Source of the DNA: Anaerolineae bacterium
GTDB taxonomy: Bacteria > Chloroflexota > Anaerolineae > Promineifilales > Promineifilaceae
NCBI GenBank assembly: GCA_023954475.1
Contig: JAMLHW010000017.1
Coordinates: 1 to 64,000 of the forward strand
Direction: 5' to 3'
Length of the DNA stretch: 64,000 nt
This document shows positions 1-64,000 of this stretch, in pieces. The notes beneath the pieces were generated by a model. That model was not told the origin of the DNA, made no database searches, and saw nothing but the letters and a program-made list of their open reading frames with translations. Position 1 is the first letter of the stretch. Each line of letters opens with the position of its first letter. Made by a program: the position numbers and the translations under genes.

Positions 1-32
1 AAATCGCTCTTTTTTTTCGGCCGATAATCCTA

Positions 33-938
33 CTACGCCCGACGAACAACGACCGCGATCCATTCCCCTTGCGATTCAATCTGCACAACGCGTCCACCGG
101 CTGCTTCGACAGCACTAACGATCACCGATTGCTGCTGATCCAGAATACCACTTAAGATCAAAAAACCGTCCAGTGCCACAAACGCCATCAAATCATCATG
201 CTCAAGTAAATCGACCAATATCGGTGTGAGAATGTTCGCCACGACGACGCGCCAATTGCGCGACGGTACAGCACGTAAACTACCCTGGCGGACCTCAAGC
301 TCAACGCCGTTGACAGCCGCATTGTCGTGTGTTGCACGCACTGCTTCGGCATCTATATCGACCGCCAGCACACGACCAGCGCCCAATTTCTTCGAGCCAA
401 TTGCCAAAATTCCGGAACCTGTTCCGACATCCAGCACCGTATCATGCGGCTGCACAATCGTTTCCAGTACGGCAAGACAGAGTTGTGTAGTTGGATGCGT
501 ACCAGTGCCAAACGCCATTCCAGGATCGAGTGTGATAACTATGTCGTCGTCTGCCAGATCGGGCGTCGGCAACCAGCTTGGACATACCCACGTACGCTTT
601 CCGATTCGCATCGGCCGATAATGTGCCTCCCATGCATATGCCCAATCCTGTTCAGCTAAAACTGAGAATGTCGGCGACGGCAACCCGGCTGCTTCCAATA
701 CCGCCGCAAGTTGGGCTCGCATTTCGGCCGAATCACGCTCAAGCGGTATATAACCCTTCACCCAGGTTTCCGTCAAAAGCGCCGTCGGGTCCGGATCGTC
801 GGGATTTCCACGCTGTTCCGTCGCAATCCCGCCCTCTTGAGTAAAAGGCTCCAGCAACGCCACAGCCGTCACAGACGGTTGTTCACTGTCCAATAATGTT
901 TCATCGTCAACGACAATAATTACTTCCAACCAATCCAT
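33..938 (-). CDS. prmA: Ribosomal protein L11 methyltransferase
   Basis: A 301-residue cytoplasmic SAM-dependent methyltransferase expected to methylate ribosomal protein L11. The substrate-loop motif DPGMAFGTGTHPTT lies near residues 138-151. The SAM-binding motif VLDVGTGSG follows near 168-176, and VANILTPILVDL corresponds to the catalytic N-[IL]-[LT]-x-P segment. The N-terminus MDWLE is typical of the family, so the ATG at 938 is preferred over a TTG four codons upstream. Length matches the family (about 290-310). It is the last gene of the hrcA-grpE-dnaK-dnaJ-prmA series, a very common bacterial order. Its stop lies 32 bases from the window edge, so the operon may continue. Confidence 0.95.
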   Translation of the reverse strand: MDWLEVIIVVDDETLLDSEQPSVTAVALLEPFTQEGGIATEQRGNPDDPDPTALLTETWVKGYIPLERDSAEMRAQLAAVLEAAGLPSPTFSVLAEQDWAYAWEAHYRPMRIGKRTWVCPSWLPTPDLADDDIVITLDPGMAFGTGTHPTTQLCLAVLETIVQPHDTVLDVGTGSGILAIGSKKLGAGRVLAVDIDAEAVRATHDNAAVNGVELEVRQGSLRAVPSRNWRVVVANILTPILVDLLEHDDLMAFVALDGFLILSGILDQQQSVIVSAVEAAGGRVVQIESQGEWIAVVVRRA

Positions 939-1029
939 TATTGCACCCAATTTATCGTGACACGCTTGCCAAACAAAAAAGCCAGAGGCAAATTACCTCC
1001 GGCTCATATCAATACAGCAACACCACAGC

Positions 1030-2160
1030 TTACAATCCCAATGCATCTTTTAGCTGCGTGAAAAATCCGCCCTTTTCCGGCTGCGGGATAACCGCTTTTT
1101 GTCCCAGCGTTGGCGCTAACTCTTGGAACAAACGACGTTGTGCTTCTGTCAATTTCTGCGGAATGGCTACCTGAACAACAACCAGCAAATCACCCCGTCC
1201 GTTACGCTGTAGACGCGGCATGCCCATATTGCTCAAGCGAATCACTTTGCCTGATTGTGTACCGGGCGGAATATGCAGCGTCGTTTCGCTGCCGTCCGGG
1301 ATTGGAATCATAATTTCGTCTCCCAACGCGGCTTGCGAAACGTTGATCTCCAGATCAATCAACACATCGTTACCCTGACGCTGGAAAAACTCATGCCGTT
1401 TGACGTGTAAAACGACGTACAGGTTACCGGGAGGACCACCGGCTAAACCCGGTTCACCCTCACCAGTGAGACGTATTTGCGTGTCGTTGTCGACACCGGG
1501 AGGAACGCGTACTTTGAGACGGCGCGTCTTTTGCACCTGTTTGCGTCCGTTGCACTCGTGACATGGGGTGGGAATAACTTCGCCATTGCCATTACAAATC
1601 GGACATGTGGTAACGTTGACAAAGGAACCGAGAATCGATTGCTGTACCCGTCGCACTTCGCCACTGCCATTACAGTGCTCACAACGCGTCGTTTTCGTGC
1701 CCGGCTCGGCACCGGAGCCAGTGCAATGTGTGCAAATCTCAGAACGACGAATTTCGATTTCGTGTTCGCCGCCGGAGAATGCATCTTCAAACGAGATACT
1801 CAAGTCATAGCGGAGGTCAGCACCACGTCGTGGCCCACCACGGCGTCGTTTTCGGCCGAAACCCGCGCCAAAAAACTCCTCAAAAATGTCAGCCACATTG
1901 CCGAAATCAAAATCCTGAAAGCCGGGTCCTCCGGCACCGCTGACACCTGCATGACCAAACCGATCATATGCCGCACGCTTCTCATCGTCAGACAACACTT
2001 CATACGCCTCAGCGACTTCCTTGAACTTATCCTCAGCGCCCTGATCTTTGTTGACATCTGGATGATATTGTTGTGCAAGACGACGAAATGCTTTCTTCAT
2101 ATCCGATTTCGTCGCATTCTTTTGCACACCCAAAACGTCGTAATAATCCCGTTTTGCCAT
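1030..2160 (-). CDS. dnaJ: Chaperone DnaJ (Hsp40)
   Basis: A 376-residue co-chaperone that delivers unfolded proteins to DnaK and stimulates its ATPase. The J domain covers residues 1-70 with the essential HPD at 33-35. A Gly/Phe-rich stretch follows (about 70-110). Four zinc-binding CxxCxGxG-type repeats come next (CTHCTGSG, CEHCNGSG, CPICNGNG, CHECNGRK; the last lacks the final GxG). The substrate-binding C-terminal domain is complete. Type I DnaJ length is normal. It lies 128 bases downstream of dnaK and upstream of prmA on the same strand, and should be under the HrcA/CIRCE control described at 6069-6095. Confidence 0.97.
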   Translation of the reverse strand: MAKRDYYDVLGVQKNATKSDMKKAFRRLAQQYHPDVNKDQGAEDKFKEVAEAYEVLSDDEKRAAYDRFGHAGVSGAGGPGFQDFDFGNVADIFEEFFGAGFGRKRRRGGPRRGADLRYDLSISFEDAFSGGEHEIEIRRSEICTHCTGSGAEPGTKTTRCEHCNGSGEVRRVQQSILGSFVNVTTCPICNGNGEVIPTPCHECNGRKQVQKTRRLKVRVPPGVDNDTQIRLTGEGEPGLAGGPPGNLYVVLHVKRHEFFQRQGNDVLIDLEINVSQAALGDEIMIPIPDGSETTLHIPPGTQSGKVIRLSNMGMPRLQRNGRGDLLVVVQVAIPQKLTEAQRRLFQELAPTLGQKAVIPQPEKGGFFTQLKDALGL

Positions 2161-2288
2161 ATTCCAGTCCTGTTAGACCTGCACCTCAGGTGCTTCGGCC
2201 ACTAAAATCACAAGCAAAAGGAAGGTTACAGAGATATGCTCCATAACCTTCGTCAACTATCTACACCATGTTTCGGCCGATACGTAGA

Positions 2289-4205
2289 CTAAGCTTCGCT
2301 AAACTCGCCCTCTACCACATCGTCATCAGCGGCAGAACTACCGCCGGAACCAGCACTTTCAGGACCGGCACCATCATCCGCTGCGGCCCCGCCCTGTTGC
2401 TGATACATCGCTGCACCGGCTTGCTGCATCACATTCTGCAATTTCTCCACAGCAGAACGAATCTCAGTCGCGTCATCCCGGTTCATCGCCTCACGCACCG
2501 TTTTAACTTCAGCCTCGATCTGGGATTTCAACCCGTCCGGAATCGAAGCAGCGTTATCAGCCACCATCTTTTCAGCACTATAAATAGCTGAATCTGCCGT
2601 ATTGCGTACTTCGATCAAATCCTTGCGTGCCTGGTCTTCCGACGCATGTTGTTCTGCATCTCGCACCATTTGATCGATTTGATCGTCACTCAAACCACTA
2701 GACGGGATGATTTGCATCGCCTGTTCACGCGCAGTGGCCTTGTCCTTAGCGCTTACATTGAGAATACCATCCGCATTGATATCAAATGTAACTTCGATTT
2801 GCGGGATACCACGTGGCGCCGGCGGAATACCATCCAAAATAAATCGGCCGAGGCTCTTGTTATCTGCAGCCATAGACCGTTCACCCTGCAACACATGAAT
2901 TTCGACTTGTGTCTGCCCATCAGCTGCAGTCGAGAAAACTTGACTCTTCTTAGTCGGAATCGTCGTATTACGCTCGATCAACGGTGTCGCCACACCACCC
3001 AACGTCTCAATACTCAGCGTCAACGGCGTAACGTCGAGCAACAAAACGTCTTTCACATCGCCACCCAGGACACCACCTTGAATAGCAGCACCAATACCGA
3101 CGACCTCATCTGGATTCACACCTTTGTGCGGCTCACGGCCAAAGAACTCTTTGACTGCTTGCTGAATAGCCGGCATACGCGTCATACCACCAACGAGAAC
3201 TATCTGCGTGATCTCTGAGGTCGACAACCCCGCGTCCTTAAGTGCTTTCTTGCACGGCTCAATCGTACTTTTAACCAAGTCATCGACAAGTTGCTCAAAG
3301 CGTGCCCGCGTCAATGTCATATTGAGATGCTTTGGACCGCTGGCATCGGCCGTTATGAACGGCAGATTCAGTTCAGTCTGCATCGTCGTTGACAGTTCAA
3401 TCTTGGCTTTCTCTGCCGCTTCACGCAAACGTTGTAGTGCCTGCCGGTCGTCACGCAGATCAATACCATTCTCTTGTTTGAACAGGTCCGCAGCCCAGTC
3501 AATGATGCGGCGGTCAAAGTCATCACCACCGAGGAACGTATCGCCGTTGGTAGCGCGAACTTCAAAAACACCGTCGCCTACTTCAAGCACGGAAATGTCA
3601 AACGTACCGCCGCCCAGGTCATAGACAGCGATAACTTCATCCCCTTCATTGCCCAGACCGTAGGCAAGAGAAGAAGCAGTCGGCTCATTGACTATGCGCA
3701 ACACATCGAGTCCGGCAATTTTACCGGCGTCTTTCGTGGCCTGGCGTTGGCTGTCATTGAAGTAAGCCGGTACAGTAATCACAGCTTGCGTTATAACTTG
3801 ACCTTGACCCAAATAAGCTTCAGCATCGCTTTTAATCTTTTGCAATATCATCGCCGATACTTCCGGCGGTGAATATTCGCGGTCGTTCATCACAACGCGA
3901 ACATCGCCGTTTGCAGCTCTACGCACTTCGTATGGAACGTATTTGATGGCGCGTTGCACTAGCGGATCATCGAATTTGCGGCCCATGAACCGCTTAACTG
4001 AAAAAATGGTGTTGAGTGGGTTGACAACCGCCTGCCGTTTGGCAACCTGACCGACAATACGTTCGCCGGTTTTAGGATTGACAGCAACTATCGATGGAAA
4101 AATGCGTCCACCTTCTGCACTGGAGATGACAACTGGCTCACCTCCTTCAATGATAGCGGCTACGGAGTTAGTGGTACCCAAGTCAATACCGATAATTTTA
4201 CCCAT
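2289..4205 (-). CDS. dnaK: Chaperone DnaK (Hsp70)
   Basis: A 638-residue ATP-dependent Hsp70 chaperone. The N-terminal phosphate-binding motif GIDLGTTNS is at residues 5-13. The actin-like ATPase domain extends to about 380 and includes [18 protein letters not shown] and [11 protein letters not shown]. The substrate-binding domain contains [14 protein letters not shown]. The helical lid is followed by a Gly/Ser-rich, acidic tail ending EGEFSEA, comparable to the EEVD-like tails of bacterial DnaK. The ATG at 4205 follows AGGAG at a distance of about 10 bases. It sits between grpE and dnaJ as in most Gram-positive-type hrcA operons. Nothing unusual was seen. Confidence 0.98.
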
Positions 4206-4388
4206 GTGATTGATTACTCCTCTCGTCAGGTCTTCTCGTTCGTATTATTAATTCTATCAATGCTATGTCTGCAAACTGTTTCACACCAACGCCTTTTACA
4301 CTGGTGAATCGGCTCGCACACACCACATTGCATTATCGCGCATCATTATTAACTATTCGTTATCAAGCGCGGATTCAACAACTGAGGC

Positions 4389-4979
4389 TTATGCAGCTAC
4401 ACCAACAACAGCAGGCCTAATAACACGGTCGCCCATCCGATACCCATTTTGAAATACCGCGATCACTGTCCCGCTCTCGTGTTCTTCAGAAGGCTCTTGC
4501 ATAATCGCATCGTGAAGATTGGGATCAAACGGCTGACCTAATGCGTCAATTGGCTCCAGCTTGAGATGGTCAAATATGCCGAGCAATTTGCGACGCACAA
4601 GCTGCACACCGGCAAACCAGTCGTCACCGGCAATGGCTTCAGGCGTGTTGTCGATCAATCTGTCGAAGTCATCGACTATCGGTAGTAATTTGGTTGCGAC
4701 TTCGACAGTGGCGTTGGTATACGCATCGGCGCGTTGACGGTCGAAGCGCTTGCGGGCATTGGCAAATTCCGCTAACGTACGCTGCCACCCTTCCAGATTT
4801 TTGGCTGCTTCATCTTGTGCGGCTACCAACTGTTGCTCTAGTATCGATTCGGCCGATTCTTCAGCCTGCTCCTTTACCTCGAATTCCGCCTGCCCATCTG
4901 CTACAGGGACGCCTTGTTCATTCAACACCGGTTTTTCTTCAATTTCACTATTCTCGGTTTTTACAGCTTCTTCAGACAC
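4389..4979 (-). CDS. grpE: Nucleotide exchange factor GrpE
   Basis: A 196-residue GrpE that releases ADP from DnaK. The first about 60 residues are acidic and low in complexity. A long charged helix follows, with LAEFANARKRFDRQR where GrpE dimerises. The C-terminal beta domain carries the family signature around GYRMGDRVIRPAVVGVA at the very end. The start is a GTG at 4979 with AGGAAG just upstream, and only 21 bases separate it from the hrcA stop, indicating co-transcription. Length is normal for the family. Confidence 0.95.
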   Translation of the reverse strand: MSEEAVKTENSEIEEKPVLNEQGVPVADGQAEFEVKEQAEESAESILEQQLVAAQDEAAKNLEGWQRTLAEFANARKRFDRQRADAYTNATVEVATKLLPIVDDFDRLIDNTPEAIAGDDWFAGVQLVRRKLLGIFDHLKLEPIDALGQPFDPNLHDAIMQEPSEEHESGTVIAVFQNGYRMGDRVIRPAVVGVAA

Positions 4980-5000
4980 CTGTCTTCCTCACTACTCACC

Positions 5001-6029
5001 CTATTCGACGAGATATTCACTCAAAAATCCACTCATAATATCTGCCACATAACGAACGGCCGAAATATTGCGACCATACGGCATCCGTGTCGAACCAACA
5101 ACGGCAATTTCGCCTGTCAAATCTTCGCCAATGCCGTATCGCGAAACGATCAGCGTACAGTGGCGCAACTCTTCCCAACGCCCTTCACCACCAATGATCA
5201 CATTGACGCCACTTTCTTCAGTTTCAACCAGTTCGGCAACAATATCGCCAAGCAAGGTGCGTTCTTCCAGCAATTTCACTGCCGGGCGCGTTGTCTCATC
5301 ATCCAGTATATTGGCAATCCCATCGCGATAGATGCGACTGATGGTGCGTGTATCGACACGGCGCATCACTTCCAGTACCAGACGTGTTACATCCTGTTCC
5401 AGTTCGTCAAGATAACCTAGTCGAGCCTGAATTTGATCGAGATTTTTGCCTTCGAATTGGGTATTCAGACGTGTTGCCGCTTCGCTGAGACGTTGCTGCA
5501 AAATTGGTGTTGCCAACGTTAAAATCTGTTGCTTGATCTCGCCACCATGCAGAACAAAAATCATCAACACTTGTCGACCGGTAGTGGATATGAGTTGGAC
5601 GTGTTTGTAAACGCTGAAACGAGGCCTTGGTGCCGTCACAAAACTGGCCCCGTGCGAAATGCGAGCGAGAACAGCAGCTGCCAACTGCATCCATTGCTCC
5701 AAATCCAGACGGGCCTGATGGAACTGGTGCATTATCATCTGGCGATCATCCAGCGGCAGTTCAAATTCACCAACGAGTCTCTGTACAAAAAAGCGATACC
5801 CTTTCTCGGTTGGAATGCGACCGGCAGATGTGTGCAATTGGTGAATGTAGCCGAGATCAGTCAAAAGCGACATTTCGTTGCGAATTGTCGCTGAGCTGAC
5901 GTCGAGATTGTAACGGTCGACCAATGTTTTGGAACCGAGGGGACGGCCAGATTCAACAAACGAGCGCACAATAAGACCGAGGATGGTCTGTTGGCGTTCA
6001 GTTAGCGGATGAAATACATCGTCGAACAT
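5001..6029 (-). CDS. hrcA: Heat-inducible transcription repressor HrcA
   Basis: A 342-residue HrcA, the repressor that binds CIRCE and is kept active by GroEL in studied bacteria. The N-terminal winged helix (about residues 1-80) contains LTERQQTILG, SGRPLGSKTLV and SSATIRNEMSLLTDLGYI, all characteristic. The GAF-like and insertion domains follow. The C-terminus has the usual MPYGRNISAVRYVADIMS. It is the first gene of the heat-shock operon and is preceded by a perfectly spaced CIRCE, which implies autoregulation of the whole operon. No strong Shine-Dalgarno is visible before the ATG. Confidence 0.96.
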   Translation of the reverse strand: MFDDVFHPLTERQQTILGLIVRSFVESGRPLGSKTLVDRYNLDVSSATIRNEMSLLTDLGYIHQLHTSAGRIPTEKGYRFFVQRLVGEFELPLDDRQMIMHQFHQARLDLEQWMQLAAAVLARISHGASFVTAPRPRFSVYKHVQLISTTGRQVLMIFVLHGGEIKQQILTLATPILQQRLSEAATRLNTQFEGKNLDQIQARLGYLDELEQDVTRLVLEVMRRVDTRTISRIYRDGIANILDDETTRPAVKLLEERTLLGDIVAELVETEESGVNVIIGGEGRWEELRHCTLIVSRYGIGEDLTGEIAVVGSTRMPYGRNISAVRYVADIMSGFLSEYLVE

Positions 6030-6068
6030 AATGGTTTCGGCCGATATTGAATAACTGTTTACAAAAGA

Positions 6069-6095
6069 GTAGCACTCTCGTTCGGAGAGTGCTAA
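6069..6095 (-). promoter_or_regulatory. CIRCE operator (HrcA binding site)
   Basis: The arms TAGCACTC and GAGTGCTAA are separated by exactly 9 bases. This matches the consensus TTAGCACTC-N9-GAGTGCTAA with one mismatch, at the outermost base of the plus-strand left arm. It lies about 40 bases upstream of the hrcA start and just downstream of the promoter at 6111-6139, so bound HrcA would block transcription. Confidence 0.95.
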
Positions 6096-6110
6096 TGCAT
6101 GGCCTAAGTT

Positions 6111-6139
6111 ATGGTATCATGCGCCAAAAACAGCGTCAA
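6111..6139 (-). promoter_or_regulatory. Sigma-70-type promoter of the hrcA operon
   Basis: Read on the minus strand, TTGACG (6134-6139) is followed after 17 bases by TACCAT (6111-6116). The -35 matches consensus at 5 of 6 positions and the -10 at 4 of 6. The predicted transcription start lies immediately before the CIRCE element, the usual geometry for HrcA repression. Confidence 0.65.
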
Positions 6140-6275
6140 TAAGAAGCGAATAAGAACTGATCACCCGACCACACATGCGGTAGAGAAAAGCATGAGTATA
6201 GAGCATTCTGATCAGGTACAGGTAAATTGGCCGTGCAACAGCCGCTCCGGCAGCCGAAATTGAACGCAGACCTCA

Positions 6276-7004
6276 CTATTGACGCGAGTCAATTGTGCCA
6301 GGCGCAGGTATATAAAGCACATCGCCAGCCTCAATATCATTGACATCCGCGATGCCATTGTAAACAGCCAACTCGTAAACCGAAAGGCCAAATCGTGCCG
6401 CAATGGACGACAGCGTATCGCCGGGCTGCACGATGTAGATTGGTGTGGCACACGAGTTCCCACTGAGAGGAATGATCAGCTGTTGGCCAACCTCAATCTG
6501 ATTGATATTGCGGATATTATTAGCGCAAATGATCTGGCTGCGAGGTACATTAAACGCTACAGCAATCTCATTGAGTGTGTCACCGGGACGAACTGTATAG
6601 ACCGTGTAATCGCCAGGCGTTGGCGGCGTTGCCGTGGGCAATGGCGTCGGAGATGGCGTCGGTTGTGTGACCGGCGTCTGGTTGATGATCTGTACAAGAT
6701 CATAGGTAATTGTTTGCTGACCGTTGGAACTAACTGTTACGGTTTCTTTAACGCGCAATTCGTATTGATACCCTGGCTGATAGCTAAAGCCATTGATTGT
6801 ATTGAAAAACGTATAGTATGGGCCTTCTGGCAGATCGGCAACGACTAGACACTGTCGGCTCTGCCCGTCAATGACACAAGGTGTCGTGTAGGGGGCGACG
6901 TAAAGCGTATATTCGGTAATGTAATTGTTAGTGCCGCCACAAGCGCTCAATGTAATAGCGATCAGTATGAGAAACAAGGCAGTACGTCTTATAAATGAAG
7001 TCAT
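6276..7004 (-). CDS. LysM-domain lipoprotein
   Basis: A 242-residue exported lipoprotein predicted to bind peptidoglycan. The N-terminus has basic residues, a hydrophobic stretch and the lipobox LSAC followed by GG, so the mature protein would be lipidated at that Cys. The first about 130 mature residues match no recognised family. A Pro/Thr-rich linker (TQPTPSPTPLPTATPPTP) leads to two LysM repeats beginning YTVRPGDTLNEIA and YIVQPGDTLSSIA. The start MTSFIRR at 7004 is preferred over a Met nine codons upstream because it gives a standard signal peptide. It follows 7108-7788 on the same strand and may be co-transcribed with it. The enzyme or partner it anchors is unknown. Confidence 0.88.
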   Translation of the reverse strand: MTSFIRRTALFLILIAITLSACGGTNNYITEYTLYVAPYTTPCVIDGQSRQCLVVADLPEGPYYTFFNTINGFSYQPGYQYELRVKETVTVSSNGQQTITYDLVQIINQTPVTQPTPSPTPLPTATPPTPGDYTVYTVRPGDTLNEIAVAFNVPRSQIICANNIRNINQIEVGQQLIIPLSGNSCATPIYIVQPGDTLSSIAARFGLSVYELAVYNGIADVNDIEAGDVLYIPAPGTIDSRQ

Positions 7005-7107
7005 TATCGGTTTTCCTGCAAATCGGGCCATCTACCACGATACAATGATGCGTTATATCAAAGGAAACTGTCAACTTTTCGGCAAAATCTGATCGCTACC
7101 CTTATCC

Positions 7108-7788
7108 CTACTGCGATGCCTCAGTCGCATCCGACGGCAACACAACAACGCGAACAGTAGTCTCGCTTTGTAGCGCCTGCGTATTGGTGACTATTGCGCC
7201 TATCTCATATTCACCAGGTGGTGCAGCTTCCCAAAAAGTCTCTAGCGCAACCAATGGGTTGGCTTCCAATTCCCAATCATCGATTCTTGCGTCGTTTACG
7301 AGTATTTCTACCGCTGCAATACCCACCAAATCACCAGCCAACAGCGTAATTGTTACGGTGGTTCCACTCTCGATCTCTGTGCCGGCTTGTGGCGCTGTAA
7401 TGTTAATCACGGGCGCTATCGGAACGGGTGTGCGCAAAATTGCCACCGTCGCTTCGGCCGAATCCAGTGCTGCTTGTACCTGCTTTTCGCTGTCAATCAG
7501 TGCGTCACGTTCAGCAGCATAGAGCGTTACTTCAGCACGCAACGCACCCAGATCGCTATCCAGTGTGTCGCGCTGCGCTTCGACCTCTACTAAACGACTG
7601 TGCTGCGCTTCCACTGTACTGTCGAGGGCTACGCGTACGCTTTCGGCGGTTGCAATGACACTGTCTGCCTCGGTTCGTTGATCGAGCAATGTCTGGCGCG
7701 TTTGCAAGAGAATAAAGATCGTTGCCAGCGCAACCAGCAACAACATTAGTAATGTGAGTGCAAGCCATGTCGGTACTGTTCGCTTCAT
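7108..7788 (-). CDS. Membrane-anchored coiled-coil protein with Ig-like domain
   Basis: A 226-residue protein not assigned to a named family. Residues 10-30 form a single hydrophobic segment (LALTLLMLLLVALATIFILL) after a short basic N-terminus, consistent with a signal anchor. Residues about 31-115 are heptad-like and charged, a probable coiled coil. After a Pro-rich hinge, residues about 125-220 resemble a bacterial Ig-like domain (PVINITAPQAGTEIESGTTV through PPGEYEIGAIVTN). The topology puts the Ig-like part outside the cell. It lies 103 bases upstream of the LysM lipoprotein and in the same direction, suggesting a shared envelope role, which is inference. Confidence 0.75.
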   Translation of the reverse strand: MKRTVPTWLALTLLMLLLVALATIFILLQTRQTLLDQRTEADSVIATAESVRVALDSTVEAQHSRLVEVEAQRDTLDSDLGALRAEVTLYAAERDALIDSEKQVQAALDSAEATVAILRTPVPIAPVINITAPQAGTEIESGTTVTITLLAGDLVGIAAVEILVNDARIDDWELEANPLVALETFWEAAPPGEYEIGAIVTNTQALQSETTVRVVVLPSDATEASQ

Positions 7789-8108
7789 ACTGCATCCTCA
7801 ACTCGGGTCTCCAAAGTGTACCCCAAACTGCATTTTTGCACCCGGCAACCCGCTAATTTTCGGCCGATTTCATGCTGTTTTACCCATTGCCGCCTCAATC
7901 AGCCATCTGTCAGAATGTCGTTAAAAAAGGTGACATTGGGCTGTTTTTCCCTATCAGATAGGGCCAATGATAGCTTTTGACAGTCTTTTTACCCTATATT
8001 TCCGCTCGATGCATGTGCGATTTTCAAACTGCACCTTCCTTAAAGGCATAATTGGAAATCAGACAGCTCGAAAACTAGGTTTAAATCATTGTGAAGGATG
8101 GGAACTTC
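7789..8108. promoter_or_regulatory. Divergent intergenic region with inverted repeat 5' of mvaA
   Basis: This 320-base gap separates the minus-strand envelope genes from the plus-strand mevalonate cluster and has no credible gene. It holds one HIP-like octamer (7862-7869). A 7-bp inverted repeat, CCCTATC-A-GATAGGG, lies at 7949-7963, nested inside flanking CATTGG/CCAATG arms, and could be an operator or a folded leader. AT-rich sequence with TATATT at 7995-8000 could be a -10 box, but no good -35 is spaced from it. The Shine-Dalgarno GAAGGA at 8093-8098 serves mvaA. Confidence 0.4.
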
Positions 8109-9443
8109 ATGACACAATTTACGAATGGGAATGTGAACGGTCATCGCAAATCGTCGCGCATTCCAGGCTTTTATAGAAAAAGTCTGGAAGAACGAGTCGG
8201 ATACATTGCTGATTTTGCTGATCTCAATTCGGCCGAAGCCGATATTCTACTCAACACGGGTTTGCAGTCAGAGCAAGCCGACAGCATGATCGAAAACGCT
8301 ATTGGCACCCTCGCTCTGCCATTGGGCATCGCTTGCAATTTCAAAATCAACGGACGCGATTACCTGATTCCGATGGCAGTCGAAGAGCCGAGTGTGCTGG
8401 CAGCCGTCAGCCACGCAGCCAAATTGATACGGGCCGGTGGTGGATTTCGCACCGAATCAAGTGACCCGGTCATGATCGGCCAGATTCAACTGCTTGACGT
8501 TCCCGACATGCATGCTGCCATTGCTGCACTCGAAGCCAATCGCACCATGCTCATGGACGAAGCCGACAGCGTCAGCCAAAGCATAGTGCGGCGCGGCGGC
8601 GGCTCGCGCGACATCGAAATTCGGCCGTTTCCCGACACACCGGTTGGCCCAATGCTCGTCGTCCACCTGCTCTACGACACACGCGACGCGATGGGCGCCA
8701 ATGCTATCAATACTGCCGTAGAGCACATCGCTCCTGTCGTCGCGGAACTCACTGGTGGACGTACTAATCTGCGCATTTTATCTAACCTGACTGACCAACG
8801 TACGGCAACAGCACGGTGCATCGTCCCGGCCAGCGAATTGGATTGCAGTGGCATGGATGGCACCACGGTGGCCAAACGCATTGAAGAGGCTAACGCATTT
8901 GCCATTGTCGACCCGTATCGCGCTGCTACTCACAACAAAGGCATCATGAACGGCATTGATTCGGTCGTCATCGCTACGGGCAACGACTGGCGCGCTGTGG
9001 AAGCGGGTGCACATGCCTATGCCGCCCGCAACGGTCGCTACTCTTCCATGACCGATTGGCATGTGAACGAAGACGGCGATCTGGTCGGTGAAATTACGCT
9101 GCCGATGGCAGTGGGTACGGTTGGCGGCGCGACCAAAGTGCATCCGACCGCGCAAGTGGCCATGAAGATTTTGGACGTCGATTCGGCCGAAGAACTGGCC
9201 CAAATCATGGTCGCAGTTGGTCTTGCACAAAATTTGGCAGCGATTAAGGCCCTGGCAACTACCGGCATCCAATCCGGTCACATGAAACTGCATGCCCGAC
9301 AAGTCGCTCTCGCCGCCGGTGCCGACAACGGCATGGTACAACGCATCGCCGATCAACTCGTCGCCGAAGGCAACGTCCGCGTCGTCCGCGCTCGCGAAAT
9401 TCTCGCCGAGTTGGAATTAGAAACAGAACTTATACCTGCATAG
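8109..9443 (+). CDS. mvaA: Hydroxymethylglutaryl-CoA reductase, class II
   Basis: A 444-residue enzyme interconverting HMG-CoA and mevalonate with NAD(P)H. Class II features are visible: ENAIGTLALPLGIA (catalytic Glu), DAMGANAINT, THNKGIMNGIDSV with the catalytic Lys, TGNDWRA with the catalytic Asp, GTVGGATKVHP, and GHMKLHARQVA with the catalytic His near the C-terminus. The ATG at 8109 follows GAAGGA at about 10 bases. A GTG at 8091 is possible but overlaps that ribosome site. It opens a plus-strand cluster with HMG-CoA synthase, a thiolase-like protein and DUF35, which points to the biosynthetic mevalonate pathway, not mevalonate degradation. Confidence 0.95.
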   Translation: MTQFTNGNVNGHRKSSRIPGFYRKSLEERVGYIADFADLNSAEADILLNTGLQSEQADSMIENAIGTLALPLGIACNFKINGRDYLIPMAVEEPSVLAAVSHAAKLIRAGGGFRTESSDPVMIGQIQLLDVPDMHAAIAALEANRTMLMDEADSVSQSIVRRGGGSRDIEIRPFPDTPVGPMLVVHLLYDTRDAMGANAINTAVEHIAPVVAELTGGRTNLRILSNLTDQRTATARCIVPASELDCSGMDGTTVAKRIEEANAFAIVDPYRAATHNKGIMNGIDSVVIATGNDWRAVEAGAHAYAARNGRYSSMTDWHVNEDGDLVGEITLPMAVGTVGGATKVHPTAQVAMKILDVDSAEELAQIMVAVGLAQNLAAIKALATTGIQSGHMKLHARQVALAAGADNGMVQRIADQLVAEGNVRVVRAREILAELELETELIPA

Positions 9444-9518
9444 GAGAATAGTGAGCGGCCAATGGCGAGTGATGAAATACTCTGACTGCTGACCACCATT
9501 CACTGATCACCAATTATT
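9444..9518 (+). repeat. GTGA/TCAC-rich spacer, copy 1
   Basis: The gap between mvaA and the HMG-CoA synthase gene is rich in AGTGA in its first half and in TCACT/CACC in its second half, so it can fold back on itself imperfectly. It ends CACTGATCACCAATTATT directly before the ATG, with no Shine-Dalgarno. A closely similar spacer occupies the next gap (10587-10657). Confidence 0.6.
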
Positions 9519-10586
9519 ATGAACGAAAACGACCCCATCATGCGCCCTGATCGCCCTGTCGGCATTGTCGGCTACGGCGCATACGTACCACGCTATCGCA
9601 TTGCCGCTGAAAGCATCTCACAGATGTGGACAATGGGCGCAGGCGGCACACCAGTTAAGGAAAAATCAGTCAACTCACTTGACGAAGACGTTGCGACGAT
9701 GTCGATTGAAGCCGCACGCAACGCCATGAACCGCGCTCAAATTGACCCGCAGGAATTGCGAGCCGTTTGGGTCGGTAGCGAAAGTCACCCTTACGCTGTC
9801 AAACCGACGAGCACCATCGTTGCAGAAGCAATCGGCGCAGTGCCCAACACGCAAGCTGCCGACTGGGAATTTGCTTGTAAAGCAGGTACGGAAGCGATGC
9901 AGGCTGCCATTGGTCTAGTCGGCTCGGGCATGGGCAAATACGCCCTGGCCATCGGCATGGACACAGCACAAGGTCGTCCTGGCGATGCGCTGGAATACAC
10001 AGCCGCAGCCGGTGGCGCAGCAATTTTGATCGGCCCAGCAGCAGAATCGGCCGTTATCATCAATGGTTCGTATTCATTCGTGACCGACACACCCGATTTC
10101 TGGCGACGCGAGCACGCGATGTATCCTTCGCACGGCGACCGGTTCACAGGAGAGCCGGCTTACTTCAAACACGTCTTGGGCGCTGCTGAAGTCATGATGG
10201 AAGCGATGAACATGACCGCCGCCGACTATGACTGGGCGGTATTCCACCAACCGAATGTCAAATTCCCGAGTCGTGCAGGCCAGATGTTAGGCTTTTCGGC
10301 CGAACAGATGAAACCCGGCTTGCTCGCCGGCGTAATTGGCAACACCTATTCCGGTTCCAGCATCATTGGTTTAACCGGCATTCTCGATGTGGCACAGCCC
10401 GGCGACCGCATTTTGATGGTCAGCTACGGCTCCGGGGCAGGCTCCGACGCCTTTGACCTGTCTGTCACTGACAAAATTGACGACATCCGCAATCGCGCAC
10501 CCGGCGTACAGCAATATATTGCCCGTCGCAAAGAAATCGACTACGCCACCTACACACGTTATCGTGGCAAGATCAAAATGTCCTAG
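9519..10586 (+). CDS. Hydroxymethylglutaryl-CoA synthase, archaeal type
   Basis: A 355-residue thiolase-superfamily enzyme condensing acetyl-CoA and acetoacetyl-CoA to HMG-CoA. The N-terminus [16 protein letters not shown] is typical of the archaeal family. The catalytic Cys is Cys120 in [14 protein letters not shown] general-base Glu lies in [13 protein letters not shown], and the His is in [13 protein letters not shown]. Length (about 350) is that of archaeal enzymes and shorter than the bacterial/eukaryotic mvaS type. It is followed by the thiolase-like and DUF35 genes, the same trio that forms a channelling complex in archaea. No Shine-Dalgarno precedes the ATG; a second Met (residue 8) could also serve as start. 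Confidence 0.9.
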
Positions 10587-10657
10587 ACAGTGAACAGTGA
10601 CGAGTGGCTAATGAACAATAGACCTGACCACTCATAACTGGACACTGACCACCAATC
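10587..10657 (+). repeat. GTGA/TCAC-rich spacer, copy 2
   Basis: This 71-base gap resembles the spacer at 9444-9518. It starts with AGTGAACAGTGACGAGTGG and ends GACACTGACCACCAATC directly before the ATG. GAGTGG near its start pairs with CCACTC near its middle, giving a possible hairpin. No Shine-Dalgarno is visible, so translation of the thiolase-like gene may rely on coupling or on this structure. Confidence 0.6.
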
Positions 10658-11809
10658 ATGACAAACGTATCGATTATTGGCCTCGGCCAAACAGATGTAA
10701 GTGAAAAATGGGAGACTTCGCTGCGCCACCTGGCATGGTACGCAGTCGAGGCCGCCATTGACGACGCTGCAACCAGCAAAATCGACGCCATTTACGTCGG
10801 CAACATGCTCGCCGGCGAATTGAGCGGTCAGCGCCATCTTGGTGCACTCGTCGCCGATTTCAGCGGAATGCGCGGCATCGAAGCTGTCACAGTCGAAGCA
10901 GCCCAGGCGTCCGGCGCAGCCGCCGTCCGGCAAGCCGTCATCGCCGTCTCCAGCGGCTTAATTGAAACTGCCCTTGTGGTCGGTGTCGAAAAGTCGAGCG
11001 ACACCACCGGTAGTGCTTTGACAACAGCCCACGCCTTGAGCCTGGATGCCGATTATGAAACGATTCAAGGTTTGACCATGGAAGCGGCACAAGCGCTAAT
11101 GATGCGCCGCTACATGCACGAATACGGTGTCGAAGTCAGCGATTTTGCCGGTTTCAGCGTCAATGCGCATGCAAACGGTGCCTTGAACCCATTGGCAATG
11201 TATCGCAACCGACTGCGTGCTGAACGTTTTGCTGCTGCACCAGTTGTTGCGGATCCGGTCAGCTTGTTTGATGCAGCGCCAGGCGGCGACGGTGCCGCAG
11301 CTATTATCGTGACACGCAGCGAACGCGCAGAGGATATGGTTCCCAAGCCGGTTCACATTGCGGGGAGCGCCATTGCGACTGATTCGTTGAGTTTGTCGGA
11401 TCGCAAAAACCCATTGTTTTTACGGGCTTCGGCCGAATCCGCACGCAAGGCAATGGCACAAGCAGGCGTTACACACGCTGACATCGACCTGTTTGAGCTG
11501 CACGACTCGACGACAATAATGGCAGCACTTTCGCTGGAAGCAGCCGGTTTTGCTGCGCCCGGTGAAGGCTGGATGCTGGCCCGCGATGGCGAAATTGCCC
11601 GGGATGGCTCCATTCCGATCAGCACATTTGGCGGCTTGAAAGCACGTGGCAATCCGGCCGGCGCAACAGGTGTTTACCAGATTGTCGAAGTCGCGCGTCA
11701 ACTGCGTGGTCAGGCATTTGACAATCAGATCGACGGTGTGACTGTCGGCATGACACAAAATATCGGCGGCAGCGGTGCAACAGCCGTGACACATGTCTTG
11801 AAGGTTTAA
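10658..11809 (+). CDS. Thiolase-like protein, catalytic Cys and His replaced
   Basis: A 383-residue protein of the archaeal acetyl-CoA acetyltransferase (SCP2-thiolase-like) family. Overall matches include IYVGNMLAGE, RRYMHEYGVE, ADPVSLFDAAPGGDGAAA, ELHDS with His282, and a C-terminus NIGGSGATAVTHVL. At the nucleophile position archaeal enzymes usually read VEAACASG; here it reads VEAAQASG with Gln83 (codon CAG at 10904-10906). The usual GHPxGATG motif reads GNPAGATG with Asn332 (codon AAT at 11651-11653). Two key catalytic residues are therefore absent in an otherwise intact protein. It may be a structural subunit for HMG-CoA synthase and DUF35, or have changed chemistry. Normal acetoacetyl-CoA thiolase activity is doubtful. 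Confidence 0.85.
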   Translation: MTNVSIIGLGQTDVSEKWETSLRHLAWYAVEAAIDDAATSKIDAIYVGNMLAGELSGQRHLGALVADFSGMRGIEAVTVEAAQASGAAAVRQAVIAVSSGLIETALVVGVEKSSDTTGSALTTAHALSLDADYETIQGLTMEAAQALMMRRYMHEYGVEVSDFAGFSVNAHANGALNPLAMYRNRLRAERFAAAPVVADPVSLFDAAPGGDGAAAIIVTRSERAEDMVPKPVHIAGSAIATDSLSLSDRKNPLFLRASAESARKAMAQAGVTHADIDLFELHDSTTIMAALSLEAAGFAAPGEGWMLARDGEIARDGSIPISTFGGLKARGNPAGATGVYQIVEVARQLRGQAFDNQIDGVTVGMTQNIGGSGATAVTHVLKV

Positions 11810-11879
11810 CAGCGAAATGGTGCTCGGTTTGTTTAGCCGAGTCTCGGATAGACAGTCCGAATTATAAGGAGAATTGGAA

Positions 11880-12284
11880 ATGGAAGTTTCACGGCACTGG
11901 CGTTTACAAAAACAACGGTATCAACTGGTTGGCGAAACATGCGATAATTGCGGCGTAAAATTATTCCCGCCGCGCGACGTCTGCCTCGAGTGCGAAGCGC
12001 CGGCATATGAACTGTTCACATTTGCCGGTACAGGTGAAGTATATTCTTTCACGACAGTTTACGATGCACCGGCCGGCTTTGAAGGGATGGCACCGTATAT
12101 GATGGCCATGGTCAAGCTAGATGAAGGGCCAATTGTGACGGCTCAGTTGACCGATGTGTGGCCGGGCGATGTCGAAATCGGCACGCGGGTCGAAATGGTG
12201 ACGCGCAAGCTGCGTACCGACGGCGACGAAGGCATGATCGTCTACGGTTACAAATTTCGGCCGATGCTGGAAGCAATCGCTTAG
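11880..12284 (+). CDS. DUF35 zinc-ribbon/OB-fold protein of the HMGCS complex
   Basis: A 134-residue protein with an N-terminal rubredoxin-like zinc ribbon (CDNCG and CLECE, two CxxC pairs) and a C-terminal OB fold (FAGTGEVYSFTTVYDAPAGF). In archaea this family binds thiolase and HMG-CoA synthase and provides a shared CoA tunnel (established for the archaeal complex). Position directly after the thiolase-like gene supports the same role here. The ATG at 11880 is preferred over a TTG at 11874 because AAGGAG at 11866-11871 is spaced 8 bases from it. Confidence 0.9.
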   Translation: MEVSRHWRLQKQRYQLVGETCDNCGVKLFPPRDVCLECEAPAYELFTFAGTGEVYSFTTVYDAPAGFEGMAPYMMAMVKLDEGPIVTAQLTDVWPGDVEIGTRVEMVTRKLRTDGDEGMIVYGYKFRPMLEAIA

Positions 12285-12296
12285 TTTGAAAGTAGA

Positions 12297-12327
12297 GAAG
12301 CCAAGGTTTTTGAAAAACCTTGGCTTC
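12297..12327. terminator. Perfect 15-bp palindromic hairpin
   Basis: GAAGCCAAGGTTTTT and its exact complement are separated by a single G, so RNA from either strand folds into a long stem with an A/U-rich top. It lies 13 bases after the DUF35 stop, between convergent genes. No T-run follows the stem, so it may be a processing hairpin or a dispersed palindromic repeat and not a true terminator. Confidence 0.55.
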
Positions 12328-12359
12328 TAGGCACAACAACTCAATTTGCCCATCCTTCG

Positions 12360-12402
12360 ACGGGCGGTTCTCCCATTTCCTCGGGAGAATCGTCCGTTTT
12401 TT
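12360..12402 (+). terminator. Rho-independent terminator of the mevalonate cluster
   Basis: A 15-bp stem (12360-12374 with 12383-12397) with two G-U wobbles and an 8-base loop is followed by six Ts. It closes the plus-strand mevalonate cluster just before the convergent thrC gene. Confidence 0.85.
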
Positions 12403-12405
12403 CGA

Positions 12406-13686
12406 TCAGCGCCGTAGTAACTCGACTAAGGCATCGTAGCGGTTTGGGATAGAGACTTTGCGAGCCTTGCGGCGCTGGAGAGCAGCCATTTCGGCCGAAT
12501 TGTCTATCACTATCCCGGCTTCCCGCTGCAATTCATCGGCAAACTTGGCCGGTGAAGCCGTCGCAATCAGCACTTTCACCATGTCAGGATCACCATGATC
12601 GGCCGCCACGCGCCAACCAACGGCCGTATGTGGATCGAGAAGATAGCCGTGTTCGGCGTAGACAGATTGTATCGTCGCCACTGTCACAGCATCATCAACG
12701 CGATACGCTTGCAATACGTCGCGCACTGCTTCGTAATCGTGGTCAAACAGTTCGAGAACGCGGACAAAATTGCTCGGATTGCCGACATCCATGGCGTTGG
12801 ACAACGTCGCAATCGTTTCGCCAGGCTCATAATGCGCCGTTTCGATGTAGCGTACAGCAGCGTCGTTGACGTTGTTGGCGGCGATGAAACTGCTAAATGG
12901 TAAACCCATTGCGCGGGCAAACAGACCACCGGTCAAATTGCCGAAGTTGCCGGACGGTACGATGAACTGGATGTTGTCGCGGCACAGTTGCGCGTACGTG
13001 TGGACGTAGTAGATGATTTGCGGGATCAATCGGCCGATACTGATCGAATTGGCGCTGGTTAAATTGAGATGTGACAGGTGCGGATCGGTAAATGCCTGTT
13101 TGACCAACGCCTGACAATCGTCAAAAAAACCGTCCACTTCAACCGGAACGATATTGTCGGCAACGCGAGTCAACTGCTGTTCCTGCAAGCCGCTAACCCG
13201 GCCTTTGGGAAACAACACGTAGACAGTGATGTTGGGAATATCTGAGAAACCGTGCGCCACCGCGCCGCCGGTATCACCACTGGTGGCGACGAGCAACGTG
13301 ATTTCGCGTGCTTCCTTGAGCAGGAAGTAGCTCATCAGGCGCGGCAAATTTTGCGCGGCGATGTCTTTGAAAGCCAGCGTCGGGCCGTGAAACAGTTCGA
13401 GTACGCAAATGCCACCAACTTTGCGCAGAGGAATGGGGAAATGTTGCGCCTCATTAGCGATTCGGGTGATCGCTTCGGCCGAAATCTCGTCGCCAAACCA
13501 TTTCTGCATTACCCGACGGGCAACTTCCTGCAATGATTGACCACAAAGGGCTGCGATTTCTTCGGCCGAAAAACGGGGGAACTGAGTCGGAAAATAGAGT
13601 CCGCCATCAGGAGCAAGCCCCCGAAAAAGCGCCTCTTGGAAGCTGACAGCAGGTGCCTGTTTATTGGTGCTGATGTATTCAATCAT
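12406..13686 (-). CDS. thrC: Threonine synthase
   Basis: A 426-residue PLP enzyme converting O-phosphohomoserine to threonine. The N-terminal segment (EALFRGLAPDGGLYFPTQFP) marks the longer, E. coli/yeast-like class. The PLP lysine lies in FHGPTLAFKDIAAQNLPR, and the phosphate-binding and cofactor-contact motifs ATSGDTGGAVAHG and SGNFGNLTGG follow. Length is typical. It lies 78 bases downstream of the Nif3-like gene on the same strand, a gap with two small hairpins. The rest of the threonine pathway is not in the window. Confidence 0.95.
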   Translation of the reverse strand: MIEYISTNKQAPAVSFQEALFRGLAPDGGLYFPTQFPRFSAEEIAALCGQSLQEVARRVMQKWFGDEISAEAITRIANEAQHFPIPLRKVGGICVLELFHGPTLAFKDIAAQNLPRLMSYFLLKEAREITLLVATSGDTGGAVAHGFSDIPNITVYVLFPKGRVSGLQEQQLTRVADNIVPVEVDGFFDDCQALVKQAFTDPHLSHLNLTSANSISIGRLIPQIIYYVHTYAQLCRDNIQFIVPSGNFGNLTGGLFARAMGLPFSSFIAANNVNDAAVRYIETAHYEPGETIATLSNAMDVGNPSNFVRVLELFDHDYEAVRDVLQAYRVDDAVTVATIQSVYAEHGYLLDPHTAVGWRVAADHGDPDMVKVLIATASPAKFADELQREAGIVIDNSAEMAALQRRKARKVSIPNRYDALVELLRR

Positions 13687-13700
13687 GATGTCGTGATTAG

Positions 13701-13755
13701 ACCATCAACACCTTGATGGTGCCAACAGCTTCACACTGTGTACAAGCAGTACACA
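13701..13755 (-). promoter_or_regulatory. Two small hairpins in the thrC leader
   Basis: ACCATCAA-CACC-TTGATGGT (13701-13720) and TGTGTAC-AAGCA-GTACACA (13737-13755) are perfect short stems in the 78 bases between the Nif3-like stop and the thrC start. No leader peptide rich in Thr or Ile codons was found. They may be attenuation, processing or chance structures. Confidence 0.3.
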
Positions 13756-13764
13756 ACTCATTTG

Positions 13765-14520
13765 CTACATCGCTGTGGGGAAATCGAAGAAACGCGCTTC
13801 CAGACCAAATTGTTCGCTGAGATGGCGACCCAATGCCTTGACGCCGACGGTTTCCGTCGCGTAGTGTCCGGCAAAAATGACGTTCATGCCGAAATCGGCG
13901 GCGGCCCAATAGCTGGCATGGGATGTCTCGCCGGTAATAAACGTGTCCGCACCTAATGCAGATGCTTCAGCAATGTGCTCGATGCCAAACCCGCTGACAA
14001 TGGCGACTGTCTGCACATCGGCCGAACCGTGCGCCAACACCCGCGCATCCGTATTCAGTTCAACATTGACACGGTCGATGAGCTGAGCGAGCGGCGTTGC
14101 AGCGGCCAAATCACCCAGCACGCCGATCTTCGTGCCCTGCGCCTCACACCACCATGTTTCCACGGTTAACCCGAGTAAGCGAGCCAATTCCGCATTGTTG
14201 CCGACCTCAGGATGGGCGTCGAGCGGCAAGTGGGCGGCGTACAGATTGATACCGTGGTTGATTAACGCCCGTACACGCGCTCCCAGCGGCCCTGCAATGC
14301 GTTCGACCGACCGCCACAATACGCCATGGTGGACGAGCAGCATGTCCGCTCCCCATTCGGCCGATGCAGCAATAATTGGCGGCGCGACATCGACAGCAAA
14401 CGCGACGCGGTTGATAGTCGTGTTACCACTTTCCACTTGCAATCCCTGCGGCCCATAGTCAGCAATCTCAGCCACACGCAAATACTCATCCAGGTATGCT
14501 ACGACTTCGTCCCGTTGCAT
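13765..14520 (-). CDS. Nif3-like dinuclear metal-centre protein
   Basis: A 251-residue member of the Nif3/YbgI (DUF34) family, toroidal hexamers with a two-metal site that are often annotated as GTP cyclohydrolase 1 type 2-like. The metal-binding HHGVLW lies near residues 66-71, and TGETSHASYWAAADFGMNVIF and GHYATETVG near the C-terminus supply the remaining ligands. The physiological role is uncertain in all bacteria. The ATG at 14520 is chosen because GGAGAG precedes it; a TTG five codons upstream overlaps that site. The gene starts 19 bases after the phosphatase stop, so the two are probably co-transcribed. Confidence 0.9.
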   Translation of the reverse strand: MQRDEVVAYLDEYLRVAEIADYGPQGLQVESGNTTINRVAFAVDVAPPIIAASAEWGADMLLVHHGVLWRSVERIAGPLGARVRALINHGINLYAAHLPLDAHPEVGNNAELARLLGLTVETWWCEAQGTKIGVLGDLAAATPLAQLIDRVNVELNTDARVLAHGSADVQTVAIVSGFGIEHIAEASALGADTFITGETSHASYWAAADFGMNVIFAGHYATETVGVKALGRHLSEQFGLEARFFDFPTAM

Positions 14521-14538
14521 GGTTGTACTCTCCAAATG

Positions 14539-15018
14539 TCAGGCACGCTGCGCAGCGTTGGCTTCAGCCAATGCAATGATCTTGGTCAAGCCACCATCGA
14601 TGACTTGAACCAATTCACTTGCCATTCGCTCATAAGCTGACAACGGTTTGCCGTACGGATCAACGATGTCAAATCGGCGATCGGTCATCTGCGACAGCGT
14701 GAAAATTTTGTGGCGTTGTGTCCTGAATTCCACCGACAGCGCTTCAGCGTGGTTGGCAGTCATGCACAAGACCAAATCAGCCTCCAACAACATTGCTTCT
14801 GTCACCATACGCGCCCGATGAGCACTGATATCCACGCCATATTGTTCGGCCACAACAACGCTATACTGCGATGCACCCCGCTCCCATTCTGCCCATGTGC
14901 CGGCGGAAGATACTTGCCAATCTGTTAAGCCTCGTTGTTGCAGGCGCTGCTGCAACAACCCTTCAGCAACCGGAGAACGACATATATTCGCAGTACAAAT
15001 CATTAGAACAGTGGGCAT
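14539..15018 (-). CDS. Low-molecular-weight protein-tyrosine phosphatase
   Basis: A 159-residue cytoplasmic phosphatase. The P-loop is CTANICRS near the N-terminus, matching C-x5-R-S. The general-acid region is DIVDPYGKPLSAYERMA, with Asp in the DPYG motif. The start MPTVLMICTANICRSP at 15018 fits the family better than a Met 17 codons upstream. Such proteins dephosphorylate bacterial tyrosine kinases, arginine-phosphorylated proteins (YwlE-like) or, more distantly, reduce arsenate. None can be chosen from this sequence, as no kinase is adjacent. Confidence 0.9.
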   Translation of the reverse strand: MPTVLMICTANICRSPVAEGLLQQRLQQRGLTDWQVSSAGTWAEWERGASQYSVVVAEQYGVDISAHRARMVTEAMLLEADLVLCMTANHAEALSVEFRTQRHKIFTLSQMTDRRFDIVDPYGKPLSAYERMASELVQVIDGGLTKIIALAEANAAQRA

Positions 15019-15247
15019 ACCTTTTCCTCGACTGTGGCAGTGGTTTGGCGACGCGTCGTGTCGCTTCATTTAGCTTCGTTTTATCACAGTCACCCCGATG
15101 TGGCGAAGTTAAACTGTTTCGCAACCGTTAAAATTGCGCAAGTAATTGTGATTGTCGCCGTGTTTCGGCCGAAAACAACTTTCCAGAACCATTTTCATGC
15201 AATCTTTCGGTGCCGTCTCGAAACGCACCAGGCTCGTTAAATAGTAA

Positions 15248-15275
15248 GCTCCGCAAGACATCATTCCTGCGGAGC
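15248..15275 (-). terminator. Hairpin downstream of hpf
   Basis: GCTCCGCA (15248-15255) pairs with TGCGGAGC (15268-15275). On the minus strand it lies about 50 bases after the hpf stop and is followed by only a weak U-rich stretch. It may end hpf transcription. Confidence 0.4.
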
Positions 15276-15323
15276 CTTCATTCTACTGACTGAAGATTTA
15301 TTCAGCCTTAGCTTGACCGGTAC

Positions 15324-15899
15324 CTAATCATAAGCCGGCTGCAATAATCCATAATTTCCGCCACGCCGTTTATAGACGAGATTTACAGAGTCGTTTTCCA
15401 TGTCCAGAAACAGGAAAAAATCGTGTCCCAGTAATTCCATCTGGTCAATTGCTTCTTCGGGCGTCATGGGCTGTACGACAAACCGCTTGCGTCGCACAAT
15501 AGAACCGACTTCCTCTTCCAGCGCCTCCTGATCATCTTCTATCGGCAGTGGTTCCAGAAATACTGATTCGTCAAATTCCTTGTTACCTTTGCGCCGCCGA
15601 TCCCGTTTCTTGCCCCGATACCGATCAATTTGTCTGTAAGTCTTATCCATGACCGCATCGACAGCAGCAAACATATCGCTGTTACGCTCTTCAGCACGCA
15701 AAATCATGCCACGTTGATCGCGGACTGTGACTTGTGCAATCTGGCGTTCGGAAGCATTACGCGCATTCTGTGCCGTCAAATCAACGCGTAACTCGGCAAT
15801 ATTGGGCATGTAGCGATCCAGACGACTCGTCTTTTTCTCAACATATTGTTGTAAACGGGGAGTCAGTTCGACATTGTGAGCATAAATCTCAGGTACCAT
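15324..15899 (-). CDS. hpf: Ribosome hibernation promoting factor, long form
   Basis: A 191-residue HPF/RaiA-family protein expected to bind 30S subunits and dimerise 70S ribosomes into 100S particles in starvation. Residues 1-100 form the S30AE domain (IYAHNVELTPRLQQYVEKK, FAAVDAVMDKTYRQIDRYRGK). The C-terminal dimerisation domain (about 130-191) contains VRRKRFVVQPMTPEEAIDQM and GHDFFLFLDMENDSVNLVY. The ATG follows CAGGAGA. It lies downstream of comF on the same strand with a 167-base gap. Confidence 0.95.
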   Translation of the reverse strand: MVPEIYAHNVELTPRLQQYVEKKTSRLDRYMPNIAELRVDLTAQNARNASERQIAQVTVRDQRGMILRAEERNSDMFAAVDAVMDKTYRQIDRYRGKKRDRRRKGNKEFDESVFLEPLPIEDDQEALEEEVGSIVRRKRFVVQPMTPEEAIDQMELLGHDFFLFLDMENDSVNLVYKRRGGNYGLLQPAYD

Positions 15900-16066
15900 T
15901 GTTGCGTCTCCTGTAGCAATTGGATGCTTTGATTCGGTGCATTGTCACTTGCATAGTCTGCACCAAATCGAAACCTTGATCATATCCCGCTGCAGAATGA
16001 ATGCCTTGCCGGATATGAATAGACTTGCACCTCATCAGAGGGCGAGCATGAATGACAGAATCATAA

Positions 16067-16813
16067 TTAACCTTGTTTTGTGACAGCACGCGCGAAACAG
16101 TAGGCGGACACTTCACTGGCCCCGGCCGCAATCAAGGCGTATGCTGCTGCGTTTAGAGTTGCACCGGTTGTGCAAACGTCATCGACGAGCAAAATGCGTT
16201 GGCCCCGCACGTTTGCCGGATCGGCCACAAATGCATTGTCAACATTATGGCGCCGCTGATCCATATTAAGACCAACTTGTGGCCGTGTATAGCGCGTACG
16301 AATGAGAGCAGAAGGCATCATCGGCCGATTCAGATGCTGTGCCAACCGATCGGCCAGCAACTCAGATTGATTATAACCTCGTTCACTTAACCGCTTTGCA
16401 TGCAGAGGAATCGGCACAAGCATTTCCACAGGTGTTTGCCACTCGCTCCAGGCAGTTACCATGATCGTTGCCAACGGATCTACCAAACCAAAATGTCCAT
16501 TGTACTTGAGTGCATGCACAGCAGCACTGGCAGCACCATCATGTACCACAGCAGCTCGCACCTGTTGTAGCGGCAGACTGCGACGATGACAAGCCCAGCA
16601 CCGTTCAACGGGACGCGAAAGTGGGCGGCCACATGCCGTACAAATAGGACGCTCGATCCATTTGATAGAAGCTATACATTTTTCACAAAGACGGGACCCG
16701 GTGCGGCGGCAATTAACACAAGCGGGGGGAACAATCAAGTCGAACAGTTTTTGGGCTAACCGTTTGGTTTGTACCCAAGGTACCGTTCCATTTCGAACAT
16801 CGTTATCCAGCAA
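16067..16813 (-). CDS. ComF-family phosphoribosyltransferase
   Basis: A 248-residue ComF/GntX-like protein. The N-terminal zinc-binding part has CVNC, CEKC, CTACGRPL and CWAC pairs. The C-terminal type I phosphoribosyltransferase domain has the PRPP motif ILLVDDVCTTGATL near residues 209-222. ComF is linked to DNA uptake or transport in competent bacteria, but no competence genes are adjacent. The chosen start is a TTG at 16813 preceded by AGGTGA; no nearer ATG fits. It lies about 170 bases downstream of the small pilin gene on the same strand. Confidence 0.88.
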   Translation of the reverse strand: MLDNDVRNGTVPWVQTKRLAQKLFDLIVPPACVNCRRTGSRLCEKCIASIKWIERPICTACGRPLSRPVERCWACHRRSLPLQQVRAAVVHDGAASAAVHALKYNGHFGLVDPLATIMVTAWSEWQTPVEMLVPIPLHAKRLSERGYNQSELLADRLAQHLNRPMMPSALIRTRYTRPQVGLNMDQRRHNVDNAFVADPANVRGQRILLVDDVCTTGATLNAAAYALIAAGASEVSAYCFARAVTKQG

Positions 16814-16981
16814 TGTTCACCTACTTCAATCGGCTCAACTTATTCGGCCGAATTATATGTTACCTTCATCTTACTCAGTTACTGTCACATGTCAAGCGCC
16901 ACTCTGCACGAAATTTTCATGATCTTGATCAGGAGATCAAAAACAACCGGCGCCGATCCCCAATGCACCAGCAACCAATAA

Positions 16982-17143
16982 CTAGCTCGTCGCCGACACA
17001 AACATCTCCTGAATTCGTTCGACAAACGCAGTAATTTCCGGTTCGAGAAGCGCTAAAATTACAATGAGAACAATGGCAACCAAAATGAGAACAAGCGCCA
17101 ACTCGATAAAACCTTCACCATCATCGCGAGGCAAAAATGACAT
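16982..17143 (-). CDS. Flp/Fap-type pilin, 53 residues
   Basis: A short gene of 53 residues. The N-terminus MSFLPRDDGEGFIELAL has the class IVb prepilin pattern: a short charged leader, Gly before the processing site and a conserved Glu at position +5-like spacing. A hydrophobic helix (LALVLILVAIVLIVILALLE) and a short polar tail follow. GGAG lies upstream of the ATG. It sits 20 bases downstream of the response-regulator gene and in the same direction, so it may be part of that regulator's transcript. No Tad secretion ATPase, prepilin peptidase or secretin gene is in the window. Confidence 0.75.
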   Translation of the reverse strand: MSFLPRDDGEGFIELALVLILVAIVLIVILALLEPEITAFVERIQEMFVSATS

Positions 17144-17163
17144 TGTGTACTACTCCGACAGGA

Positions 17164-17847
17164 TTATCGCCCGTCCAGACGCACCCAACCACTGCGCAGC
17201 GCATATACAGCAGCCTGTGTGCGATCATCAACTTGCAATTTGCGCAATACAGCCGTCATATGATTTTTAACAGTCTGGTGGCTGATACCGAGACGCAATG
17301 CGATTTCCTTATTGCTGTGTCCCAAAGTGACATGCCTGAGAATTTCCATTTCTCGCGGCGACAATAATGTTGCCAATTGTACACCATCTACTTCGAGTGT
17401 TTCGTGCCCGCCAACTTTTTCCTCGATCCAGTCAAGCAATCTGTCATGCGTCAATCTCTCGCCATCGACTACATAGTAGCCGTGATAAACAGCATGGATG
17501 ACCTCGATCAATTCATCGGGCATGATATCTTTGGCACAATAGGCTGACGCCCCCGCTTGCAATGCATGCAATACCTGACTGGCATCGTCGTAACCTGTGA
17601 TAATTACGACTTTGATGGCAGGTGTAGAGGATTTGATTCGGCGCGTAATCTCAAGACCGTTGCTACCCGGCAGATTGATATCCATCAAGATCACATCAGG
17701 CATCAGATGGTATGTCCGACTCAGTGCCTCTTCACCATCTGAAGCTTGTGCGACAACTTCAATTTGCGGATCAGTTTCCAATACGTCGCTCAGACCCTGG
17801 CGAAACAATGGATGGTCATCGACGATTAGGGTACGAATCTGAGACAT
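17164..17847 (-). CDS. NarL/FixJ-family response regulator
   Basis: A 227-residue two-component regulator. The receiver domain (about residues 1-125) has acidic residues at LIVDDH and the phospho-acceptor Asp56 in VILMDINLPG. The LuxR-type helix-turn-helix (about 155-220) contains LSPREMEILRHVTLGHSNKE and LGISHQTVKNHMTAVLRKL. The start MSQIRTL at 17847 is taken in place of a Met 20 codons upstream because the receiver begins directly there. No sensor kinase is adjacent, so its signal is unknown. The Flp-type pilin gene follows closely and could be a target or an operon partner. Confidence 0.92.
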   Translation of the reverse strand: MSQIRTLIVDDHPLFRQGLSDVLETDPQIEVVAQASDGEEALSRTYHLMPDVILMDINLPGSNGLEITRRIKSSTPAIKVVIITGYDDASQVLHALQAGASAYCAKDIMPDELIEVIHAVYHGYYVVDGERLTHDRLLDWIEEKVGGHETLEVDGVQLATLLSPREMEILRHVTLGHSNKEIALRLGISHQTVKNHMTAVLRKLQVDDRTQAAVYALRSGWVRLDGR

Positions 17848-18258
17848 CTTTTTCACTCTTTGAATTGAATACGGTTTGCAATTGATACATAGCTGCTGAG
17901 GTGACATTTGCAGAGCGCTGCTTTATCACCATTTTCATCCTGAAACAGCACTGATTGAGCAACTGAGTTAACTGTCAAGGACAATTGTGTTCTCTACATT
18001 CATTACTTTATAACGCATGGCGCTTGACAGGTACGGTTTGCTTCTAGTGAGCGCGGGATCCTTCAAATAATCCGAGAATTTCTGTACCAACTCTGCTGTT
18101 TGGCCTTCCGATTAGTGGCTGATGATCTTGTCGCGTTCCTGATCGGCTTACTTATGAAGTCGATAGAAAATGTGACGTGATGCGTAAGATCGCATCAATT
18201 GCAGTATATCATGAAGCCGTTGCGCATGACAAACCAGATTTCTGTATTTTGTTTCTTT
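17848..18258. other. Non-coding gap, nothing recognised
   Basis: About 410 bases between the methyltransferase stop and the response-regulator start. No conserved protein, tRNA-like fold, HIP octamer or clear promoter was seen. Longer reading frames here are out of step with family N-termini. It probably holds the regulator's promoter and the methyltransferase's 3' end. Confidence 0.5.
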
Positions 18259-19164
18259 TCACGGTCGGCGTGCATATACAGTAAAGAGGTCGCCGAAATT
18301 GACAGGAATCGCGACGCTTTCCAGGTGCAAGCGTTTGACAATGCGCTCTGCCAGTTGCCCCAGGCCGCTATGCAGCCCACGCACACGTGTCGCCAGGTAG
18401 CCCAGACGCAGATAACGACCCTGTGTGCCTGTCCAAAAGACATCGAATCCGGCTTTGCGCATCATGGCGGTTAAGGTTTTTCGGCCGAAATAATGAATGT
18501 GCATATCCATTAGCCACGGCCACCGTTCTCCCATCAAGCGTGCCGTCACACTGTCAATATTCATTGTGTGCACGACAATGACACCGCCCGGCTTGAGCAA
18601 ACTATACGCTTTGCGCAATTCAGATAGGGGATCATCGACATGCTCAATAACATCCCACATGGTGATGACGTCAAAGGCCATGTTTTGCAAAGCTGGTGAG
18701 TGCTGTGTCCCCTGTATGATCGGCAAGCCACGCGCCCGGCCCATGCGCACACCCCAGCGCGATGGTTCTACGCCATATGCATTCCAACCGGCATCACGTG
18801 CCACCTCGACAAATACGCCGATATACGCTCCGACATCGAGCAGCGACCGACCGTTTGCCGGGCCAATGCGCTGCTCCATGTCGCGCAGATGTTTGCTGAA
18901 TGTCAGCTCACGTCCCGTGCGCTCCTCGGCGTAGGTGGCATCCTCAACGGCTGTGTAAGCCGTGAGCACATCGGCCGATTCCCAGCGTGGATTGGCATAA
19001 ACATAGCCACATTGCTGACAGGCAACAATCTGCGGATGGCGTCCGTAGCTGGCACTCGTACAACGAAACGCATCGACATCGAGATCGGCCGAACCGTTGA
19101 GCGTAGACGGAAAACGCACAACCCATTCATCAGCGCCGCACAGATTGCAGTTGACGTAATTCAT
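18259..19164 (-). CDS. Class I SAM-dependent methyltransferase
   Basis: A 301-residue methyltransferase. An N-terminal zinc-ribbon-like part (CNLCGA and CQQCGYVYANPRW) is followed by the SAM-binding motif LLDVGAYIGVFVEVARDAGW and the acidic VEPSRWG loop. MWDVIEHVDDPLSELRKAY and LLKPGGVIVVHT are typical of the UbiE/Coq5-like group. The N-terminal CxxC pairs are common in methyltransferases acting on sugars or lipids of the cell surface. It overlaps the upstream glycosyltransferase by 4 bases (ATGA-type), so the two are translationally coupled. The substrate is not identifiable, but a glycolipid or surface polysaccharide is a reasonable guess. Confidence 0.85.
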   Translation of the reverse strand: MNYVNCNLCGADEWVVRFPSTLNGSADLDVDAFRCTSASYGRHPQIVACQQCGYVYANPRWESADVLTAYTAVEDATYAEERTGRELTFSKHLRDMEQRIGPANGRSLLDVGAYIGVFVEVARDAGWNAYGVEPSRWGVRMGRARGLPIIQGTQHSPALQNMAFDVITMWDVIEHVDDPLSELRKAYSLLKPGGVIVVHTMNIDSVTARLMGERWPWLMDMHIHYFGRKTLTAMMRKAGFDVFWTGTQGRYLRLGYLATRVRGLHSGLGQLAERIVKRLHLESVAIPVNFGDLFTVYARRP

Positions 19165-19922
19165 GGTGCGAGCGGAACCTGGGGTTGTTTTGGTTCACCG
19201 CCGCGAATGCGACGGACAAAGAGGCGAAAAACGGTATACTGGGCCTTCACAATCTCCTTGCTGGAGATTTTCGTCGTGCCGTCTCGCCGATCTTCAAAAA
19301 TGATCGGCACCTCACCAATTTGCCAACCGCGTCGTTGGCACAAAAACAACATCTCAACCAGGAAAGAGTAGCCGCTGGAAAAAATACGGTTGAGTGGAAT
19401 GGAGGCAAGCACTTCACGGCGATAGAGCCGAAAACCGGCAGTGACGTCGTGCGCTTGCAGACCGAGCAGCGTACGTGCCACAAAATTGGCTGTCGCGCTG
19501 AGCAAAACACGATTCCAGCCCCAATTTTTCGTACCGCCGCCCGGCACGTAGCGCGATCCGATGACGACATGCTCAAAGCGACTCATTTCGATCATAGCTG
19601 GAATGTAACGCGGATTGTGGGAGAAATCGGCGTCCATGGTCATAATGCGCCTTGCACCCAAATCGTCCATCGCTTTCTTAAAACCAGCGAGATACGCCGT
19701 GCCCAGACCTAGTTTGCCCGGTCGATGGACAACATAGACACGCCCCGGATAAGTTACGGCCAATGCGTCTGCCATGGCACCGGTGCCGTCGGGTGAGTTA
19801 TCATCGACGACGACAACCCCGATAGAAACAGGCAGTGCCAGCACCTGTGTGACTAAATCATCCAGATTGTCGGCTTCGTTGTATGTGGGGATGATGACAA
19901 ATGTTTCGGCCGATGCGTCCAT
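19161..19922 (-). CDS. Polyprenol monophosphomannose synthase-like glycosyltransferase
   Basis: A 253-residue family 2 glycosyltransferase of the Dpm1 type, expected to transfer a sugar from GDP- or UDP-sugar to polyprenyl phosphate. Motifs are VIIPTYNEADNLDDL, VVVDDNSPDGTGAMAD, the nucleotide/metal site MDADFSHNP, and GFRLYRREVL. IGEVPIIFEDRRDGTTKIS is typical of Dpm1. No transmembrane segments follow, so it is the short, soluble or peripheral form. The start MDASAET at 19922 is chosen because the fold begins six residues later. It lies between mutY and the coupled methyltransferase; the pair probably serves envelope glycan synthesis. Confidence 0.88.
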   Translation of the reverse strand: MDASAETFVIIPTYNEADNLDDLVTQVLALPVSIGVVVVDDNSPDGTGAMADALAVTYPGRVYVVHRPGKLGLGTAYLAGFKKAMDDLGARRIMTMDADFSHNPRYIPAMIEMSRFEHVVIGSRYVPGGGTKNWGWNRVLLSATANFVARTLLGLQAHDVTAGFRLYRREVLASIPLNRIFSSGYSFLVEMLFLCQRRGWQIGEVPIIFEDRRDGTTKISSKEIVKAQYTVFRLFVRRIRGGEPKQPQVPLAP

Positions 19923-19984
19923 GAAAATGACTCTCTCTAAATGCGAACAGAGAATTCTAGCGGCATTGAGAAGGCAGGGCAACC

Positions 19985-21073
19985 TCACTCCAGATCGAAC
20001 CTCATTTGCTGCGCTCCTGCTTCGATTTGCTTAATGATCTTGCGGTCAGTAACAGCAAATGCATAGTGATCGACATCGGCAACTGTCACCCAGGCATGGT
20101 CAGTCACACCGAGGTGCTGCACATCGCCTGCCTCCCAAGTCGCCTCAAACGGATGCAACGTGATACGAAAATGAGTATAGGCATGCTTGATAGAACGTAG
20201 TGCGCGACCAACTGTGATGTCAATGCCCAATTCTTCACCGATTTCCCGCACCAGCGCGGCAGACAGCGTTTCGCCTGGCTCCCGTTTTCCGCCGGGAAAC
20301 TCCCACAATCCGCCCAGCATACCGTCACGGGGGCGCTGCGTGATGAGAAAGCGCCCGTCATCGCGTGTAACGATACCGGCCACGACATCAAAATGCGGGA
20401 TTCGCTTGCGCGGAGGGCGCACAGGGCGCTCCATTTGTGTGCCACGCTGCTGCGCCAGACAGAGCCGGGTTAACGGACAGCGATGGCATTCCGGAGAGCC
20501 GGTGATGCAGATACGTTGCCCCAATTCCATCAGCGCCTGATTGTAAGCACCGGGACGGTCATCAGGTACGCATTTTTCGGCCGAATCCCACAACAAACGC
20601 TTCGTCGCTGCCACTGTCACATCATCGGCAATGTCAAACAGACGGGTCAATACGCGGATAACATTGCCGTCCAGCACAGCGACCGGCTCGTCGTAAGCTA
20701 TTGAGGCGATGGCGGCGGCTGTATATCGGCCGATTCCCGGCAATTTTTGCAGATCATGTGCAGTTCTGGGCATAACGCCACCGTATTGCGCCGACACAAT
20801 CTGCGCAGCTGCGTGCAAATTACGTGCCCTGCTGTAATAGCCCAATCCCTCCCATAATTTGAGCACATCATCGACTGATGCTTCCGCCAGCGCATTGATG
20901 GTCGGAAATTGCGCCAGCCACCGGTTGTAATATGGGATTACGGTAGCGATCTGGGTTTGCTGCAACATGATTTCTGAAACCCAAATCAAGTAGGGATCAC
21001 GCGTCTGTCGCCACGGCAAATCGGCGTGACCTGCATCCCACCAGGCTAAAAGCAGCGGCGCAATGGTTTCCAT
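19985..21073 (-). CDS. mutY: A/G-specific adenine glycosylase with Nudix domain
   Basis: A 362-residue DNA repair enzyme removing adenine mispaired with 8-oxoguanine. The HhH-GPD domain includes SEIMLQQTQIATVIPYYNRW with the catalytic Glu, LPGIGRYTAAAIASIAYDEP, and the Asp in VLDGNVIRVLTRL. The [4Fe-4S] cluster ligands are C-x6-C-x2-C-x5-C in CITGSPECHRCPLTRLC. The C-terminal domain has a complete Nudix box, G-x5-E-x7-REIGEELGI, preceded by LWEFPGG. Many MutY C-terminal domains recognise 8-oxoG but lack a full box, so this one might hydrolyse 8-oxo-dGTP as well (inference). Confidence 0.93.
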   Translation of the reverse strand: METIAPLLLAWWDAGHADLPWRQTRDPYLIWVSEIMLQQTQIATVIPYYNRWLAQFPTINALAEASVDDVLKLWEGLGYYSRARNLHAAAQIVSAQYGGVMPRTAHDLQKLPGIGRYTAAAIASIAYDEPVAVLDGNVIRVLTRLFDIADDVTVAATKRLLWDSAEKCVPDDRPGAYNQALMELGQRICITGSPECHRCPLTRLCLAQQRGTQMERPVRPPRKRIPHFDVVAGIVTRDDGRFLITQRPRDGMLGGLWEFPGGKREPGETLSAALVREIGEELGIDITVGRALRSIKHAYTHFRITLHPFEATWEAGDVQHLGVTDHAWVTVADVDHYAFAVTDRKIIKQIEAGAQQMRFDLE

Positions 21074-21127
21074 GATTATTTGGTGGCCTCAAACATCGAG
21101 TCGAGAATATTGATTGTCAAAGGCGGG

Positions 21128-22132
21128 TTAAGCTGCGACGTATGAAATCACGGCGTTGGCGTCGCGAGCGATTTCGGCGTCATTGGCAGCCACGAGAACG
21201 CCGCGATCGTAGAGATATTCGACGTGAGCACCGACTTCTTCCAGGGCTAACAGGACGTGATAGCTCTTAACGGTGCCGAACAATTCGCGGCTGATGGCGG
21301 CGATGGATTTGGGTGTTGCACACAAGGCCAGAATGCGCTCCAGGCGCTCGTAGTGCATGGCACGAATGGCGCGAATACGGGCGTAGATATCGGTCATCGG
21401 TTCTTCGTGGCTGCCCAAACCAAGGCGAATGTCGGGAATTCGGCCGATTTTCTCCAGCGAGTCGAAATAGTGACCCAAACCCATGTTGTTGGTAATGTGT
21501 TCCGGTGCCTGATGTGGCGTCGTTTTTGACAAAATATGGTCCGCCGTCAGTAATACATCATCCAGTTGCATACATACCAGACCCGGACAATGTCCGGGCA
21601 CATGGAAAAACCGTATACCGGCAATCGGCTCGGCTTCATCTAACAGTAGTTGTACCGGCTGCGAACGATAATACGACTTGCCGAACAGGTAAACCTGCAT
21701 CAAACTCGCACGATCATCCTCTGACACACCTGCGCGAGCAAGAAACGCTCGCAACCGGCTGGCCGCGACGATCACACGTTCTTCGTGGTTGGAAACAACG
21801 CGCTGATCGAGAACATGGATGGCCGCCGGTACATCGGGATTATGCTCACGAATGAACGGCAAGCCGCCGTAATGATCAATATGGCCGTGGGTGAGCAATA
21901 TGAGACGGATGTCACGCAGCGCCAGCGATACGCCGAATTTGTCTTTGAGCGCCGCGAAACCGTCGATCAAATCGTCATTGGCAAAATACGTGCCGGAGCC
22001 ACAGTCAACGAGGATTGGGTAGTCGCCGTCGTCAATGACGAACAAATTGGTGACCAGATTGACGAAACTACGAACGGGGATGAGGTAAATATCGCGGCCT
22101 GAGGCTGTTACAGTATGGCTTAATTCGCTCAT
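21128..22132 (-). CDS. MBL-fold metallo-hydrolase
   Basis: A 334-residue metallo-beta-lactamase-fold hydrolase. The metal motif is LTHGHIDHYGG (HxHxDH), with further ligands in FHVPGHCPGLVCMQLDD and LLTADHIL. The C-terminal about 80 residues look like a winged-helix extension (RIRAIRAMHYERLERILALC), as in LACTB2-like and related hydrolases. The substrate is unknown. The start ATG at 22130-22132 has no Shine-Dalgarno, but a perfect TATAAT lies 8 bases upstream, suggesting a leaderless transcript. It is 79 bases downstream of the S1-domain gene on the same strand. Confidence 0.85.
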   Translation of the reverse strand: MSELSHTVTASGRDIYLIPVRSFVNLVTNLFVIDDGDYPILVDCGSGTYFANDDLIDGFAALKDKFGVSLALRDIRLILLTHGHIDHYGGLPFIREHNPDVPAAIHVLDQRVVSNHEERVIVAASRLRAFLARAGVSEDDRASLMQVYLFGKSYYRSQPVQLLLDEAEPIAGIRFFHVPGHCPGLVCMQLDDVLLTADHILSKTTPHQAPEHITNNMGLGHYFDSLEKIGRIPDIRLGLGSHEEPMTDIYARIRAIRAMHYERLERILALCATPKSIAAISRELFGTVKSYHVLLALEEVGAHVEYLYDRGVLVAANDAEIARDANAVISYVAA

Positions 22133-22140
22133 GGCACGCA

Positions 22141-22146
22141 ATTATA
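22141..22146 (-). promoter_or_regulatory. -10 box of a possible leaderless transcript
   Basis: TATAAT on the minus strand ends 8 bases before the MBL-hydrolase ATG. Transcription would begin at or within a base or two of the start codon. No convincing -35 element is spaced from it. Confidence 0.4.
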
Positions 22147-22211
22147 GCAGCAGAGCGATTAGTCAGGAAAGCCGATTGACAGGGTGCGACACATGCACTC
22201 ACATGAGCTTG

Positions 22212-23201
22212 TTACCTGTCGTTTTCGGCCGAAGGGATAACGTCACGCAATGACAACCCGATGCGGCGGTTGCGGGCGTTGACATGCAGTACACGCGCTA
22301 CGACAAACTGCCCAGCCGACACAGGCTCTTGCAGATTGCGGCTTTCGTCTTCGTCAAATTCAGAAACGTGTATCAACCCTTCAAGCTCATCTTCCAATGT
22401 GACAAAAGCTCCATATTGAACCACTTCACGAATGGTGCCCTCGACCAATTGATCGGGCTTGTACCGTTCCTCAATGTTGTACCAGGGATCAACGCGCATT
22501 TGTTTGTAACTCAGCGCAACGCGCTTGCGGCTGCGGTCGATTTGCAAAACCTTGACCTTGATGGTCTGACCCACTGCCACAATATCGCTCGGATGCTTGA
22601 GGCGGCTCCACGACAGCTCAGAAATATGAATCAAGCCTTCAATACCGCCCAAGTCGACAAACGCACCAAAATCAGTCAGATTGGTGATGACGCCTTCGAG
22701 AATCGCGCCCAATTCAATGTGATCCCATAAGTTCTGGCGCGTGCTGCCATCAACCTGTGCAGCACGTTCGGAGAAGATCAATCGGTCTTCTTGCTGCGAT
22801 ACTTCAATCAGGCGGACATGAATCAGGCTGCCGACGCGTTCGCCTAATACCTGATAGCGTCTGTCGAGATCATTGGTTTGCGGCACATCAATCAAGTGTG
22901 ACGCCGGAACAAAGCCCGTCAGTCCGCGCCAATTGACGAGTAAACCGCCTTTATTGAAGCTGATTACTTCCAGATCGAACAGTTCGTCGCATTCGAGTGC
23001 CTCGGCCGCAACACGCCACAAGTTGTTTTCGGCCGATTTTTGGGTCAGCGAGGAGAAATAGGAGTCGGCGTCACCGTCTGGTTGCGGCAATTGCTCCGGT
23101 TCGGCCGATTCAGCTAAATCCAAGAGAGAGTTCCAATAATTTTCATCACGAACAAAAGGAGGTTGGCGACGTCGAGGGCCTAACGTAAATTCAGATAACA
23201 T
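22212..23201 (-). CDS. S1 RNA-binding domain protein (ribosomal protein S1-like)
   Basis: A 329-residue protein with three S1 (OB-fold) domains after an about 70-residue acidic N-terminus. Domain 1 contains NKGGLLVNWRGLTGFVPASHL, domain 2 VITNLTDFGAFVDLGGIEGL and IHISELSW, and domain 3 GTIREVVQYGAFVTLEDELE and GLIHVSEF. Ribosomal S1 has four to six domains in many bacteria, but three- to four-domain forms are common outside Proteobacteria. The ATG at 23201 follows AGGAA; a longer reading frame extends upstream but runs through the promoter at 23308-23335, which rules out that start. It probably helps mRNA binding to the 30S subunit. Confidence 0.87.
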   Translation of the reverse strand: MLSEFTLGPRRRQPPFVRDENYWNSLLDLAESAEPEQLPQPDGDADSYFSSLTQKSAENNLWRVAAEALECDELFDLEVISFNKGGLLVNWRGLTGFVPASHLIDVPQTNDLDRRYQVLGERVGSLIHVRLIEVSQQEDRLIFSERAAQVDGSTRQNLWDHIELGAILEGVITNLTDFGAFVDLGGIEGLIHISELSWSRLKHPSDIVAVGQTIKVKVLQIDRSRKRVALSYKQMRVDPWYNIEERYKPDQLVEGTIREVVQYGAFVTLEDELEGLIHVSEFDEDESRNLQEPVSAGQFVVARVLHVNARNRRIGLSLRDVIPSAENDR

Positions 23202-23537
23202 TACAATGATTCCTGTTTGCAAAAACTGCCACGTCAATCCGGATCTCTGCTCAGACCGTATCGAACGGCACCAAAGCATCGGTACTTCAGTACTAATCAA
23301 TAAATATATTATAGGTTCCGCTGCTTCACTGTCAACCGCAACGTGATCAAAATCGCGATAAATTTCCGTGATTCTCCAGCCGTCCGGGAGAATATGCACG
23401 GTCAGACCATAGCACATCCGCCGCATTTGCCACCGGAGTGCGTATCGCGGAAAATTCCGTGATGAATAGGTGACTTGGCTGCGATTTACATTCTTTTGAC
23501 AACTTCAGCGTCGCCCGAGTCACATATCAACGCAAGC
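23202..23537. other. Divergent promoter region, S1 protein / birA
   Basis: A 336-base gap between divergent genes. It contains the consensus minus-strand promoter at 23308-23335 and about 100 bases of leader for the S1-domain gene. No clear birA promoter, riboswitch or protein-coding sequence was recognised; a TTG-started extension of birA (23475) is not supported by the family N-terminus. Confidence 0.5.
23308..23335 (-). promoter_or_regulatory. Consensus sigma-70 promoter for the S1-domain gene
   Basis: Minus-strand TTGACA (23330-23335) and TATAAT (23308-23313) are both perfect, separated by 16 bases. The predicted start is near 23301, giving a leader of about 100 bases before the ATG at 23201. 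This is the strongest promoter sequence seen in the window. Confidence 0.75.
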
Positions 23538-24344
23538 ATGAACGCACAACCATTGAATCGTGACAATATCGCGACCATTCTACAGGCCAATCGTTTCGGC
23601 CGACCTGTACAGTACTACACTGTTATTGCCAGCACCAACGATGAGCTAAAAAAGATAGCTGCGCAGGACACGCCTGCGGGAGCCATGGTGATCACCGATT
23701 ACCAATCGGCCGGTAAAGGACGGTTAGGTCGTTCATGGGAAGCACCACCCAATTCATCACTGCTGTTTTCACTGCTGCTACGTCCCGACTGGGGCATTGA
23801 TCAACTGAACTGGCCGATGATGATAGCCGGTCTGGCCATTGCCGATGCCATTGAGTTGGTCACCGGTGTCGCAGTACGCCTGAAATGGCCTAACGATGTC
23901 GTCGTGTGCGCAGACGATGGCACGTGGCGCAAAGTGGCCGGTATTTTGCTGGAATCGCTATGGCATGGGGATCAACTGACCGGTGTCGTGGTGGGGATGG
24001 GCATCAACGTCAACATTTCGGCCGAACAGATGCCAGCCGGTATGACGCCGCCAACCAGCTTGCTCGTCGCCGGCGGACAACCCGTGGATCGGTTAGCTTT
24101 GCTGGCGGAGGTATTGACACAGATGGAGAAAAGGCTGATTTCGGCCGAAGCGGGTCATTCTCCGCAACCTGCCTGGATCAAACGCTTAATCACGATCGGA
24201 CAAGCAGTCCGCGTCACCGGCGGCACAACTACGATCACTGGCGTAGCGGAAGCGTGTGACGAACAGGGACAACTGCTCGTGCGCAACAGCGACGGCATAC
24301 TGCACAAGATTGCTGCCGGAGATGTCACCCTGCGTCAGAGTTAA
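23538..24344 (+). CDS. birA: Biotin--[acetyl-CoA-carboxylase] ligase
   Basis: A 268-residue biotin protein ligase that activates biotin with ATP and attaches it to the biotin carboxyl carrier protein. Motifs: ASTNDELKK, GKGRLGRSWEAPPNSSL for the biotinyl-adenylate loop, and LKWPNDVVV with the lysine contact. The C-terminal SH3-like domain ends with GILHKIAAGDVTLRQ. There is no N-terminal helix-turn-helix, so it is the monofunctional class without repressor activity. The ATG at 23538 is preferred over a TTG 21 codons upstream. Its last 20 bases overlap the convergent cyclase-family gene. Confidence 0.94.
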   Translation: MNAQPLNRDNIATILQANRFGRPVQYYTVIASTNDELKKIAAQDTPAGAMVITDYQSAGKGRLGRSWEAPPNSSLLFSLLLRPDWGIDQLNWPMMIAGLAIADAIELVTGVAVRLKWPNDVVVCADDGTWRKVAGILLESLWHGDQLTGVVVGMGINVNISAEQMPAGMTPPTSLLVAGGQPVDRLALLAEVLTQMEKRLISAEAGHSPQPAWIKRLITIGQAVRVTGGTTTITGVAEACDEQGQLLVRNSDGILHKIAAGDVTLRQS

Positions 24345-24966
24345 GCGTGCGCAATGCGGCGCGTATGGGACTGCCGTCACCATCGGCGATTTTGAGCGGC
24401 AAACCGACGAACTCGTAGACACCATCCGGCACACCGGACAAGTCCAGCCCTTCGATAATGCTGATGCCGTGGCGCAACAGGGCATTGTGACCGGGTAATT
24501 CGGCCGATTGCCAATCATCCATCGACGGCCCATCCGCTCCATACAGAATGACACCATGCGCAGCCAGTAAATCGGCCAGTTCAGGCGACGGATAGACAAA
24601 ATCAGGATAAAACACGGTTGGGTCACGGTGACTGGCAACTGAATGAACCAGTAGACGCGGCGCCAGAGACAGATCAACGGCAGCAAAATCGGCCGAAGTC
24701 AACGCGCCCGCTTCACGCTTGACTGTGACGACCTGCGCCAATCCCCAATAAATGTCGAGCGGCATTTTTTCCATCGATGTGCCGTTATCGGTGAAATGCA
24801 AAGGAGCATCGGCGTGTGTGCCGGTATGGGCGCTGATTGTCAACGTCGTCAAATTGACGCTGTCACCCTGCTGCCGGTCGAGAATTTGGGCCAGGTCATA
24901 TGGCGTATCGCCCGGCCAGACGGCGATTGATGGGTCAAGGGTGCGGGAAATATCGTAGATGGTCAT
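24325..24966 (-). CDS. Cyclase-family hydrolase (kynurenine formamidase-like)
   Basis: A 213-residue metal-dependent hydrolase of the cyclase/KynB family (PF04199-like). The zinc motif is ISAHTGTHADAPLHF near residues 45-59, following the N-terminal MTIYDISRTLDPSIAVWPGD typical of kynurenine formamidases. ILYGADGPSMDD and LPGHNALLRHGISIIEGLDL supply the distal site. KynB-type activity (N-formylkynurenine to kynurenine) is the best guess, but no other tryptophan-degradation gene is nearby, so the substrate is not certain. It is convergent with birA and overlaps it by 20 bases. Confidence 0.85.
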   Translation of the reverse strand: MTIYDISRTLDPSIAVWPGDTPYDLAQILDRQQGDSVNLTTLTISAHTGTHADAPLHFTDNGTSMEKMPLDIYWGLAQVVTVKREAGALTSADFAAVDLSLAPRLLVHSVASHRDPTVFYPDFVYPSPELADLLAAHGVILYGADGPSMDDWQSAELPGHNALLRHGISIIEGLDLSGVPDGVYEFVGLPLKIADGDGSPIRAALRTLNSDAG

Positions 24967-25061
24967 TGCTAAACGCCTGGATATTGGTTAATGCCTATTT
25001 GCTGTGGTATGGTAGCTCGACCTGCGATGCAATGCCATAGTTGGCAAGGAATAGATCGACG

Positions 25062-25421
25062 ATGAGCGCAGAGTTGCAGCCTGAAAACAGCGATTTGGAA
25101 AAGTTGGCAGTCGTCACAGAAGAGCCATTTCGCTCACGTGTACCGCTGGTAGCGTGGTTCCGGACCAAATGGCTCAACGTGGCCGCACGCTGGTACATCG
25201 GACCGATGCAGCACCAGCAAAATCTGTTCAACGAACAACTGGTACGCCAACTGCGCGAGTATGAAACACGGCTGATCGACCTCGACCGCGAACGGGTGGC
25301 AAGTACGCGCACAATTGCGGAGCTAAAAGTACGTCTGCAACAGACACAACGCCGTGCAGATAGCTTGGCGCAACGGGTGACCGAACTGGAATCGGCCGAA
25401 TCCGATCAGGAAGTCAGTTGA
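25062..25421 (+). CDS. Small coiled-coil protein coupled to a glycosyltransferase
   Basis: A 119-residue protein of unknown function. The middle section (RVPLVAWFRTKWLNVAARW) is aromatic and basic and may contact membrane. Residues about 60-115 are a strongly charged heptad pattern (LVRQLREYETRLIDLDRE, RLQQTQRRADSLAQRVTELE), a probable coiled coil. AAGGA at 25048-25052 supports the ATG at 25062. The stop codon overlaps the TTG start of the glycosyltransferase (TTGA), so the two proteins are probably made together and may interact. Similar short coiled-coil proteins occur beside polysaccharide glycosyltransferases, but no named family was recognised. Confidence 0.7.
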   Translation: MSAELQPENSDLEKLAVVTEEPFRSRVPLVAWFRTKWLNVAARWYIGPMQHQQNLFNEQLVRQLREYETRLIDLDRERVASTRTIAELKVRLQQTQRRADSLAQRVTELESAESDQEVS

Positions 25422-26533
25422 AAATCGCCTATTTCAGCCCGCTGCCGCCGCAACGCTCCGGCATCGCTGATTTCAGCGCCGAGTTGCTCCCGGAATTAGC
25501 TCCACTCGTTGACGTGACCATATTCCATTCGACGCCGGAAGCAATTTCTGCCTCCCTTCGCAGTCAGTTTGAAATCGCCCCGCTCGACACGTTTCCCGAC
25601 CGCCAGTGGGAATTTGACCTGCCGCTCTATCAAATGGGCAACAGCGCCCTACACGCGCCGTTGTACAAGCTGCTGTGCCGCTATCCCGGTGTCGTTGAGC
25701 TGCACGACTTTGTGCTGCACCATTTCATGGAACAACAGGATTACCGGCGCGAACTGGGCTACGCGCTCGATGTCACTGCGGTGTGGGCGCAGCGCTCCGG
25801 CCGATTTGTGCCCGATCGCGACACCATTCCTCTCAACAATCGCGTCATCAACAGCAGTTTGGGCATTATCGCCCATAGTGATACCGTCGCACGACAGATA
25901 CGCGCACTAAATGCAGAGGTTCCCGTCACAACCGTCCCGCTGCCGGTAGCGGGCGATGCAACCGGTGACATGCGGGCTGAATTGGGCTGGCCGGATGATG
26001 CGGTCGTTTTTGCGCACATTGGCCAGATTACGCCTAATCGGCAATTGGAGACGGCGCTGAGGGTTTTCGGCCGAATTCATGCTGACCAACCACAAACGCG
26101 CTATCTCATTGTCGGCCAATCACTCGGCATCGATGTACATCGCTTAATCGATTCGATGCCGGATGTGGTGCGCTGGATCGACTTTGTGCCTGATTTGCAA
26201 CTATTTTTGAACTGGATCAATTCGGCCGATGTGGTTGTGCTGCTGCGTCATCCGACGACTGGAGAAACATCGAGTGCCGGCTTGCGGGCATTGCGTGCGG
26301 GCAAACCGCTAATCGTGTTTGATCATGGCTGGTACGCCGAGTTGCCCAATGAAGTGGCGTTGCGCGTACCGGTTCTAGATGAAGCTGAGTTGGAGAAGGC
26401 GATGCGGGAGATGGTCAATTCGGCCGAAAAACGCCGGCGTATGTCCGCAGCCGCCCGCAGTTTGGCCCTGTCACAACACTCTGCCAGACACACGGCTGAA
26501 CGGGTGGCAGCATTTCTCGCACAACGCTTCTAA
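25418..26533 (+). CDS. Family 4 glycosyltransferase
   Basis: A 371-residue GT-B glycosyltransferase. The N-terminal Rossmann half starts KIAYFSPLPPQRSGIADFSA, a typical GT4 opening with a glycine-rich acceptor loop. The C-terminal half has FAHIGQITPNRQLETALRVF and the donor-sugar site LLRHPTTGETSSAGLRALRA, the E-x7-E-like region of GT4. GKPLIVFDHGWYAELP follows. The start is a TTG overlapping the upstream stop by TTGA, which implies translational coupling with the coiled-coil gene. The role is probably extracellular polysaccharide or glycolipid synthesis; donor and acceptor are not known. Confidence 0.85.
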   Translation: MKIAYFSPLPPQRSGIADFSAELLPELAPLVDVTIFHSTPEAISASLRSQFEIAPLDTFPDRQWEFDLPLYQMGNSALHAPLYKLLCRYPGVVELHDFVLHHFMEQQDYRRELGYALDVTAVWAQRSGRFVPDRDTIPLNNRVINSSLGIIAHSDTVARQIRALNAEVPVTTVPLPVAGDATGDMRAELGWPDDAVVFAHIGQITPNRQLETALRVFGRIHADQPQTRYLIVGQSLGIDVHRLIDSMPDVVRWIDFVPDLQLFLNWINSADVVVLLRHPTTGETSSAGLRALRAGKPLIVFDHGWYAELPNEVALRVPVLDEAELEKAMREMVNSAEKRRRMSAAARSLALSQHSARHTAERVAAFLAQRF

Positions 26534-26771
26534 TCTACGGAAAAAGCTCCGCATCTGCTTCGGCCGACGCTCCCATCGTCGATTCAACCGATATAAACCG
26601 TACTAAATAGCCGTTTGTCAACGTGCTGCAATCAATTCGTGACTCTCATCACGTAATCTCTTGTGTTCGCGCCTTCCCACTCGCCAAAGCGCATGCCACA
26701 CGTTACAATCCTACGCGCTTGAGACACATTGAGTCACAAACCTGTATCACTCAGACTCAACCGGAGACACT

Positions 26772-27941
26772 ATGAAAAGCTTATCCAATTTGCTCGGCGG
26801 GATTCCGCCATCGGCAACCATCGCCGTCAACGACAAAGCAAAAGCACTCAAAGCGGCAGGCCACGATGTCATTTCGCTGGCCGGCGGCGATCCCAACTTC
26901 GACACGCCTGTCCACATTCAGGAAGCAGCGTTCGCCGCTATTCGCAGCGGCAATACCCATTATCCCGCCCCGGCAAAAGGGACTAAACCGGCCATCGACG
27001 CCATTATCGCCAAAACCGAACGCGACACCGGCATCACAGTTGGCGCAAATGAGATCATCGTCACGCCGGGCGGCAAATGGGCTATCTACCTCGCATTGGC
27101 CGGTATGCTCAATCCGGGTGACGAGGTGCTCTACCTGGAGCCGGTTTGGGTATCGTATCCACCGCTGATCGAGCTGGCAGGTGGTGTGCCGGTTGCAGTC
27201 AGTTTGCCGAGCGACGACAATTTCCGCATTTCGGCCGAATTACTGCGCGCCAAAGTCACATCCAAAACCAAAGCCATCATGGTCACTTCGCCCAGCAATC
27301 CGACCGGCCGTGTCTGCACGCGAGAAGAAATCGACGCAATCGTTGATATTGCAAACGAATTCGACTTGTTTGTCATCTATGATGAACTGTACGAAAAACT
27401 ACTGTTCGATGACAACAAACACATCGCACTGCTGGCAGAACCGGGTATGCGCGACCGCACTATCTGCATCAACGGCCTTTCCAAAGCATACGCCATGACC
27501 GGCTGGCGGCTGGGCTGGATCGTCGCCCATCCCGATTTGATCAAGCTTGCCGCCAAGCTGCACAGCCAGACCGTGACCTCGGCTGCGTCATTTGGCATGA
27601 CCGCAATCACCGCCGCCCTCGATGGCCCTCAAGATTGTGTCGAGGAGATGCGTCAAGCGTATCTCGAGCGCCGCGATTTCATGGTTCCTGCACTCAACAG
27701 CATCGACGGCATCGAATGTGCCAACATCGAAGGTGCCTTTTATTTGTTCCCCAAATTCACGAAAACGGCGTTGGGCAGCCTGGATATTGCCAGCCGCGTG
27801 CTCGACGCAGGGGTTGCAGGCACACCGGGGATTGCGTTTGGCTCCAGTGGCGAAGGCCACCTGCGCTTCTCGATTGCCACTGCACCGGAACAACTCAAAC
27901 GCGCACTCGACAAGTTGGCGCAGGTAGTACCGACATTGTAA
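26772..27941 (+). CDS. PLP-dependent aminotransferase (aspartate aminotransferase family)
   Basis: A 389-residue class I aminotransferase (fold type I). ISLAGGDPNFDTPVHI, NTHYPAPAKGTKPA, VTSPSNPTGRVCTREEI and YDELYEKLLF are followed by the PLP-lysine motif INGLSKAYAMTGWRLGW and, near the C-terminus, the substrate Arg in HLRFSIATA. This is the profile of the Ib aspartate/tyrosine/prephenate aminotransferase group. Length matches. It stands alone, closed by the terminator at 27965-28000. The amino-acid substrate cannot be fixed from sequence alone. Confidence 0.92.
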   Translation: MKSLSNLLGGIPPSATIAVNDKAKALKAAGHDVISLAGGDPNFDTPVHIQEAAFAAIRSGNTHYPAPAKGTKPAIDAIIAKTERDTGITVGANEIIVTPGGKWAIYLALAGMLNPGDEVLYLEPVWVSYPPLIELAGGVPVAVSLPSDDNFRISAELLRAKVTSKTKAIMVTSPSNPTGRVCTREEIDAIVDIANEFDLFVIYDELYEKLLFDDNKHIALLAEPGMRDRTICINGLSKAYAMTGWRLGWIVAHPDLIKLAAKLHSQTVTSAASFGMTAITAALDGPQDCVEEMRQAYLERRDFMVPALNSIDGIECANIEGAFYLFPKFTKTALGSLDIASRVLDAGVAGTPGIAFGSSGEGHLRFSIATAPEQLKRALDKLAQVVPTL

Positions 27942-27964
27942 GTTTGTCACGTTTTCTTCAACAG

Positions 27965-28000
27965 GCCGCCGGACCGTTTTGTGATCCGGCGGCTTTTTTT
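27965..28000 (+). terminator. Rho-independent terminator of the aminotransferase gene
   Basis: GCCGCCGGA (27965-27973) pairs with TCCGGCGGC (27985-27993) across an 11-base loop and is followed by seven Ts. It sits 24 bases after the stop codon. Confidence 0.93.
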
Positions 28001-28043
28001 GTGCTATATTGTTAACAAGTCCCTGACAGCAGATGGAACCACA

Positions 28044-29945
28044 ATGAGCGTTGATTTTGATTGGCACATCGAAGAAGAGGACGGGCCGGCACTCCTGCCG
28101 GATGGGCAGCCGCAGCGTAGTTTGCCGTGGGGCTTGTTCGTGTTGTTGCTGGCAGCGATGACGGTTGTCGGTGGCACAGTTGTTGCGTATCGATTGCACC
28201 AGAGCGAGATGCTTTTACGTGCAGAGGTACAGGAGATTCTCGATTTAGCCCAACAAGCAGTTCTGAGCGGTGACGGTGAGCTGTTTTTCTCGTTACAATC
28301 GGCCGAATCGGACTGGTTTTCCGCCCAATTGCGCCCCGAAAATCAGGCGCAGTTCATCGCCGGGCTGACAGTAACCCACGCCGAGCAACACAACGACATC
28401 ATTTGGGCCAATGCCCAATGGCAAACTGCAGACGGAATACGCCAACGCGTCTTTTTCTTCCGGCGCAGCGACGACCGCCTGCAGCAAATCGCGACATCAT
28501 CCCAATTCTGGGGCGAACAACAGACCAAACTCGCCGACTGGGGTTTGCTAAAATTGTCGGAGGCCGATGCCGTCTGGGCAGAAGCGATTCGCAGTTTCGT
28601 CGCCGACGAGTTGGCAAATGCCTGCAATGGCCGGTGTGATGATCACTACCCGCTTATCGTCACCATTCGAGATGACTTCGCCGTCACAGCCGCAGCGCAC
28701 CAACTCGCTGTGCCGTCACCTAGACTAATCGGCCTTACCGTCGATGGCGATCCGTCTCCCCAATTCTGGCAGCGTTTGCAAACTGAAATGATGTCGCTTG
28801 CCGGGCCGGTGACTATTCGCTACGCCATTCCACCACAGCGCGAACAACGCGTAAATTACGAAGCCGCACTGGCGGAATTCAACAATCTACACCCCGAGAT
28901 CACGGTTGAATTGGTCGAAGTAGAACAGTTTCCGGAGGATCCCGCATTGCTGGCAACGTTGGACGGCGCTGCATTTGCGCCTTCGGCAGCGATGATTGCT
29001 GCGGGATCGGTCTTCGACCTCAGCGGCTACGTCAGAACAGATTCCGTTTTCGATCAATCCGATTTTTACGACGCCATCTGGCGTGGTGTGCGTTGGCGCG
29101 ATCGTGTCTGGTTTTTGCCCCAGGCTGCAACGATGCGCCCCGTTTTTTACGATACACGCGCTTATGCTGCAGCTAACCGGTTGCCGCCATCGATGCGTTG
29201 GACGTGGGATGAATTGGCAGCCGATATGGATGCGCTCGTAGCAGCACAGCCACCTGATTCCTGGATCGATGTCGCCTATCTCGATACGACGTTGGACACG
29301 TTGTATGCTTATGCGTCTAATCACGAGCCGGCTTGTCAGACACGCAATCTGGCACCGTGTTTGGCTCCACTTTCGGCCGAAGCGATCACTACCGCCCTCG
29401 TTTGGTATCTGACCAGTACCGCCGATCCGGACCACATGGCCGATTTGACTGACATTCTGGCACCACAACGCGCTCGCGTATTGACCAACTGGCAATCAGC
29501 ACGCCGCCAATCGGCTATCTGGGTCGATGAGCCGGTCTATTACGAACATCGACTACTGCTTCTGCCTCTGGGAGTAACGACATTTCCGGGTACAGATCGA
29601 TTTGACGGCTCAGCGCCGCTCTGGGTGCAAGGCAGTTTTATCAGTGCGTACAGTAAACAGCCACGTGCGGTATGGACATGGCTCAACTTTCTCAGTCACA
29701 CAACGCCGATGCAGCGCTATCGTTTGGTTCCCGCGCGTCGGTCGGTGGCTCACGACTATGCGTATTGGGAGACGTTGCCTCGTGAGTTAGGTGAAGCATT
29801 GCGCACGGCTTTTCCGCTGGCGCGTGCCGTGCGTATCGAGGAACGCGAACTGTTTACGTGGGAACGTCTGGCTCAGGTTGTAGAAAACGGCGTGGATTCG
29901 GCCGAAACCTCACCTCCCCTCTACTGGTTCACAACCAACCCATAA
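28044..29945 (+). CDS. Membrane-tethered extracellular solute-binding-like protein
   Basis: A 633-residue protein with no named family. Residues 1-33 are polar and would be cytoplasmic. Residues about 36-58 (LFVLLLAAMTVVGGTVVAYRL) form one transmembrane helix. An about 110-residue stretch then resembles an NTF2/SnoaL-like fold (weak). From about 245 on, the sequence has the look of a family 1 extracellular solute-binding protein: NYEAALAEFNNLHPEITVEL, WFLPQAATMRPVFYDTRAY, MRWTWDELAADMDAL, and WTWLNFLSHTTPMQRY. Binding proteins are normally lipoproteins beside permeases; this one has a helix anchor and no permease genes. The start ATG at 28044 lies beyond the preceding terminator. Function is unknown; a sensor or tethered receptor is possible. 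Confidence 0.72.
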   Translation: MSVDFDWHIEEEDGPALLPDGQPQRSLPWGLFVLLLAAMTVVGGTVVAYRLHQSEMLLRAEVQEILDLAQQAVLSGDGELFFSLQSAESDWFSAQLRPENQAQFIAGLTVTHAEQHNDIIWANAQWQTADGIRQRVFFFRRSDDRLQQIATSSQFWGEQQTKLADWGLLKLSEADAVWAEAIRSFVADELANACNGRCDDHYPLIVTIRDDFAVTAAAHQLAVPSPRLIGLTVDGDPSPQFWQRLQTEMMSLAGPVTIRYAIPPQREQRVNYEAALAEFNNLHPEITVELVEVEQFPEDPALLATLDGAAFAPSAAMIAAGSVFDLSGYVRTDSVFDQSDFYDAIWRGVRWRDRVWFLPQAATMRPVFYDTRAYAAANRLPPSMRWTWDELAADMDALVAAQPPDSWIDVAYLDTTLDTLYAYASNHEPACQTRNLAPCLAPLSAEAITTALVWYLTSTADPDHMADLTDILAPQRARVLTNWQSARRQSAIWVDEPVYYEHRLLLLPLGVTTFPGTDRFDGSAPLWVQGSFISAYSKQPRAVWTWLNFLSHTTPMQRYRLVPARRSVAHDYAYWETLPRELGEALRTAFPLARAVRIEERELFTWERLAQVVENGVDSAETSPPLYWFTTNP

Positions 29946-30053
29946 AAAAAGCGGCAACCCAAAGATCGCCGCAACTAGTCAACCCGCACAAAACTCAGAG
30001 GGCTGCTAGACCAGAGCAGCTAACGCCGGCGCTACACCCCCCTGAACTCACAA

Positions 30054-30821
30054 TCAGTGATTCAAAATCTGTGACAGGAACAACTTGGTGCGCTCGTGCT
30101 GCGGATCATTAAAGAACGGCAGCGGCTCATTCTCTTCTACAATGACACCGCCATCCATAAAGATAACGCGATCAGCCACAGTACGTGCAAAACCCATCTC
30201 ATGCGTTACCGCCAGGATGGTATACCCTTCATGCGCCAGGTCGCGCATCACATCCAGCACTTCCTTGATCATTTCCGGGTCTAGCGCCGACGTCGGCTCA
30301 TCAAACAGCAGAATTTTCGGCTCCATCGCCAATGTCCGTGCAATCGCTACACGTTGCTGCTGACCACCAGAAAGCTGTCCCGGATATTTCTGGGCTTGTT
30401 CAGGAATCCCAACCCGGGTAAGCCATTTCATCGCTACTTCTTCGGCGTGTTCCCGCGACCATTTGCGCACGTGAATCGGTGCCAGTGTCACGTTCTCCAT
30501 CACCGTCAAGTGCGGAAACAAATTGAATTGCTGGAAAACCATGCCTACTTCGCGGCGAATCTCGGCGATATTGCGCACATCGTGGCTCAACGTAATGCCG
30601 TCCACGATAATGTCACCTTCCTGATGTTCTTCCAACCGATTGATGCAGCGGATAAACGTCGATTTTCCGGAACCGGACGGCCCTAAAATCACGATGACCT
30701 CGCCACTGCTCACTTCGAGATCGATGCCTTTTAGTACGTGAAAATCACCATACCATTTGTTGACATTGTGACAACTGATGATTTTGCTGTAATCTGTTGC
30801 GGGTAACGTAACCGTCATATT
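30054..30821 (-). CDS. aapP: Amino-acid ABC transporter ATP-binding protein
   Basis: A 255-residue ATPase subunit. Walker A is [10 protein letters not shown], the Q-loop follows, the signature is LSGGQQQR, Walker B is [12 protein letters not shown], and the switch His is in [14 protein letters not shown]. These are typical of GlnQ/AapP proteins for polar amino acids. The ATG at 30821 follows AAGGAG and lies inside a slightly longer reading frame whose own start overlaps that site. It is the last gene of the aapJQMP-like operon, 47 bases after aapM. Confidence 0.95.
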
Positions 30822-30868
30822 CGTTTCTCCTTTTATCATCCACGAAGAATGTCGTGCATAGGATACAC

Positions 30869-32410
30869 CTAACGCTCACCAACGCCCATGCGCCGTTCCA
30901 GACGACGACTGTACCAGGCCATGAGGGCACTGCCGACAAAGTAAATGACGGCGATAAACACATACGGGGCGCGCCGTACACCCAGCCAATCTGGTTGCGC
31001 CGAGATCAGGTTGGCGACACCCAGCAATTCGATCAGACCAACAATAGCGACCAGTGTCGTGTCCTTAAACAAGCTTATAAACTGACCGACAATGGCCGGA
31101 ATTACCGCACGCAGCGCCTGTGGCAGCACAATGAGCCGATATTTTTTGTAGGTATTTAACCCGACGGCGTCAGCAGCCTCATATTGACCTTTGTTTAGCG
31201 ATTGCAGACCACCGCGCACGTTTTCGGCCAGGTAAGCGGCAGCGAACAGCGCCGCAGCAACCATGACGCGCCAGGTTGAAAGAATCTCAGTGCCTGGAGG
31301 CAGCAAAATCGGGAACAATATGATCGACATGAACAAAACAGTGATCAGAGGCACGCCACGGATTACTTCTATGTAAACCGTACTGGCTAATGCAACCACA
31401 TTACCCTGGTAGTAGCGCTGGAACAAGTACGCTATCAACAGAAGTAGCAGTGGCCAAAGTGCAATGAGTTGTGCTCCCGTTGTTTGCGCTTCAGCCAAAG
31501 CCGGAATTGAACGGGTTACGAAGAAGTACAGCGCAATCAAGCCCAGTGCGCCGTAGGTCAGCCACGCCGGAATGCCCGTTATCTTACTCCTGCGCCCCAG
31601 AGCTAACAGTAATCCCAAAGGGAACGAAGCGACAATCGCAAACACGGCGATGATGAGTGTCAATAGCAAACCGCCCCAGGCAATATCAGGGTTGAGATAA
31701 GGAATTGGTCCTGCCAAAAAACCAAAAAGACCATCGCTCTTAAATCCGCGTAACAGGAAAAATACGACAAACGGTGTCAGTATCCACAATGTGGTCAAAA
31801 CGCGGCGAATGCGTGAACGGCGGAATACTTCTTTGCGGAAAACGTACAGGCTGGGAATCAACAGAATGACATTCCACAACAGGATCGCGAACAAACGCCA
31901 ATCTTGATCAGTCGGCCAGCGGAAAACCATCAAGTTGCGGAAGTTGTCGATGACGGCACCCCAGGCAGCGCCTTCTTTACCGTCAACGGATTTTCTTTCC
32001 AGCTGTATTTTGGAGACGGTTGGATTGGTTGAAAAACTGGCGCGCACCACAGCCCAATCAAAAAAGCCGATTATGATGAAGGCCAGGATCAACGCCAGCA
32101 ACAGAGAAAGGACTACGTTGGAAAGGGAACCATAAAGATTCGTTTTGAGCCAGAGTGTCATCGGCCGATGGGAGCGTCGCACATCACTAACAGCCGTCCA
32201 TATCACAGACGCAGCCCACACAACGAAAATGATAATGGTGCTGGCAAAATGCTCCTGAAGCTGCCCGATTGCAAACCATATCGTCACCAGCAACAGAATC
32301 AATAACCAGATTGTTTGCAACCAGCTTCGTCGCACATTGTCCAGCCAGTAACGACGTAGATTCAGATTGCGAAAGGCGCTGCCACCAAAACGTGAAGTTG
32401 TACTTTGCAT
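30869..32410 (-). CDS. aapM: General amino-acid ABC transporter permease AapM, extended
   Basis: A 513-residue polytopic membrane protein. The C-terminal about 220 residues are the BPD_transp_1 domain of amino-acid permeases, with [40 protein letters not shown] and the EAA-like [20 protein letters not shown]. Upstream segments match AapM ([17 protein letters not shown]). Two extra hydrophobic segments at the N-terminus (residues about 30-75) make it about 100 residues longer than the Rhizobium protein. AAGGAGG before 32410 makes the ATG there likelier than the Mets upstream, which lie inside or touch the ribosome site. Confidence 0.92.
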
Positions 32411-32423
32411 GCTCATCCCTCCT

Positions 32424-34052
32424 TTACCTTTCAACCAGGGCAATGCGCTTGTTGTACCAGTTGAGCAATGCCGAAATAGACAAACTCAACGTCAAGTACG
32501 CCGCCATGACCATCAGGAATACCTGAATGGCTTGTCCCGATTGATTCAACGTCGTAAACGCAACGGCAAACAAGTCAGGATAACCAACCGCTATCGCCAG
32601 CGACGAGTTCTTGACCAGATTCAAATATTGGCTCGTCAGCGGTGGAATAATAACCCGCATCGCCTGTGGCAAAACAACCAATCGTAAGCGTTGGGACTCA
32701 CTCAGCCCTAAAGCGCGGGCAGCCTCACTCTGTCCCTTAGAGACAGATTGAATACCCGCACGCACAATCTCAGCGATGTAAGCGCCTGTGAATAAAACCA
32801 ATCCAATCAATAATGCAGCAAAGTTAGGTGAAATCTTTATGCCACCTACAAAATTCAATCCCTCGATCTCCGGAATCGAAATTCTGACAGGCCGTTCCAA
32901 AGTCGGCACAATAGCTTGCGCAAAAGGATCTTCTAGAAGCGGTCTCTCGCCTGTCAGAATTACAGTGTCAGCCACATAGATCTCACACTCACCGGCTGCG
33001 TATTTTGCCGTCGCCTGATCGGGTCGTGTACTCCGGTTGACCGTGTAAGGAATATTTAATCTGCGCAATTCAGCCGTGAAATTGACTTCAGAAGCTGATT
33101 CCGAAATCACACAAAGCGTATAAGCGGCTTCGTCAACTTCCTCGCTAGTGAGCTCACCTTCCTCAACCATCAAATCGATTTCATTCAGGTTAGCTGCACC
33201 TAACCGGCGTTCCATATTGTCCGCTAAATCAGTGAAGGCAAGAATGCGCTCCGACTTTGCAATCATGAATGATTGATCCAGTTTGTTACTGTTACTGGCT
33301 ACAAACCAACCAATTATGCTGACCGTGAAGAAGCCAAAGACGACCCAGAATGCACGGTTACTTGCTTTGCCGACGCGTTCTTCACGGCGCCCCAGCAATA
33401 TCCAAATAACAAAAGCCAGGATGATGCCGGCGACAACGAAAGCTAACCATGTAGCGAAGGAGGGCAAAAATACCGGCCCCGGCATGTTGATACCGCGCTG
33501 GCTGAGGTACACAGGCAAATCACCTAGCTGGATGGCGTCCCTAATGGGCGGAAAGAGCAAGATGACGCCAAAGTAAATAAAGAATAGTTGGAGCAGCAAT
33601 GGTGTATTGCGCATCAGGTCAATGTACCATCCGGTAGCCTTGCTCACCAGCCAGTTATCCGATAGTCGCGCAATACCGGCCAATACCCCCAGAATGGTTG
33701 CAAAAATAATCCCCAGGACACCGACCTTGATCGTGTTCATCAAACCGACGAGTAGAGCACGCCCGTAAGTGTCACTCGGATCATAATCAATGACAGATTC
33801 AGAAATATCGAATTGGGAATCCACCTTGAGGAAATTGTAACCACAGGAAAAACTACTGGTTCCGTCAGGACAACGAAAACCACCAAGTCGGCCGAGATTG
33901 TCGGTAACGTTGCCCAGCAACCACATTGCCCCCATGATGACCAGTACGACAAACGCAATTTGTGCAAATATGCCAATGATGCGGATGTCGCGCCAGGGTG
34001 GGACAGATTCCTGACCGCCAGATGGATTGGGAGTCAACTTGGATTCAGCCAT
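32424..34052 (-). CDS. aapQ: General amino-acid ABC transporter permease AapQ with SBP-like insert
   Basis: A 542-residue permease, about 140 residues longer than usual AapQ. The N-terminal part carries LVGLMNTIKVGVLGIIFATI and LMRNTPLLLQLFFIYFG. The C-terminal part carries LFTGAYIAEIVRAGIQSVSK and LPQAMRVIIPPLTSQYLNLV. Between them, residues about 270-390 are a soluble, outward-facing insertion. Residues 314-376 align without gaps to residues 197-259 of the neighbouring binding protein AapJ, 17 of 63 identical by hand, including both Cys and the GxC(E/D)x(Y/F) core. This looks like a binding-protein lobe fragment built into the permease. The operon has normal spacing to both neighbours. Confidence 0.9.
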   Translation of the reverse strand: MAESKLTPNPSGGQESVPPWRDIRIIGIFAQIAFVVLVIMGAMWLLGNVTDNLGRLGGFRCPDGTSSFSCGYNFLKVDSQFDISESVIDYDPSDTYGRALLVGLMNTIKVGVLGIIFATILGVLAGIARLSDNWLVSKATGWYIDLMRNTPLLLQLFFIYFGVILLFPPIRDAIQLGDLPVYLSQRGINMPGPVFLPSFATWLAFVVAGIILAFVIWILLGRREERVGKASNRAFWVVFGFFTVSIIGWFVASNSNKLDQSFMIAKSERILAFTDLADNMERRLGAANLNEIDLMVEEGELTSEEVDEAAYTLCVISESASEVNFTAELRRLNIPYTVNRSTRPDQATAKYAAGECEIYVADTVILTGERPLLEDPFAQAIVPTLERPVRISIPEIEGLNFVGGIKISPNFAALLIGLVLFTGAYIAEIVRAGIQSVSKGQSEAARALGLSESQRLRLVVLPQAMRVIIPPLTSQYLNLVKNSSLAIAVGYPDLFAVAFTTLNQSGQAIQVFLMVMAAYLTLSLSISALLNWYNKRIALVER

Positions 34053-34209
34053 AGACGTGCCCTCTCTTTTATTTTCTACAGCCTGCCCGATCTATAAAGC
34101 CGGGCCAGACATTGGTGGTCTGTCAGTTGAGGTTATGCAATCGAGTCAATGGTGGACAGATATTTGATTGCACTAGAGTGCGTCAGCATGTCGCCAAACA
34201 TGAAAACGC

Positions 34210-34241
34210 ACCGTTGCCCAGTGGGAATACTGGGCAACGGT
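34210..34241 (-). terminator. 12-bp hairpin between aapJ and aapQ
   Basis: ACCGTTGCCCAG (34210-34221) and CTGGGCAACGGT (34230-34241) form a perfect stem with an 8-base loop, 17 bases after the aapJ stop. The downstream U-run is weak. It may be a leaky terminator or an mRNA-stabilising stem that keeps binding-protein mRNA in excess over permease mRNA, as in several ABC operons (inference). Confidence 0.65.
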
Positions 34242-34258
34242 GACGGTAAATGAACGGT

Positions 34259-35422
34259 TTAACGGAAAGGCGGCGAATAGAGCAAGCCACCTTCTGTGTA
34301 CAGTGAGTTCTGGCCACGCTCAAGATTGAACGGTGTGTCAGGGCCTAGAGAACGATTATAAATCTCTTCGTAATTGCCGACTTGTTTGATTACCTGATAG
34401 CACCAGTCTGCGTCCAGACCCATAAACAGGCCAAGGTCGCCGGTGACACCGAGGACGTTTTGAACAACGGGGTCTTCGCTGCCAAGCATCTCGTCGACGT
34501 TTTCTGATGTGATACCCAATTCCTCGGCCTGGATGGTGCAGTTCACCGTCCACATGACGATGTCGCCCCAATTATTGTCGCCATGCAGCGTCAATGGGCC
34601 AAGTGGTTCTTTGGACATGGATTCTTCGAGGATGACGTGGGCATCGGGTTCAGCAAGCAGAATCTGCTGGGAAACAAGTCCAGATTTGTCAGTTGTGAAG
34701 CCGTCGCATTGGCCGCTGTCATAAGCAGCCAGCGTTTTCGGTGCGTCATCGAATACAACCGGCGTGAAGTTGATGCCGCGTGAGCGGAAGACGTCGGCCA
34801 GATTACGTTCAGTGGTTGTACCGGACTGAACACAGATAGTACCACCATCCAGACCTTCAAAATCGGTAATACCGCTGTCTTTGCGGACCATCATACCCTG
34901 GCCATCGTAGAAGGTGGTCGGCTGGAAGTCGGCACCCAGTTGGGTGTCACGATTAAGGGTCCAGGTTGTGTTGCGGATCAAGACATCGATTTCGCCGGAT
35001 TGCAGCACGGGGAAGCGCTCGTTGGCGGTTGTCGGCCGAATTTCGAATTGGGTTGCATCGCCTAAAACTGCAGCAGCAATCGCTTTACAAAAGTCGATGT
35101 CAAACCCTTCGAACTCGTTGTTGTCCGGGTTGATGTAACCAAAACCAGGTACTGATTGGTTACCGCCACATTTGAGTGTGCCGCGATCACGCACGACTTT
35201 TAGGGTATCCTTGCCACCTTCGGTCACAGTTTGAGCTGCTTCACCGCTATCGGCCGAACCTTCAGCCATCGATTTGGCTTCTTCAAGCTGAGCTTCGAGG
35301 TCGGCAACTTGGGCTTCCAGATCAGCAACTTCCGAGCTGCTGTCACCGCCGCTGCTACAGGCTGCCAGCACGATACCGAGCGCAAGTAAAACGACAAGCA
35401 AAGTAATTCGTTTGATATTCAT
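34259..35422 (-). CDS. aapJ: General amino-acid ABC transporter substrate-binding protein
   Basis: A 387-residue lipoprotein. The signal peptide ends in the lipobox LAAC (Cys22) followed by a Ser/Gly-rich linker. Residues 31-52 form a short coiled coil (EVADLEAQVADLEAQLEEAK). The periplasmic-binding fold begins near residue 75 with GTLKCGGNQSVPGFGYINPD and continues with FEGFDIDFCKAIAAAVLGD, SGEIDVLIRNTTWTLNRD and ICVQSGTTTERNLAD. These are the AapJ/BztA family hallmarks. The coiled coil before the domain is unusual. AAAGGAG precedes the ATG. It is the first gene of the operon. Confidence 0.95.
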   Translation of the reverse strand: MNIKRITLLVVLLALGIVLAACSSGGDSSSEVADLEAQVADLEAQLEEAKSMAEGSADSGEAAQTVTEGGKDTLKVVRDRGTLKCGGNQSVPGFGYINPDNNEFEGFDIDFCKAIAAAVLGDATQFEIRPTTANERFPVLQSGEIDVLIRNTTWTLNRDTQLGADFQPTTFYDGQGMMVRKDSGITDFEGLDGGTICVQSGTTTERNLADVFRSRGINFTPVVFDDAPKTLAAYDSGQCDGFTTDKSGLVSQQILLAEPDAHVILEESMSKEPLGPLTLHGDNNWGDIVMWTVNCTIQAEELGITSENVDEMLGSEDPVVQNVLGVTGDLGLFMGLDADWCYQVIKQVGNYEEIYNRSLGPDTPFNLERGQNSLYTEGGLLYSPPFR

Positions 35423-35855
35423 AGCTACTTCTTCTCCTTTGTCATGAAATCAATAGTTTGTTAGTTGGTTACAACACATATAACACTCAAATCTGATTGT
35501 CAGTTGCACCTCCTCTCTATTTTGGTCTCTACGAGGCGTCTATATGTGCCTGCTAGCAGGTTTTCAATTACCAGTCAATATACTGCAGACTATTCGTTTC
35601 ATCGCCTGACTATTGGGTGATCGATACCAGATAACATTTCAAGAGCTGTTTTATTGTCTTGTGTAGCGGATTCGTACAACTCGCATTGCGAGTAAATTCA
35701 ATGATCGCTGAATCAACAGGTGGGAAATCAGGTTTTATTAACAAATAGTAAACGATGCAAGGAAAATGAGCAAGTCAATCAGAAAATTCCGCGGCAAATT
35801 GGGTATTTATCGGGATCGAAATGGTTTCCTGAAACCATCAGTGGGGTTTTGAATA
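35423..35855. other. Gap upstream of aapJ, no gene seen
   Basis: About 430 bases that should hold the aapJ promoter; the aapJ ribosome site AAAGGAG is near 35434-35442. A perfect 8-bp inverted repeat, ATGGTTTC-CT-GAAACCAT, lies at 35821-35838 just outside the terminator of the giant gene. No protein, tRNA or riboswitch was recognised. Confidence 0.5.
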
Positions 35856-35905
35856 AACAAAAAAGCCGTCTCCCCCTTTGACACATGCAAAAGAAGAGAC
35901 GGCTT
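35856..35905 (-). terminator. Terminator of the giant surface-protein gene
   Basis: On the minus strand, AAGCCGTCTC and GAGACGGCTT (35863-35872 with 35896-35905) pair across a 23-base loop and lead into a run of Us (plus-strand A-run at 35856-35864). It lies just after the stop of the 4168-residue protein. Confidence 0.8.
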
Positions 35906-35922
35906 CTAGTCAGATGGTTGCG

Positions 35923-38900
35923 TTACTTTCGGCCGAAGTACCGCCGTTTACGCCATAACACCAACAGCACACTGCTGATGAGCAATAACATGGTCGCAAT
36001 ATACAATTGCGGCATGTCGGCCACATTGGGCTGCGACCGCAACCCGTCCACAGCAGTCGGCTCTTCGACAACAAGAGTTGCGCTATCGGTGTCAGACACT
36101 GTGCCGTCATCTGCTGTCGCATCAAACGGGAACGTCCCATCACTGGGCGGCGTCACGACAAATGACAATGCGCCGGCAAATCCGGCCGGAATCGTCACCG
36201 ACGGTTGCGGTAATGCCGCTACCAACGCCCCGAATGTGGCGCTCAGATCGTATTCAGTCGCAATATTGCCCGTATTGGTCACGACCAACACAAAGGTCAC
36301 CGGTGCAGGGAATGGTATGGTTTTGCTTGGAACCAACCACTCGACATCTACGCCCGGTTCCGCAGTGAAGATCACTGTCTCACGCGCAATGTCTTGCACA
36401 CTTCCGTCCGTCTGCGATGTCGCCAGCACGGTCAATTCATACGCCTGCGGCAGCGCATACGGTACAGGATCAGTCGTGACATTGACTTGTTGTGTTGCAC
36501 CCGGTGCCAGTGACACAGATGACGGCGTGAACGTCGTGCCGCTGACGGCGAAGTAGCCGATGGCGCTCATGTCGTAGGTATCGGCCGAACTGCCGTGATT
36601 GGTTACCTCGACAATGAAGTTGCCGGTATCACTCGGGGCAATCGTCGTCGTGCGCAGCGCCGTGACAAATTCTGCACCTACGCCGAGCGTGTTGATCGTC
36701 GCCGTGGCCGCATCGCTAGCCGTCACAGCAGGCGCAGCATTCGACATCGCCGTCACGCTGACCGGGTAACTTGCGGCAGTCGTGCCGGCAGGGGCAGTGA
36801 CAAAGAGCGCCAATTCGGCCGAATTGAACACACCCGCATTCAAATCAATCGCAGTGACTGTATTGCCGTTGGCGATAAATTCGGCCGACCAGCCGACCGG
36901 GACTACGGCAGACAAATCGGCCGTTTCTTTGTAACTGCCGAGATTGCTCACTATCACTGTGTAAATCAGCGGACTGACAACACCACCTTCCACTGTGTCG
37001 GGCGCGATGTCAATCGCCAGAGCACGGTCGCCGACGACTGTCAGTGAGGCTGTGGCGCTGTCAGACGCATTTGTCGTTACATTGACACCGCTCACCGTGA
37101 AGGGCGCAGTGCCTGCCTCGTATCCGGTCACGGTGACCGGCAAGGTCGCCACGCCGGACGCAGGCAGGAGAGCTGACGGATCAACCGCAATATCGCCGCT
37201 GAATGCGCCTTCCAGATCGATGGTTTGCGGTGTCGCCAAAAGATTGGTCACGGTCAGCGTATAGACAGTGGGCACGCCGGCTAGTGCAGACTGTGTCTCA
37301 GGCGTAATCGCCATTGTGAATGTGTCGATGATGTCCAATTCGGCCGAATCGGAATCGGTTGCACCATTGACCGTGGCCTGCACCGTGAACGGCAGCGTCG
37401 TTACCGCTGCCGTCTCATCCGGCATCACGACCAGCGACAGTTGTGTCGTGCTGTTGGCCGGCACAATGACATTGTCCAACCAATCCACCAACCAACCCTC
37501 CTGCAATCCAACCACGCCGAGATCGAATGTTTCGGCCGAATCATGCACATTCGTCAGCGTCACCGTGTACGTCACTTTGCCGCCCGGCGATACAGTCAAC
37601 GTCTCCGGCGCGACTTCAATGATATGCGCGGCGCTGACATAGAGCGGTGGCAACGTCAGCACATTCGTACCGCTTGGCAGCACGTATGCCACTTCCGTAC
37701 CTTGCGCAACCAGCCGCGTCTCGCCCGGCAACATCTCGTCGAGGCGACTCTGGAATGTGCGCGTGACCACGACATCGGCGTATGTCTGCGTGTAATCCCA
37801 AAGGTAGAGCGGGTCGCTCTCGATGTCGGGATCGATGTTAAACGTATCGCTCAACACCGTCACATCAGTGATGCCGACCGTGTGCGTCAACACAACGTCG
37901 AAGATCGGCAGCACAAAATCGCTCGGGTATTGTGTGTGGTACGTGTTGTGGATTTCCCAACTGTCCAACTCGGTGAACGGGACGCTGAGATCGTCGTTGA
38001 CGTTCGTAATGTGGTACGTCTGCTGGTTCCAGATCGACCGTGCCTCGCCCCACACGCCATCCATACCGACTACGCGTACGCCACTCAATGTCGGCACCAC
38101 AATTTCCGCGTAGCCGTCGTTGTCTACATCGACAATAATCGGGTAATCACTTCCGGTAATGCTGAACAACTCCGGATCATTGAACAAGATCGAGCCGTCT
38201 GCCCCGTTGTAGATGGTGAATCCCTGTTCTTTGCCGTTCCAGGCGACTTCAAAGACGCCGTCCCCGTTGAGATCAAGTACAGTAGCGTTGTTAGCGCTTG
38301 TGCTGTCCTCAGCGATGACATCCCAGAGCAAAGAGCCGTCGGCGTTGAGCGCATATAGCTTACCGAAACGGCCCGGCTCGAACTCGTACTTCATGCCGGT
38401 GATGATTTCGACTTCGCCGTCACCGTCAATATCGGCGACACCAACGCCGCCCGGGAATCCAGGTTCCAGCTCTTTCTGCCACAGAATCGTCCCGTCGTGG
38501 TTGAGCACAGACAGCCAACCGTAATGGGAGATGAGGATTTCAGGGTCCGGATCACCACCCGGCAACATCCCGTCGATGTCGGCGATGGCGTGCGAACCGA
38601 GCAGCCCGTTGTCAAACGTGGGCGTCTGCGGATAGCTGATGGTTGGCGTGATCGATGTTGACCAGAGCAGAGCAGGCGTGCCCAGATTGTAGCTGTAAGC
38701 GTAAACAGTTGACGGCACGCCGTCATCCCATTTACCCCAATCGGCCGAAACGATGTCCAACACGCCGTCACCGTTTAGATCGGCCAACATGGGCGCCGTT
38801 GCCCAGTACGGGAACGCCGTCGACCATGCAATCGAGCCATCCGATTCCAGTACGGCGACCCCGGAATCGTAGTTGATTACAATCTCAGCCTCCGGATCAG

Positions 38901-41900
38901 TGTCCAGATTGCCCAGTGCCGGCGCACCTGTCACATCAGCCCCTTTCAACGTATCGGTGATAATTTTCAACGTGCCATCATGTTCGTAGATGCGCACGTC
39001 CTTGCTGCTCAGTACGACGATTTCACTTTCCGGATCGCCATCGAGTTCACCCAGCGCCGGTGAGCCGATCCACGCCCGGTCGACAGGTGCGCCACCGATG
39101 TCGTCCGTCCACAAAATCGGGTCTCCGTCACCACTGTCGCTGCCGTCACCAGTGTAAACAAACAACTTGCCCCAGATCAGCAACGTGTCGGAACCAAAAA
39201 CCAGTTCCGTCTTGCCGTCATTGTTGATGTCGCCGGATGCGACGCCGCTAACCATGCCAAGACTACCAAAGAGCGGTGCGCCGTTTCCGGCAGCAGCATT
39301 GTCTGACCACTCGACCATCGGCGCATAAGGCAGGTTGGTTGCCGGTGTCGCAAAGCCATCGACGCGCATCGACGCGCCGTTGTCAACGCGGATTTCATGC
39401 ATGCCCGGCCCCAAATCGTTGAAGTGGAAGGCTATCGGCACAGGTGAAAACGCGTACTGCATGTCTACATTGGTGACAAAAACACCATCAATGTAAATAT
39501 TGGCATTGTTGGTATTGTCTCGCGTGAAACCATAGAAAGTGATGCTGTCGCCGAGGAAGGTATGCCAGACGCGGTGATTGGCATTGAACCAGCCGGTCAC
39601 ATAGCGGTCGCCGATGGCATTGTCGTCAAAGTTGCCGTTGAAGCCGAGGAACTCGCCGAAGTGGACGCGCTCTTCCTCGCCGATGTCGCCGGGCCACGGA
39701 TCGATCAGTTCGTCGGCGACTGGGGAAGCGTCCCAGATGTCGACGTAATCGATGGCGACGCGCCCGCTGACGACGGTGATCGACAGCGTATGCGTGCCGG
39801 TGATCAAATCGGTGATGCGCGTAACGGAGAAGGTATCGGTTGCCGTGGTCAGGTCGAATATGCCTTTGCTGACGCCATCGACAAAGATTTCGGCCGAACC
39901 ATTTGTCCCGCCCGTATAGAAGCCAATATTGGCCGCGCTGCCGGTAAACGACAACTCAGCCACATCGCTGGCTGTGCTCGATGCTATCACTTCCTGACTG
40001 CTGGGCGCAGCACCAATTGTGCCGGCGATGAACCAACTCGACGGACGTTGAGGGTAGCTGGCGCCGTTGTATGTCAACTGATTCTCTTCGTAGCGCACCA
40101 GACCGGTGGGTGGCGATGTGTCCTCAACCGGTACCGTAGCCGGCGACTGAATCGTATCGACGCCCACATCGCCAAACTGGGATTGTATTTGCAGCAGATG
40201 TGTGCCTGGCCCAAACCCATCGTATGCCAGTGTTTTGGTCATAAATTCGGCCGACCAGAAATTGAGGCTGTCAACTTCCACGCCATCCACCAATGCTGCT
40301 GCGTGCCGGTCGCCGCCGTCCCAAGTCACCAGCGTGAACTCAACTGAATCACCGGTAAACGGCATCCAGATTGAACGGTCGCCTTCATTGTTCCGCTGGA
40401 ACGTACCATTTGTCGCTGCCGGGTCGCTGCCTTCAAACCAGTTGTCGCTGTAGAAAGCAACATCTTCAGCTTCCTGAGCCGTTGTCGGCAGAGCTGTACC
40501 ATCCCATACGTCGATGTAATCCAGTTCCACGCGACTGCCGCCAGAATTGGGATGCGCTGTACCAGTCACTGTAGCGCTGATCACGTGTGCGCCCGGCGCC
40601 AGCTGATAAACCGCACTGACCGTATCGTTGTCGCGTGTATAGGTATCGAGAGTTTCGACATAGGCGCCGTCGATATAGATATCGACATCTGCACCAAATT
40701 CTGAGGAGAAGAAGCCAATGGCAACGCTCTCTCCGGAAAAATCGAGGCTGAAATCGTCGCCGGTGGTTGTCGTGCGCATCATGCCTACTTCGCTCGCTAT
40801 GGCTGACGTCTGATTGCTGAAGCTGGTTGGAGCGACATCAGCAGGAAAACCGTTGAAACGCAGCGCCGGATCATATTCTTCGTATCGACAATAGCCGGAG
40901 CAAGGCGTGAATACCGTCGCCGGTTCAATGGCGGGAACATGCAGTTGGTCCAACGTTGCCATGCCGCGTTCGGCCTGCGCCAACAGGATGTGCGGCTGAC
41001 CGGCGCTCAGGCCGTCGAATGTGAAGGTGCGACTAATGCCCGTTGCACTTTCAATATCAACCGTTTGCTGTTTTACACCATCGAGCCACAATGTCACTGT
41101 ATCAGCACCACTGTAAGCATATGCCTCATACGTGATTGAGTCGTTGGTGAAGTGGAACCAGATATTGCCGGAGGTCGAACGCACATAGTTACCGTTGGCG
41201 GCAAGACCATCGCTGCGTAAATCCCAGCCGTCACTGTAATGCAGGCGGTCAATGTCGAGGAAATCGGCCTCAAATAAGCCATCCGGTTCCAGTGCGCCGT
41301 CCCATGTCTCGAAGTAATCGAAATAGAGTCGGTTACCGCCGCTGAACGGATTGCTCGTCGGCAGAATCGTCAACGTGACTGTGTGTGAACCTGCACCGAG
41401 GCCAGTGTAGATGCGGTTGATGGGCATATCGACGCGCCGGTAGGTATCGATCGTTTCTTGCGGCACGGCATCGATGGCGATTTCGACCTGACCGCCGAGT
41501 GTATCACTCATCAGGCCGATACTGAGCCAGTCGCCGTCAAACGTATAGGTCATGGTGTCACCAATAGCATCGCCAAGTACCGTGTCGCCGCGACTGGCTT
41601 TGCCGTATACTGTATAGTTCCACGAGGTGGCTGTGGCTGTGTACGGTACGCCATTGTAGAGAATATCGGGATGCCACTCTTCGATACGGGCGATGCCGGT
41701 TTGAACGGGTTCGGTGTAGGCTGCATCGGTAGCAGGTACGGTGATTTTGTCGAGCGTGGCATTGTTCTGATTCGGCCGAATCGAGAACAGATGCAATCCC
41801 GGCCCAAATCCGTCAAACGACAACGTACGCGTCATGATAAACGGCTCGTACAAGTCAATACGGTGCAGATGTTGGCCGTCTACATAGAAATCGGCCGCTC

Positions 41901-44900
41901 CGGCTTGATCATAGTTGAACACATCGATACTGATCGAATCCCCTTCAAACGGGAACCAGACCGTGTCGTCTGTGCTGCGTGCGTACCGCCCGTCGCTGGC
42001 GTTCGTATCATTGCGGAACGTCCAGTTGTTTGTGTACAGCACACCTGTGTCTTCTTGTTCGAACTGTCCGACCGGCAGTGCTGTTCCGTCCCAGGTGTCG
42101 ATAAAGTCGAGCCAGAGATAATCGTTGGACGCTTGCGGATTGGCTGTGCCCGTCACACTGATTGTCAGCGTGTGGGCTACGTTCGGCAGGCTGTTGAAAA
42201 CCAGATCGATCGGCCGTGTTTGGCGGCGATAAAGGTCAAACAACCCTTGTGATACTCCGTCAACAAAGATTTCGGCAATACCGGCGTCTGACTTGCCCAT
42301 CAGTCCCACATTGACCCATGTTCCGGTGAATTCGAATGTAGCTGTCGAGTCGGTCGTATTGGAACGATATGTGTTGCCTTCGGTTGCACCGGTCAGTGCC
42401 CGGCTCGACCAGCCTGTCGTGTAAGTGATGGCAGTTGTGTTACTGGCTTCTGTGCGCGTGTAGCCGGTAAAAGGAGCCAGTTGCGGTATGAACGGTTCGG
42501 AATCGTCGTTTTCGGCCGAACCCCCACTCGTCGCCAACGGTGGGCCTTCCGGCTGTTCACTCACCTCTTCTACCGGCTCGGCGAACAGCTCATGATTCGG
42601 ATCGCTGATGCGTTCGCCAGGCACAAGTTGTGACAAGTCGCCCGCTGCGGACGAGAACATGTCAGCTTCGGTCGGCACAGACTCTTCTGTCGCTATCTCA
42701 GTGGGAATGACAATGTAGTCACGCGGACCGGTCGTTTCCATCTGCGTTACAGCAGGGGCGCTGCCGGGAACAATTGTATCGACGAGGATTTCAGTAGTGA
42801 TTACCGTCGTCACAGTGACCGTTCCCGGCGACACGAGTTGTGGCTGCACGTCGTGTTCGACGCCGAGCGATTGGCCGACGAAAAGATAGTCGTAGTTGGT
42901 TCCAACGGGGATCAGCGTGCCGCCGCTGTCGCGCAGCTCGACGGTAACTGTGTAGACGCCTTCGGCGAAGGGTGATGTATCGGCCGAAAGCAAATCATAT
43001 GTCCGATTCTCACCCTGCAACGTCAGCGGCACCGTGTCGCTAAACACTTCAATACCGTCCTCAACGGAGACGACACTAACGGCAGCGTCGGCGTCGATGG
43101 GAATAAACGCCAGATTGTCGACCGTAATGGCGATGTCCGTGCTGCTGAGGCCGATATCGACAAAGTTGGGATCGACGCTGACGTCGGTGAATGCCAGAAA
43201 GGCATCGACGACGTTAAGTCCGGCGTTGGCTCGCCGCGACACATCGGTACTTAAAGCCACAACATCGGCGCTGAGTGTATAGAGTCCGAGTGCGCCCGGC
43301 GTCGTGTCGAAGGGGAGATCGGCCGATTCGTCCGGCTCAAGCGTCACCATCGTCGTCTGATCGCCGTCGGGCAGCGTCGCCGTGATTTCGTAAGTCGTCG
43401 TCACCGTGCCGGCGTTCGTGACGGTGAGCGAATAGGTCGCCGTATCGCCGAGCAAAATGGCGTCAAAAGACGGGTTCCACGCGACCACCGGGCCGTACAA
43501 GTCGAAGGCGATGGCATCATCGCCGAGTGCGTCGAGCGCCAGACAAAGTGCGTCAAGATCGTTCTGCAGATCGACCGGATCGGTGTGCGTCGCCATGTCG
43601 GCAGCGATGGTACTCAAGTCGGCAGCAGCGGGTAGATCGCTGCCGGTGAGGACGACGTTTGTAATCGCCGCAATGACGGCGTCGCGGGCGTCAAGATCGG
43701 TGAGATCGGCCGAAAACACATTCAAAGTCAGGCCTAATCGTTCCAGCGAAGCGGCCAGAACCGTATCACCCAAACTCTCAATCAGGGCCGCAGCATCAAA
43801 GGCACAGGCTGCTTCGGCCGAAACAATCAACACGGTCGCATACGTGCGCGGTGCATAACCGCTACCCGCGCTTTCGGCCACGACGAGGTACCCCTGCCCC
43901 ACTGTCGCGCCCGTCGTGTCGATGGAAACCGTTTCCGTGTGCGTCGTCCCGACAGCCAGCGAGCCGGTCGAGAGCGCTGCGGGAGACGCCGACAGTGTGT
44001 CGGATATCAGCGTACCAGGGAAGTACAAATTGCCGAAAACGGCCATATCTACGTCAAAGCTACCCGCTGTGTTGCCGACATTGGTCGCAGTCAACTCGAG
44101 ATCGATAACGGTATCAGGCCCGGTGTAGCGTAATTGCGGACCGAGCTGCAAATAGGGGAAAGCGACTGACGGCATGGTGAAGCCTATCGATTGGCTGTCG
44201 CTAATGCTGCCGTTGTCGTTTGCCGTGGCCGTCACATCGATGCTGAAAGTCGTACCCGGCGCGGGCACTGTGCCGTCGTCGGGCTGGATGTAGAAGCCGA
44301 GTTGACCAACTTCGCCCGCCACCAGTGACAGCGTTGTGCTGGTCGCGCCGCCTGCGCCGCTGAGGATCAGCCAGCCGGCAGGTACGTTGGCGACATCGAC
44401 CGTGAATTCGCGCGAAATGGTCGACGTGTTGGTGATGAAGACGGTGTAGGCAGCGTCGGGAATGTCAGCACGTCCGTCGTTGGTCTGACCGAACGGCTCC
44501 ACTGCCGTGCGCAGGTAGTCGTCGGCGGCGCTGAGGACATCGCCCATAGGCACAGTGACAGGGCTGTCCGGCACCACTGCCAGCGCGACGCCATCCACGG
44601 CTGTCGTTGTGACATTGAAAACTGCCGTCGCAAACGCATTGTCAACTGTGGTCGAATGCGCTGTGACCAAAATCGGATAATCGCCGGGCGTCGCGCCTTG
44701 CGGCGGCGTCACGGTCGCTGTGCCGCTTGTATCCAGTTCTATTGTCCAGTCGAGCGGACCTTGCACGGTGACGGCATAATCGTCAGCATAGTTGGCGAAG
44801 AAATCGACGTTGAACATGACCGGTGTTCCCGGTGTGGTTGTCGTAGTTGTCGGGACGGTGCTGAGGGTAAAGAAATCGGCCGAACCGTCAAACCCGATCT

Positions 44901-47900
44901 GATCGGCATCGGGCACAAACGGATTGAGGTAAATATCCCCGTCAAATGTCGTGAAGGCGATACCGCCAGTGACATCGATCACGTTGCCCGTGACAGTCAA
45001 CGTACCGCCGCCCGGGCCTACCGTTATTTCTGCGGCGGAAACAGTCCCATCGCCTTCTGTTGCGAAATTGGGCACGATACCGGTGCCGCTGCCGCTGATG
45101 GCCGTGTTGCCGGTGACGGCTAGCGTCAATGTACCGGTGTAGGTGTTTGCGCCGTCAACGACGACTTCGGCCGATTCCAGAGCAATCGTATACGGTTGTG
45201 TGGCGCTCAAGTCGGCCGAATAGCTGTCCCAAAGCGCACCGCCGCCCAAATCAGGCAGGGCAGTGGCGTAATAACCGCTGTGCCCGTCGGCAGTCAGGGT
45301 CAAGCTGACCGGTGCAGTTTGGATAACACCAATTGCGTTCTCAACCACAACAGAACCGGAGTCGAGCAATGTGCCCATCTCATCGCGCACATCGGCCGAA
45401 TTGGCTGTCAGCATATCAAACGCAACAGACTGATCCGCATTGATCGTCCAATCCAATACCGTTGAGCCGCTGATCGCCAGTGATTGGGCACTGACGTTGG
45501 CAGTGATGATGTCATCGACCGTATCGGCGCTGTGTGTCACCGTTTGCACGGCAGACGGGTAGATCACAGCCGGTTCACTGTTGTAAAGAGCGCCCGGCAA
45601 CGGCGTCTGTGGCGCAGCTTGCGCCAACGAGAGCAAAACGCCCGGCAGCGCCAGCGCAATGTCGGAGCATTCAGCGGCGGCATTGGCACTGCACGCGGCG
45701 ACATATTGGGAAGTCGAAGCGGCTAACGACTGCACGATTACGGCATAGGCTGCCGCAGGCGGTGCCTGCAGGGGATCGTAGTGACAGGACGGACATGGCC
45801 CTGGCGGTGGTGGTGGTGGAGGCGGTGGTGGTGGCGGAGGCGGTGGTGGTGGCGGAGGAGGTGGTGGCGGTGAACCGCTACCGGTCAGCGTATTGGCGAT
45901 AAAATCGTACAAGTCGCTACCTGCTTTGCCGAAGAAACCGGCGGCAAAGGCGAGCGCAATCCATGTGAGAATGGCTTTGTATTCGATGGCCGTAGCAGCA
46001 TAAGCGCCATCTTCGGTGACAAAGGCAGCGTAACCGGTTGGGTCGATCTCAATCCAGCCAATCCTGGCCTCGCCTTCGCTGACGACCATGCTTTCGGGAA
46101 CCATGACGATGTTACCGGCTTGCGTGGAGGCGAGAATGCGTGCTTTGGCTTCGGCCGAAATCGAAAGCCCATCGAGAATAGAGGTTGCCCCATCTGCCAC
46201 GAGAACCAGTTCAATATCTTGGTCAATCGCTTCCTGAACAATGCTCAAACCAGACTCAACCTGGTCAAAAACCCCGTTGAGCCACTCATATTCGACAATT
46301 TTATCCTGCAAAGACGAAAGCAGAGCCGCCGAGTAAGCCGCATCAGTTGCCTGTCCTGGGGCAGCGACATAACGGCGACGCATATTGAGCAATTCGATTG
46401 ATGTGCGCAACACGTCGTCTGTGTTGACATTGCCCTGCAAGATGAGTTGGGGACGCGCCGGATACGCCTTGACCAACAGGCGATTGCTTTCAATCGCCTC
46501 CTTGCGTCCGTTGAGCCGGAACAAATACTCGGCCAGATTAAACGCCAGACTCAACGATTGTTGTTCAACGATATAGGGCAAACGCTCAGTCGTGAAAATG
46601 GTTACAGCTTCACTGTCTTCTTCGTCTATGGCAGCCTGTTCATTGAAAATCACGCCGATTTCAGGCGATCGTTGGTTGATTAGCGAACGCAAATCCTGGA
46701 CGTAGCGCGATGGCGTTTTACTGTGCGTAACGACCTGCAACTGAAATACATCGAGCGGCGTGAAGAGTGGATCATCGGTGTCGCCGCGATTGGAAGCGAC
46801 ATCTACCATGACCTCGCCGTCTATGTTGCGTGCTTCCGGCCCGATCAAATCGACCAGCGCACGCTGGTACGACTCCGATGTGCCGTCCGGCGCAGTCGAT
46901 TCGACGATGATCCACGCCGCAGTCACAAACACGTTGCCGATACCGCCGCCAAAGTTACTGAACACATCTTGATACGTGTCGCCCATCAACGTGCGCTCGC
47001 CGTTGCCGATGGTCAAATGCGGCGTGTAATCGTGAATCACAGTGGTGAAAACGAGGCCGCCTTCACCGGTGGAATTGACCAAATGACCCAATGTAACCGC
47101 TTTTCCGGTCAGTTCGACGCTGTTTAGCGTTTCATCGAGCGGTGTAATTTTGGGAAAGGAGTCAAGCGAGGCGGCAAACGCATTGTACTGCTCGACGAGC
47201 AACTGCACGTTCACCTTGTGCCGTTCGCTGTCTGGAATCTCGGCATAGGTATTCGTTGCCGTTGTCTTTGTGTCGCCCGGATTGGTGCCTGCAAAAGACG
47301 GGTCTAGGGCAGTCCAGACGCCGCTGATGTTGGCTTCAACCCACCAATGGTCGGTCGCATCCGCCAACAATTCAGCATCGTCGGCAGGGTTGGCGGTGTC
47401 GGCACCGGGCGTGATATGGCCCAATTTGCGTGATTCTTCCGGGAACATCGACAGGATCAACGTCTGTGCATCGGGCGCTGCCAGCGTGCCGCGTGCATAA
47501 CGGGCCGGTATGCCGTTTGACCGCAACATGGCAATGAGCAAACTCGATTGGTCAACGCTGTTGCCTGCCTGGCTCCACAATGTGCCACGTGTACCGCGCA
47601 ACGACCCGGCGTAGGTATCATAGTCGAGAGATTGGACGTAGCGGAACAAGTCGACGGGATCGCCGCCAATCTGGGCAGCCTGGAAAAGCATATCGTCATC
47701 ATAGATATCGGCATCCGGCGTCCAGATGAGGTAAGCGGACAACGCGTCAGGCGACAGGGTTATTGGCGCAGCTTGTCCGGAGACGCCGCGACCCAGCCAC
47801 GTTCCATGCACCGTTGCGCCACTGTCGAATTCGGTCAACGCAGCGACAGTTCCCGGCACGTCTAGTGTGACGGTGGCGGTAATTGATGTGGCCGGCGGGA

Positions 47901-48429
47901 TGTCGCCGAGATTGAGCGCAAAGGTATTGCCTTGCACATCGCCGGATGGCGTAGTGGCACTCAACGATGCACCGTTCGTAATCTCATCGCTCAGAACAAC
48001 GCTGCGCACTGTGTTGGAATCGGCCGAAAAGTCAAACGCTTCGTAGATCGCCAATGTATCGGTAATCGTCGTCGAGACAGGCACAATGGGGAAAAGGGTC
48101 GGCGGTTGGTTGTTGGTCACGGTATAAGTGACGTACAGGGTGCTGCCGATTGCGCCCGATGGTGTATAGCTCGATTGGGTGCGGCTGACGAGCAGGATGG
48201 ATGATTCGGCTTCGGCCGAATTCGTGGCTGATTGTACTGGATTGCTTTGTCTGGATTGCTCGATTTCGGGCAAAACGCTGTCGAGCAACATATCACTTAG
48301 CTCAGCAGCGGGGGTTTCGGCCGAAAGCGTCTCCGCATATGCCTTGGCCTGGAGCGGTTGCAGCCAGCTCCCGGCTAACATTGTCGTGACGAGAATCCAG
48401 TTGAGTAGATGGTGAAATCGCCGTTTCAT
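35923..48429 (-). CDS. Giant modular cell-surface protein (4168 residues)
   Basis: A signal peptide (residues 1 to about 32) follows a start supported by AGGAGG. Residues about 235-380 are transglutaminase-like (GNSVDQSSLLIAMLRSNGIP, then HWWVEAN with His361 and LDPSF with Asp376), but the catalytic Cys position is Ser291. A hydrophobic stretch near 830 precedes 23 prolines (854-876) and a CPSC motif. Residues about 880-1980 are beta-rich, partly NEW3/CARDB-like. Residues about 1990-3035 are four tandem two-part modules. Residues about 3046-3450 carry FG-GAP/VCBS repeats with Ca-binding motifs such as DINNDGKTE, DLNGDGVLD and DVDNDGYAE. NEW3-like domains follow, then a C-terminal helix with tail WRKRRYFGRK. 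It is monocistronic. Adhesion or matrix function is inferred only. Confidence 0.9.
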   Translation of the reverse strand: MKRRFHHLLNWILVTTMLAGSWLQPLQAKAYAETLSAETPAAELSDMLLDSVLPEIEQSRQSNPVQSATNSAEAESSILLVSRTQSSYTPSGAIGSTLYVTYTVTNNQPPTLFPIVPVSTTITDTLAIYEAFDFSADSNTVRSVVLSDEITNGASLSATTPSGDVQGNTFALNLGDIPPATSITATVTLDVPGTVAALTEFDSGATVHGTWLGRGVSGQAAPITLSPDALSAYLIWTPDADIYDDDMLFQAAQIGGDPVDLFRYVQSLDYDTYAGSLRGTRGTLWSQAGNSVDQSSLLIAMLRSNGIPARYARGTLAAPDAQTLILSMFPEESRKLGHITPGADTANPADDAELLADATDHWWVEANISGVWTALDPSFAGTNPGDTKTTATNTYAEIPDSERHKVNVQLLVEQYNAFAASLDSFPKITPLDETLNSVELTGKAVTLGHLVNSTGEGGLVFTTVIHDYTPHLTIGNGERTLMGDTYQDVFSNFGGGIGNVFVTAAWIIVESTAPDGTSESYQRALVDLIGPEARNIDGEVMVDVASNRGDTDDPLFTPLDVFQLQVVTHSKTPSRYVQDLRSLINQRSPEIGVIFNEQAAIDEEDSEAVTIFTTERLPYIVEQQSLSLAFNLAEYLFRLNGRKEAIESNRLLVKAYPARPQLILQGNVNTDDVLRTSIELLNMRRRYVAAPGQATDAAYSAALLSSLQDKIVEYEWLNGVFDQVESGLSIVQEAIDQDIELVLVADGATSILDGLSISAEAKARILASTQAGNIVMVPESMVVSEGEARIGWIEIDPTGYAAFVTEDGAYAATAIEYKAILTWIALAFAAGFFGKAGSDLYDFIANTLTGSGSPPPPPPPPPPPPPPPPPPPPPPPGPCPSCHYDPLQAPPAAAYAVIVQSLAASTSQYVAACSANAAAECSDIALALPGVLLSLAQAAPQTPLPGALYNSEPAVIYPSAVQTVTHSADTVDDIITANVSAQSLAISGSTVLDWTINADQSVAFDMLTANSADVRDEMGTLLDSGSVVVENAIGVIQTAPVSLTLTADGHSGYYATALPDLGGGALWDSYSADLSATQPYTIALESAEVVVDGANTYTGTLTLAVTGNTAISGSGTGIVPNFATEGDGTVSAAEITVGPGGGTLTVTGNVIDVTGGIAFTTFDGDIYLNPFVPDADQIGFDGSADFFTLSTVPTTTTTTPGTPVMFNVDFFANYADDYAVTVQGPLDWTIELDTSGTATVTPPQGATPGDYPILVTAHSTTVDNAFATAVFNVTTTAVDGVALAVVPDSPVTVPMGDVLSAADDYLRTAVEPFGQTNDGRADIPDAAYTVFITNTSTISREFTVDVANVPAGWLILSGAGGATSTTLSLVAGEVGQLGFYIQPDDGTVPAPGTTFSIDVTATANDNGSISDSQSIGFTMPSVAFPYLQLGPQLRYTGPDTVIDLELTATNVGNTAGSFDVDMAVFGNLYFPGTLISDTLSASPAALSTGSLAVGTTHTETVSIDTTGATVGQGYLVVAESAGSGYAPRTYATVLIVSAEAACAFDAAALIESLGDTVLAASLERLGLTLNVFSADLTDLDARDAVIAAITNVVLTGSDLPAAADLSTIAADMATHTDPVDLQNDLDALCLALDALGDDAIAFDLYGPVVAWNPSFDAILLGDTATYSLTVTNAGTVTTTYEITATLPDGDQTTMVTLEPDESADLPFDTTPGALGLYTLSADVVALSTDVSRRANAGLNVVDAFLAFTDVSVDPNFVDIGLSSTDIAITVDNLAFIPIDADAAVSVVSVEDGIEVFSDTVPLTLQGENRTYDLLSADTSPFAEGVYTVTVELRDSGGTLIPVGTNYDYLFVGQSLGVEHDVQPQLVSPGTVTVTTVITTEILVDTIVPGSAPAVTQMETTGPRDYIVIPTEIATEESVPTEADMFSSAAGDLSQLVPGERISDPNHELFAEPVEEVSEQPEGPPLATSGGSAENDDSEPFIPQLAPFTGYTRTEASNTTAITYTTGWSSRALTGATEGNTYRSNTTDSTATFEFTGTWVNVGLMGKSDAGIAEIFVDGVSQGLFDLYRRQTRPIDLVFNSLPNVAHTLTISVTGTANPQASNDYLWLDFIDTWDGTALPVGQFEQEDTGVLYTNNWTFRNDTNASDGRYARSTDDTVWFPFEGDSISIDVFNYDQAGAADFYVDGQHLHRIDLYEPFIMTRTLSFDGFGPGLHLFSIRPNQNNATLDKITVPATDAAYTEPVQTGIARIEEWHPDILYNGVPYTATATSWNYTVYGKASRGDTVLGDAIGDTMTYTFDGDWLSIGLMSDTLGGQVEIAIDAVPQETIDTYRRVDMPINRIYTGLGAGSHTVTLTILPTSNPFSGGNRLYFDYFETWDGALEPDGLFEADFLDIDRLHYSDGWDLRSDGLAANGNYVRSTSGNIWFHFTNDSITYEAYAYSGADTVTLWLDGVKQQTVDIESATGISRTFTFDGLSAGQPHILLAQAERGMATLDQLHVPAIEPATVFTPCSGYCRYEEYDPALRFNGFPADVAPTSFSNQTSAIASEVGMMRTTTTGDDFSLDFSGESVAIGFFSSEFGADVDIYIDGAYVETLDTYTRDNDTVSAVYQLAPGAHVISATVTGTAHPNSGGSRVELDYIDVWDGTALPTTAQEAEDVAFYSDNWFEGSDPAATNGTFQRNNEGDRSIWMPFTGDSVEFTLVTWDGGDRHAAALVDGVEVDSLNFWSAEFMTKTLAYDGFGPGTHLLQIQSQFGDVGVDTIQSPATVPVEDTSPPTGLVRYEENQLTYNGASYPQRPSSWFIAGTIGAAPSSQEVIASSTASDVAELSFTGSAANIGFYTGGTNGSAEIFVDGVSKGIFDLTTATDTFSVTRITDLITGTHTLSITVVSGRVAIDYVDIWDASPVADELIDPWPGDIGEEERVHFGEFLGFNGNFDDNAIGDRYVTGWFNANHRVWHTFLGDSITFYGFTRDNTNNANIYIDGVFVTNVDMQYAFSPVPIAFHFNDLGPGMHEIRVDNGASMRVDGFATPATNLPYAPMVEWSDNAAAGNGAPLFGSLGMVSGVASGDINNDGKTELVFGSDTLLIWGKLFVYTGDGSDSGDGDPILWTDDIGGAPVDRAWIGSPALGELDGDPESEIVVLSSKDVRIYEHDGTLKIITDTLKGADVTGAPALGNLDTDPEAEIVINYDSGVAVLESDGSIAWSTAFPYWATAPMLADLNGDGVLDIVSADWGKWDDGVPSTVYAYSYNLGTPALLWSTSITPTISYPQTPTFDNGLLGSHAIADIDGMLPGGDPDPEILISHYGWLSVLNHDGTILWQKELEPGFPGGVGVADIDGDGEVEIITGMKYEFEPGRFGKLYALNADGSLLWDVIAEDSTSANNATVLDLNGDGVFEVAWNGKEQGFTIYNGADGSILFNDPELFSITGSDYPIIVDVDNDGYAEIVVPTLSGVRVVGMDGVWGEARSIWNQQTYHITNVNDDLSVPFTELDSWEIHNTYHTQYPSDFVLPIFDVVLTHTVGITDVTVLSDTFNIDPDIESDPLYLWDYTQTYADVVVTRTFQSRLDEMLPGETRLVAQGTEVAYVLPSGTNVLTLPPLYVSAAHIIEVAPETLTVSPGGKVTYTVTLTNVHDSAETFDLGVVGLQEGWLVDWLDNVIVPANSTTQLSLVVMPDETAAVTTLPFTVQATVNGATDSDSAELDIIDTFTMAITPETQSALAGVPTVYTLTVTNLLATPQTIDLEGAFSGDIAVDPSALLPASGVATLPVTVTGYEAGTAPFTVSGVNVTTNASDSATASLTVVGDRALAIDIAPDTVEGGVVSPLIYTVIVSNLGSYKETADLSAVVPVGWSAEFIANGNTVTAIDLNAGVFNSAELALFVTAPAGTTAASYPVSVTAMSNAAPAVTASDAATATINTLGVGAEFVTALRTTTIAPSDTGNFIVEVTNHGSSADTYDMSAIGYFAVSGTTFTPSSVSLAPGATQQVNVTTDPVPYALPQAYELTVLATSQTDGSVQDIARETVIFTAEPGVDVEWLVPSKTIPFPAPVTFVLVVTNTGNIATEYDLSATFGALVAALPQPSVTIPAGFAGALSFVVTPPSDGTFPFDATADDGTVSDTDSATLVVEEPTAVDGLRSQPNVADMPQLYIATMLLLISSVLLVLWRKRRYFGRK
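39320..42463 (-). repeat. Four tandem two-part beta modules in the giant protein
   Basis: Four copies of a 255-270-residue unit begin near 42463, 41699, 40890 and 40098. Part A ends with forms of VYLDYIDTWDGT (LWLDFIDTWDGT, LYFDYFETWDGA, VELDYIDVWDGT, VAIDYVDIWDAS) after an (E/D)I(F/Y/A)(V/I)D segment and an about 10-residue HT(L/V) turn. Part B starts with YSDGWDLR- or YTNNWTFR-like sequence, has (V/I)W(F/M/H)xFxxDS, then an FDG(F/L)xxG turn. The look is of jelly-roll carbohydrate-binding modules, but no named family was matched. Confidence 0.8.
45802..45870 (-). repeat. Run of 23 proline codons (G-rich on the plus strand)
   Basis: Twenty-three successive CCN codons in the giant gene; the plus strand reads as uninterrupted NGG triplets. 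The codons vary at the third base, so it is not a perfect microsatellite. It encodes a rigid polyproline II spacer (residues 854-876) between a hydrophobic segment and the beta-rich half. Confidence 0.95.
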
Positions 48430-48721
48430 CAAGGCCTCCTGTGTGTGTGCAAACGTGAGCAATTCATTGAGCGCAACTCGGCGTTGCTACTCAGGCGCAA
48501 TCCGAATATGGAAGTTTTAGCAGCGATATGTTGAGAGACAATCTCTCCGACATGCCGTTACATGTCGGGAACAAACCACCAGCGGATGGATTGAAGCATA
48601 ATCCCACCGCCTAAAATCCAACGCATTTTGGCAAATTGCGGCTGTTTTTTCAACACATTCGGCAAAATTGCATTGCGCCTCGAGACGACTAATCCGGCAC
48701 AAGATGTGTTAAGATCGAGCT

Positions 48722-49069
48722 ATGCGACTATTTAGCAAACATATGGCACGAGACGAAGATGGGTATTGGGAAACGGAGATTTCGGCCGAAGCCGTCACCG
48801 AAAACAACATGACGACGGCCACCGTTGACAAAACAAAACTGATTGTGACACGCCTCGACGATACGATCATCGCCTTCAGCCGCACTTGCCCTCATGCCGC
48901 CGCCGACCTCGGCAAAGGTACATTACACAGAGGTCGTGTCAGTTGTCCCAACCACGGCTGGAAATTCGACATTCGCAGCGGTCGCATCCTCTGGCCCGAA
49001 GACGAATACTGCAGCCTCAAACGCTATCCGGTCAAAATCACAAACGGTATAATCTGGATTAACGTCTGA
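48722..49069 (+). CDS. Rieske [2Fe-2S] domain protein
   Basis: A 115-residue protein consisting almost entirely of a Rieske domain. The cluster ligands are CPHAAA and CPNHGW, in the C-x-H ... C-x2-H arrangement with 16 residues between Cys-His and the next Cys. RYPVKITNGIIWINV closes the fold. There is no signal or membrane segment, so it is a cytoplasmic ferredoxin-type or small NirD/dioxygenase-ferredoxin-like protein. No oxygenase or reductase partner is adjacent. No Shine-Dalgarno is seen; TAAGAT lies 6 bases before the ATG, so the mRNA may be leaderless. Confidence 0.9.
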   Translation: MRLFSKHMARDEDGYWETEISAEAVTENNMTTATVDKTKLIVTRLDDTIIAFSRTCPHAAADLGKGTLHRGRVSCPNHGWKFDIRSGRILWPEDEYCSLKRYPVKITNGIIWINV

Positions 49070-49091
49070 CCCTGCTCAATGCCATAACAGA

Positions 49092-50417
49092 CTAATTGCC
49101 ATTGACAATTCGATAGATATCGCCATTGACATGGTCCATCACATACAACTCGCCGGCTGCATCTTCGCCAAAGCTGGAGATGATCATTTCTGTGGGTAGT
49201 ACCATGCGCGTTTGCCATACGCCATCGACATTGGCAGCCGCAAAAATGTCGCCAAAACAATAATCGACATATAAATAGTTGCCCCACAACGCCGGAGATT
49301 GTGCGCCACGATAGACGTATCCGCCAGTAATTGAACAGCCGCCTGCGGCATGTGTGTACTCAATGATGGGAAGCACCTTGCCCGCCCTGTCACATGCTTC
49401 ACTGAGATAACAGCTCGAACCTTCCATCACATTCCAACCGTAATTCAAGCCACCGGAACTATCTGCTACCTCAAAACTGACTTCTTCTATCAGATTCTGA
49501 CCAACGTCGGCAACATACATATCTCCCGTAGCGCGATCAAAACTGATACGCCACGGATTGCGCCAGCCAATCGACCAGATTTCATTGCGGGCGCTGTCAT
49601 CAGCGACAAACGGATTGTCAGCCGGAATAGCGTAAAATTCGCCATTATCGATATCAATGCGAATGATTGAGCCCAGCAACGACTCTGCATTTTGGCCGTT
49701 GTTCTGCGGATCTCCTTGTGAACCACCATCGCCAAACCCGGCATACAAGTAGCCATCCGGCCCAAATAAAAGGTGGCCGCCGTTGTGATTTTCGTATGGT
49801 TGACCAACCCGCAGCAACTGGCGCTCGCTGTTGGCCAGCGCCACATTGGGATCATCACTCACGGCAAATTCGGAAATGACGGCTGCGCCACTGGCATCGG
49901 TGTAATAAGCGAAAAAGCGACCATTGTTGGGGTAGTCTGGATGAAACGCGATGCTCAGCAGCCCCCGTTCGTTGGCATTGTTGTTCACACGATCACGGAT
50001 GTCGAGGAACGGTCCCGGCAACTGTTGACCGTCCAAAACAGCATAGACAACACCTTGCTGCTCGACGATAAACAGCCGTTCGTCGCCGGCATGGGTCAAA
50101 TAAAGAGGCCGGGCGTAACCACCGATAATCCATTCGAGTTCAACTGATTGCGCCAGGGTGACGGGAATGGGTGTCTCGGTAGGTGTTGGTTCTGGTGTCA
50201 GTGTGGGTTCCAGAGTCGGCGTCGGCGTTTCGGCCGAATCCACCGTTTCCACAACCACGGGGAGTGGTGTCGGCGTGTCCGTCGGCAGCGGCGTGTCGGT
50301 GGGCTGCACAATCGGCGGTGTCACCAGTGTCACCGCCTCATCTTCAACGTTATCGCCACCACAGGCGACGAGCGCGACTGACATGATCAAGATTATCAAT
50401 AATAAATGAATGCGCAT
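49092..50417 (-). CDS. PQQ-dependent sugar dehydrogenase lipoprotein
   Basis: A 441-residue exported beta-propeller of the glucose/sorbosone dehydrogenase (GSDH) family. The lipobox is LVAC (Cys19). A Thr/Pro linker (about 45-90) leads to the catalytic domain: RPLYLTHAGDERLFIVEQQG, ERGLLSIAFHPDYPNNGRF, ENHNGGHLLFGPDGYLYAGF with the His-rich active-site loop, and WSIGWRNPWRISFDRATGDM. These match soluble aldose dehydrogenases that need PQQ and Ca2+. No pqq genes are in the window, so the cofactor would come from elsewhere or the enzyme may have another role. Confidence 0.9.
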   Translation of the reverse strand: MRIHLLLIILIMSVALVACGGDNVEDEAVTLVTPPIVQPTDTPLPTDTPTPLPVVVETVDSAETPTPTLEPTLTPEPTPTETPIPVTLAQSVELEWIIGGYARPLYLTHAGDERLFIVEQQGVVYAVLDGQQLPGPFLDIRDRVNNNANERGLLSIAFHPDYPNNGRFFAYYTDASGAAVISEFAVSDDPNVALANSERQLLRVGQPYENHNGGHLLFGPDGYLYAGFGDGGSQGDPQNNGQNAESLLGSIIRIDIDNGEFYAIPADNPFVADDSARNEIWSIGWRNPWRISFDRATGDMYVADVGQNLIEEVSFEVADSSGGLNYGWNVMEGSSCYLSEACDRAGKVLPIIEYTHAAGGCSITGGYVYRGAQSPALWGNYLYVDYCFGDIFAAANVDGVWQTRMVLPTEMIISSFGEDAAGELYVMDHVNGDIYRIVNGN

Positions 50418-50433
50418 AGGCTACTCCGCATAG

Positions 50434-50464
50434 AAAAAGGGCATACAAACTGATTGTACGCCCT
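50434..50464 (-). terminator. Terminator of citrate synthase 1
   Basis: AGGGCATACAA (50438-50448) pairs with TTGTACGCCCT (50454-50464), with one G-U, across a 5-base loop, and is followed on the minus strand by five Us. It lies just after the first citrate synthase stop. Confidence 0.8.
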
Positions 50465-50488
50465 CTTAAGTTTGTGAGAAAGACGGCC

Positions 50489-51613
50489 TTAACGTGCTTC
50501 TAAAGGCACGTATTCCAAATCGAGATCGCCGATGTAATTCGCTTTCGGCCGAATCAAACGATTGTCTAGCGCCTGCTCCATCACATGCGCCGTCCAGCCA
50601 GCCACACGCGAAATCGCAAACGCACATGTAAACTGATCCATCGGCAAGCCAACCATATACAATACAATCGCCGAATAATAATCGACATTGGCATACAAAT
50701 TGCGCTCTACAAAATATGCATCCTCACGCGTCAACGTTTCAATGTGCGATGCGACGCCAAACCATTCACCCGCTCCACTACTGCGAGCCATCTCCTCCGC
50801 CATTGGCTTGAGAATCGTGGCCCGTGGATCGAGAACCTTGTAAACACGGTGACCAACACCCATGATACGCTGGCCACTGGCACGCGTATCCGCGTACCAT
50901 TCATCCACACCGCGTTCGGCAGCGGCAACAAACTGTTCCATCGCCTTCTGATTAGCGCGTCCGTGTGCATCACCTTTGAGCGTTCCGACGGCCGACGTGA
51001 TTGCCGAATACATATCGGAAATCGTCGCAAACGTCACACGTGCCGCAAATGTCGAAGCATTAAAGCCATGATCCGTCAACAACACGAGATAGGCATCAAA
51101 GGCTCGTACCGCTGCCGCATCGGGTTCATTGCCGCTGAGCATATAGAGGAAATTGGCAGCATGACCCAAATCAGCACGCGGCGCGATTGGCTCCTGCCCG
51201 TTGCGGATACGCTCCCATGCCGCCACGATGGTCGGCATGCTCGCGGTCAATCGACCAGCTTTCTTGCGCAACTCTTCCTGGGAAATATTGTCGGCATCCA
51301 GGTCGATCAAGCCCAATGCGCTGACAGCAGTGCGCAGTACGGCCATTGGATGCGCCGTGGTTGGTGTTCTGCGCAACATGTCAACCACAAATTCAGGAAC
51401 GGAACGTTGCCCGGCTAGTGCAGCTTTGAACTCATGCAGTTCGTCTGCATTAGGCAGTCGCCCATTCCACAACAGATAAACGACTTCTTCAAAAGTTGAA
51501 TTTGGGCCAAGATCCATCATGTCGTAGCCACGATAAATGAGAACCCCGTTCTCGCCATCAACCAGGCTGAGTTTTGTATCGGCGACAACGGCTCCGGCAA
51601 GTCCTTTGCTCAT
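50489..51613 (-). CDS. Citrate (Si)-synthase, short Gram-positive type
   Basis: A 374-residue citrate synthase condensing acetyl-CoA and oxaloacetate. It has KGLAGAVVADTKLSLVDGEN, LLTDHGFNASTFAARVTFAT with the His-x2-Phe base region, GALKGDAHGRANQKAM-like LKGDAHGRANQKAM with catalytic His, MGVGHRVYKVLDPRA, and NVDYYSAIVLYMVGLP with catalytic Asp. Length and opening match the short dimeric enzymes of Gram-positives and archaea, some of which prefer propionyl-CoA (methylcitrate synthases). AAGGAG precedes the ATG. It is divergent from a second, longer citrate synthase; which one serves the TCA cycle is not clear. Confidence 0.92.
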   Translation of the reverse strand: MSKGLAGAVVADTKLSLVDGENGVLIYRGYDMMDLGPNSTFEEVVYLLWNGRLPNADELHEFKAALAGQRSVPEFVVDMLRRTPTTAHPMAVLRTAVSALGLIDLDADNISQEELRKKAGRLTASMPTIVAAWERIRNGQEPIAPRADLGHAANFLYMLSGNEPDAAAVRAFDAYLVLLTDHGFNASTFAARVTFATISDMYSAITSAVGTLKGDAHGRANQKAMEQFVAAAERGVDEWYADTRASGQRIMGVGHRVYKVLDPRATILKPMAEEMARSSGAGEWFGVASHIETLTREDAYFVERNLYANVDYYSAIVLYMVGLPMDQFTCAFAISRVAGWTAHVMEQALDNRLIRPKANYIGDLDLEYVPLEAR

Positions 51614-51667
51614 TGAAAAGTAACTCCTTGGGTAGGTCTACTGATAGCGAATTTGATACCAGTGCGA

Positions 51668-51676
51668 AGTATAGCA
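51668..51676 (-). promoter_or_regulatory. Extended -10 for citrate synthase 1
   Basis: Minus-strand TGCTATACT has a TGn extension plus TATACT (5 of 6). It lies 54 bases before the ATG. No -35 at standard spacing was found. Confidence 0.4.
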
Positions 51677-51794
51677 AATGACAGTTACATTCTCGTTAAC
51701 AACGGGCAGTTGCCGATTGGTGCTTAATGATAGGGGGAATTCGGCCGAAACTGACAGTAATTCCTCCTGCAAAACCAGTCGCCCTGTCATATAA

Positions 51795-51823
51795 TTGAGC
51801 TATTCTGATACCGTCCATGTAAT
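51795..51823 (+). promoter_or_regulatory. Sigma-70 promoter for citrate synthase 2
   Basis: TTGAGC (51795-51800) and TGTAAT (51818-51823), matching 4 of 6 and 5 of 6, have a 17-base spacer. The leader would be about 68 bases with GGAGG before the ATG. Confidence 0.5.
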
Positions 51824-51897
51824 GCGCTAAACCACAGAGGTTTCCGCTGACACACAAACTTCACTCACTAATCTTCAACACGGAGGCACAGCCTGAA

Positions 51898-53190
51898 ATG
51901 AGTACAGACACATTGACCGTTACCGATAACCGTACCGGTCGCACATACGAATTGCCCATCACCTATGACACCATCAACGCCATGGATCTGCGCAAGATCA
52001 AAGTCAATGATGATGATTTTGGCATGATGAGCTACGATCCGGGATTCAAAAACACCGCTTCAACCAAGAGTACAATCACCGAAATTGACGGCGACAGAGG
52101 CATCTTGCGCTATCGCGGCTATCCCATCGAGCAATTGGCCGAACAATCCAACTATCTCGAAGTCGCCTATTTGCTGCTCAATGGCGAACTTCCCACACAA
52201 AGCGAATACGACCTGTGGGAATACGACGTACTCCACCACACATTTGTCCACGAAAACATCAAATCGTTGATGGAATCATTCCGCTACGACGCCCATCCCA
52301 TGGCGATGTTTATGGCGACCGTCTCAGCCATGGCCACCTTTTATCCTGAAGGCCGTGATATCGATGACGCTTTCAACCGCTACAAACAAATCGTGCGCCT
52401 GATCGCCAAAGTGCCGACTGTGGCAGCCTTCTCCTACCGGCACAGCCGCGGTCTGCCGTTTGTCTATCCGGACAACGATTTGAGCTACACCGGCAATTTC
52501 CTCAACATGCTCGATAAAATGACGCAGGTCAAATACACACCCGATCCCGTTCTGGAACGGGCCTTGGATGTGCTTTTCATCTTGCATGCTGACCACGAGC
52601 AAAACTGCGGGACAGCCACCATGCGTGTCATCGGTTCCAGCCATGCTGACCCATATTCGGCGATGGCGGGTGCGGCCGGTGCACTTTACGGCCCACTGCA
52701 CGGTGGCGCAAACGAAAAAGTGTTGCGCATGTTGCTTGAAATTGGCGACATCAAAAATGTGCCCGACTTTATCCAAGGCGTCAAGAACCGTGAGCGCTTA
52801 TTGATGGGCTTCGGCCATCGCGTTTACAAGAATTACGATCCGCGCGCACGCATCATCAAAAACATTGCCGATGAGGTTTTTGAGGTGACAGGTAAGAATC
52901 CATTGCTCGATATTGCGCTCGAGCTGGAGCGCATCGCATTGGAAGACGACTTTTTCGTCAGCCGTAATCTCTATCCAAATGTCGACTTCTACTCGGGTCT
53001 GATTTATCAGGCGATGAGATTCCCGATTGCCATGTTTACTGTCCTGTTTGCGATTCCGCGCACGGTGGGCTGGTTAGCCCAATGGCAGGAAATGCTAACC
53101 GATCCGGAGCAAAAAATCGCCCGTCCACGCCAGATTTACCTCGGCGAAGGCGCACGCGATTATGTGCCGATGAACGAAAGAGAAGGATAG
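51898..53190 (+). CDS. gltA: Citrate synthase, long (E. coli-like) type
   Basis: A 430-residue citrate synthase with the N-terminal extension of the long, often hexameric and NADH-regulated bacterial class. Landmarks: MSYDPGFKNTASTKSTITEI, GILRYRGYPIEQLAEQSNYL, ILHADHEQNCGTATMRVIGS with the His base region, YGPLHGGANEKVLRML with the catalytic His, MGFGHRVYKNYDPRAR, and NVDFYSGLIYQAM with the catalytic Asp. It contains no HIP octamer over 1.3 kb. It is divergent from a shorter paralogue 284 bases away; the two may differ in acyl-CoA preference or regulation. A terminator follows. Confidence 0.93.
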   Translation: MSTDTLTVTDNRTGRTYELPITYDTINAMDLRKIKVNDDDFGMMSYDPGFKNTASTKSTITEIDGDRGILRYRGYPIEQLAEQSNYLEVAYLLLNGELPTQSEYDLWEYDVLHHTFVHENIKSLMESFRYDAHPMAMFMATVSAMATFYPEGRDIDDAFNRYKQIVRLIAKVPTVAAFSYRHSRGLPFVYPDNDLSYTGNFLNMLDKMTQVKYTPDPVLERALDVLFILHADHEQNCGTATMRVIGSSHADPYSAMAGAAGALYGPLHGGANEKVLRMLLEIGDIKNVPDFIQGVKNRERLLMGFGHRVYKNYDPRARIIKNIADEVFEVTGKNPLLDIALELERIALEDDFFVSRNLYPNVDFYSGLIYQAMRFPIAMFTVLFAIPRTVGWLAQWQEMLTDPEQKIARPRQIYLGEGARDYVPMNEREG

Positions 53191-53216
53191 TCAGTCCGGT
53201 ATCGTCTTCAAATAAG

Positions 53217-53252
53217 AACGGCCAGTACTCGAGATGGGTACTGGCCGTTTTT
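53217..53252 (+). terminator. Rho-independent terminator of citrate synthase 2
   Basis: AACGGCCAGTAC and GTACTGGCCGTT (53217-53228 with 53238-53249) form a perfect 12-bp stem over a 9-base loop, running into five Ts. Confidence 0.93.
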
Positions 53253-53285
53253 GATGTTTGAGGCGACTATCGAGTTGCGTTGTCG

Positions 53286-54317
53286 TTATGACGGCGTCGC
53301 GTTGCGCAGGCGCTCTTCGTACTGTTGGCGATAGTAGGCTTTGAATTCCCCGCTCTTGATTTTGCGCCACCACCATTCGTTTTCAGCATACCACTGCACC
53401 GTTTTGGCAATGGCTTCGGCCGGCGTGTGTTCTGGTTCCCAGCCCAGCGCACGGACTTTGGCGACGTTGAGGCTGTAGCGGCGGTCGTGACCGGGACGGT
53501 CGGCAACGTGACGGATGAGGATTTTCGGCCGATTCAGCGTTTCCAGCAAAATCTCCACCATTTCCAAATTCTCCATCTCCGTCCCCGTGCCGACATTGTA
53601 CGCTTCACCGTATTTTCCCTTGTGCAGCACGACATCGATGGCTGAGCAATGATCACCGACATATTGATAGTCGCGCATCTGTTTGCCGTCACCATAAACC
53701 GGCAGCGGCTCGTAATCAATGGCGTTGGTGGCAAACAGCGGCACCACTTTCTCAGGATATTGGAACGGGCCGATGTTGTTTGAACCACGCGTAATCGTTA
53801 CCGGCAAGCCGTACGTCACAAAATACGCATTGACCATCAAGTCGCCACTGGCTTTGCTCGCGGCATACGGGCTGCGCGGCTCCAGATTATCTGTTTCGAC
53901 GCTGGAATGGCCGAACGGCACGTGCCCATAGACTTCATCAGTTGAAATCTGGTGATACCGTTCCAGGCCAAACGTCTTGGCCGCTTCGAGCAAAACGTAG
54001 GTGCCGTAGACATCAGTTTTGATGAAGGCATCCGGATCGATAATCGAGCGGTCAACGTGGGATTCGGCCGCGAAGTTGACGATGGTGTCGATGCCGAAGC
54101 GACGAATCGTGTCGGCGACGGTTTCCGGATCGCAAATGTCGCCTTTGACAAAATCAAAGCGCGGATCGTCGGAGACAGCGAGCAAGTTGTCCATATTCCC
54201 TGCATAGGTCAGTTTATCGTAGACGATTATGTTGTAGTCCGGGTATTTTTCGAGCATATAGATGACGAAATTGGCTCCGATAAAGCCTGCTCCACCGGTT
54301 ACGAGTATATTTTTCAC
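53286..54317 (-). CDS. rfbB: dTDP-glucose 4,6-dehydratase
   Basis: A 343-residue short-chain dehydrogenase-fold enzyme making dTDP-4-keto-6-deoxyglucose, the branch point to rhamnose and other deoxysugars. NAD is bound by TGGAGFIGANF. Active-site motifs are STDEVYGHVPFGHSSVETDN, with TDE catalysing dehydration, and YAASKASGD, the YxxxK pair. RGSNNIGPFQYPEKVVPLFA and RDYQYVGDHCSAIDVVL complete the family pattern. The start is GTG at 54317 with GAGGAA just upstream. No rfbA, rfbC or rfbD genes are in the window. Confidence 0.95.
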   Translation of the reverse strand: MKNILVTGGAGFIGANFVIYMLEKYPDYNIIVYDKLTYAGNMDNLLAVSDDPRFDFVKGDICDPETVADTIRRFGIDTIVNFAAESHVDRSIIDPDAFIKTDVYGTYVLLEAAKTFGLERYHQISTDEVYGHVPFGHSSVETDNLEPRSPYAASKASGDLMVNAYFVTYGLPVTITRGSNNIGPFQYPEKVVPLFATNAIDYEPLPVYGDGKQMRDYQYVGDHCSAIDVVLHKGKYGEAYNVGTGTEMENLEMVEILLETLNRPKILIRHVADRPGHDRRYSLNVAKVRALGWEPEHTPAEAIAKTVQWYAENEWWWRKIKSGEFKAYYRQQYEERLRNATPS

Positions 54318-54581
54318 AGCTGTTTCCTCACTTTCTCGCGCGTCTTGAAACTGGTCACAAATTTTGTGTCGTTGCGCGAATCAGGTTAGGCAACATTGTA
54401 ACGCAGGCGATCAGCGCGGCCAATTCAATTGAGTCGGAATGCAGTGAACGTTTGGCAAAAGTCACTTGAGGGGAGGTTTTGAGCCGGTCTTCAGGCAAAG
54501 CATAATCCGAAAATCGTAGGACAAGTGGGATTGGTTGTACGCTTCAATCGCCAATCCCATTGATCCAAGACCGTGTTTTTG

Positions 54582-57062
54582 CTATTGACTTGCGGGTTGA
54601 AGAATGAGCATATCTTTGCCGCGTGCTGCGACTGCTTCGGCCGAAAACGGCATTGGCGCGTAATCGCCCGCGAGATAGGTTTCGATCATGCTGGTGTAAT
54701 TGGGATGATACGGATGGCCGCTTTGTCCCGTGGGGTGGATCAATTCGGCCGAATCAAAATCAGCCAGATCAATAATCATGCGCATCGACGGGTTGGCACG
54801 TGCCGCAGCCAACTCGCTGACCGCGACGCCATCGGGAGCCATCATATTATCCCAGCCAAAACTGGTTGCATTGACAATTGAGTTGCCGCCGCTGTACGGA
54901 TACGGCCCGCGATTGACCATGTTTTCGATCAACGCGATGCCGCTCTGCCCCAATGGGTCGCTGCCATACGTGACGGTGTGTATCTCGCCCCACTGCCAAC
55001 GGTCAGGATCGGCAGTGATCTGATTGAACCATGCGACCGCATCTTGCAACGCTAACTCGACTTGCTGCGCTTGTGTTTCGACTTCCGGCGTCGACCTGTT
55101 GTCCCAGAAAGGATGATCTGGTTTGCCGGCCAGATCGTGAAACAAAACGCGCACAACACCATTGTTAGTGAGGTAATCTTCAGCTGTGTCGCCCAATTCA
55201 TCGGTCAAGACGCGCTGCGCCAGGTGCATGTAAAACACCTGGAAGATGGCTGCCGGCACGCTGTCGGCGTCGAGTTGACGATCCCATTGACGCAACCGGG
55301 TCAGTACTTCAGTCATTTGTGCATCGTCGCTTGCCAATTGGGCTATGAGCGGCATGTAGCTGTCGGCGAGCAGTTCGTAGTTGTCGTTGTGCATGGCGTG
55401 GTACGTTTCGGCCGAAATTGGGCCTGCCGCTAACGCATCCTCAACCATATCGACAATCCGCTGTGCCCGGTCGCCGTCGGCCCAGTACAACGCCATCGTG
55501 TAAGGGTATTGGTCATCGTGAATCGCGTTGTTGGCCGTCACGATATAGCCTTCTTCGGGGTTCAACAGGCGCGGCATTTCAGCGTACGGAATAAAGCCGT
55601 CCCATTCGTATTCGCCGGTCCAGCCGGGCACAGGTAGGATGCCATCCCAATTCGGCCGAATCGGATAGCGACCGGTCGCCTGATACGCAATGTTGCCTTC
55701 CACATCACCATAGACAATGTTTTGACCCGCCGTGTCCCAATATTGCAGTGCATCGAAAAACTCATCGACGTTCTGCGCTTTATTGAGTTCGATAATCGCT
55801 TTCATCTGGCGTGACGGCTCAGCGGCCGTCCATTGCAACGCCAACGCATCCTGCAATTCGTCGTCGACATTGTTGAGCAAGGGGCCGTGAATCGTCTCGC
55901 GCACCGTCAGTTCAACCGGATCGCCGCCGTTGACTTTGATGATTTCGGTGCGAACGTCCATGTCACGCCATTCACCCATGTATTCGTACTGATTGGGATT
56001 GTCGGGGTTGATTTTTTCAATGAACAGGTCTTGCGTATCGGCCGAAACATTGGTCACGCCCCAAGCGATTTTGTCATTGTGGCCGAGAATCACGCCCGGC
56101 ACACCCGGCATCGTCACGCCGACAACATCAAAACGCCCGCCGTGCAATCCATTTTCATACCAGATCGACGGCATTTGCACGCTCAAATGGGGATCGTCGG
56201 CCAATAACGGCAATCCGCTTTCTGTATAGTCACCGTTGACAACCCAATTGTTGCTGCCGATACCACTGACATCCCAGCCGAAATCAGCGGGAGCTGTTCC
56301 AATCAACTGCGTACTGATAGCCGCCCAGTCGATATCGTAGTCAGCACGAGTGGCGAATGCAGGTTGTTTGGCGGTGGGGGCGATGATCGGCCGATTATCC
56401 GGATAAACCGGAAACAGTTGATCAACCAGCTCATCGCCCAGCGCATTGCGCATTTCCACTTGCAACAACTCAAAGTCACTGTTGCCGCTGCCGCGCAAAT
56501 CCCACGCCATCGCCATGCCCCATGCAGCCGTATCGACCGGCGTCCACGGCTCGATTTCCCATGATTCACCGACTAATTCGAGAATGGTGCGGTTGAGCGA
56601 CACATTGTCACTATTTTGAGCGATATAAGCATTGACACCAGCGCTGTAGGCTTCCATTGCCAACAACGTATCGCCGTCATAGGTAGCGGCTGCGGCTTGT
56701 GCTTTTTGCGGCCAACCGAGATTGCGCAAGAATTTGTCGGTTTCAACCATCGGTTCACCGACAATTTCTGACAAACGGGCATTGCCGATGTGCCGCGCCC
56801 ATTCCATTTGCCAGAAACGATCCTGCGCATGAGTATAGCCTTGAGCGAAAAACAGGTCGTGCTCATTGGCCGCATAAATATGGGGAATGCCCAAGTCATC
56901 GCGAACCACAGTCACTTCGGCCTGAAGACCGGGCACATCGATTGTGCCGCTTGTCGTTGGAAACGGCCCACGCACGACGGAAATCAGCCAGATAGAGACG
57001 GCTAAAACAAGAAACAAAAACAAGATCAGTACGGTCAGCAGGATTTTACGACCACGGCTCAT
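54582..57062 (-). CDS. Penicillin acylase-family N-terminal-nucleophile hydrolase
   Basis: An 826-residue precursor of the Ntn-hydrolase penicillin amidase family, which autocleaves into alpha and beta chains. Residues 8-29 (ILLTVLILFLFLVLAVSIWL) are a signal anchor. The alpha part contains VVRDDLGIPHIYAANEHDLF and FAQGYTHAQDRFWQMEWARH. The nucleophile Ser opens the beta chain at IGSNNWVVNG, about residue 269-270, preceded by Gly as required. WGVTNVSADTQDLFIEKINP and NNAIHDDQYPY follow. Substrates range from penicillins to acyl-homoserine lactones; none can be assigned. A short hairpin without a U-run lies just downstream (54526-54559). AGGAGATG precedes the ATG. It is monocistronic. Confidence 0.93.
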   Translation of the reverse strand: MSRGRKILLTVLILFLFLVLAVSIWLISVVRGPFPTTSGTIDVPGLQAEVTVVRDDLGIPHIYAANEHDLFFAQGYTHAQDRFWQMEWARHIGNARLSEIVGEPMVETDKFLRNLGWPQKAQAAAATYDGDTLLAMEAYSAGVNAYIAQNSDNVSLNRTILELVGESWEIEPWTPVDTAAWGMAMAWDLRGSGNSDFELLQVEMRNALGDELVDQLFPVYPDNRPIIAPTAKQPAFATRADYDIDWAAISTQLIGTAPADFGWDVSGIGSNNWVVNGDYTESGLPLLADDPHLSVQMPSIWYENGLHGGRFDVVGVTMPGVPGVILGHNDKIAWGVTNVSADTQDLFIEKINPDNPNQYEYMGEWRDMDVRTEIIKVNGGDPVELTVRETIHGPLLNNVDDELQDALALQWTAAEPSRQMKAIIELNKAQNVDEFFDALQYWDTAGQNIVYGDVEGNIAYQATGRYPIRPNWDGILPVPGWTGEYEWDGFIPYAEMPRLLNPEEGYIVTANNAIHDDQYPYTMALYWADGDRAQRIVDMVEDALAAGPISAETYHAMHNDNYELLADSYMPLIAQLASDDAQMTEVLTRLRQWDRQLDADSVPAAIFQVFYMHLAQRVLTDELGDTAEDYLTNNGVVRVLFHDLAGKPDHPFWDNRSTPEVETQAQQVELALQDAVAWFNQITADPDRWQWGEIHTVTYGSDPLGQSGIALIENMVNRGPYPYSGGNSIVNATSFGWDNMMAPDGVAVSELAAARANPSMRMIIDLADFDSAELIHPTGQSGHPYHPNYTSMIETYLAGDYAPMPFSAEAVAARGKDMLILQPASQ

Positions 57063-57241
57063 GGGTCATCTCCTAAACTTGTAACAGAATGTTGTCTTGA
57101 CTGGTGTTATTTGGCTCGACCCATCACACCAAATGATTACTCAGTTGTAGCATGGCCTCCTCCGGCATGCAATGCAAATCTGGTGCGGGTTTCCTTTATG
57201 GCCCAAAACACCTACAATGGCATACATCGGAGGAGATTTTT

Positions 57242-58372
57242 ATGAAGAAAGTGACTGTATTGGCTATTTTGTTACTGGTTTTGTTGGTGACTGTGGTGTT
57301 GGTTTCGGCCGAATCACCTGATCCGCTCCCAATTAACTGGCAAAAGGTACTTGCCGACGATCTCAAATCGGCCGAAATTCCGACTGAACCATGTGACGTG
57401 GACGCCAACCTGCTCGTCAATCCATCCTTTGAAGGCCAATATGCAGCGTGGATTCCGCCCAACGGCCATCCAGACTGCCCGGCCGGGATTTGCACAACAG
57501 CGCAAATGGCCGGCGGCTGGACACCATTCTGGCGTTCGTTCAGCGGCGATCCGGATGACACCGACGTCAATCCTGAATACAAACCGGCCGAAAGCGAATT
57601 CTTTCCCAATCGCGTGCACAGCGGAGAGCGTGCGCAACAATATTTCACATTCTATCGCACACACGAGGCCGGTCTGCTGCAGCAAGTCAGCGGCCTGACA
57701 CCGGGCGTGACCTATTGTTTCAGCATCTGGGGGCATTCGTGGTCAGATGGCGACGACGACGGCGTTTCAGGGCCGCAATTCGGCATTTTGCAACAAAAAG
57801 TGGGCATCGATCCGACCGGCGGCGACGATTGGCGCAGCAATGACATCATCTGGTCGGCCGAACGGGAACAGTACGACGAATTCGGTTTGTTCAAAATTGA
57901 GGTCGAAGCACAATCAGAGATAATTACAGTATACGCGTATTCCAATCCGGTATGGTCGGTCAAACACAACGATGTCTACTGGGATGACGCTGTGTTGTCG
58001 AGCGAAGGGCCAGCAGGAGCGACCTTGAGCATCTCCCCGGCTTCGCATGCGCTTTGGGCAGAAGTGGATAATCCGGACGTGATCTCGGCCGAATCGACTA
58101 TCGATATCGCCAATGCCATGACCGAAACATGGCAGGCTGTACTGGAACCGGGCGGCACATTTGTGCCTGACGTTTCACCATTAAGCGGCGATCCCGGCGA
58201 TGATCTTACCCTGACCGTCGACACGATTGGCATGCCCGTTGGCGTCTACACAGCCTCCGTGACAATCGTGACCGATCCGCCTATCAGTGATTCTCCGGGA
58301 ACAGTTGCGTTGGAACTTTACGTCGTTGAGGAAATTAATACGGCGTTTGCGCCTGTCGTGGCAAGGCCATAA
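57242..58372 (+). CDS. Secreted modular protein with BACON/Ig-like C-terminal part
   Basis: A 376-residue exported protein, function unknown. MKKVTVLAILLLVLLVTVVL and AESP form a signal peptide, and GGAGG precedes the ATG at 57242. Residues about 45-255 look like a carbohydrate-binding or lectin-like beta sandwich (NLLVNPSFEGQYAAWIPPNG at the start, then a PGVTYCFSIWGHSWSDGDDD turn and NDVYWDDAVLSS at the end). Residues about 265-355 resemble a BACON/Ig-like domain (LSISPASHALWAEVDNPD, PLSGDPGDDLTLTVDT). It ends in AFAPVVARP, like short C-terminal motifs seen on Chloroflexota secreted proteins. It lies 179 bases from the divergent acylase. Confidence 0.75.
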   Translation: MKKVTVLAILLLVLLVTVVLVSAESPDPLPINWQKVLADDLKSAEIPTEPCDVDANLLVNPSFEGQYAAWIPPNGHPDCPAGICTTAQMAGGWTPFWRSFSGDPDDTDVNPEYKPAESEFFPNRVHSGERAQQYFTFYRTHEAGLLQQVSGLTPGVTYCFSIWGHSWSDGDDDGVSGPQFGILQQKVGIDPTGGDDWRSNDIIWSAEREQYDEFGLFKIEVEAQSEIITVYAYSNPVWSVKHNDVYWDDAVLSSEGPAGATLSISPASHALWAEVDNPDVISAESTIDIANAMTETWQAVLEPGGTFVPDVSPLSGDPGDDLTLTVDTIGMPVGVYTASVTIVTDPPISDSPGTVALELYVVEEINTAFAPVVARP

Positions 58373-58392
58373 CACCTGTGGCCAAAACAAAG

Positions 58393-58423
58393 ACATCCGG
58401 TTCCTGGACGGAAGCGGATGTTT
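58393..58423 (+). terminator. Probable terminator after the secreted-protein gene
   Basis: ACATCCG and CGGATGT (58393-58399 and 58414-58420) pair, with flanking TTC/GAA pairs inside the stem, ahead of TTTGCGTGTTTTT. Confidence 0.55.
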
Positions 58424-58468
58424 GCGTGTTTTTATTCAGTTCGCCGACCGGTTTCGGCCGAAACGACA

Positions 58469-58657
58469 TCATTCACTACTTTCCGGGCTTTTTTCTGCGT
58501 CTTTTTCGCCGTCGTTCTTGCCTTCATTGACGCCTTCGCGGAACGCCTTGATACCTTGACCCAGCTCACCACCAATTTTGCTGATGCGGCCAACGCCAAA
58601 AATCAGCACGACAATGACCAAAATGATTATCAGTTCCCAGCCACCTAGACCTGCCAT
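58469..58657 (-). CDS. tatA: Sec-independent (Tat) translocase subunit TatA
   Basis: A 62-residue TatA/E protein. A single N-terminal transmembrane helix (WELIIILVIVVLIFGVGRI) is followed by the Phe-Gly hinge and the amphipathic helix KIGGELGQGIKAFREGV, then a charged tail. It would assemble the protein-conducting pore for folded Tat substrates. GAGGAG precedes the ATG. No tatB or tatC is adjacent. Confidence 0.95.
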   Translation of the reverse strand: MAGLGGWELIIILVIVVLIFGVGRISKIGGELGQGIKAFREGVNEGKNDGEKDAEKSPESSE

Positions 58658-58759
58658 AACAGCAACTCCTCACAAATTTAACCATGCAAGCCTTTCAACC
58701 GGCACAGTTCTTCACAGTTAACGGCATTATAGCACTGGTGTACCGCCTTGCAACCGCTA

Positions 58760-58788
58760 TTGCTTCGCATCTTGCGCAATGCTAAACT
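58760..58788 (+). promoter_or_regulatory. Possible leaderless promoter of dnaX
   Basis: TTGCTT and TAAACT are 17 bases apart (3-4 of 6 matches each). TAAACT ends 6 bases before the dnaX ATG, and no Shine-Dalgarno lies between, so transcription would start at or very near the ATG. Confidence 0.3.
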
Positions 58789-58794
58789 AACTCC

Positions 58795-60414
58795 ATGTCA
58801 CTATCCCTCTCTCGCAAATGGCGGCCCGCCCGTTTCGCCGATGTCGTCGGCCAGGAACATGTTACCCAAACATTGCAAAACGCATTGATTGGGAATCGAA
58901 TCGGGCACGCTTATTTGTTTTGCGGACCACGCGGCACAGGCAAGACGACGACAGCACGTCTGCTCGCCAAAGCAGTCAATTGTCTGCATGAGGACGTGGC
59001 GCAGCGACCTGACAACACATGTCATATCTGTCTCAGCATCAGCGAAGGCCGCTTTCTCGATTTGATTGAAATCGATGCCGCTTCCAATACAGGTGTGGAT
59101 GACATTCGCGATTTGCGTGAAAAGGTCAATTTTTCGCCGAGCGAAGGTCAGTACAAAGTGTACATCATCGACGAAGTACACATGTTGTCTACGGCGGCGT
59201 TCAATGCCCTGCTCAAAACGCTGGAAGAACCGCCGCCACATGTGATCTTTGTATTGGCAACGACGGAAGAGCATAAAGTTCCAATTACGATTAAATCGCG
59301 CTGTCAGCAGTTCAATTTTCGCCTGTTAAGCATACCGGAAATTATCGGCCGATTACAATTTCTCACCACAGAAGAACAGATCACCATCGAGCCGGACGCT
59401 TTATCACTGATCGCCCGCGAAGGAGCCGGCAGCATTCGCGATGCCGAAAGCCTGCTCGACCAACTCGTCACCGCACCCGGTGCAACCATCACGCTCAACC
59501 GTGCGCAGCAGGTATTGGGCACAGCATCTTCGCTGGCTGTTCGCACCTTGACCAATGCATGGCTTGATAATGACACCGCTGCCGGATTGAAGCTGATTCA
59601 CGATGCGCTGGCTTCCGGCACAGATGCACGGCAGTTTTGCCGCCAAATGGTCACCTATTTACGACAACTGCTGTTGCTGCACACAGCGGGTCAACAACTC
59701 GGCTTTGCCGTGGCGGCAGATCAGTTGGCTGCCATGCAGGTGCAAGCACAACGCGCTGATCGCAAGCGGCTGATTGACGCGATCAAACAATTCAATCAGG
59801 CAGCAACGCAGCCGACCAGCAATTGGCAACCGCAACTGCCGCTGGAATTGGCATTTATCGAGTCGGTGGCCGGCACTGCCATGCTGCCGCTGCAACCCAG
59901 TCCGCCGCCACAAGCTGTTGCAACAGAGCAAAAGACGAGCAAACCGTCGCCCGCGCCGACCGCTGCTGTCGTTGAGTCGCGCCGGGAAACGCCGCCGGAA
60001 ATTGCTGTTGAACCATTATCGGCCGAATCAGCATCAGAGACTGACGAGTCAGAGGAAGCGGAGTTGCCGGCCGGCCCACTGACAATGGCGGGCATCCTCA
60101 GTGTTTGGCCGGACGTTATTCAGGAAGTGCGCAAACGCGACCGCAACATTCCTGCCTTTTTGGCGCAGTGTCAACCGCTGGCAATTGAAGGTGATACTGT
60201 CATTCTGGGGTTTGAGTATCCGATTCTGCGCGACAAATTTGAAAGCAACCCGCGTGCCACGACGATTGTCGGTGAGGTATTGTCACAGCTAATCAACCGC
60301 AAATGCCTCGTTCGGTCTGTCAACAACGCTCAGTATTCGCCCCGTGACATCAGCAAAGCTGATTTTGAAGCGTTGGCTCAGGAACTGGGCGGTGTCGTCC
60401 GCGACAACGGCTAA
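58795..60414 (+). CDS. dnaX: DNA polymerase III subunit gamma/tau
   Basis: A 539-residue clamp-loader subunit. The AAA+ core has YLFCGPRGTGKTTTARLLAK (Walker A), DLIEIDAASNTGVDDIRDLR, VYIIDEVHMLSTAAFNALLK (Walker B), EEPPPHVIFVLATTEEHKVP, and the sensor region ITIKSRCQQFNFR. The zinc module shows only three of the usual four cysteines (NCLHEDV ... CHICLSIS). The tau-like C-terminus is Pro/Ala-rich linker plus an about 130-residue domain starting TMAGILSVWPDVIQEVRKRD. It runs directly into the Nudix gene, 11 bases away. The start has no Shine-Dalgarno. Confidence 0.95.
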   Translation: MSLSLSRKWRPARFADVVGQEHVTQTLQNALIGNRIGHAYLFCGPRGTGKTTTARLLAKAVNCLHEDVAQRPDNTCHICLSISEGRFLDLIEIDAASNTGVDDIRDLREKVNFSPSEGQYKVYIIDEVHMLSTAAFNALLKTLEEPPPHVIFVLATTEEHKVPITIKSRCQQFNFRLLSIPEIIGRLQFLTTEEQITIEPDALSLIAREGAGSIRDAESLLDQLVTAPGATITLNRAQQVLGTASSLAVRTLTNAWLDNDTAAGLKLIHDALASGTDARQFCRQMVTYLRQLLLLHTAGQQLGFAVAADQLAAMQVQAQRADRKRLIDAIKQFNQAATQPTSNWQPQLPLELAFIESVAGTAMLPLQPSPPPQAVATEQKTSKPSPAPTAAVVESRRETPPEIAVEPLSAESASETDESEEAELPAGPLTMAGILSVWPDVIQEVRKRDRNIPAFLAQCQPLAIEGDTVILGFEYPILRDKFESNPRATTIVGEVLSQLINRKCLVRSVNNAQYSPRDISKADFEALAQELGGVVRDNG

Positions 60415-60425
60415 ACCGCATCCAC

Positions 60426-60965
60426 ATGTCCACCAATCCACAATCTGATCAGGCCGGGCGCGTTGTCTGGCACCAAGGCTCATGGCAATTGGAAGCCGAA
60501 TCTGTCACGCTGCCGGACGGCACAGTCGTCGAACGGGCGTATGTCAACCATCCTGGAGCCGTGGTACTCGTGCCGCTGCTGGGCAACACGGTACTCATGC
60601 TGGCGCAATACCGCCTGCCGTTCAAACGCACAATGCTGGAACTGCCGGCCGGCACACGGTTGTCTGATGAGTCATGGCTGGCTTGTGCGCAGCGGGAACT
60701 GCGCGAGGAAACGGGGTATCGGGCGGCACGCTTCACGCCATTGGGTGAGATCTTGCCGATTTTGTCCTATTCAAATGAGGTGTTGGCGATCTATCTGGCT
60801 GAGGAATTGACGCCTGATCCGCTGCCGATGGATGCTGACGAACAGATCGAAATTCGGCCGATGTCCCTTATGAAACTGATAGACATGGCACATAACGGCG
60901 ACTTGCAGGACGCCAAAAGCATCGTCGCCATCCTGCGCGCGGCGCGACACCTGAACGCATTTTAA
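60426..60965 (+). CDS. Nudix hydrolase, ADP-ribose pyrophosphatase-like
   Basis: A 179-residue hydrolase. The Nudix box is G-TRLSD-E-SWLACAQ-RELREETGY (near residues 75-97), matching G-x5-E-x7-REUxEExGU with Tyr at the last hydrophobic position. The preceding TMLELPAGT and the N-terminal VERAYVNHPGAVVLVPLLG are typical of the ADP-ribose pyrophosphatase branch. It is 11 bases after dnaX and so probably shares its transcript. It ends 6 bases from the convergent Lon-like gene. Confidence 0.9.
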   Translation: MSTNPQSDQAGRVVWHQGSWQLEAESVTLPDGTVVERAYVNHPGAVVLVPLLGNTVLMLAQYRLPFKRTMLELPAGTRLSDESWLACAQRELREETGYRAARFTPLGEILPILSYSNEVLAIYLAEELTPDPLPMDADEQIEIRPMSLMKLIDMAHNGDLQDAKSIVAILRAARHLNAF

Positions 60966-60971
60966 CAACGA

Positions 60972-63389
60972 TTACGCTGTTACGCGTTCGTCCTCATCGT
61001 CGTCGTCCTCATCGTCATCCTCATCATCGTCATGATCCTTCTTGTGTCGTGCAAATCGACGCAAACGCGCTTGCACACGACCATGCACTGAATCATCGGG
61101 ATAGTCGCCGTCGCCATTCAGTTTGCCGGCAGGGATACCGGTCAAAATTTCCAGCGCCTCTTCGACTGTTTCAATAGCCCAGATATTGAAATCACCTGCC
61201 TGTACAGCAGCAATGAGATCGTCGTTCAGCATCAGGTTGGCGACGTTGCCTTTAGGGATGATGACGCCTTGCGACCCGGTCAAGCCCTGCATACGGCAAA
61301 TGTTGAAAAACCCCTCTATTTTCTCGGTTACGCCGCCGATCGGTTGAATTTCGCCGCGCTGATTGATTGAACCAGTGACGGCAATACCCTGATTGACAGG
61401 TATATTTGCCAGACTTGAAATCAAGGCACACAATTCGGCCGAACTGGCGCTGTCACCTTCCACACCGTTGTAATTTTGTTCGAACGTAAGGCTCGCCGAC
61501 ATTGAGAGTGGGTGATCCTGCGCATAATTCCCGCCCAGATAACCGACCATCGTCAACAAGCCTTTGTTGTGTAACGGTCCCGCCATATCTGTTTCCCGCT
61601 CGATATGGATAACGCCTCCCTCACCCATAAATGTCCGCGCTGTAATACGACTGGGGATGCCGAATTCATAATCGCCCACATCCAATATTGACAAACCATT
61701 GACCTGCCCAATTACCGACTCCGATGTATTGATCATTAATACACCGCGCTCGATTTCTTCCTCGATTTCCTTTTCGACGCGGTTAGCGCGATCTATGCGT
61801 TCTTTCAACGCACTGCGCACATCGACGCCGGTAACGAGTGAATGCCCGTTTGTGCCAGCCCAAAAACCAGCTTCACGCACCAGGTCGGCTACATCGCCAA
61901 AGCGGGTACTCAGTTTGTTTTGATCACCGGCCAGCCGCGAGCCAAATTCAACTACACGCGCTACCGCTTTCGCGTCGAAGTGCAATAAATCCTCTTCCCA
62001 GCACAAATTGGCGATAAAGCGAGCATATTGTTGTTCGTGCTCCGTATCACGGGGCATTTCGGTGTCAAAGTCTGCCTTGACCTTGAACAGTTCGTTGAAA
62101 TCTTCCTCGCGCTCGTACAGCACATGATACATGTAGGCGCTGCCAATCATGATGATCTTGATCGAGAGTGGTATCGGCTCAGGATCAAGGGTTTTTGCCA
62201 GAATATTGCCACCGTCGAATGTGCTTTCGCTTTGCAGCACAATCTCTTCGCCTTTGATGGCGCGTTTAAGCGCCTCCCAGGCAACGGGGTGAGCCATGAG
62301 ATCCTGCGCCTCGACGACAAGGTAACCACCGTTGGCCCGGTGCAGGCTGCCGGGCTTGAGGTTGGTGAAGTGCGTCGTCATGATGCCGCCTTCTGCTTCA
62401 TATTCAATTCGGCCGATCAAACTGTTGTAGGTGGGATTAGCTTCGACAATGACCGGCGCACCTTCCGTTCGGCCATTATCGACAAACAAATTGACCACAT
62501 AACGGCTGCCGCTGTCGATTTGCAGATCGTCTTCGTCATTTTTCGGCCGAAACGATTGCACATTAGCCAACACATCTTCATGGAGTTCAGACAGATATAG
62601 CAACACAGCCTCATGCGACGCATAGTGTGCATGCAACGATTCAAAATGATGCAAAACAGCCGCTTCAGCGACACGTCTGTCCAATGCCTTCAAAGCCTGG
62701 CGCACCTCATTCTGCACCCGGCGCATCGCCGACAACGTATTGTCGAGGTCTTTCTCCAAAGCTTCTTGTGTACTGTCCAGCGCCTCTTGTTCCGTGAGCG
62801 TCAGCGCTTCATATTGCTCTTGCGACATGACAGAATCCGCAACAATTGGAGCCACACTCAGACCAGAAGCCGTAGCAATGATGCCAAACCCCAGTGCTTC
62901 CGCTTTCTTGCGTGCATCCAGCAGCAGCAAGTCCTGCTTCACCTCCATCCGCTGTCGCAATTGATCGACCTCACGCTCATATGCTTCGGCCGCAAATGCA
63001 CTGGCAATATCATCGCGCAGGAAGGCAACCAATTCCTCCATGCGACCCTTGAAAACAGATCCCTCTCCTGCCGGAAAACGCAAAGCGCGAGGCCGGTGTG
63101 GTACAGTAAAATTGTGGACATACACCCAGTCACTGGGCGCCGGTGCCAGACTCCCTTTTTCGCGCAGGAAACGCCGAATCGACGTAATGCGGCCTGTCCC
63201 GGTTTCACCCAAGACGTAAATATTGTAGCCTTGACTGCGAATGGAAATGCCAAATTCAATAGCCCGTGTGCCACGCGGTTGTCCGATAATGGTGTCAGAA
63301 GCGCTCAATTCGACTGTCGAAGCAAACGGGAAACAAACTGCATCACATGAACGCCGCAGCTGGGCCGGTTCCAATGGCTTTTTGGCCAT
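60972..63389 (-). CDS. Lon-like ATP-dependent protease (LonB/AAA_32 type)
   Basis: An 805-residue Lon-family serine protease of the group with a divergent ATPase. The P-loop-like sequence is LGETGTGRITSIRRFLREKG, with Arg where Lys normally sits, a feature of this group. The central region is an about 150-residue helical insert (ALTLTEQEALDSTQEALEKD). The protease domain has the catalytic Ser in GVEGDSASSAELCALISSLA and Lys in IGGVTEKIEGFFN. The C-terminus is an acidic tail (DHDDDEDDDEDDDDEDE). The start at 63389 follows GGAG; a Met 14 codons upstream is less likely. No substrate is known. Confidence 0.9.
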   Translation of the reverse strand: MAKKPLEPAQLRRSCDAVCFPFASTVELSASDTIIGQPRGTRAIEFGISIRSQGYNIYVLGETGTGRITSIRRFLREKGSLAPAPSDWVYVHNFTVPHRPRALRFPAGEGSVFKGRMEELVAFLRDDIASAFAAEAYEREVDQLRQRMEVKQDLLLLDARKKAEALGFGIIATASGLSVAPIVADSVMSQEQYEALTLTEQEALDSTQEALEKDLDNTLSAMRRVQNEVRQALKALDRRVAEAAVLHHFESLHAHYASHEAVLLYLSELHEDVLANVQSFRPKNDEDDLQIDSGSRYVVNLFVDNGRTEGAPVIVEANPTYNSLIGRIEYEAEGGIMTTHFTNLKPGSLHRANGGYLVVEAQDLMAHPVAWEALKRAIKGEEIVLQSESTFDGGNILAKTLDPEPIPLSIKIIMIGSAYMYHVLYEREEDFNELFKVKADFDTEMPRDTEHEQQYARFIANLCWEEDLLHFDAKAVARVVEFGSRLAGDQNKLSTRFGDVADLVREAGFWAGTNGHSLVTGVDVRSALKERIDRANRVEKEIEEEIERGVLMINTSESVIGQVNGLSILDVGDYEFGIPSRITARTFMGEGGVIHIERETDMAGPLHNKGLLTMVGYLGGNYAQDHPLSMSASLTFEQNYNGVEGDSASSAELCALISSLANIPVNQGIAVTGSINQRGEIQPIGGVTEKIEGFFNICRMQGLTGSQGVIIPKGNVANLMLNDDLIAAVQAGDFNIWAIETVEEALEILTGIPAGKLNGDGDYPDDSVHGRVQARLRRFARHKKDHDDDEDDDEDDDDEDERVTA

Positions 63390-63626
63390 AATCATCTCCA
63401 GGAAAGTGGATTGCAGGTTAATAAGCGTCAATTATAGATCGGCGATGCATACCCTGCGTCTTTTCCCAATCAAGGCGGCATTCTAAACGATCTGCCATGT
63501 GTCGGGCAAATACGATTTAGGTCTCTCTGATGGAATACATGTATAATCGATGCGTTGGTGTCAACGCCGTTTACATGACGCGCAAGACTCACCGCTTAAT
63601 CAACGATATTTCGCCTCTGTATTCAT

Positions 63627-64000
63627 ATGCCGACACCGTTCATGCATCTCGATATGGCTGAAAAGATTCGTGCCCACGCAGCATTGCCGTCTGATGTAGC
63701 CGCGCAATTGGATGCTGCGTGGCCGTCTTTCTATCTGGGCAGCGTGGCTGCTGATTTTCAGACGATCAGTAATGTACCGCGTGAAGCAACTCATTTTTAT
63801 CCGCTGCCTCCTGACCCTGATGATCGTGCGTATCCACGCATGTTTGCGGCTAATCCATCGTTACGTTCTGCGGAGACACTGACGTCTGAGCAGGCTGTAT
63901 TTGTCGCCGCGTATATCACGCATTTGCTGCTCGACTTAAGGTGGTTCCATGAGATACTCGTGCCGTTTTTTGTAGTCAATCCGCAATGGGGCGATGCCGG
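63627..64000 (+). CDS. Zinc-dependent phospholipase C-like protein (partial)
   Basis: The first 124 codons of a gene cut by the window end. PTPFMHLDMAEKI, then SFYLGSVAADFQTISNVPRE, EATHFYPLPP and ITHLLLDLRWFHEILVPFF match the pattern of zinc-dependent phospholipase C/S1-P1-type domains (PF00882-like): His and Asp residues spread across helices bind three zinc ions. An in-frame stop at 63597 makes the ATG at 63627 (or the Met five codons in) the start. Other neighbours are outside the window. Confidence 0.75.
   Translation, partial: MPTPFMHLDMAEKIRAHAALPSDVAAQLDAAWPSFYLGSVAADFQTISNVPREATHFYPLPPDPDDRAYPRMFAANPSLRSAETLTSEQAVFVAAYITHLLLDLRWFHEILVPFFVVNPQWGDA

Follow-up and report, generated by a model that had tools for sequence, protein, structure and literature searches.

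We found an aap operon with an enlarged permease gene in a window of 64,000 nucleotides from an Anaerolineae bacterium of the Promineifilaceae (assembly GCA_023954475.1, 5.1-Mb genome; contig JAMLHW010000017.1, positions 1-64,000). The genes follow the order J-Q-M-P, which is also found in the operons of relatives, and are listed with the other features of the locus in Table 1. AapQ qualifies as a permease of this type by its HEQRo_perm_3TM and BPD_transp_1 matches, its EAA motif (EAARALGL) and its place in an aapJQMP operon. A gene adjoining the operon in convergent orientation encodes a 654-aa protein with an SBP_bac_1 domain (residues 293-445) behind a probable membrane anchor. Also encoded in the window is a protein of 4179 aa that is probably located at the surface; it has transglutaminase-like, FG-GAP and esterase-N-terminal domains, a proline run and a C-terminal membrane anchor.

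Table 1. Features of the window (residue numbers are those of AapQ unless AapJ is named)
Feature	Position	Strand	Description
Gene for 654-aa protein	27981..29945	+	
aapP	30054..30839	-	261 aa; transporter ATPase
aapM	30869..32443	-	524 aa; partner permease, also enlarged
aapQ	32424..34052	-	542 aa; permease subunit with inserted domain; NCBIfam HEQRo_perm_3TM, Pfam BPD_transp_1
Insertion relative to insert-free AapQ	32892..33293	-	Residues about 254-387
Predicted binding-protein lobe-2 domain	32895..33278	-	Residues 259-386; β-α-β-α-β-α-β core
Ungapped homologous core	32907..33119	-	Residues 312-382 against AapJ 195-265; BLASTP 20/71 identities, E 7e-6
Segment first aligned with AapJ	32925..33113	-	Residues 314-376 against AapJ 197-259
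Cys356	32985..32987	-	Second conserved Cys; invariant in the inserts and the compared AapJ
Cys314	33111..33113	-	Invariant in 36 inserts and in Chloroflexota and Rhodobacterales AapJ
Extra helices in the lobe	33126..33236	-	Residues 273-309; longer in Chloroflexota than in AapJ or Rhodobacterales inserts
Small second extracytoplasmic loop of AapQ	about 33837..33881	-	Residues 58-72
aapJ	34259..35422	-	387 aa; lipid-anchored binding protein, both lobes intact; TIGR01096, E 2e-51; lipobox LAAC
Insert-profile match within AapJ lobe 2	34625..34840	-	E 7.4e-10
Gene for 4179-aa protein	35923..48462	-	

The initial annotation of this DNA had singled out AapQ as unusually long, and the length comparison agrees: the protein has 542 aa, against 380-450 aa for almost all other AapQ. 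The extra residues form a single insertion, whose bounds were taken from aligning 37 AapQ with the insert and 13 without it. It lies between a membrane helix ending in IGWF(V)A and a short strand ahead of the sequence (E/L)G-N-F-x-G-G, a site at which insert-free AapQ have a short linker of about ten residues. Matches to AapQ at the order and class level stop at residues 251-255 and restart at residues 385-391. The flanking transmembrane segments are residues 233-255, preceded by the basic stretch RREERVGKASNR, and residues 409-436, followed by the cytoplasmic EAA motif. The EAA motif contacts the ATPase, and AapJ docks on the outer side. The basic stretch before the first segment and the EAA motif after the second indicate that the insert faces outside, where it had been placed at first reading, and its two invariant cysteines are compatible with an oxidising location. 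An artefact of assembly or of a single genome is excluded, because the frame is open across the insert in nearly all of the 40 genomes of the family that carry it.

The insert is homologous to AapJ, the binding protein of the same operon. The stretch that the initial annotation had aligned by hand does match without a gap, with exactly 17 identities in 63 residues and both cysteines included; the homology was correctly seen, but its extent was underestimated, as the homologous unit is a whole lobe of about residues 259-386. The local alignment of the insert with AapJ scores 74, whereas shuffled sequences average 31.8 (z 8.9; none of 2000 shuffles scores as high); for 34 relatives, each compared with its own AapJ, the median z is 8.75. 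A profile of the insert built from 36 related AapQ has one significant relative in the PDB, 4z9n (E 1.3e-7), a binding protein of the AapJ type from Brucella ovis. When extended by its flanks and run against the whole genome, the profile finds two places only, AapQ and the same-operon AapJ. Chance similarity is excluded by the shuffles, the profile and this search of the bacterium's own genome, and on sequence homology the insert belongs with lobe 2 of the Type F (SBP_bac_3) proteins of the AapJ type.

Matches to the insert profile at E<=1e-9 occur in 118 of 385 Alphaproteobacteria genomes, mostly in frames of binding-protein size, the AapQ of one genome (G098) being an exception; the long frames that were checked are AapJ. 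Long-frame matches in G863, G780, G841, G896, G648 and two Bacillota were considered as further insert-bearing AapQ and rejected, since all of them are AapJ; the AapQ adjoining them lack the insert (no AapQ was seen beside that of G780). The suspected relationship to binding proteins was recovered with the insert profile, through 4z9n and the AapJ-sized proteins of Alphaproteobacteria, but not with a single-sequence Pfam scan: SBP_bac_3 (PF00497) gave no match above its gathering score, and no SBP family was detected in the 36 insert-bearing AapQ. Ordinary annotation consequently misses the lobe.

AlphaFold2 predicts a confident fold for this region. The insert has a pLDDT above 90 over most of its length in the model of AapQ, and a mean pLDDT of 90.0 when modelled alone. 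Residues 259-386 of the predicted model superpose on lobe 2 of 4z9n (Z 14.9, 1.7 Å, 97 residues) and also on residues 111-207, that is lobe 2, of the glutamate/aspartate-binding protein DEBP/GltI (2vha); the isolated domain model gives the same structural match as the domain within AapQ. The lobe also has extra helices at residues 273-309, which AapJ and the Rhodobacterales inserts described below lack. Because the superposition covers all of lobe 2, the insert is a whole lobe in these models, and the 'half-lobe piece' first suggested holds as to binding-protein origin but not as to size; structure prediction of AapQ alone thus bears out a binding-protein fold, and with the profile match neither of the outcomes named as refuting the initial reading has occurred. 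By the models, then, the AapQ insert is a complete binding-protein lobe 2 in an extracytoplasmic loop, its membership in that fold resting on prediction only.

Proteins of the 4z9n and 2vha type (AapJ and general L-amino-acid binding proteins) are closest to the insert by both sequence and structure, and share with it the lobe 2 fold, two cysteines and a core of E-x-N and G-x-C. Scaffold residues (E, N, R and G) are largely kept, and Cys, P, R and E positions are invariant across 36 inserts; a Cys314-Cys356 disulfide is probable, by inference. In contrast to AapJ-type proteins, the insert has neither lobe 1 nor a hinge, has lost the pocket motifs and is embedded in a permease loop: only lobe 2 of the two-lobed clamp is present, and the chain re-enters the membrane where AapJ continues with SKEPLGP. 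The motifs G-T-T-T and T-x-D-x-S, known to line the ligand pocket in this binding-protein family, vary little or not at all in AapJ. In the 38 Chloroflexota inserts they are replaced, the first by D/G-S/A-P/A-S and the second by V/A-x-S/P-x-A, and the hinge-side SKEPLGP becomes ExP. The Chloroflexota inserts therefore do not qualify as ligand clamps by these contact motifs. Judged from sequence, the insert is a binding-protein fold without a recognisable ligand pocket, and the loss of the contact residues implies that the lobe would no longer form half of a working clamp. Where pairs were measurable, dN/dS is 0.11-0.22 for the insert and 0.01-0.09 for the rest of AapQ. The rate of evolution of the insert is thus at least double that of the remaining protein, and the insert is under purifying selection.

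Within the family to which the bacterium of the window belongs, 40 of 52 genomes have an insert-bearing AapQ; the frame is interrupted by a stop in one of the 40 (G049), and a few are cut short at contig ends. Two family members (G008 and G027) have insert-free AapQ of 390 and 398 aa. Among 400 genomes drawn across the Chloroflexota, 58 have a clear AapQ match; the insert is present in three, all members of the family, and absent from the remaining 55. Other AapQ of Chloroflexota and Pseudomonadota share the permease sequence and the J-Q-M-P operon but have the short linker and no insert. A complete AapJ with a lipobox is encoded beside the insert-bearing AapQ, and the insert is thus no replacement for AapJ. 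A small second extracytoplasmic loop with two invariant cysteines (F-x-C-x-D-G-T...C; residues 58-72) is also seen in the insert-bearing AapQ of the family, and is absent from insert-free AapQ and from L071 and L073.

The partner permease differs in length between the two kinds of operon. AapM has 500-875 aa in the insert-bearing Chloroflexota operons, against mostly about 380-425 aa in insert-free ones, and 403 and 419 aa in the two family genomes with insert-free AapQ. Enlarged AapM, in the window as in the relatives L067, L060, L061, L063 and L065, carry additional N-terminal and internal membrane segments; one membrane block of L067 AapM is apparently repeated in tandem, and AapM of some genera have a cysteine-rich outside loop (YCF...CF...FCFD...CF). 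A second binding-protein insert in AapM was considered and rejected, as by inspection the enlargement consists of extra membrane segments and, in some genera, the cysteine-rich loop. A Pfam scan of the window AapM gave no binding-protein match; the cysteine-rich loop of relatives was outside its scope.

The insert is not confined to Chloroflexota. In some Rhodobacterales, among them those of the Wenxinia/Limimaricola type, AapQ has about 509-596 aa and is interrupted at the same site by an insert, which most members of that order lack. When a profile is made from four of the Rhodobacterales inserts alone, 4z9n is again the one convincing match in the PDB (E 7.6e-5); the Rhodobacterales inserts partly retain a GTT-like motif. 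AapM is of ordinary length for the group (432-438 aa) in the insert-bearing Rhodobacterales of the L208-L211 type. Two further Rhodobacterales AapQ have unusual loops: that of L212 (G186; 596 aa, AapM 663 aa) combines a lobe-like core with a long charged helical stretch, and that of L213 (G111; 686 aa, AapM 658 aa) has an added, apparently membrane-spanning segment. In a permease tree from which the insert was left out, the Chloroflexota AapQ that carry it make up a single clade (support 0.995) and the Rhodobacterales cases are nested within Rhodobacterales AapQ, among insert-free ones; a lobe of this kind is thus present in at least two lineages of the permease. A second tree, of the lobes and based on 100 columns, has the inserts clustering and joining among Chloroflexota AapJ (ultrafast bootstrap 96 for the larger group). 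With long branches and so few columns, this tree does not decide whether the Rhodobacterales inserts arose separately from the AapJ of that order or were acquired by transfer. No insert-bearing AapQ was detected in 274 Gammaproteobacteria and 249 Bacillota genomes at the thresholds applied (E<=1e-12 and E<=1e-9), although a more divergent insert could have escaped.

Two known kinds of importer resemble this arrangement in part. GlnPQ-type importers carry complete two-lobed, ligand-binding domains N-terminal to the membrane part (PMC8025302). As in GlnPQ, a binding-protein sequence on the extracytoplasmic side of AapQ is covalently joined to an amino-acid permease; AapQ differs in having one pocket-less lobe in an internal loop, plus a separate full AapJ, and does not meet the GlnPQ-type layout of a complete domain at the permease N-terminus. 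To our knowledge, the P2 region of MalF is not derived from a binding protein. It is labelled as an extracytoplasmic loop in PMC8386196, and work cited in PMC3328499 has it interacting with MalE through the cycle. MalF P2 and the AapQ lobe are alike in being a folded domain in the extracytoplasmic loop of one permease subunit, and the role we propose is analogous; only the AapQ domain is a binding-protein lobe. Precedents thus exist for binding domains joined to the end of a permease (GlnPQ) and for extracytoplasmic loops of unrelated origin (MalF P2). We found no description of a pocket-less single binding-protein lobe inside a permease loop in the literature searched, in which subscription journals were little covered.

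We tentatively propose that the lobe is an ancillary docking or gating element for AapJ, a reading that may well be right and that we put forward without firm confidence. A copy of an AapJ-type lobe 2 would have been gained in the extracytoplasmic loop of AapQ, ahead of the EAA-carrying helices, and would have kept its fold and two cysteines while losing the ligand-contact residues. Sitting beside the docking surface of AapJ, it would bind or orient the lipid-anchored protein, and might hold it at the permease or gate productive docking, like the MalF P2 loop. What the domain is, how far it reaches and that it lies in the loop are established, as are the loss of the pocket motifs, purifying selection and retention across the family; contact with AapJ and an effect on transport are inferred, by analogy. 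The best reading of a ligand-blind copy of a docking lobe, placed beside the dock and maintained by selection, is that it may bind, orient or gate AapJ. Weighing for this role are retention in 40 of 52 genomes, the complete neighbouring AapJ and the second lineage with a lobe at the same site; against it, the faster evolution points to weaker constraint than expected of a tight interface, and many related transporters work without the lobe.

A role of the lobe without AapJ contact may also be considered and is not excluded, and the chief alternatives are a purely structural role and a competitive cap. As a structural element, the lobe could serve assembly, stability or envelope spacing without contacting AapJ specifically, and might pack against the extra membrane segments of the enlarged AapM. 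The coincidence of insert and long AapM in Chloroflexota, with short AapM in the two insert-free family genomes, speaks for this, as does the only moderate constraint on the lobe; the ordinary AapM of the L208-L211-type Rhodobacterales does not fit, and we consider such a role unlikely. An autoinhibitory or competitive cap also seems improbable to us: the lobe would mimic AapJ lobe 2 and fill its dock until loaded AapJ displaces it, which could lower futile ATP use or set a threshold. Descent from a lobe that docks on such permeases, the covalent position next to the dock and the retention of the scaffold after loss of the pocket all suit a cap, but the loop connection may be too short for the dock, no model places the lobe in it, and the dock residues of AapJ are unmapped.

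Little remains to support a lobe that still senses ligand, alone or paired with lobe 1 of AapJ or a second copy, in a regulation like trans-inhibition. Its fold is complete, and the GTT-like motif partly survives in Rhodobacterales; yet the Chloroflexota inserts have other residues in place of the pocket motifs that are invariant in AapJ, and a single lobe has no other half of the clamp, so that we judge sensing very improbable. Least credible of all is the view that the lobe has no function and is decaying after a gene fusion or duplication. Faster evolution than the rest of AapQ and the stop in G049 could be taken as decay, but dN/dS stays well below 1, invariant residues persist across the 36 sequences, the lobe is kept in 40 genomes and it recurs in a second lineage.

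Returning to docking or gating, it is possible, though rather doubtful, that two separate permease lineages (Anaerolineae and Rhodobacterales) each acquired, at the same AapQ loop, a lobe of the AapJ kind that has become ligand-blind and, as part of the permease, adjusts the delivery of AapJ by acting as a dock or competitor. The lobe is invisible to Pfam, and the present annotation of these genomes overlooks it. A permease with one pocket-erased lobe links end-fused binding proteins and unrelated docking loops, and the AapQ lobe offers a natural system in which to ask what a binding-protein lobe does in transport besides holding ligand. If the two-lineage reading is true, a dock or competitor made from an AapJ lobe would be a new way to regulate type I importers.
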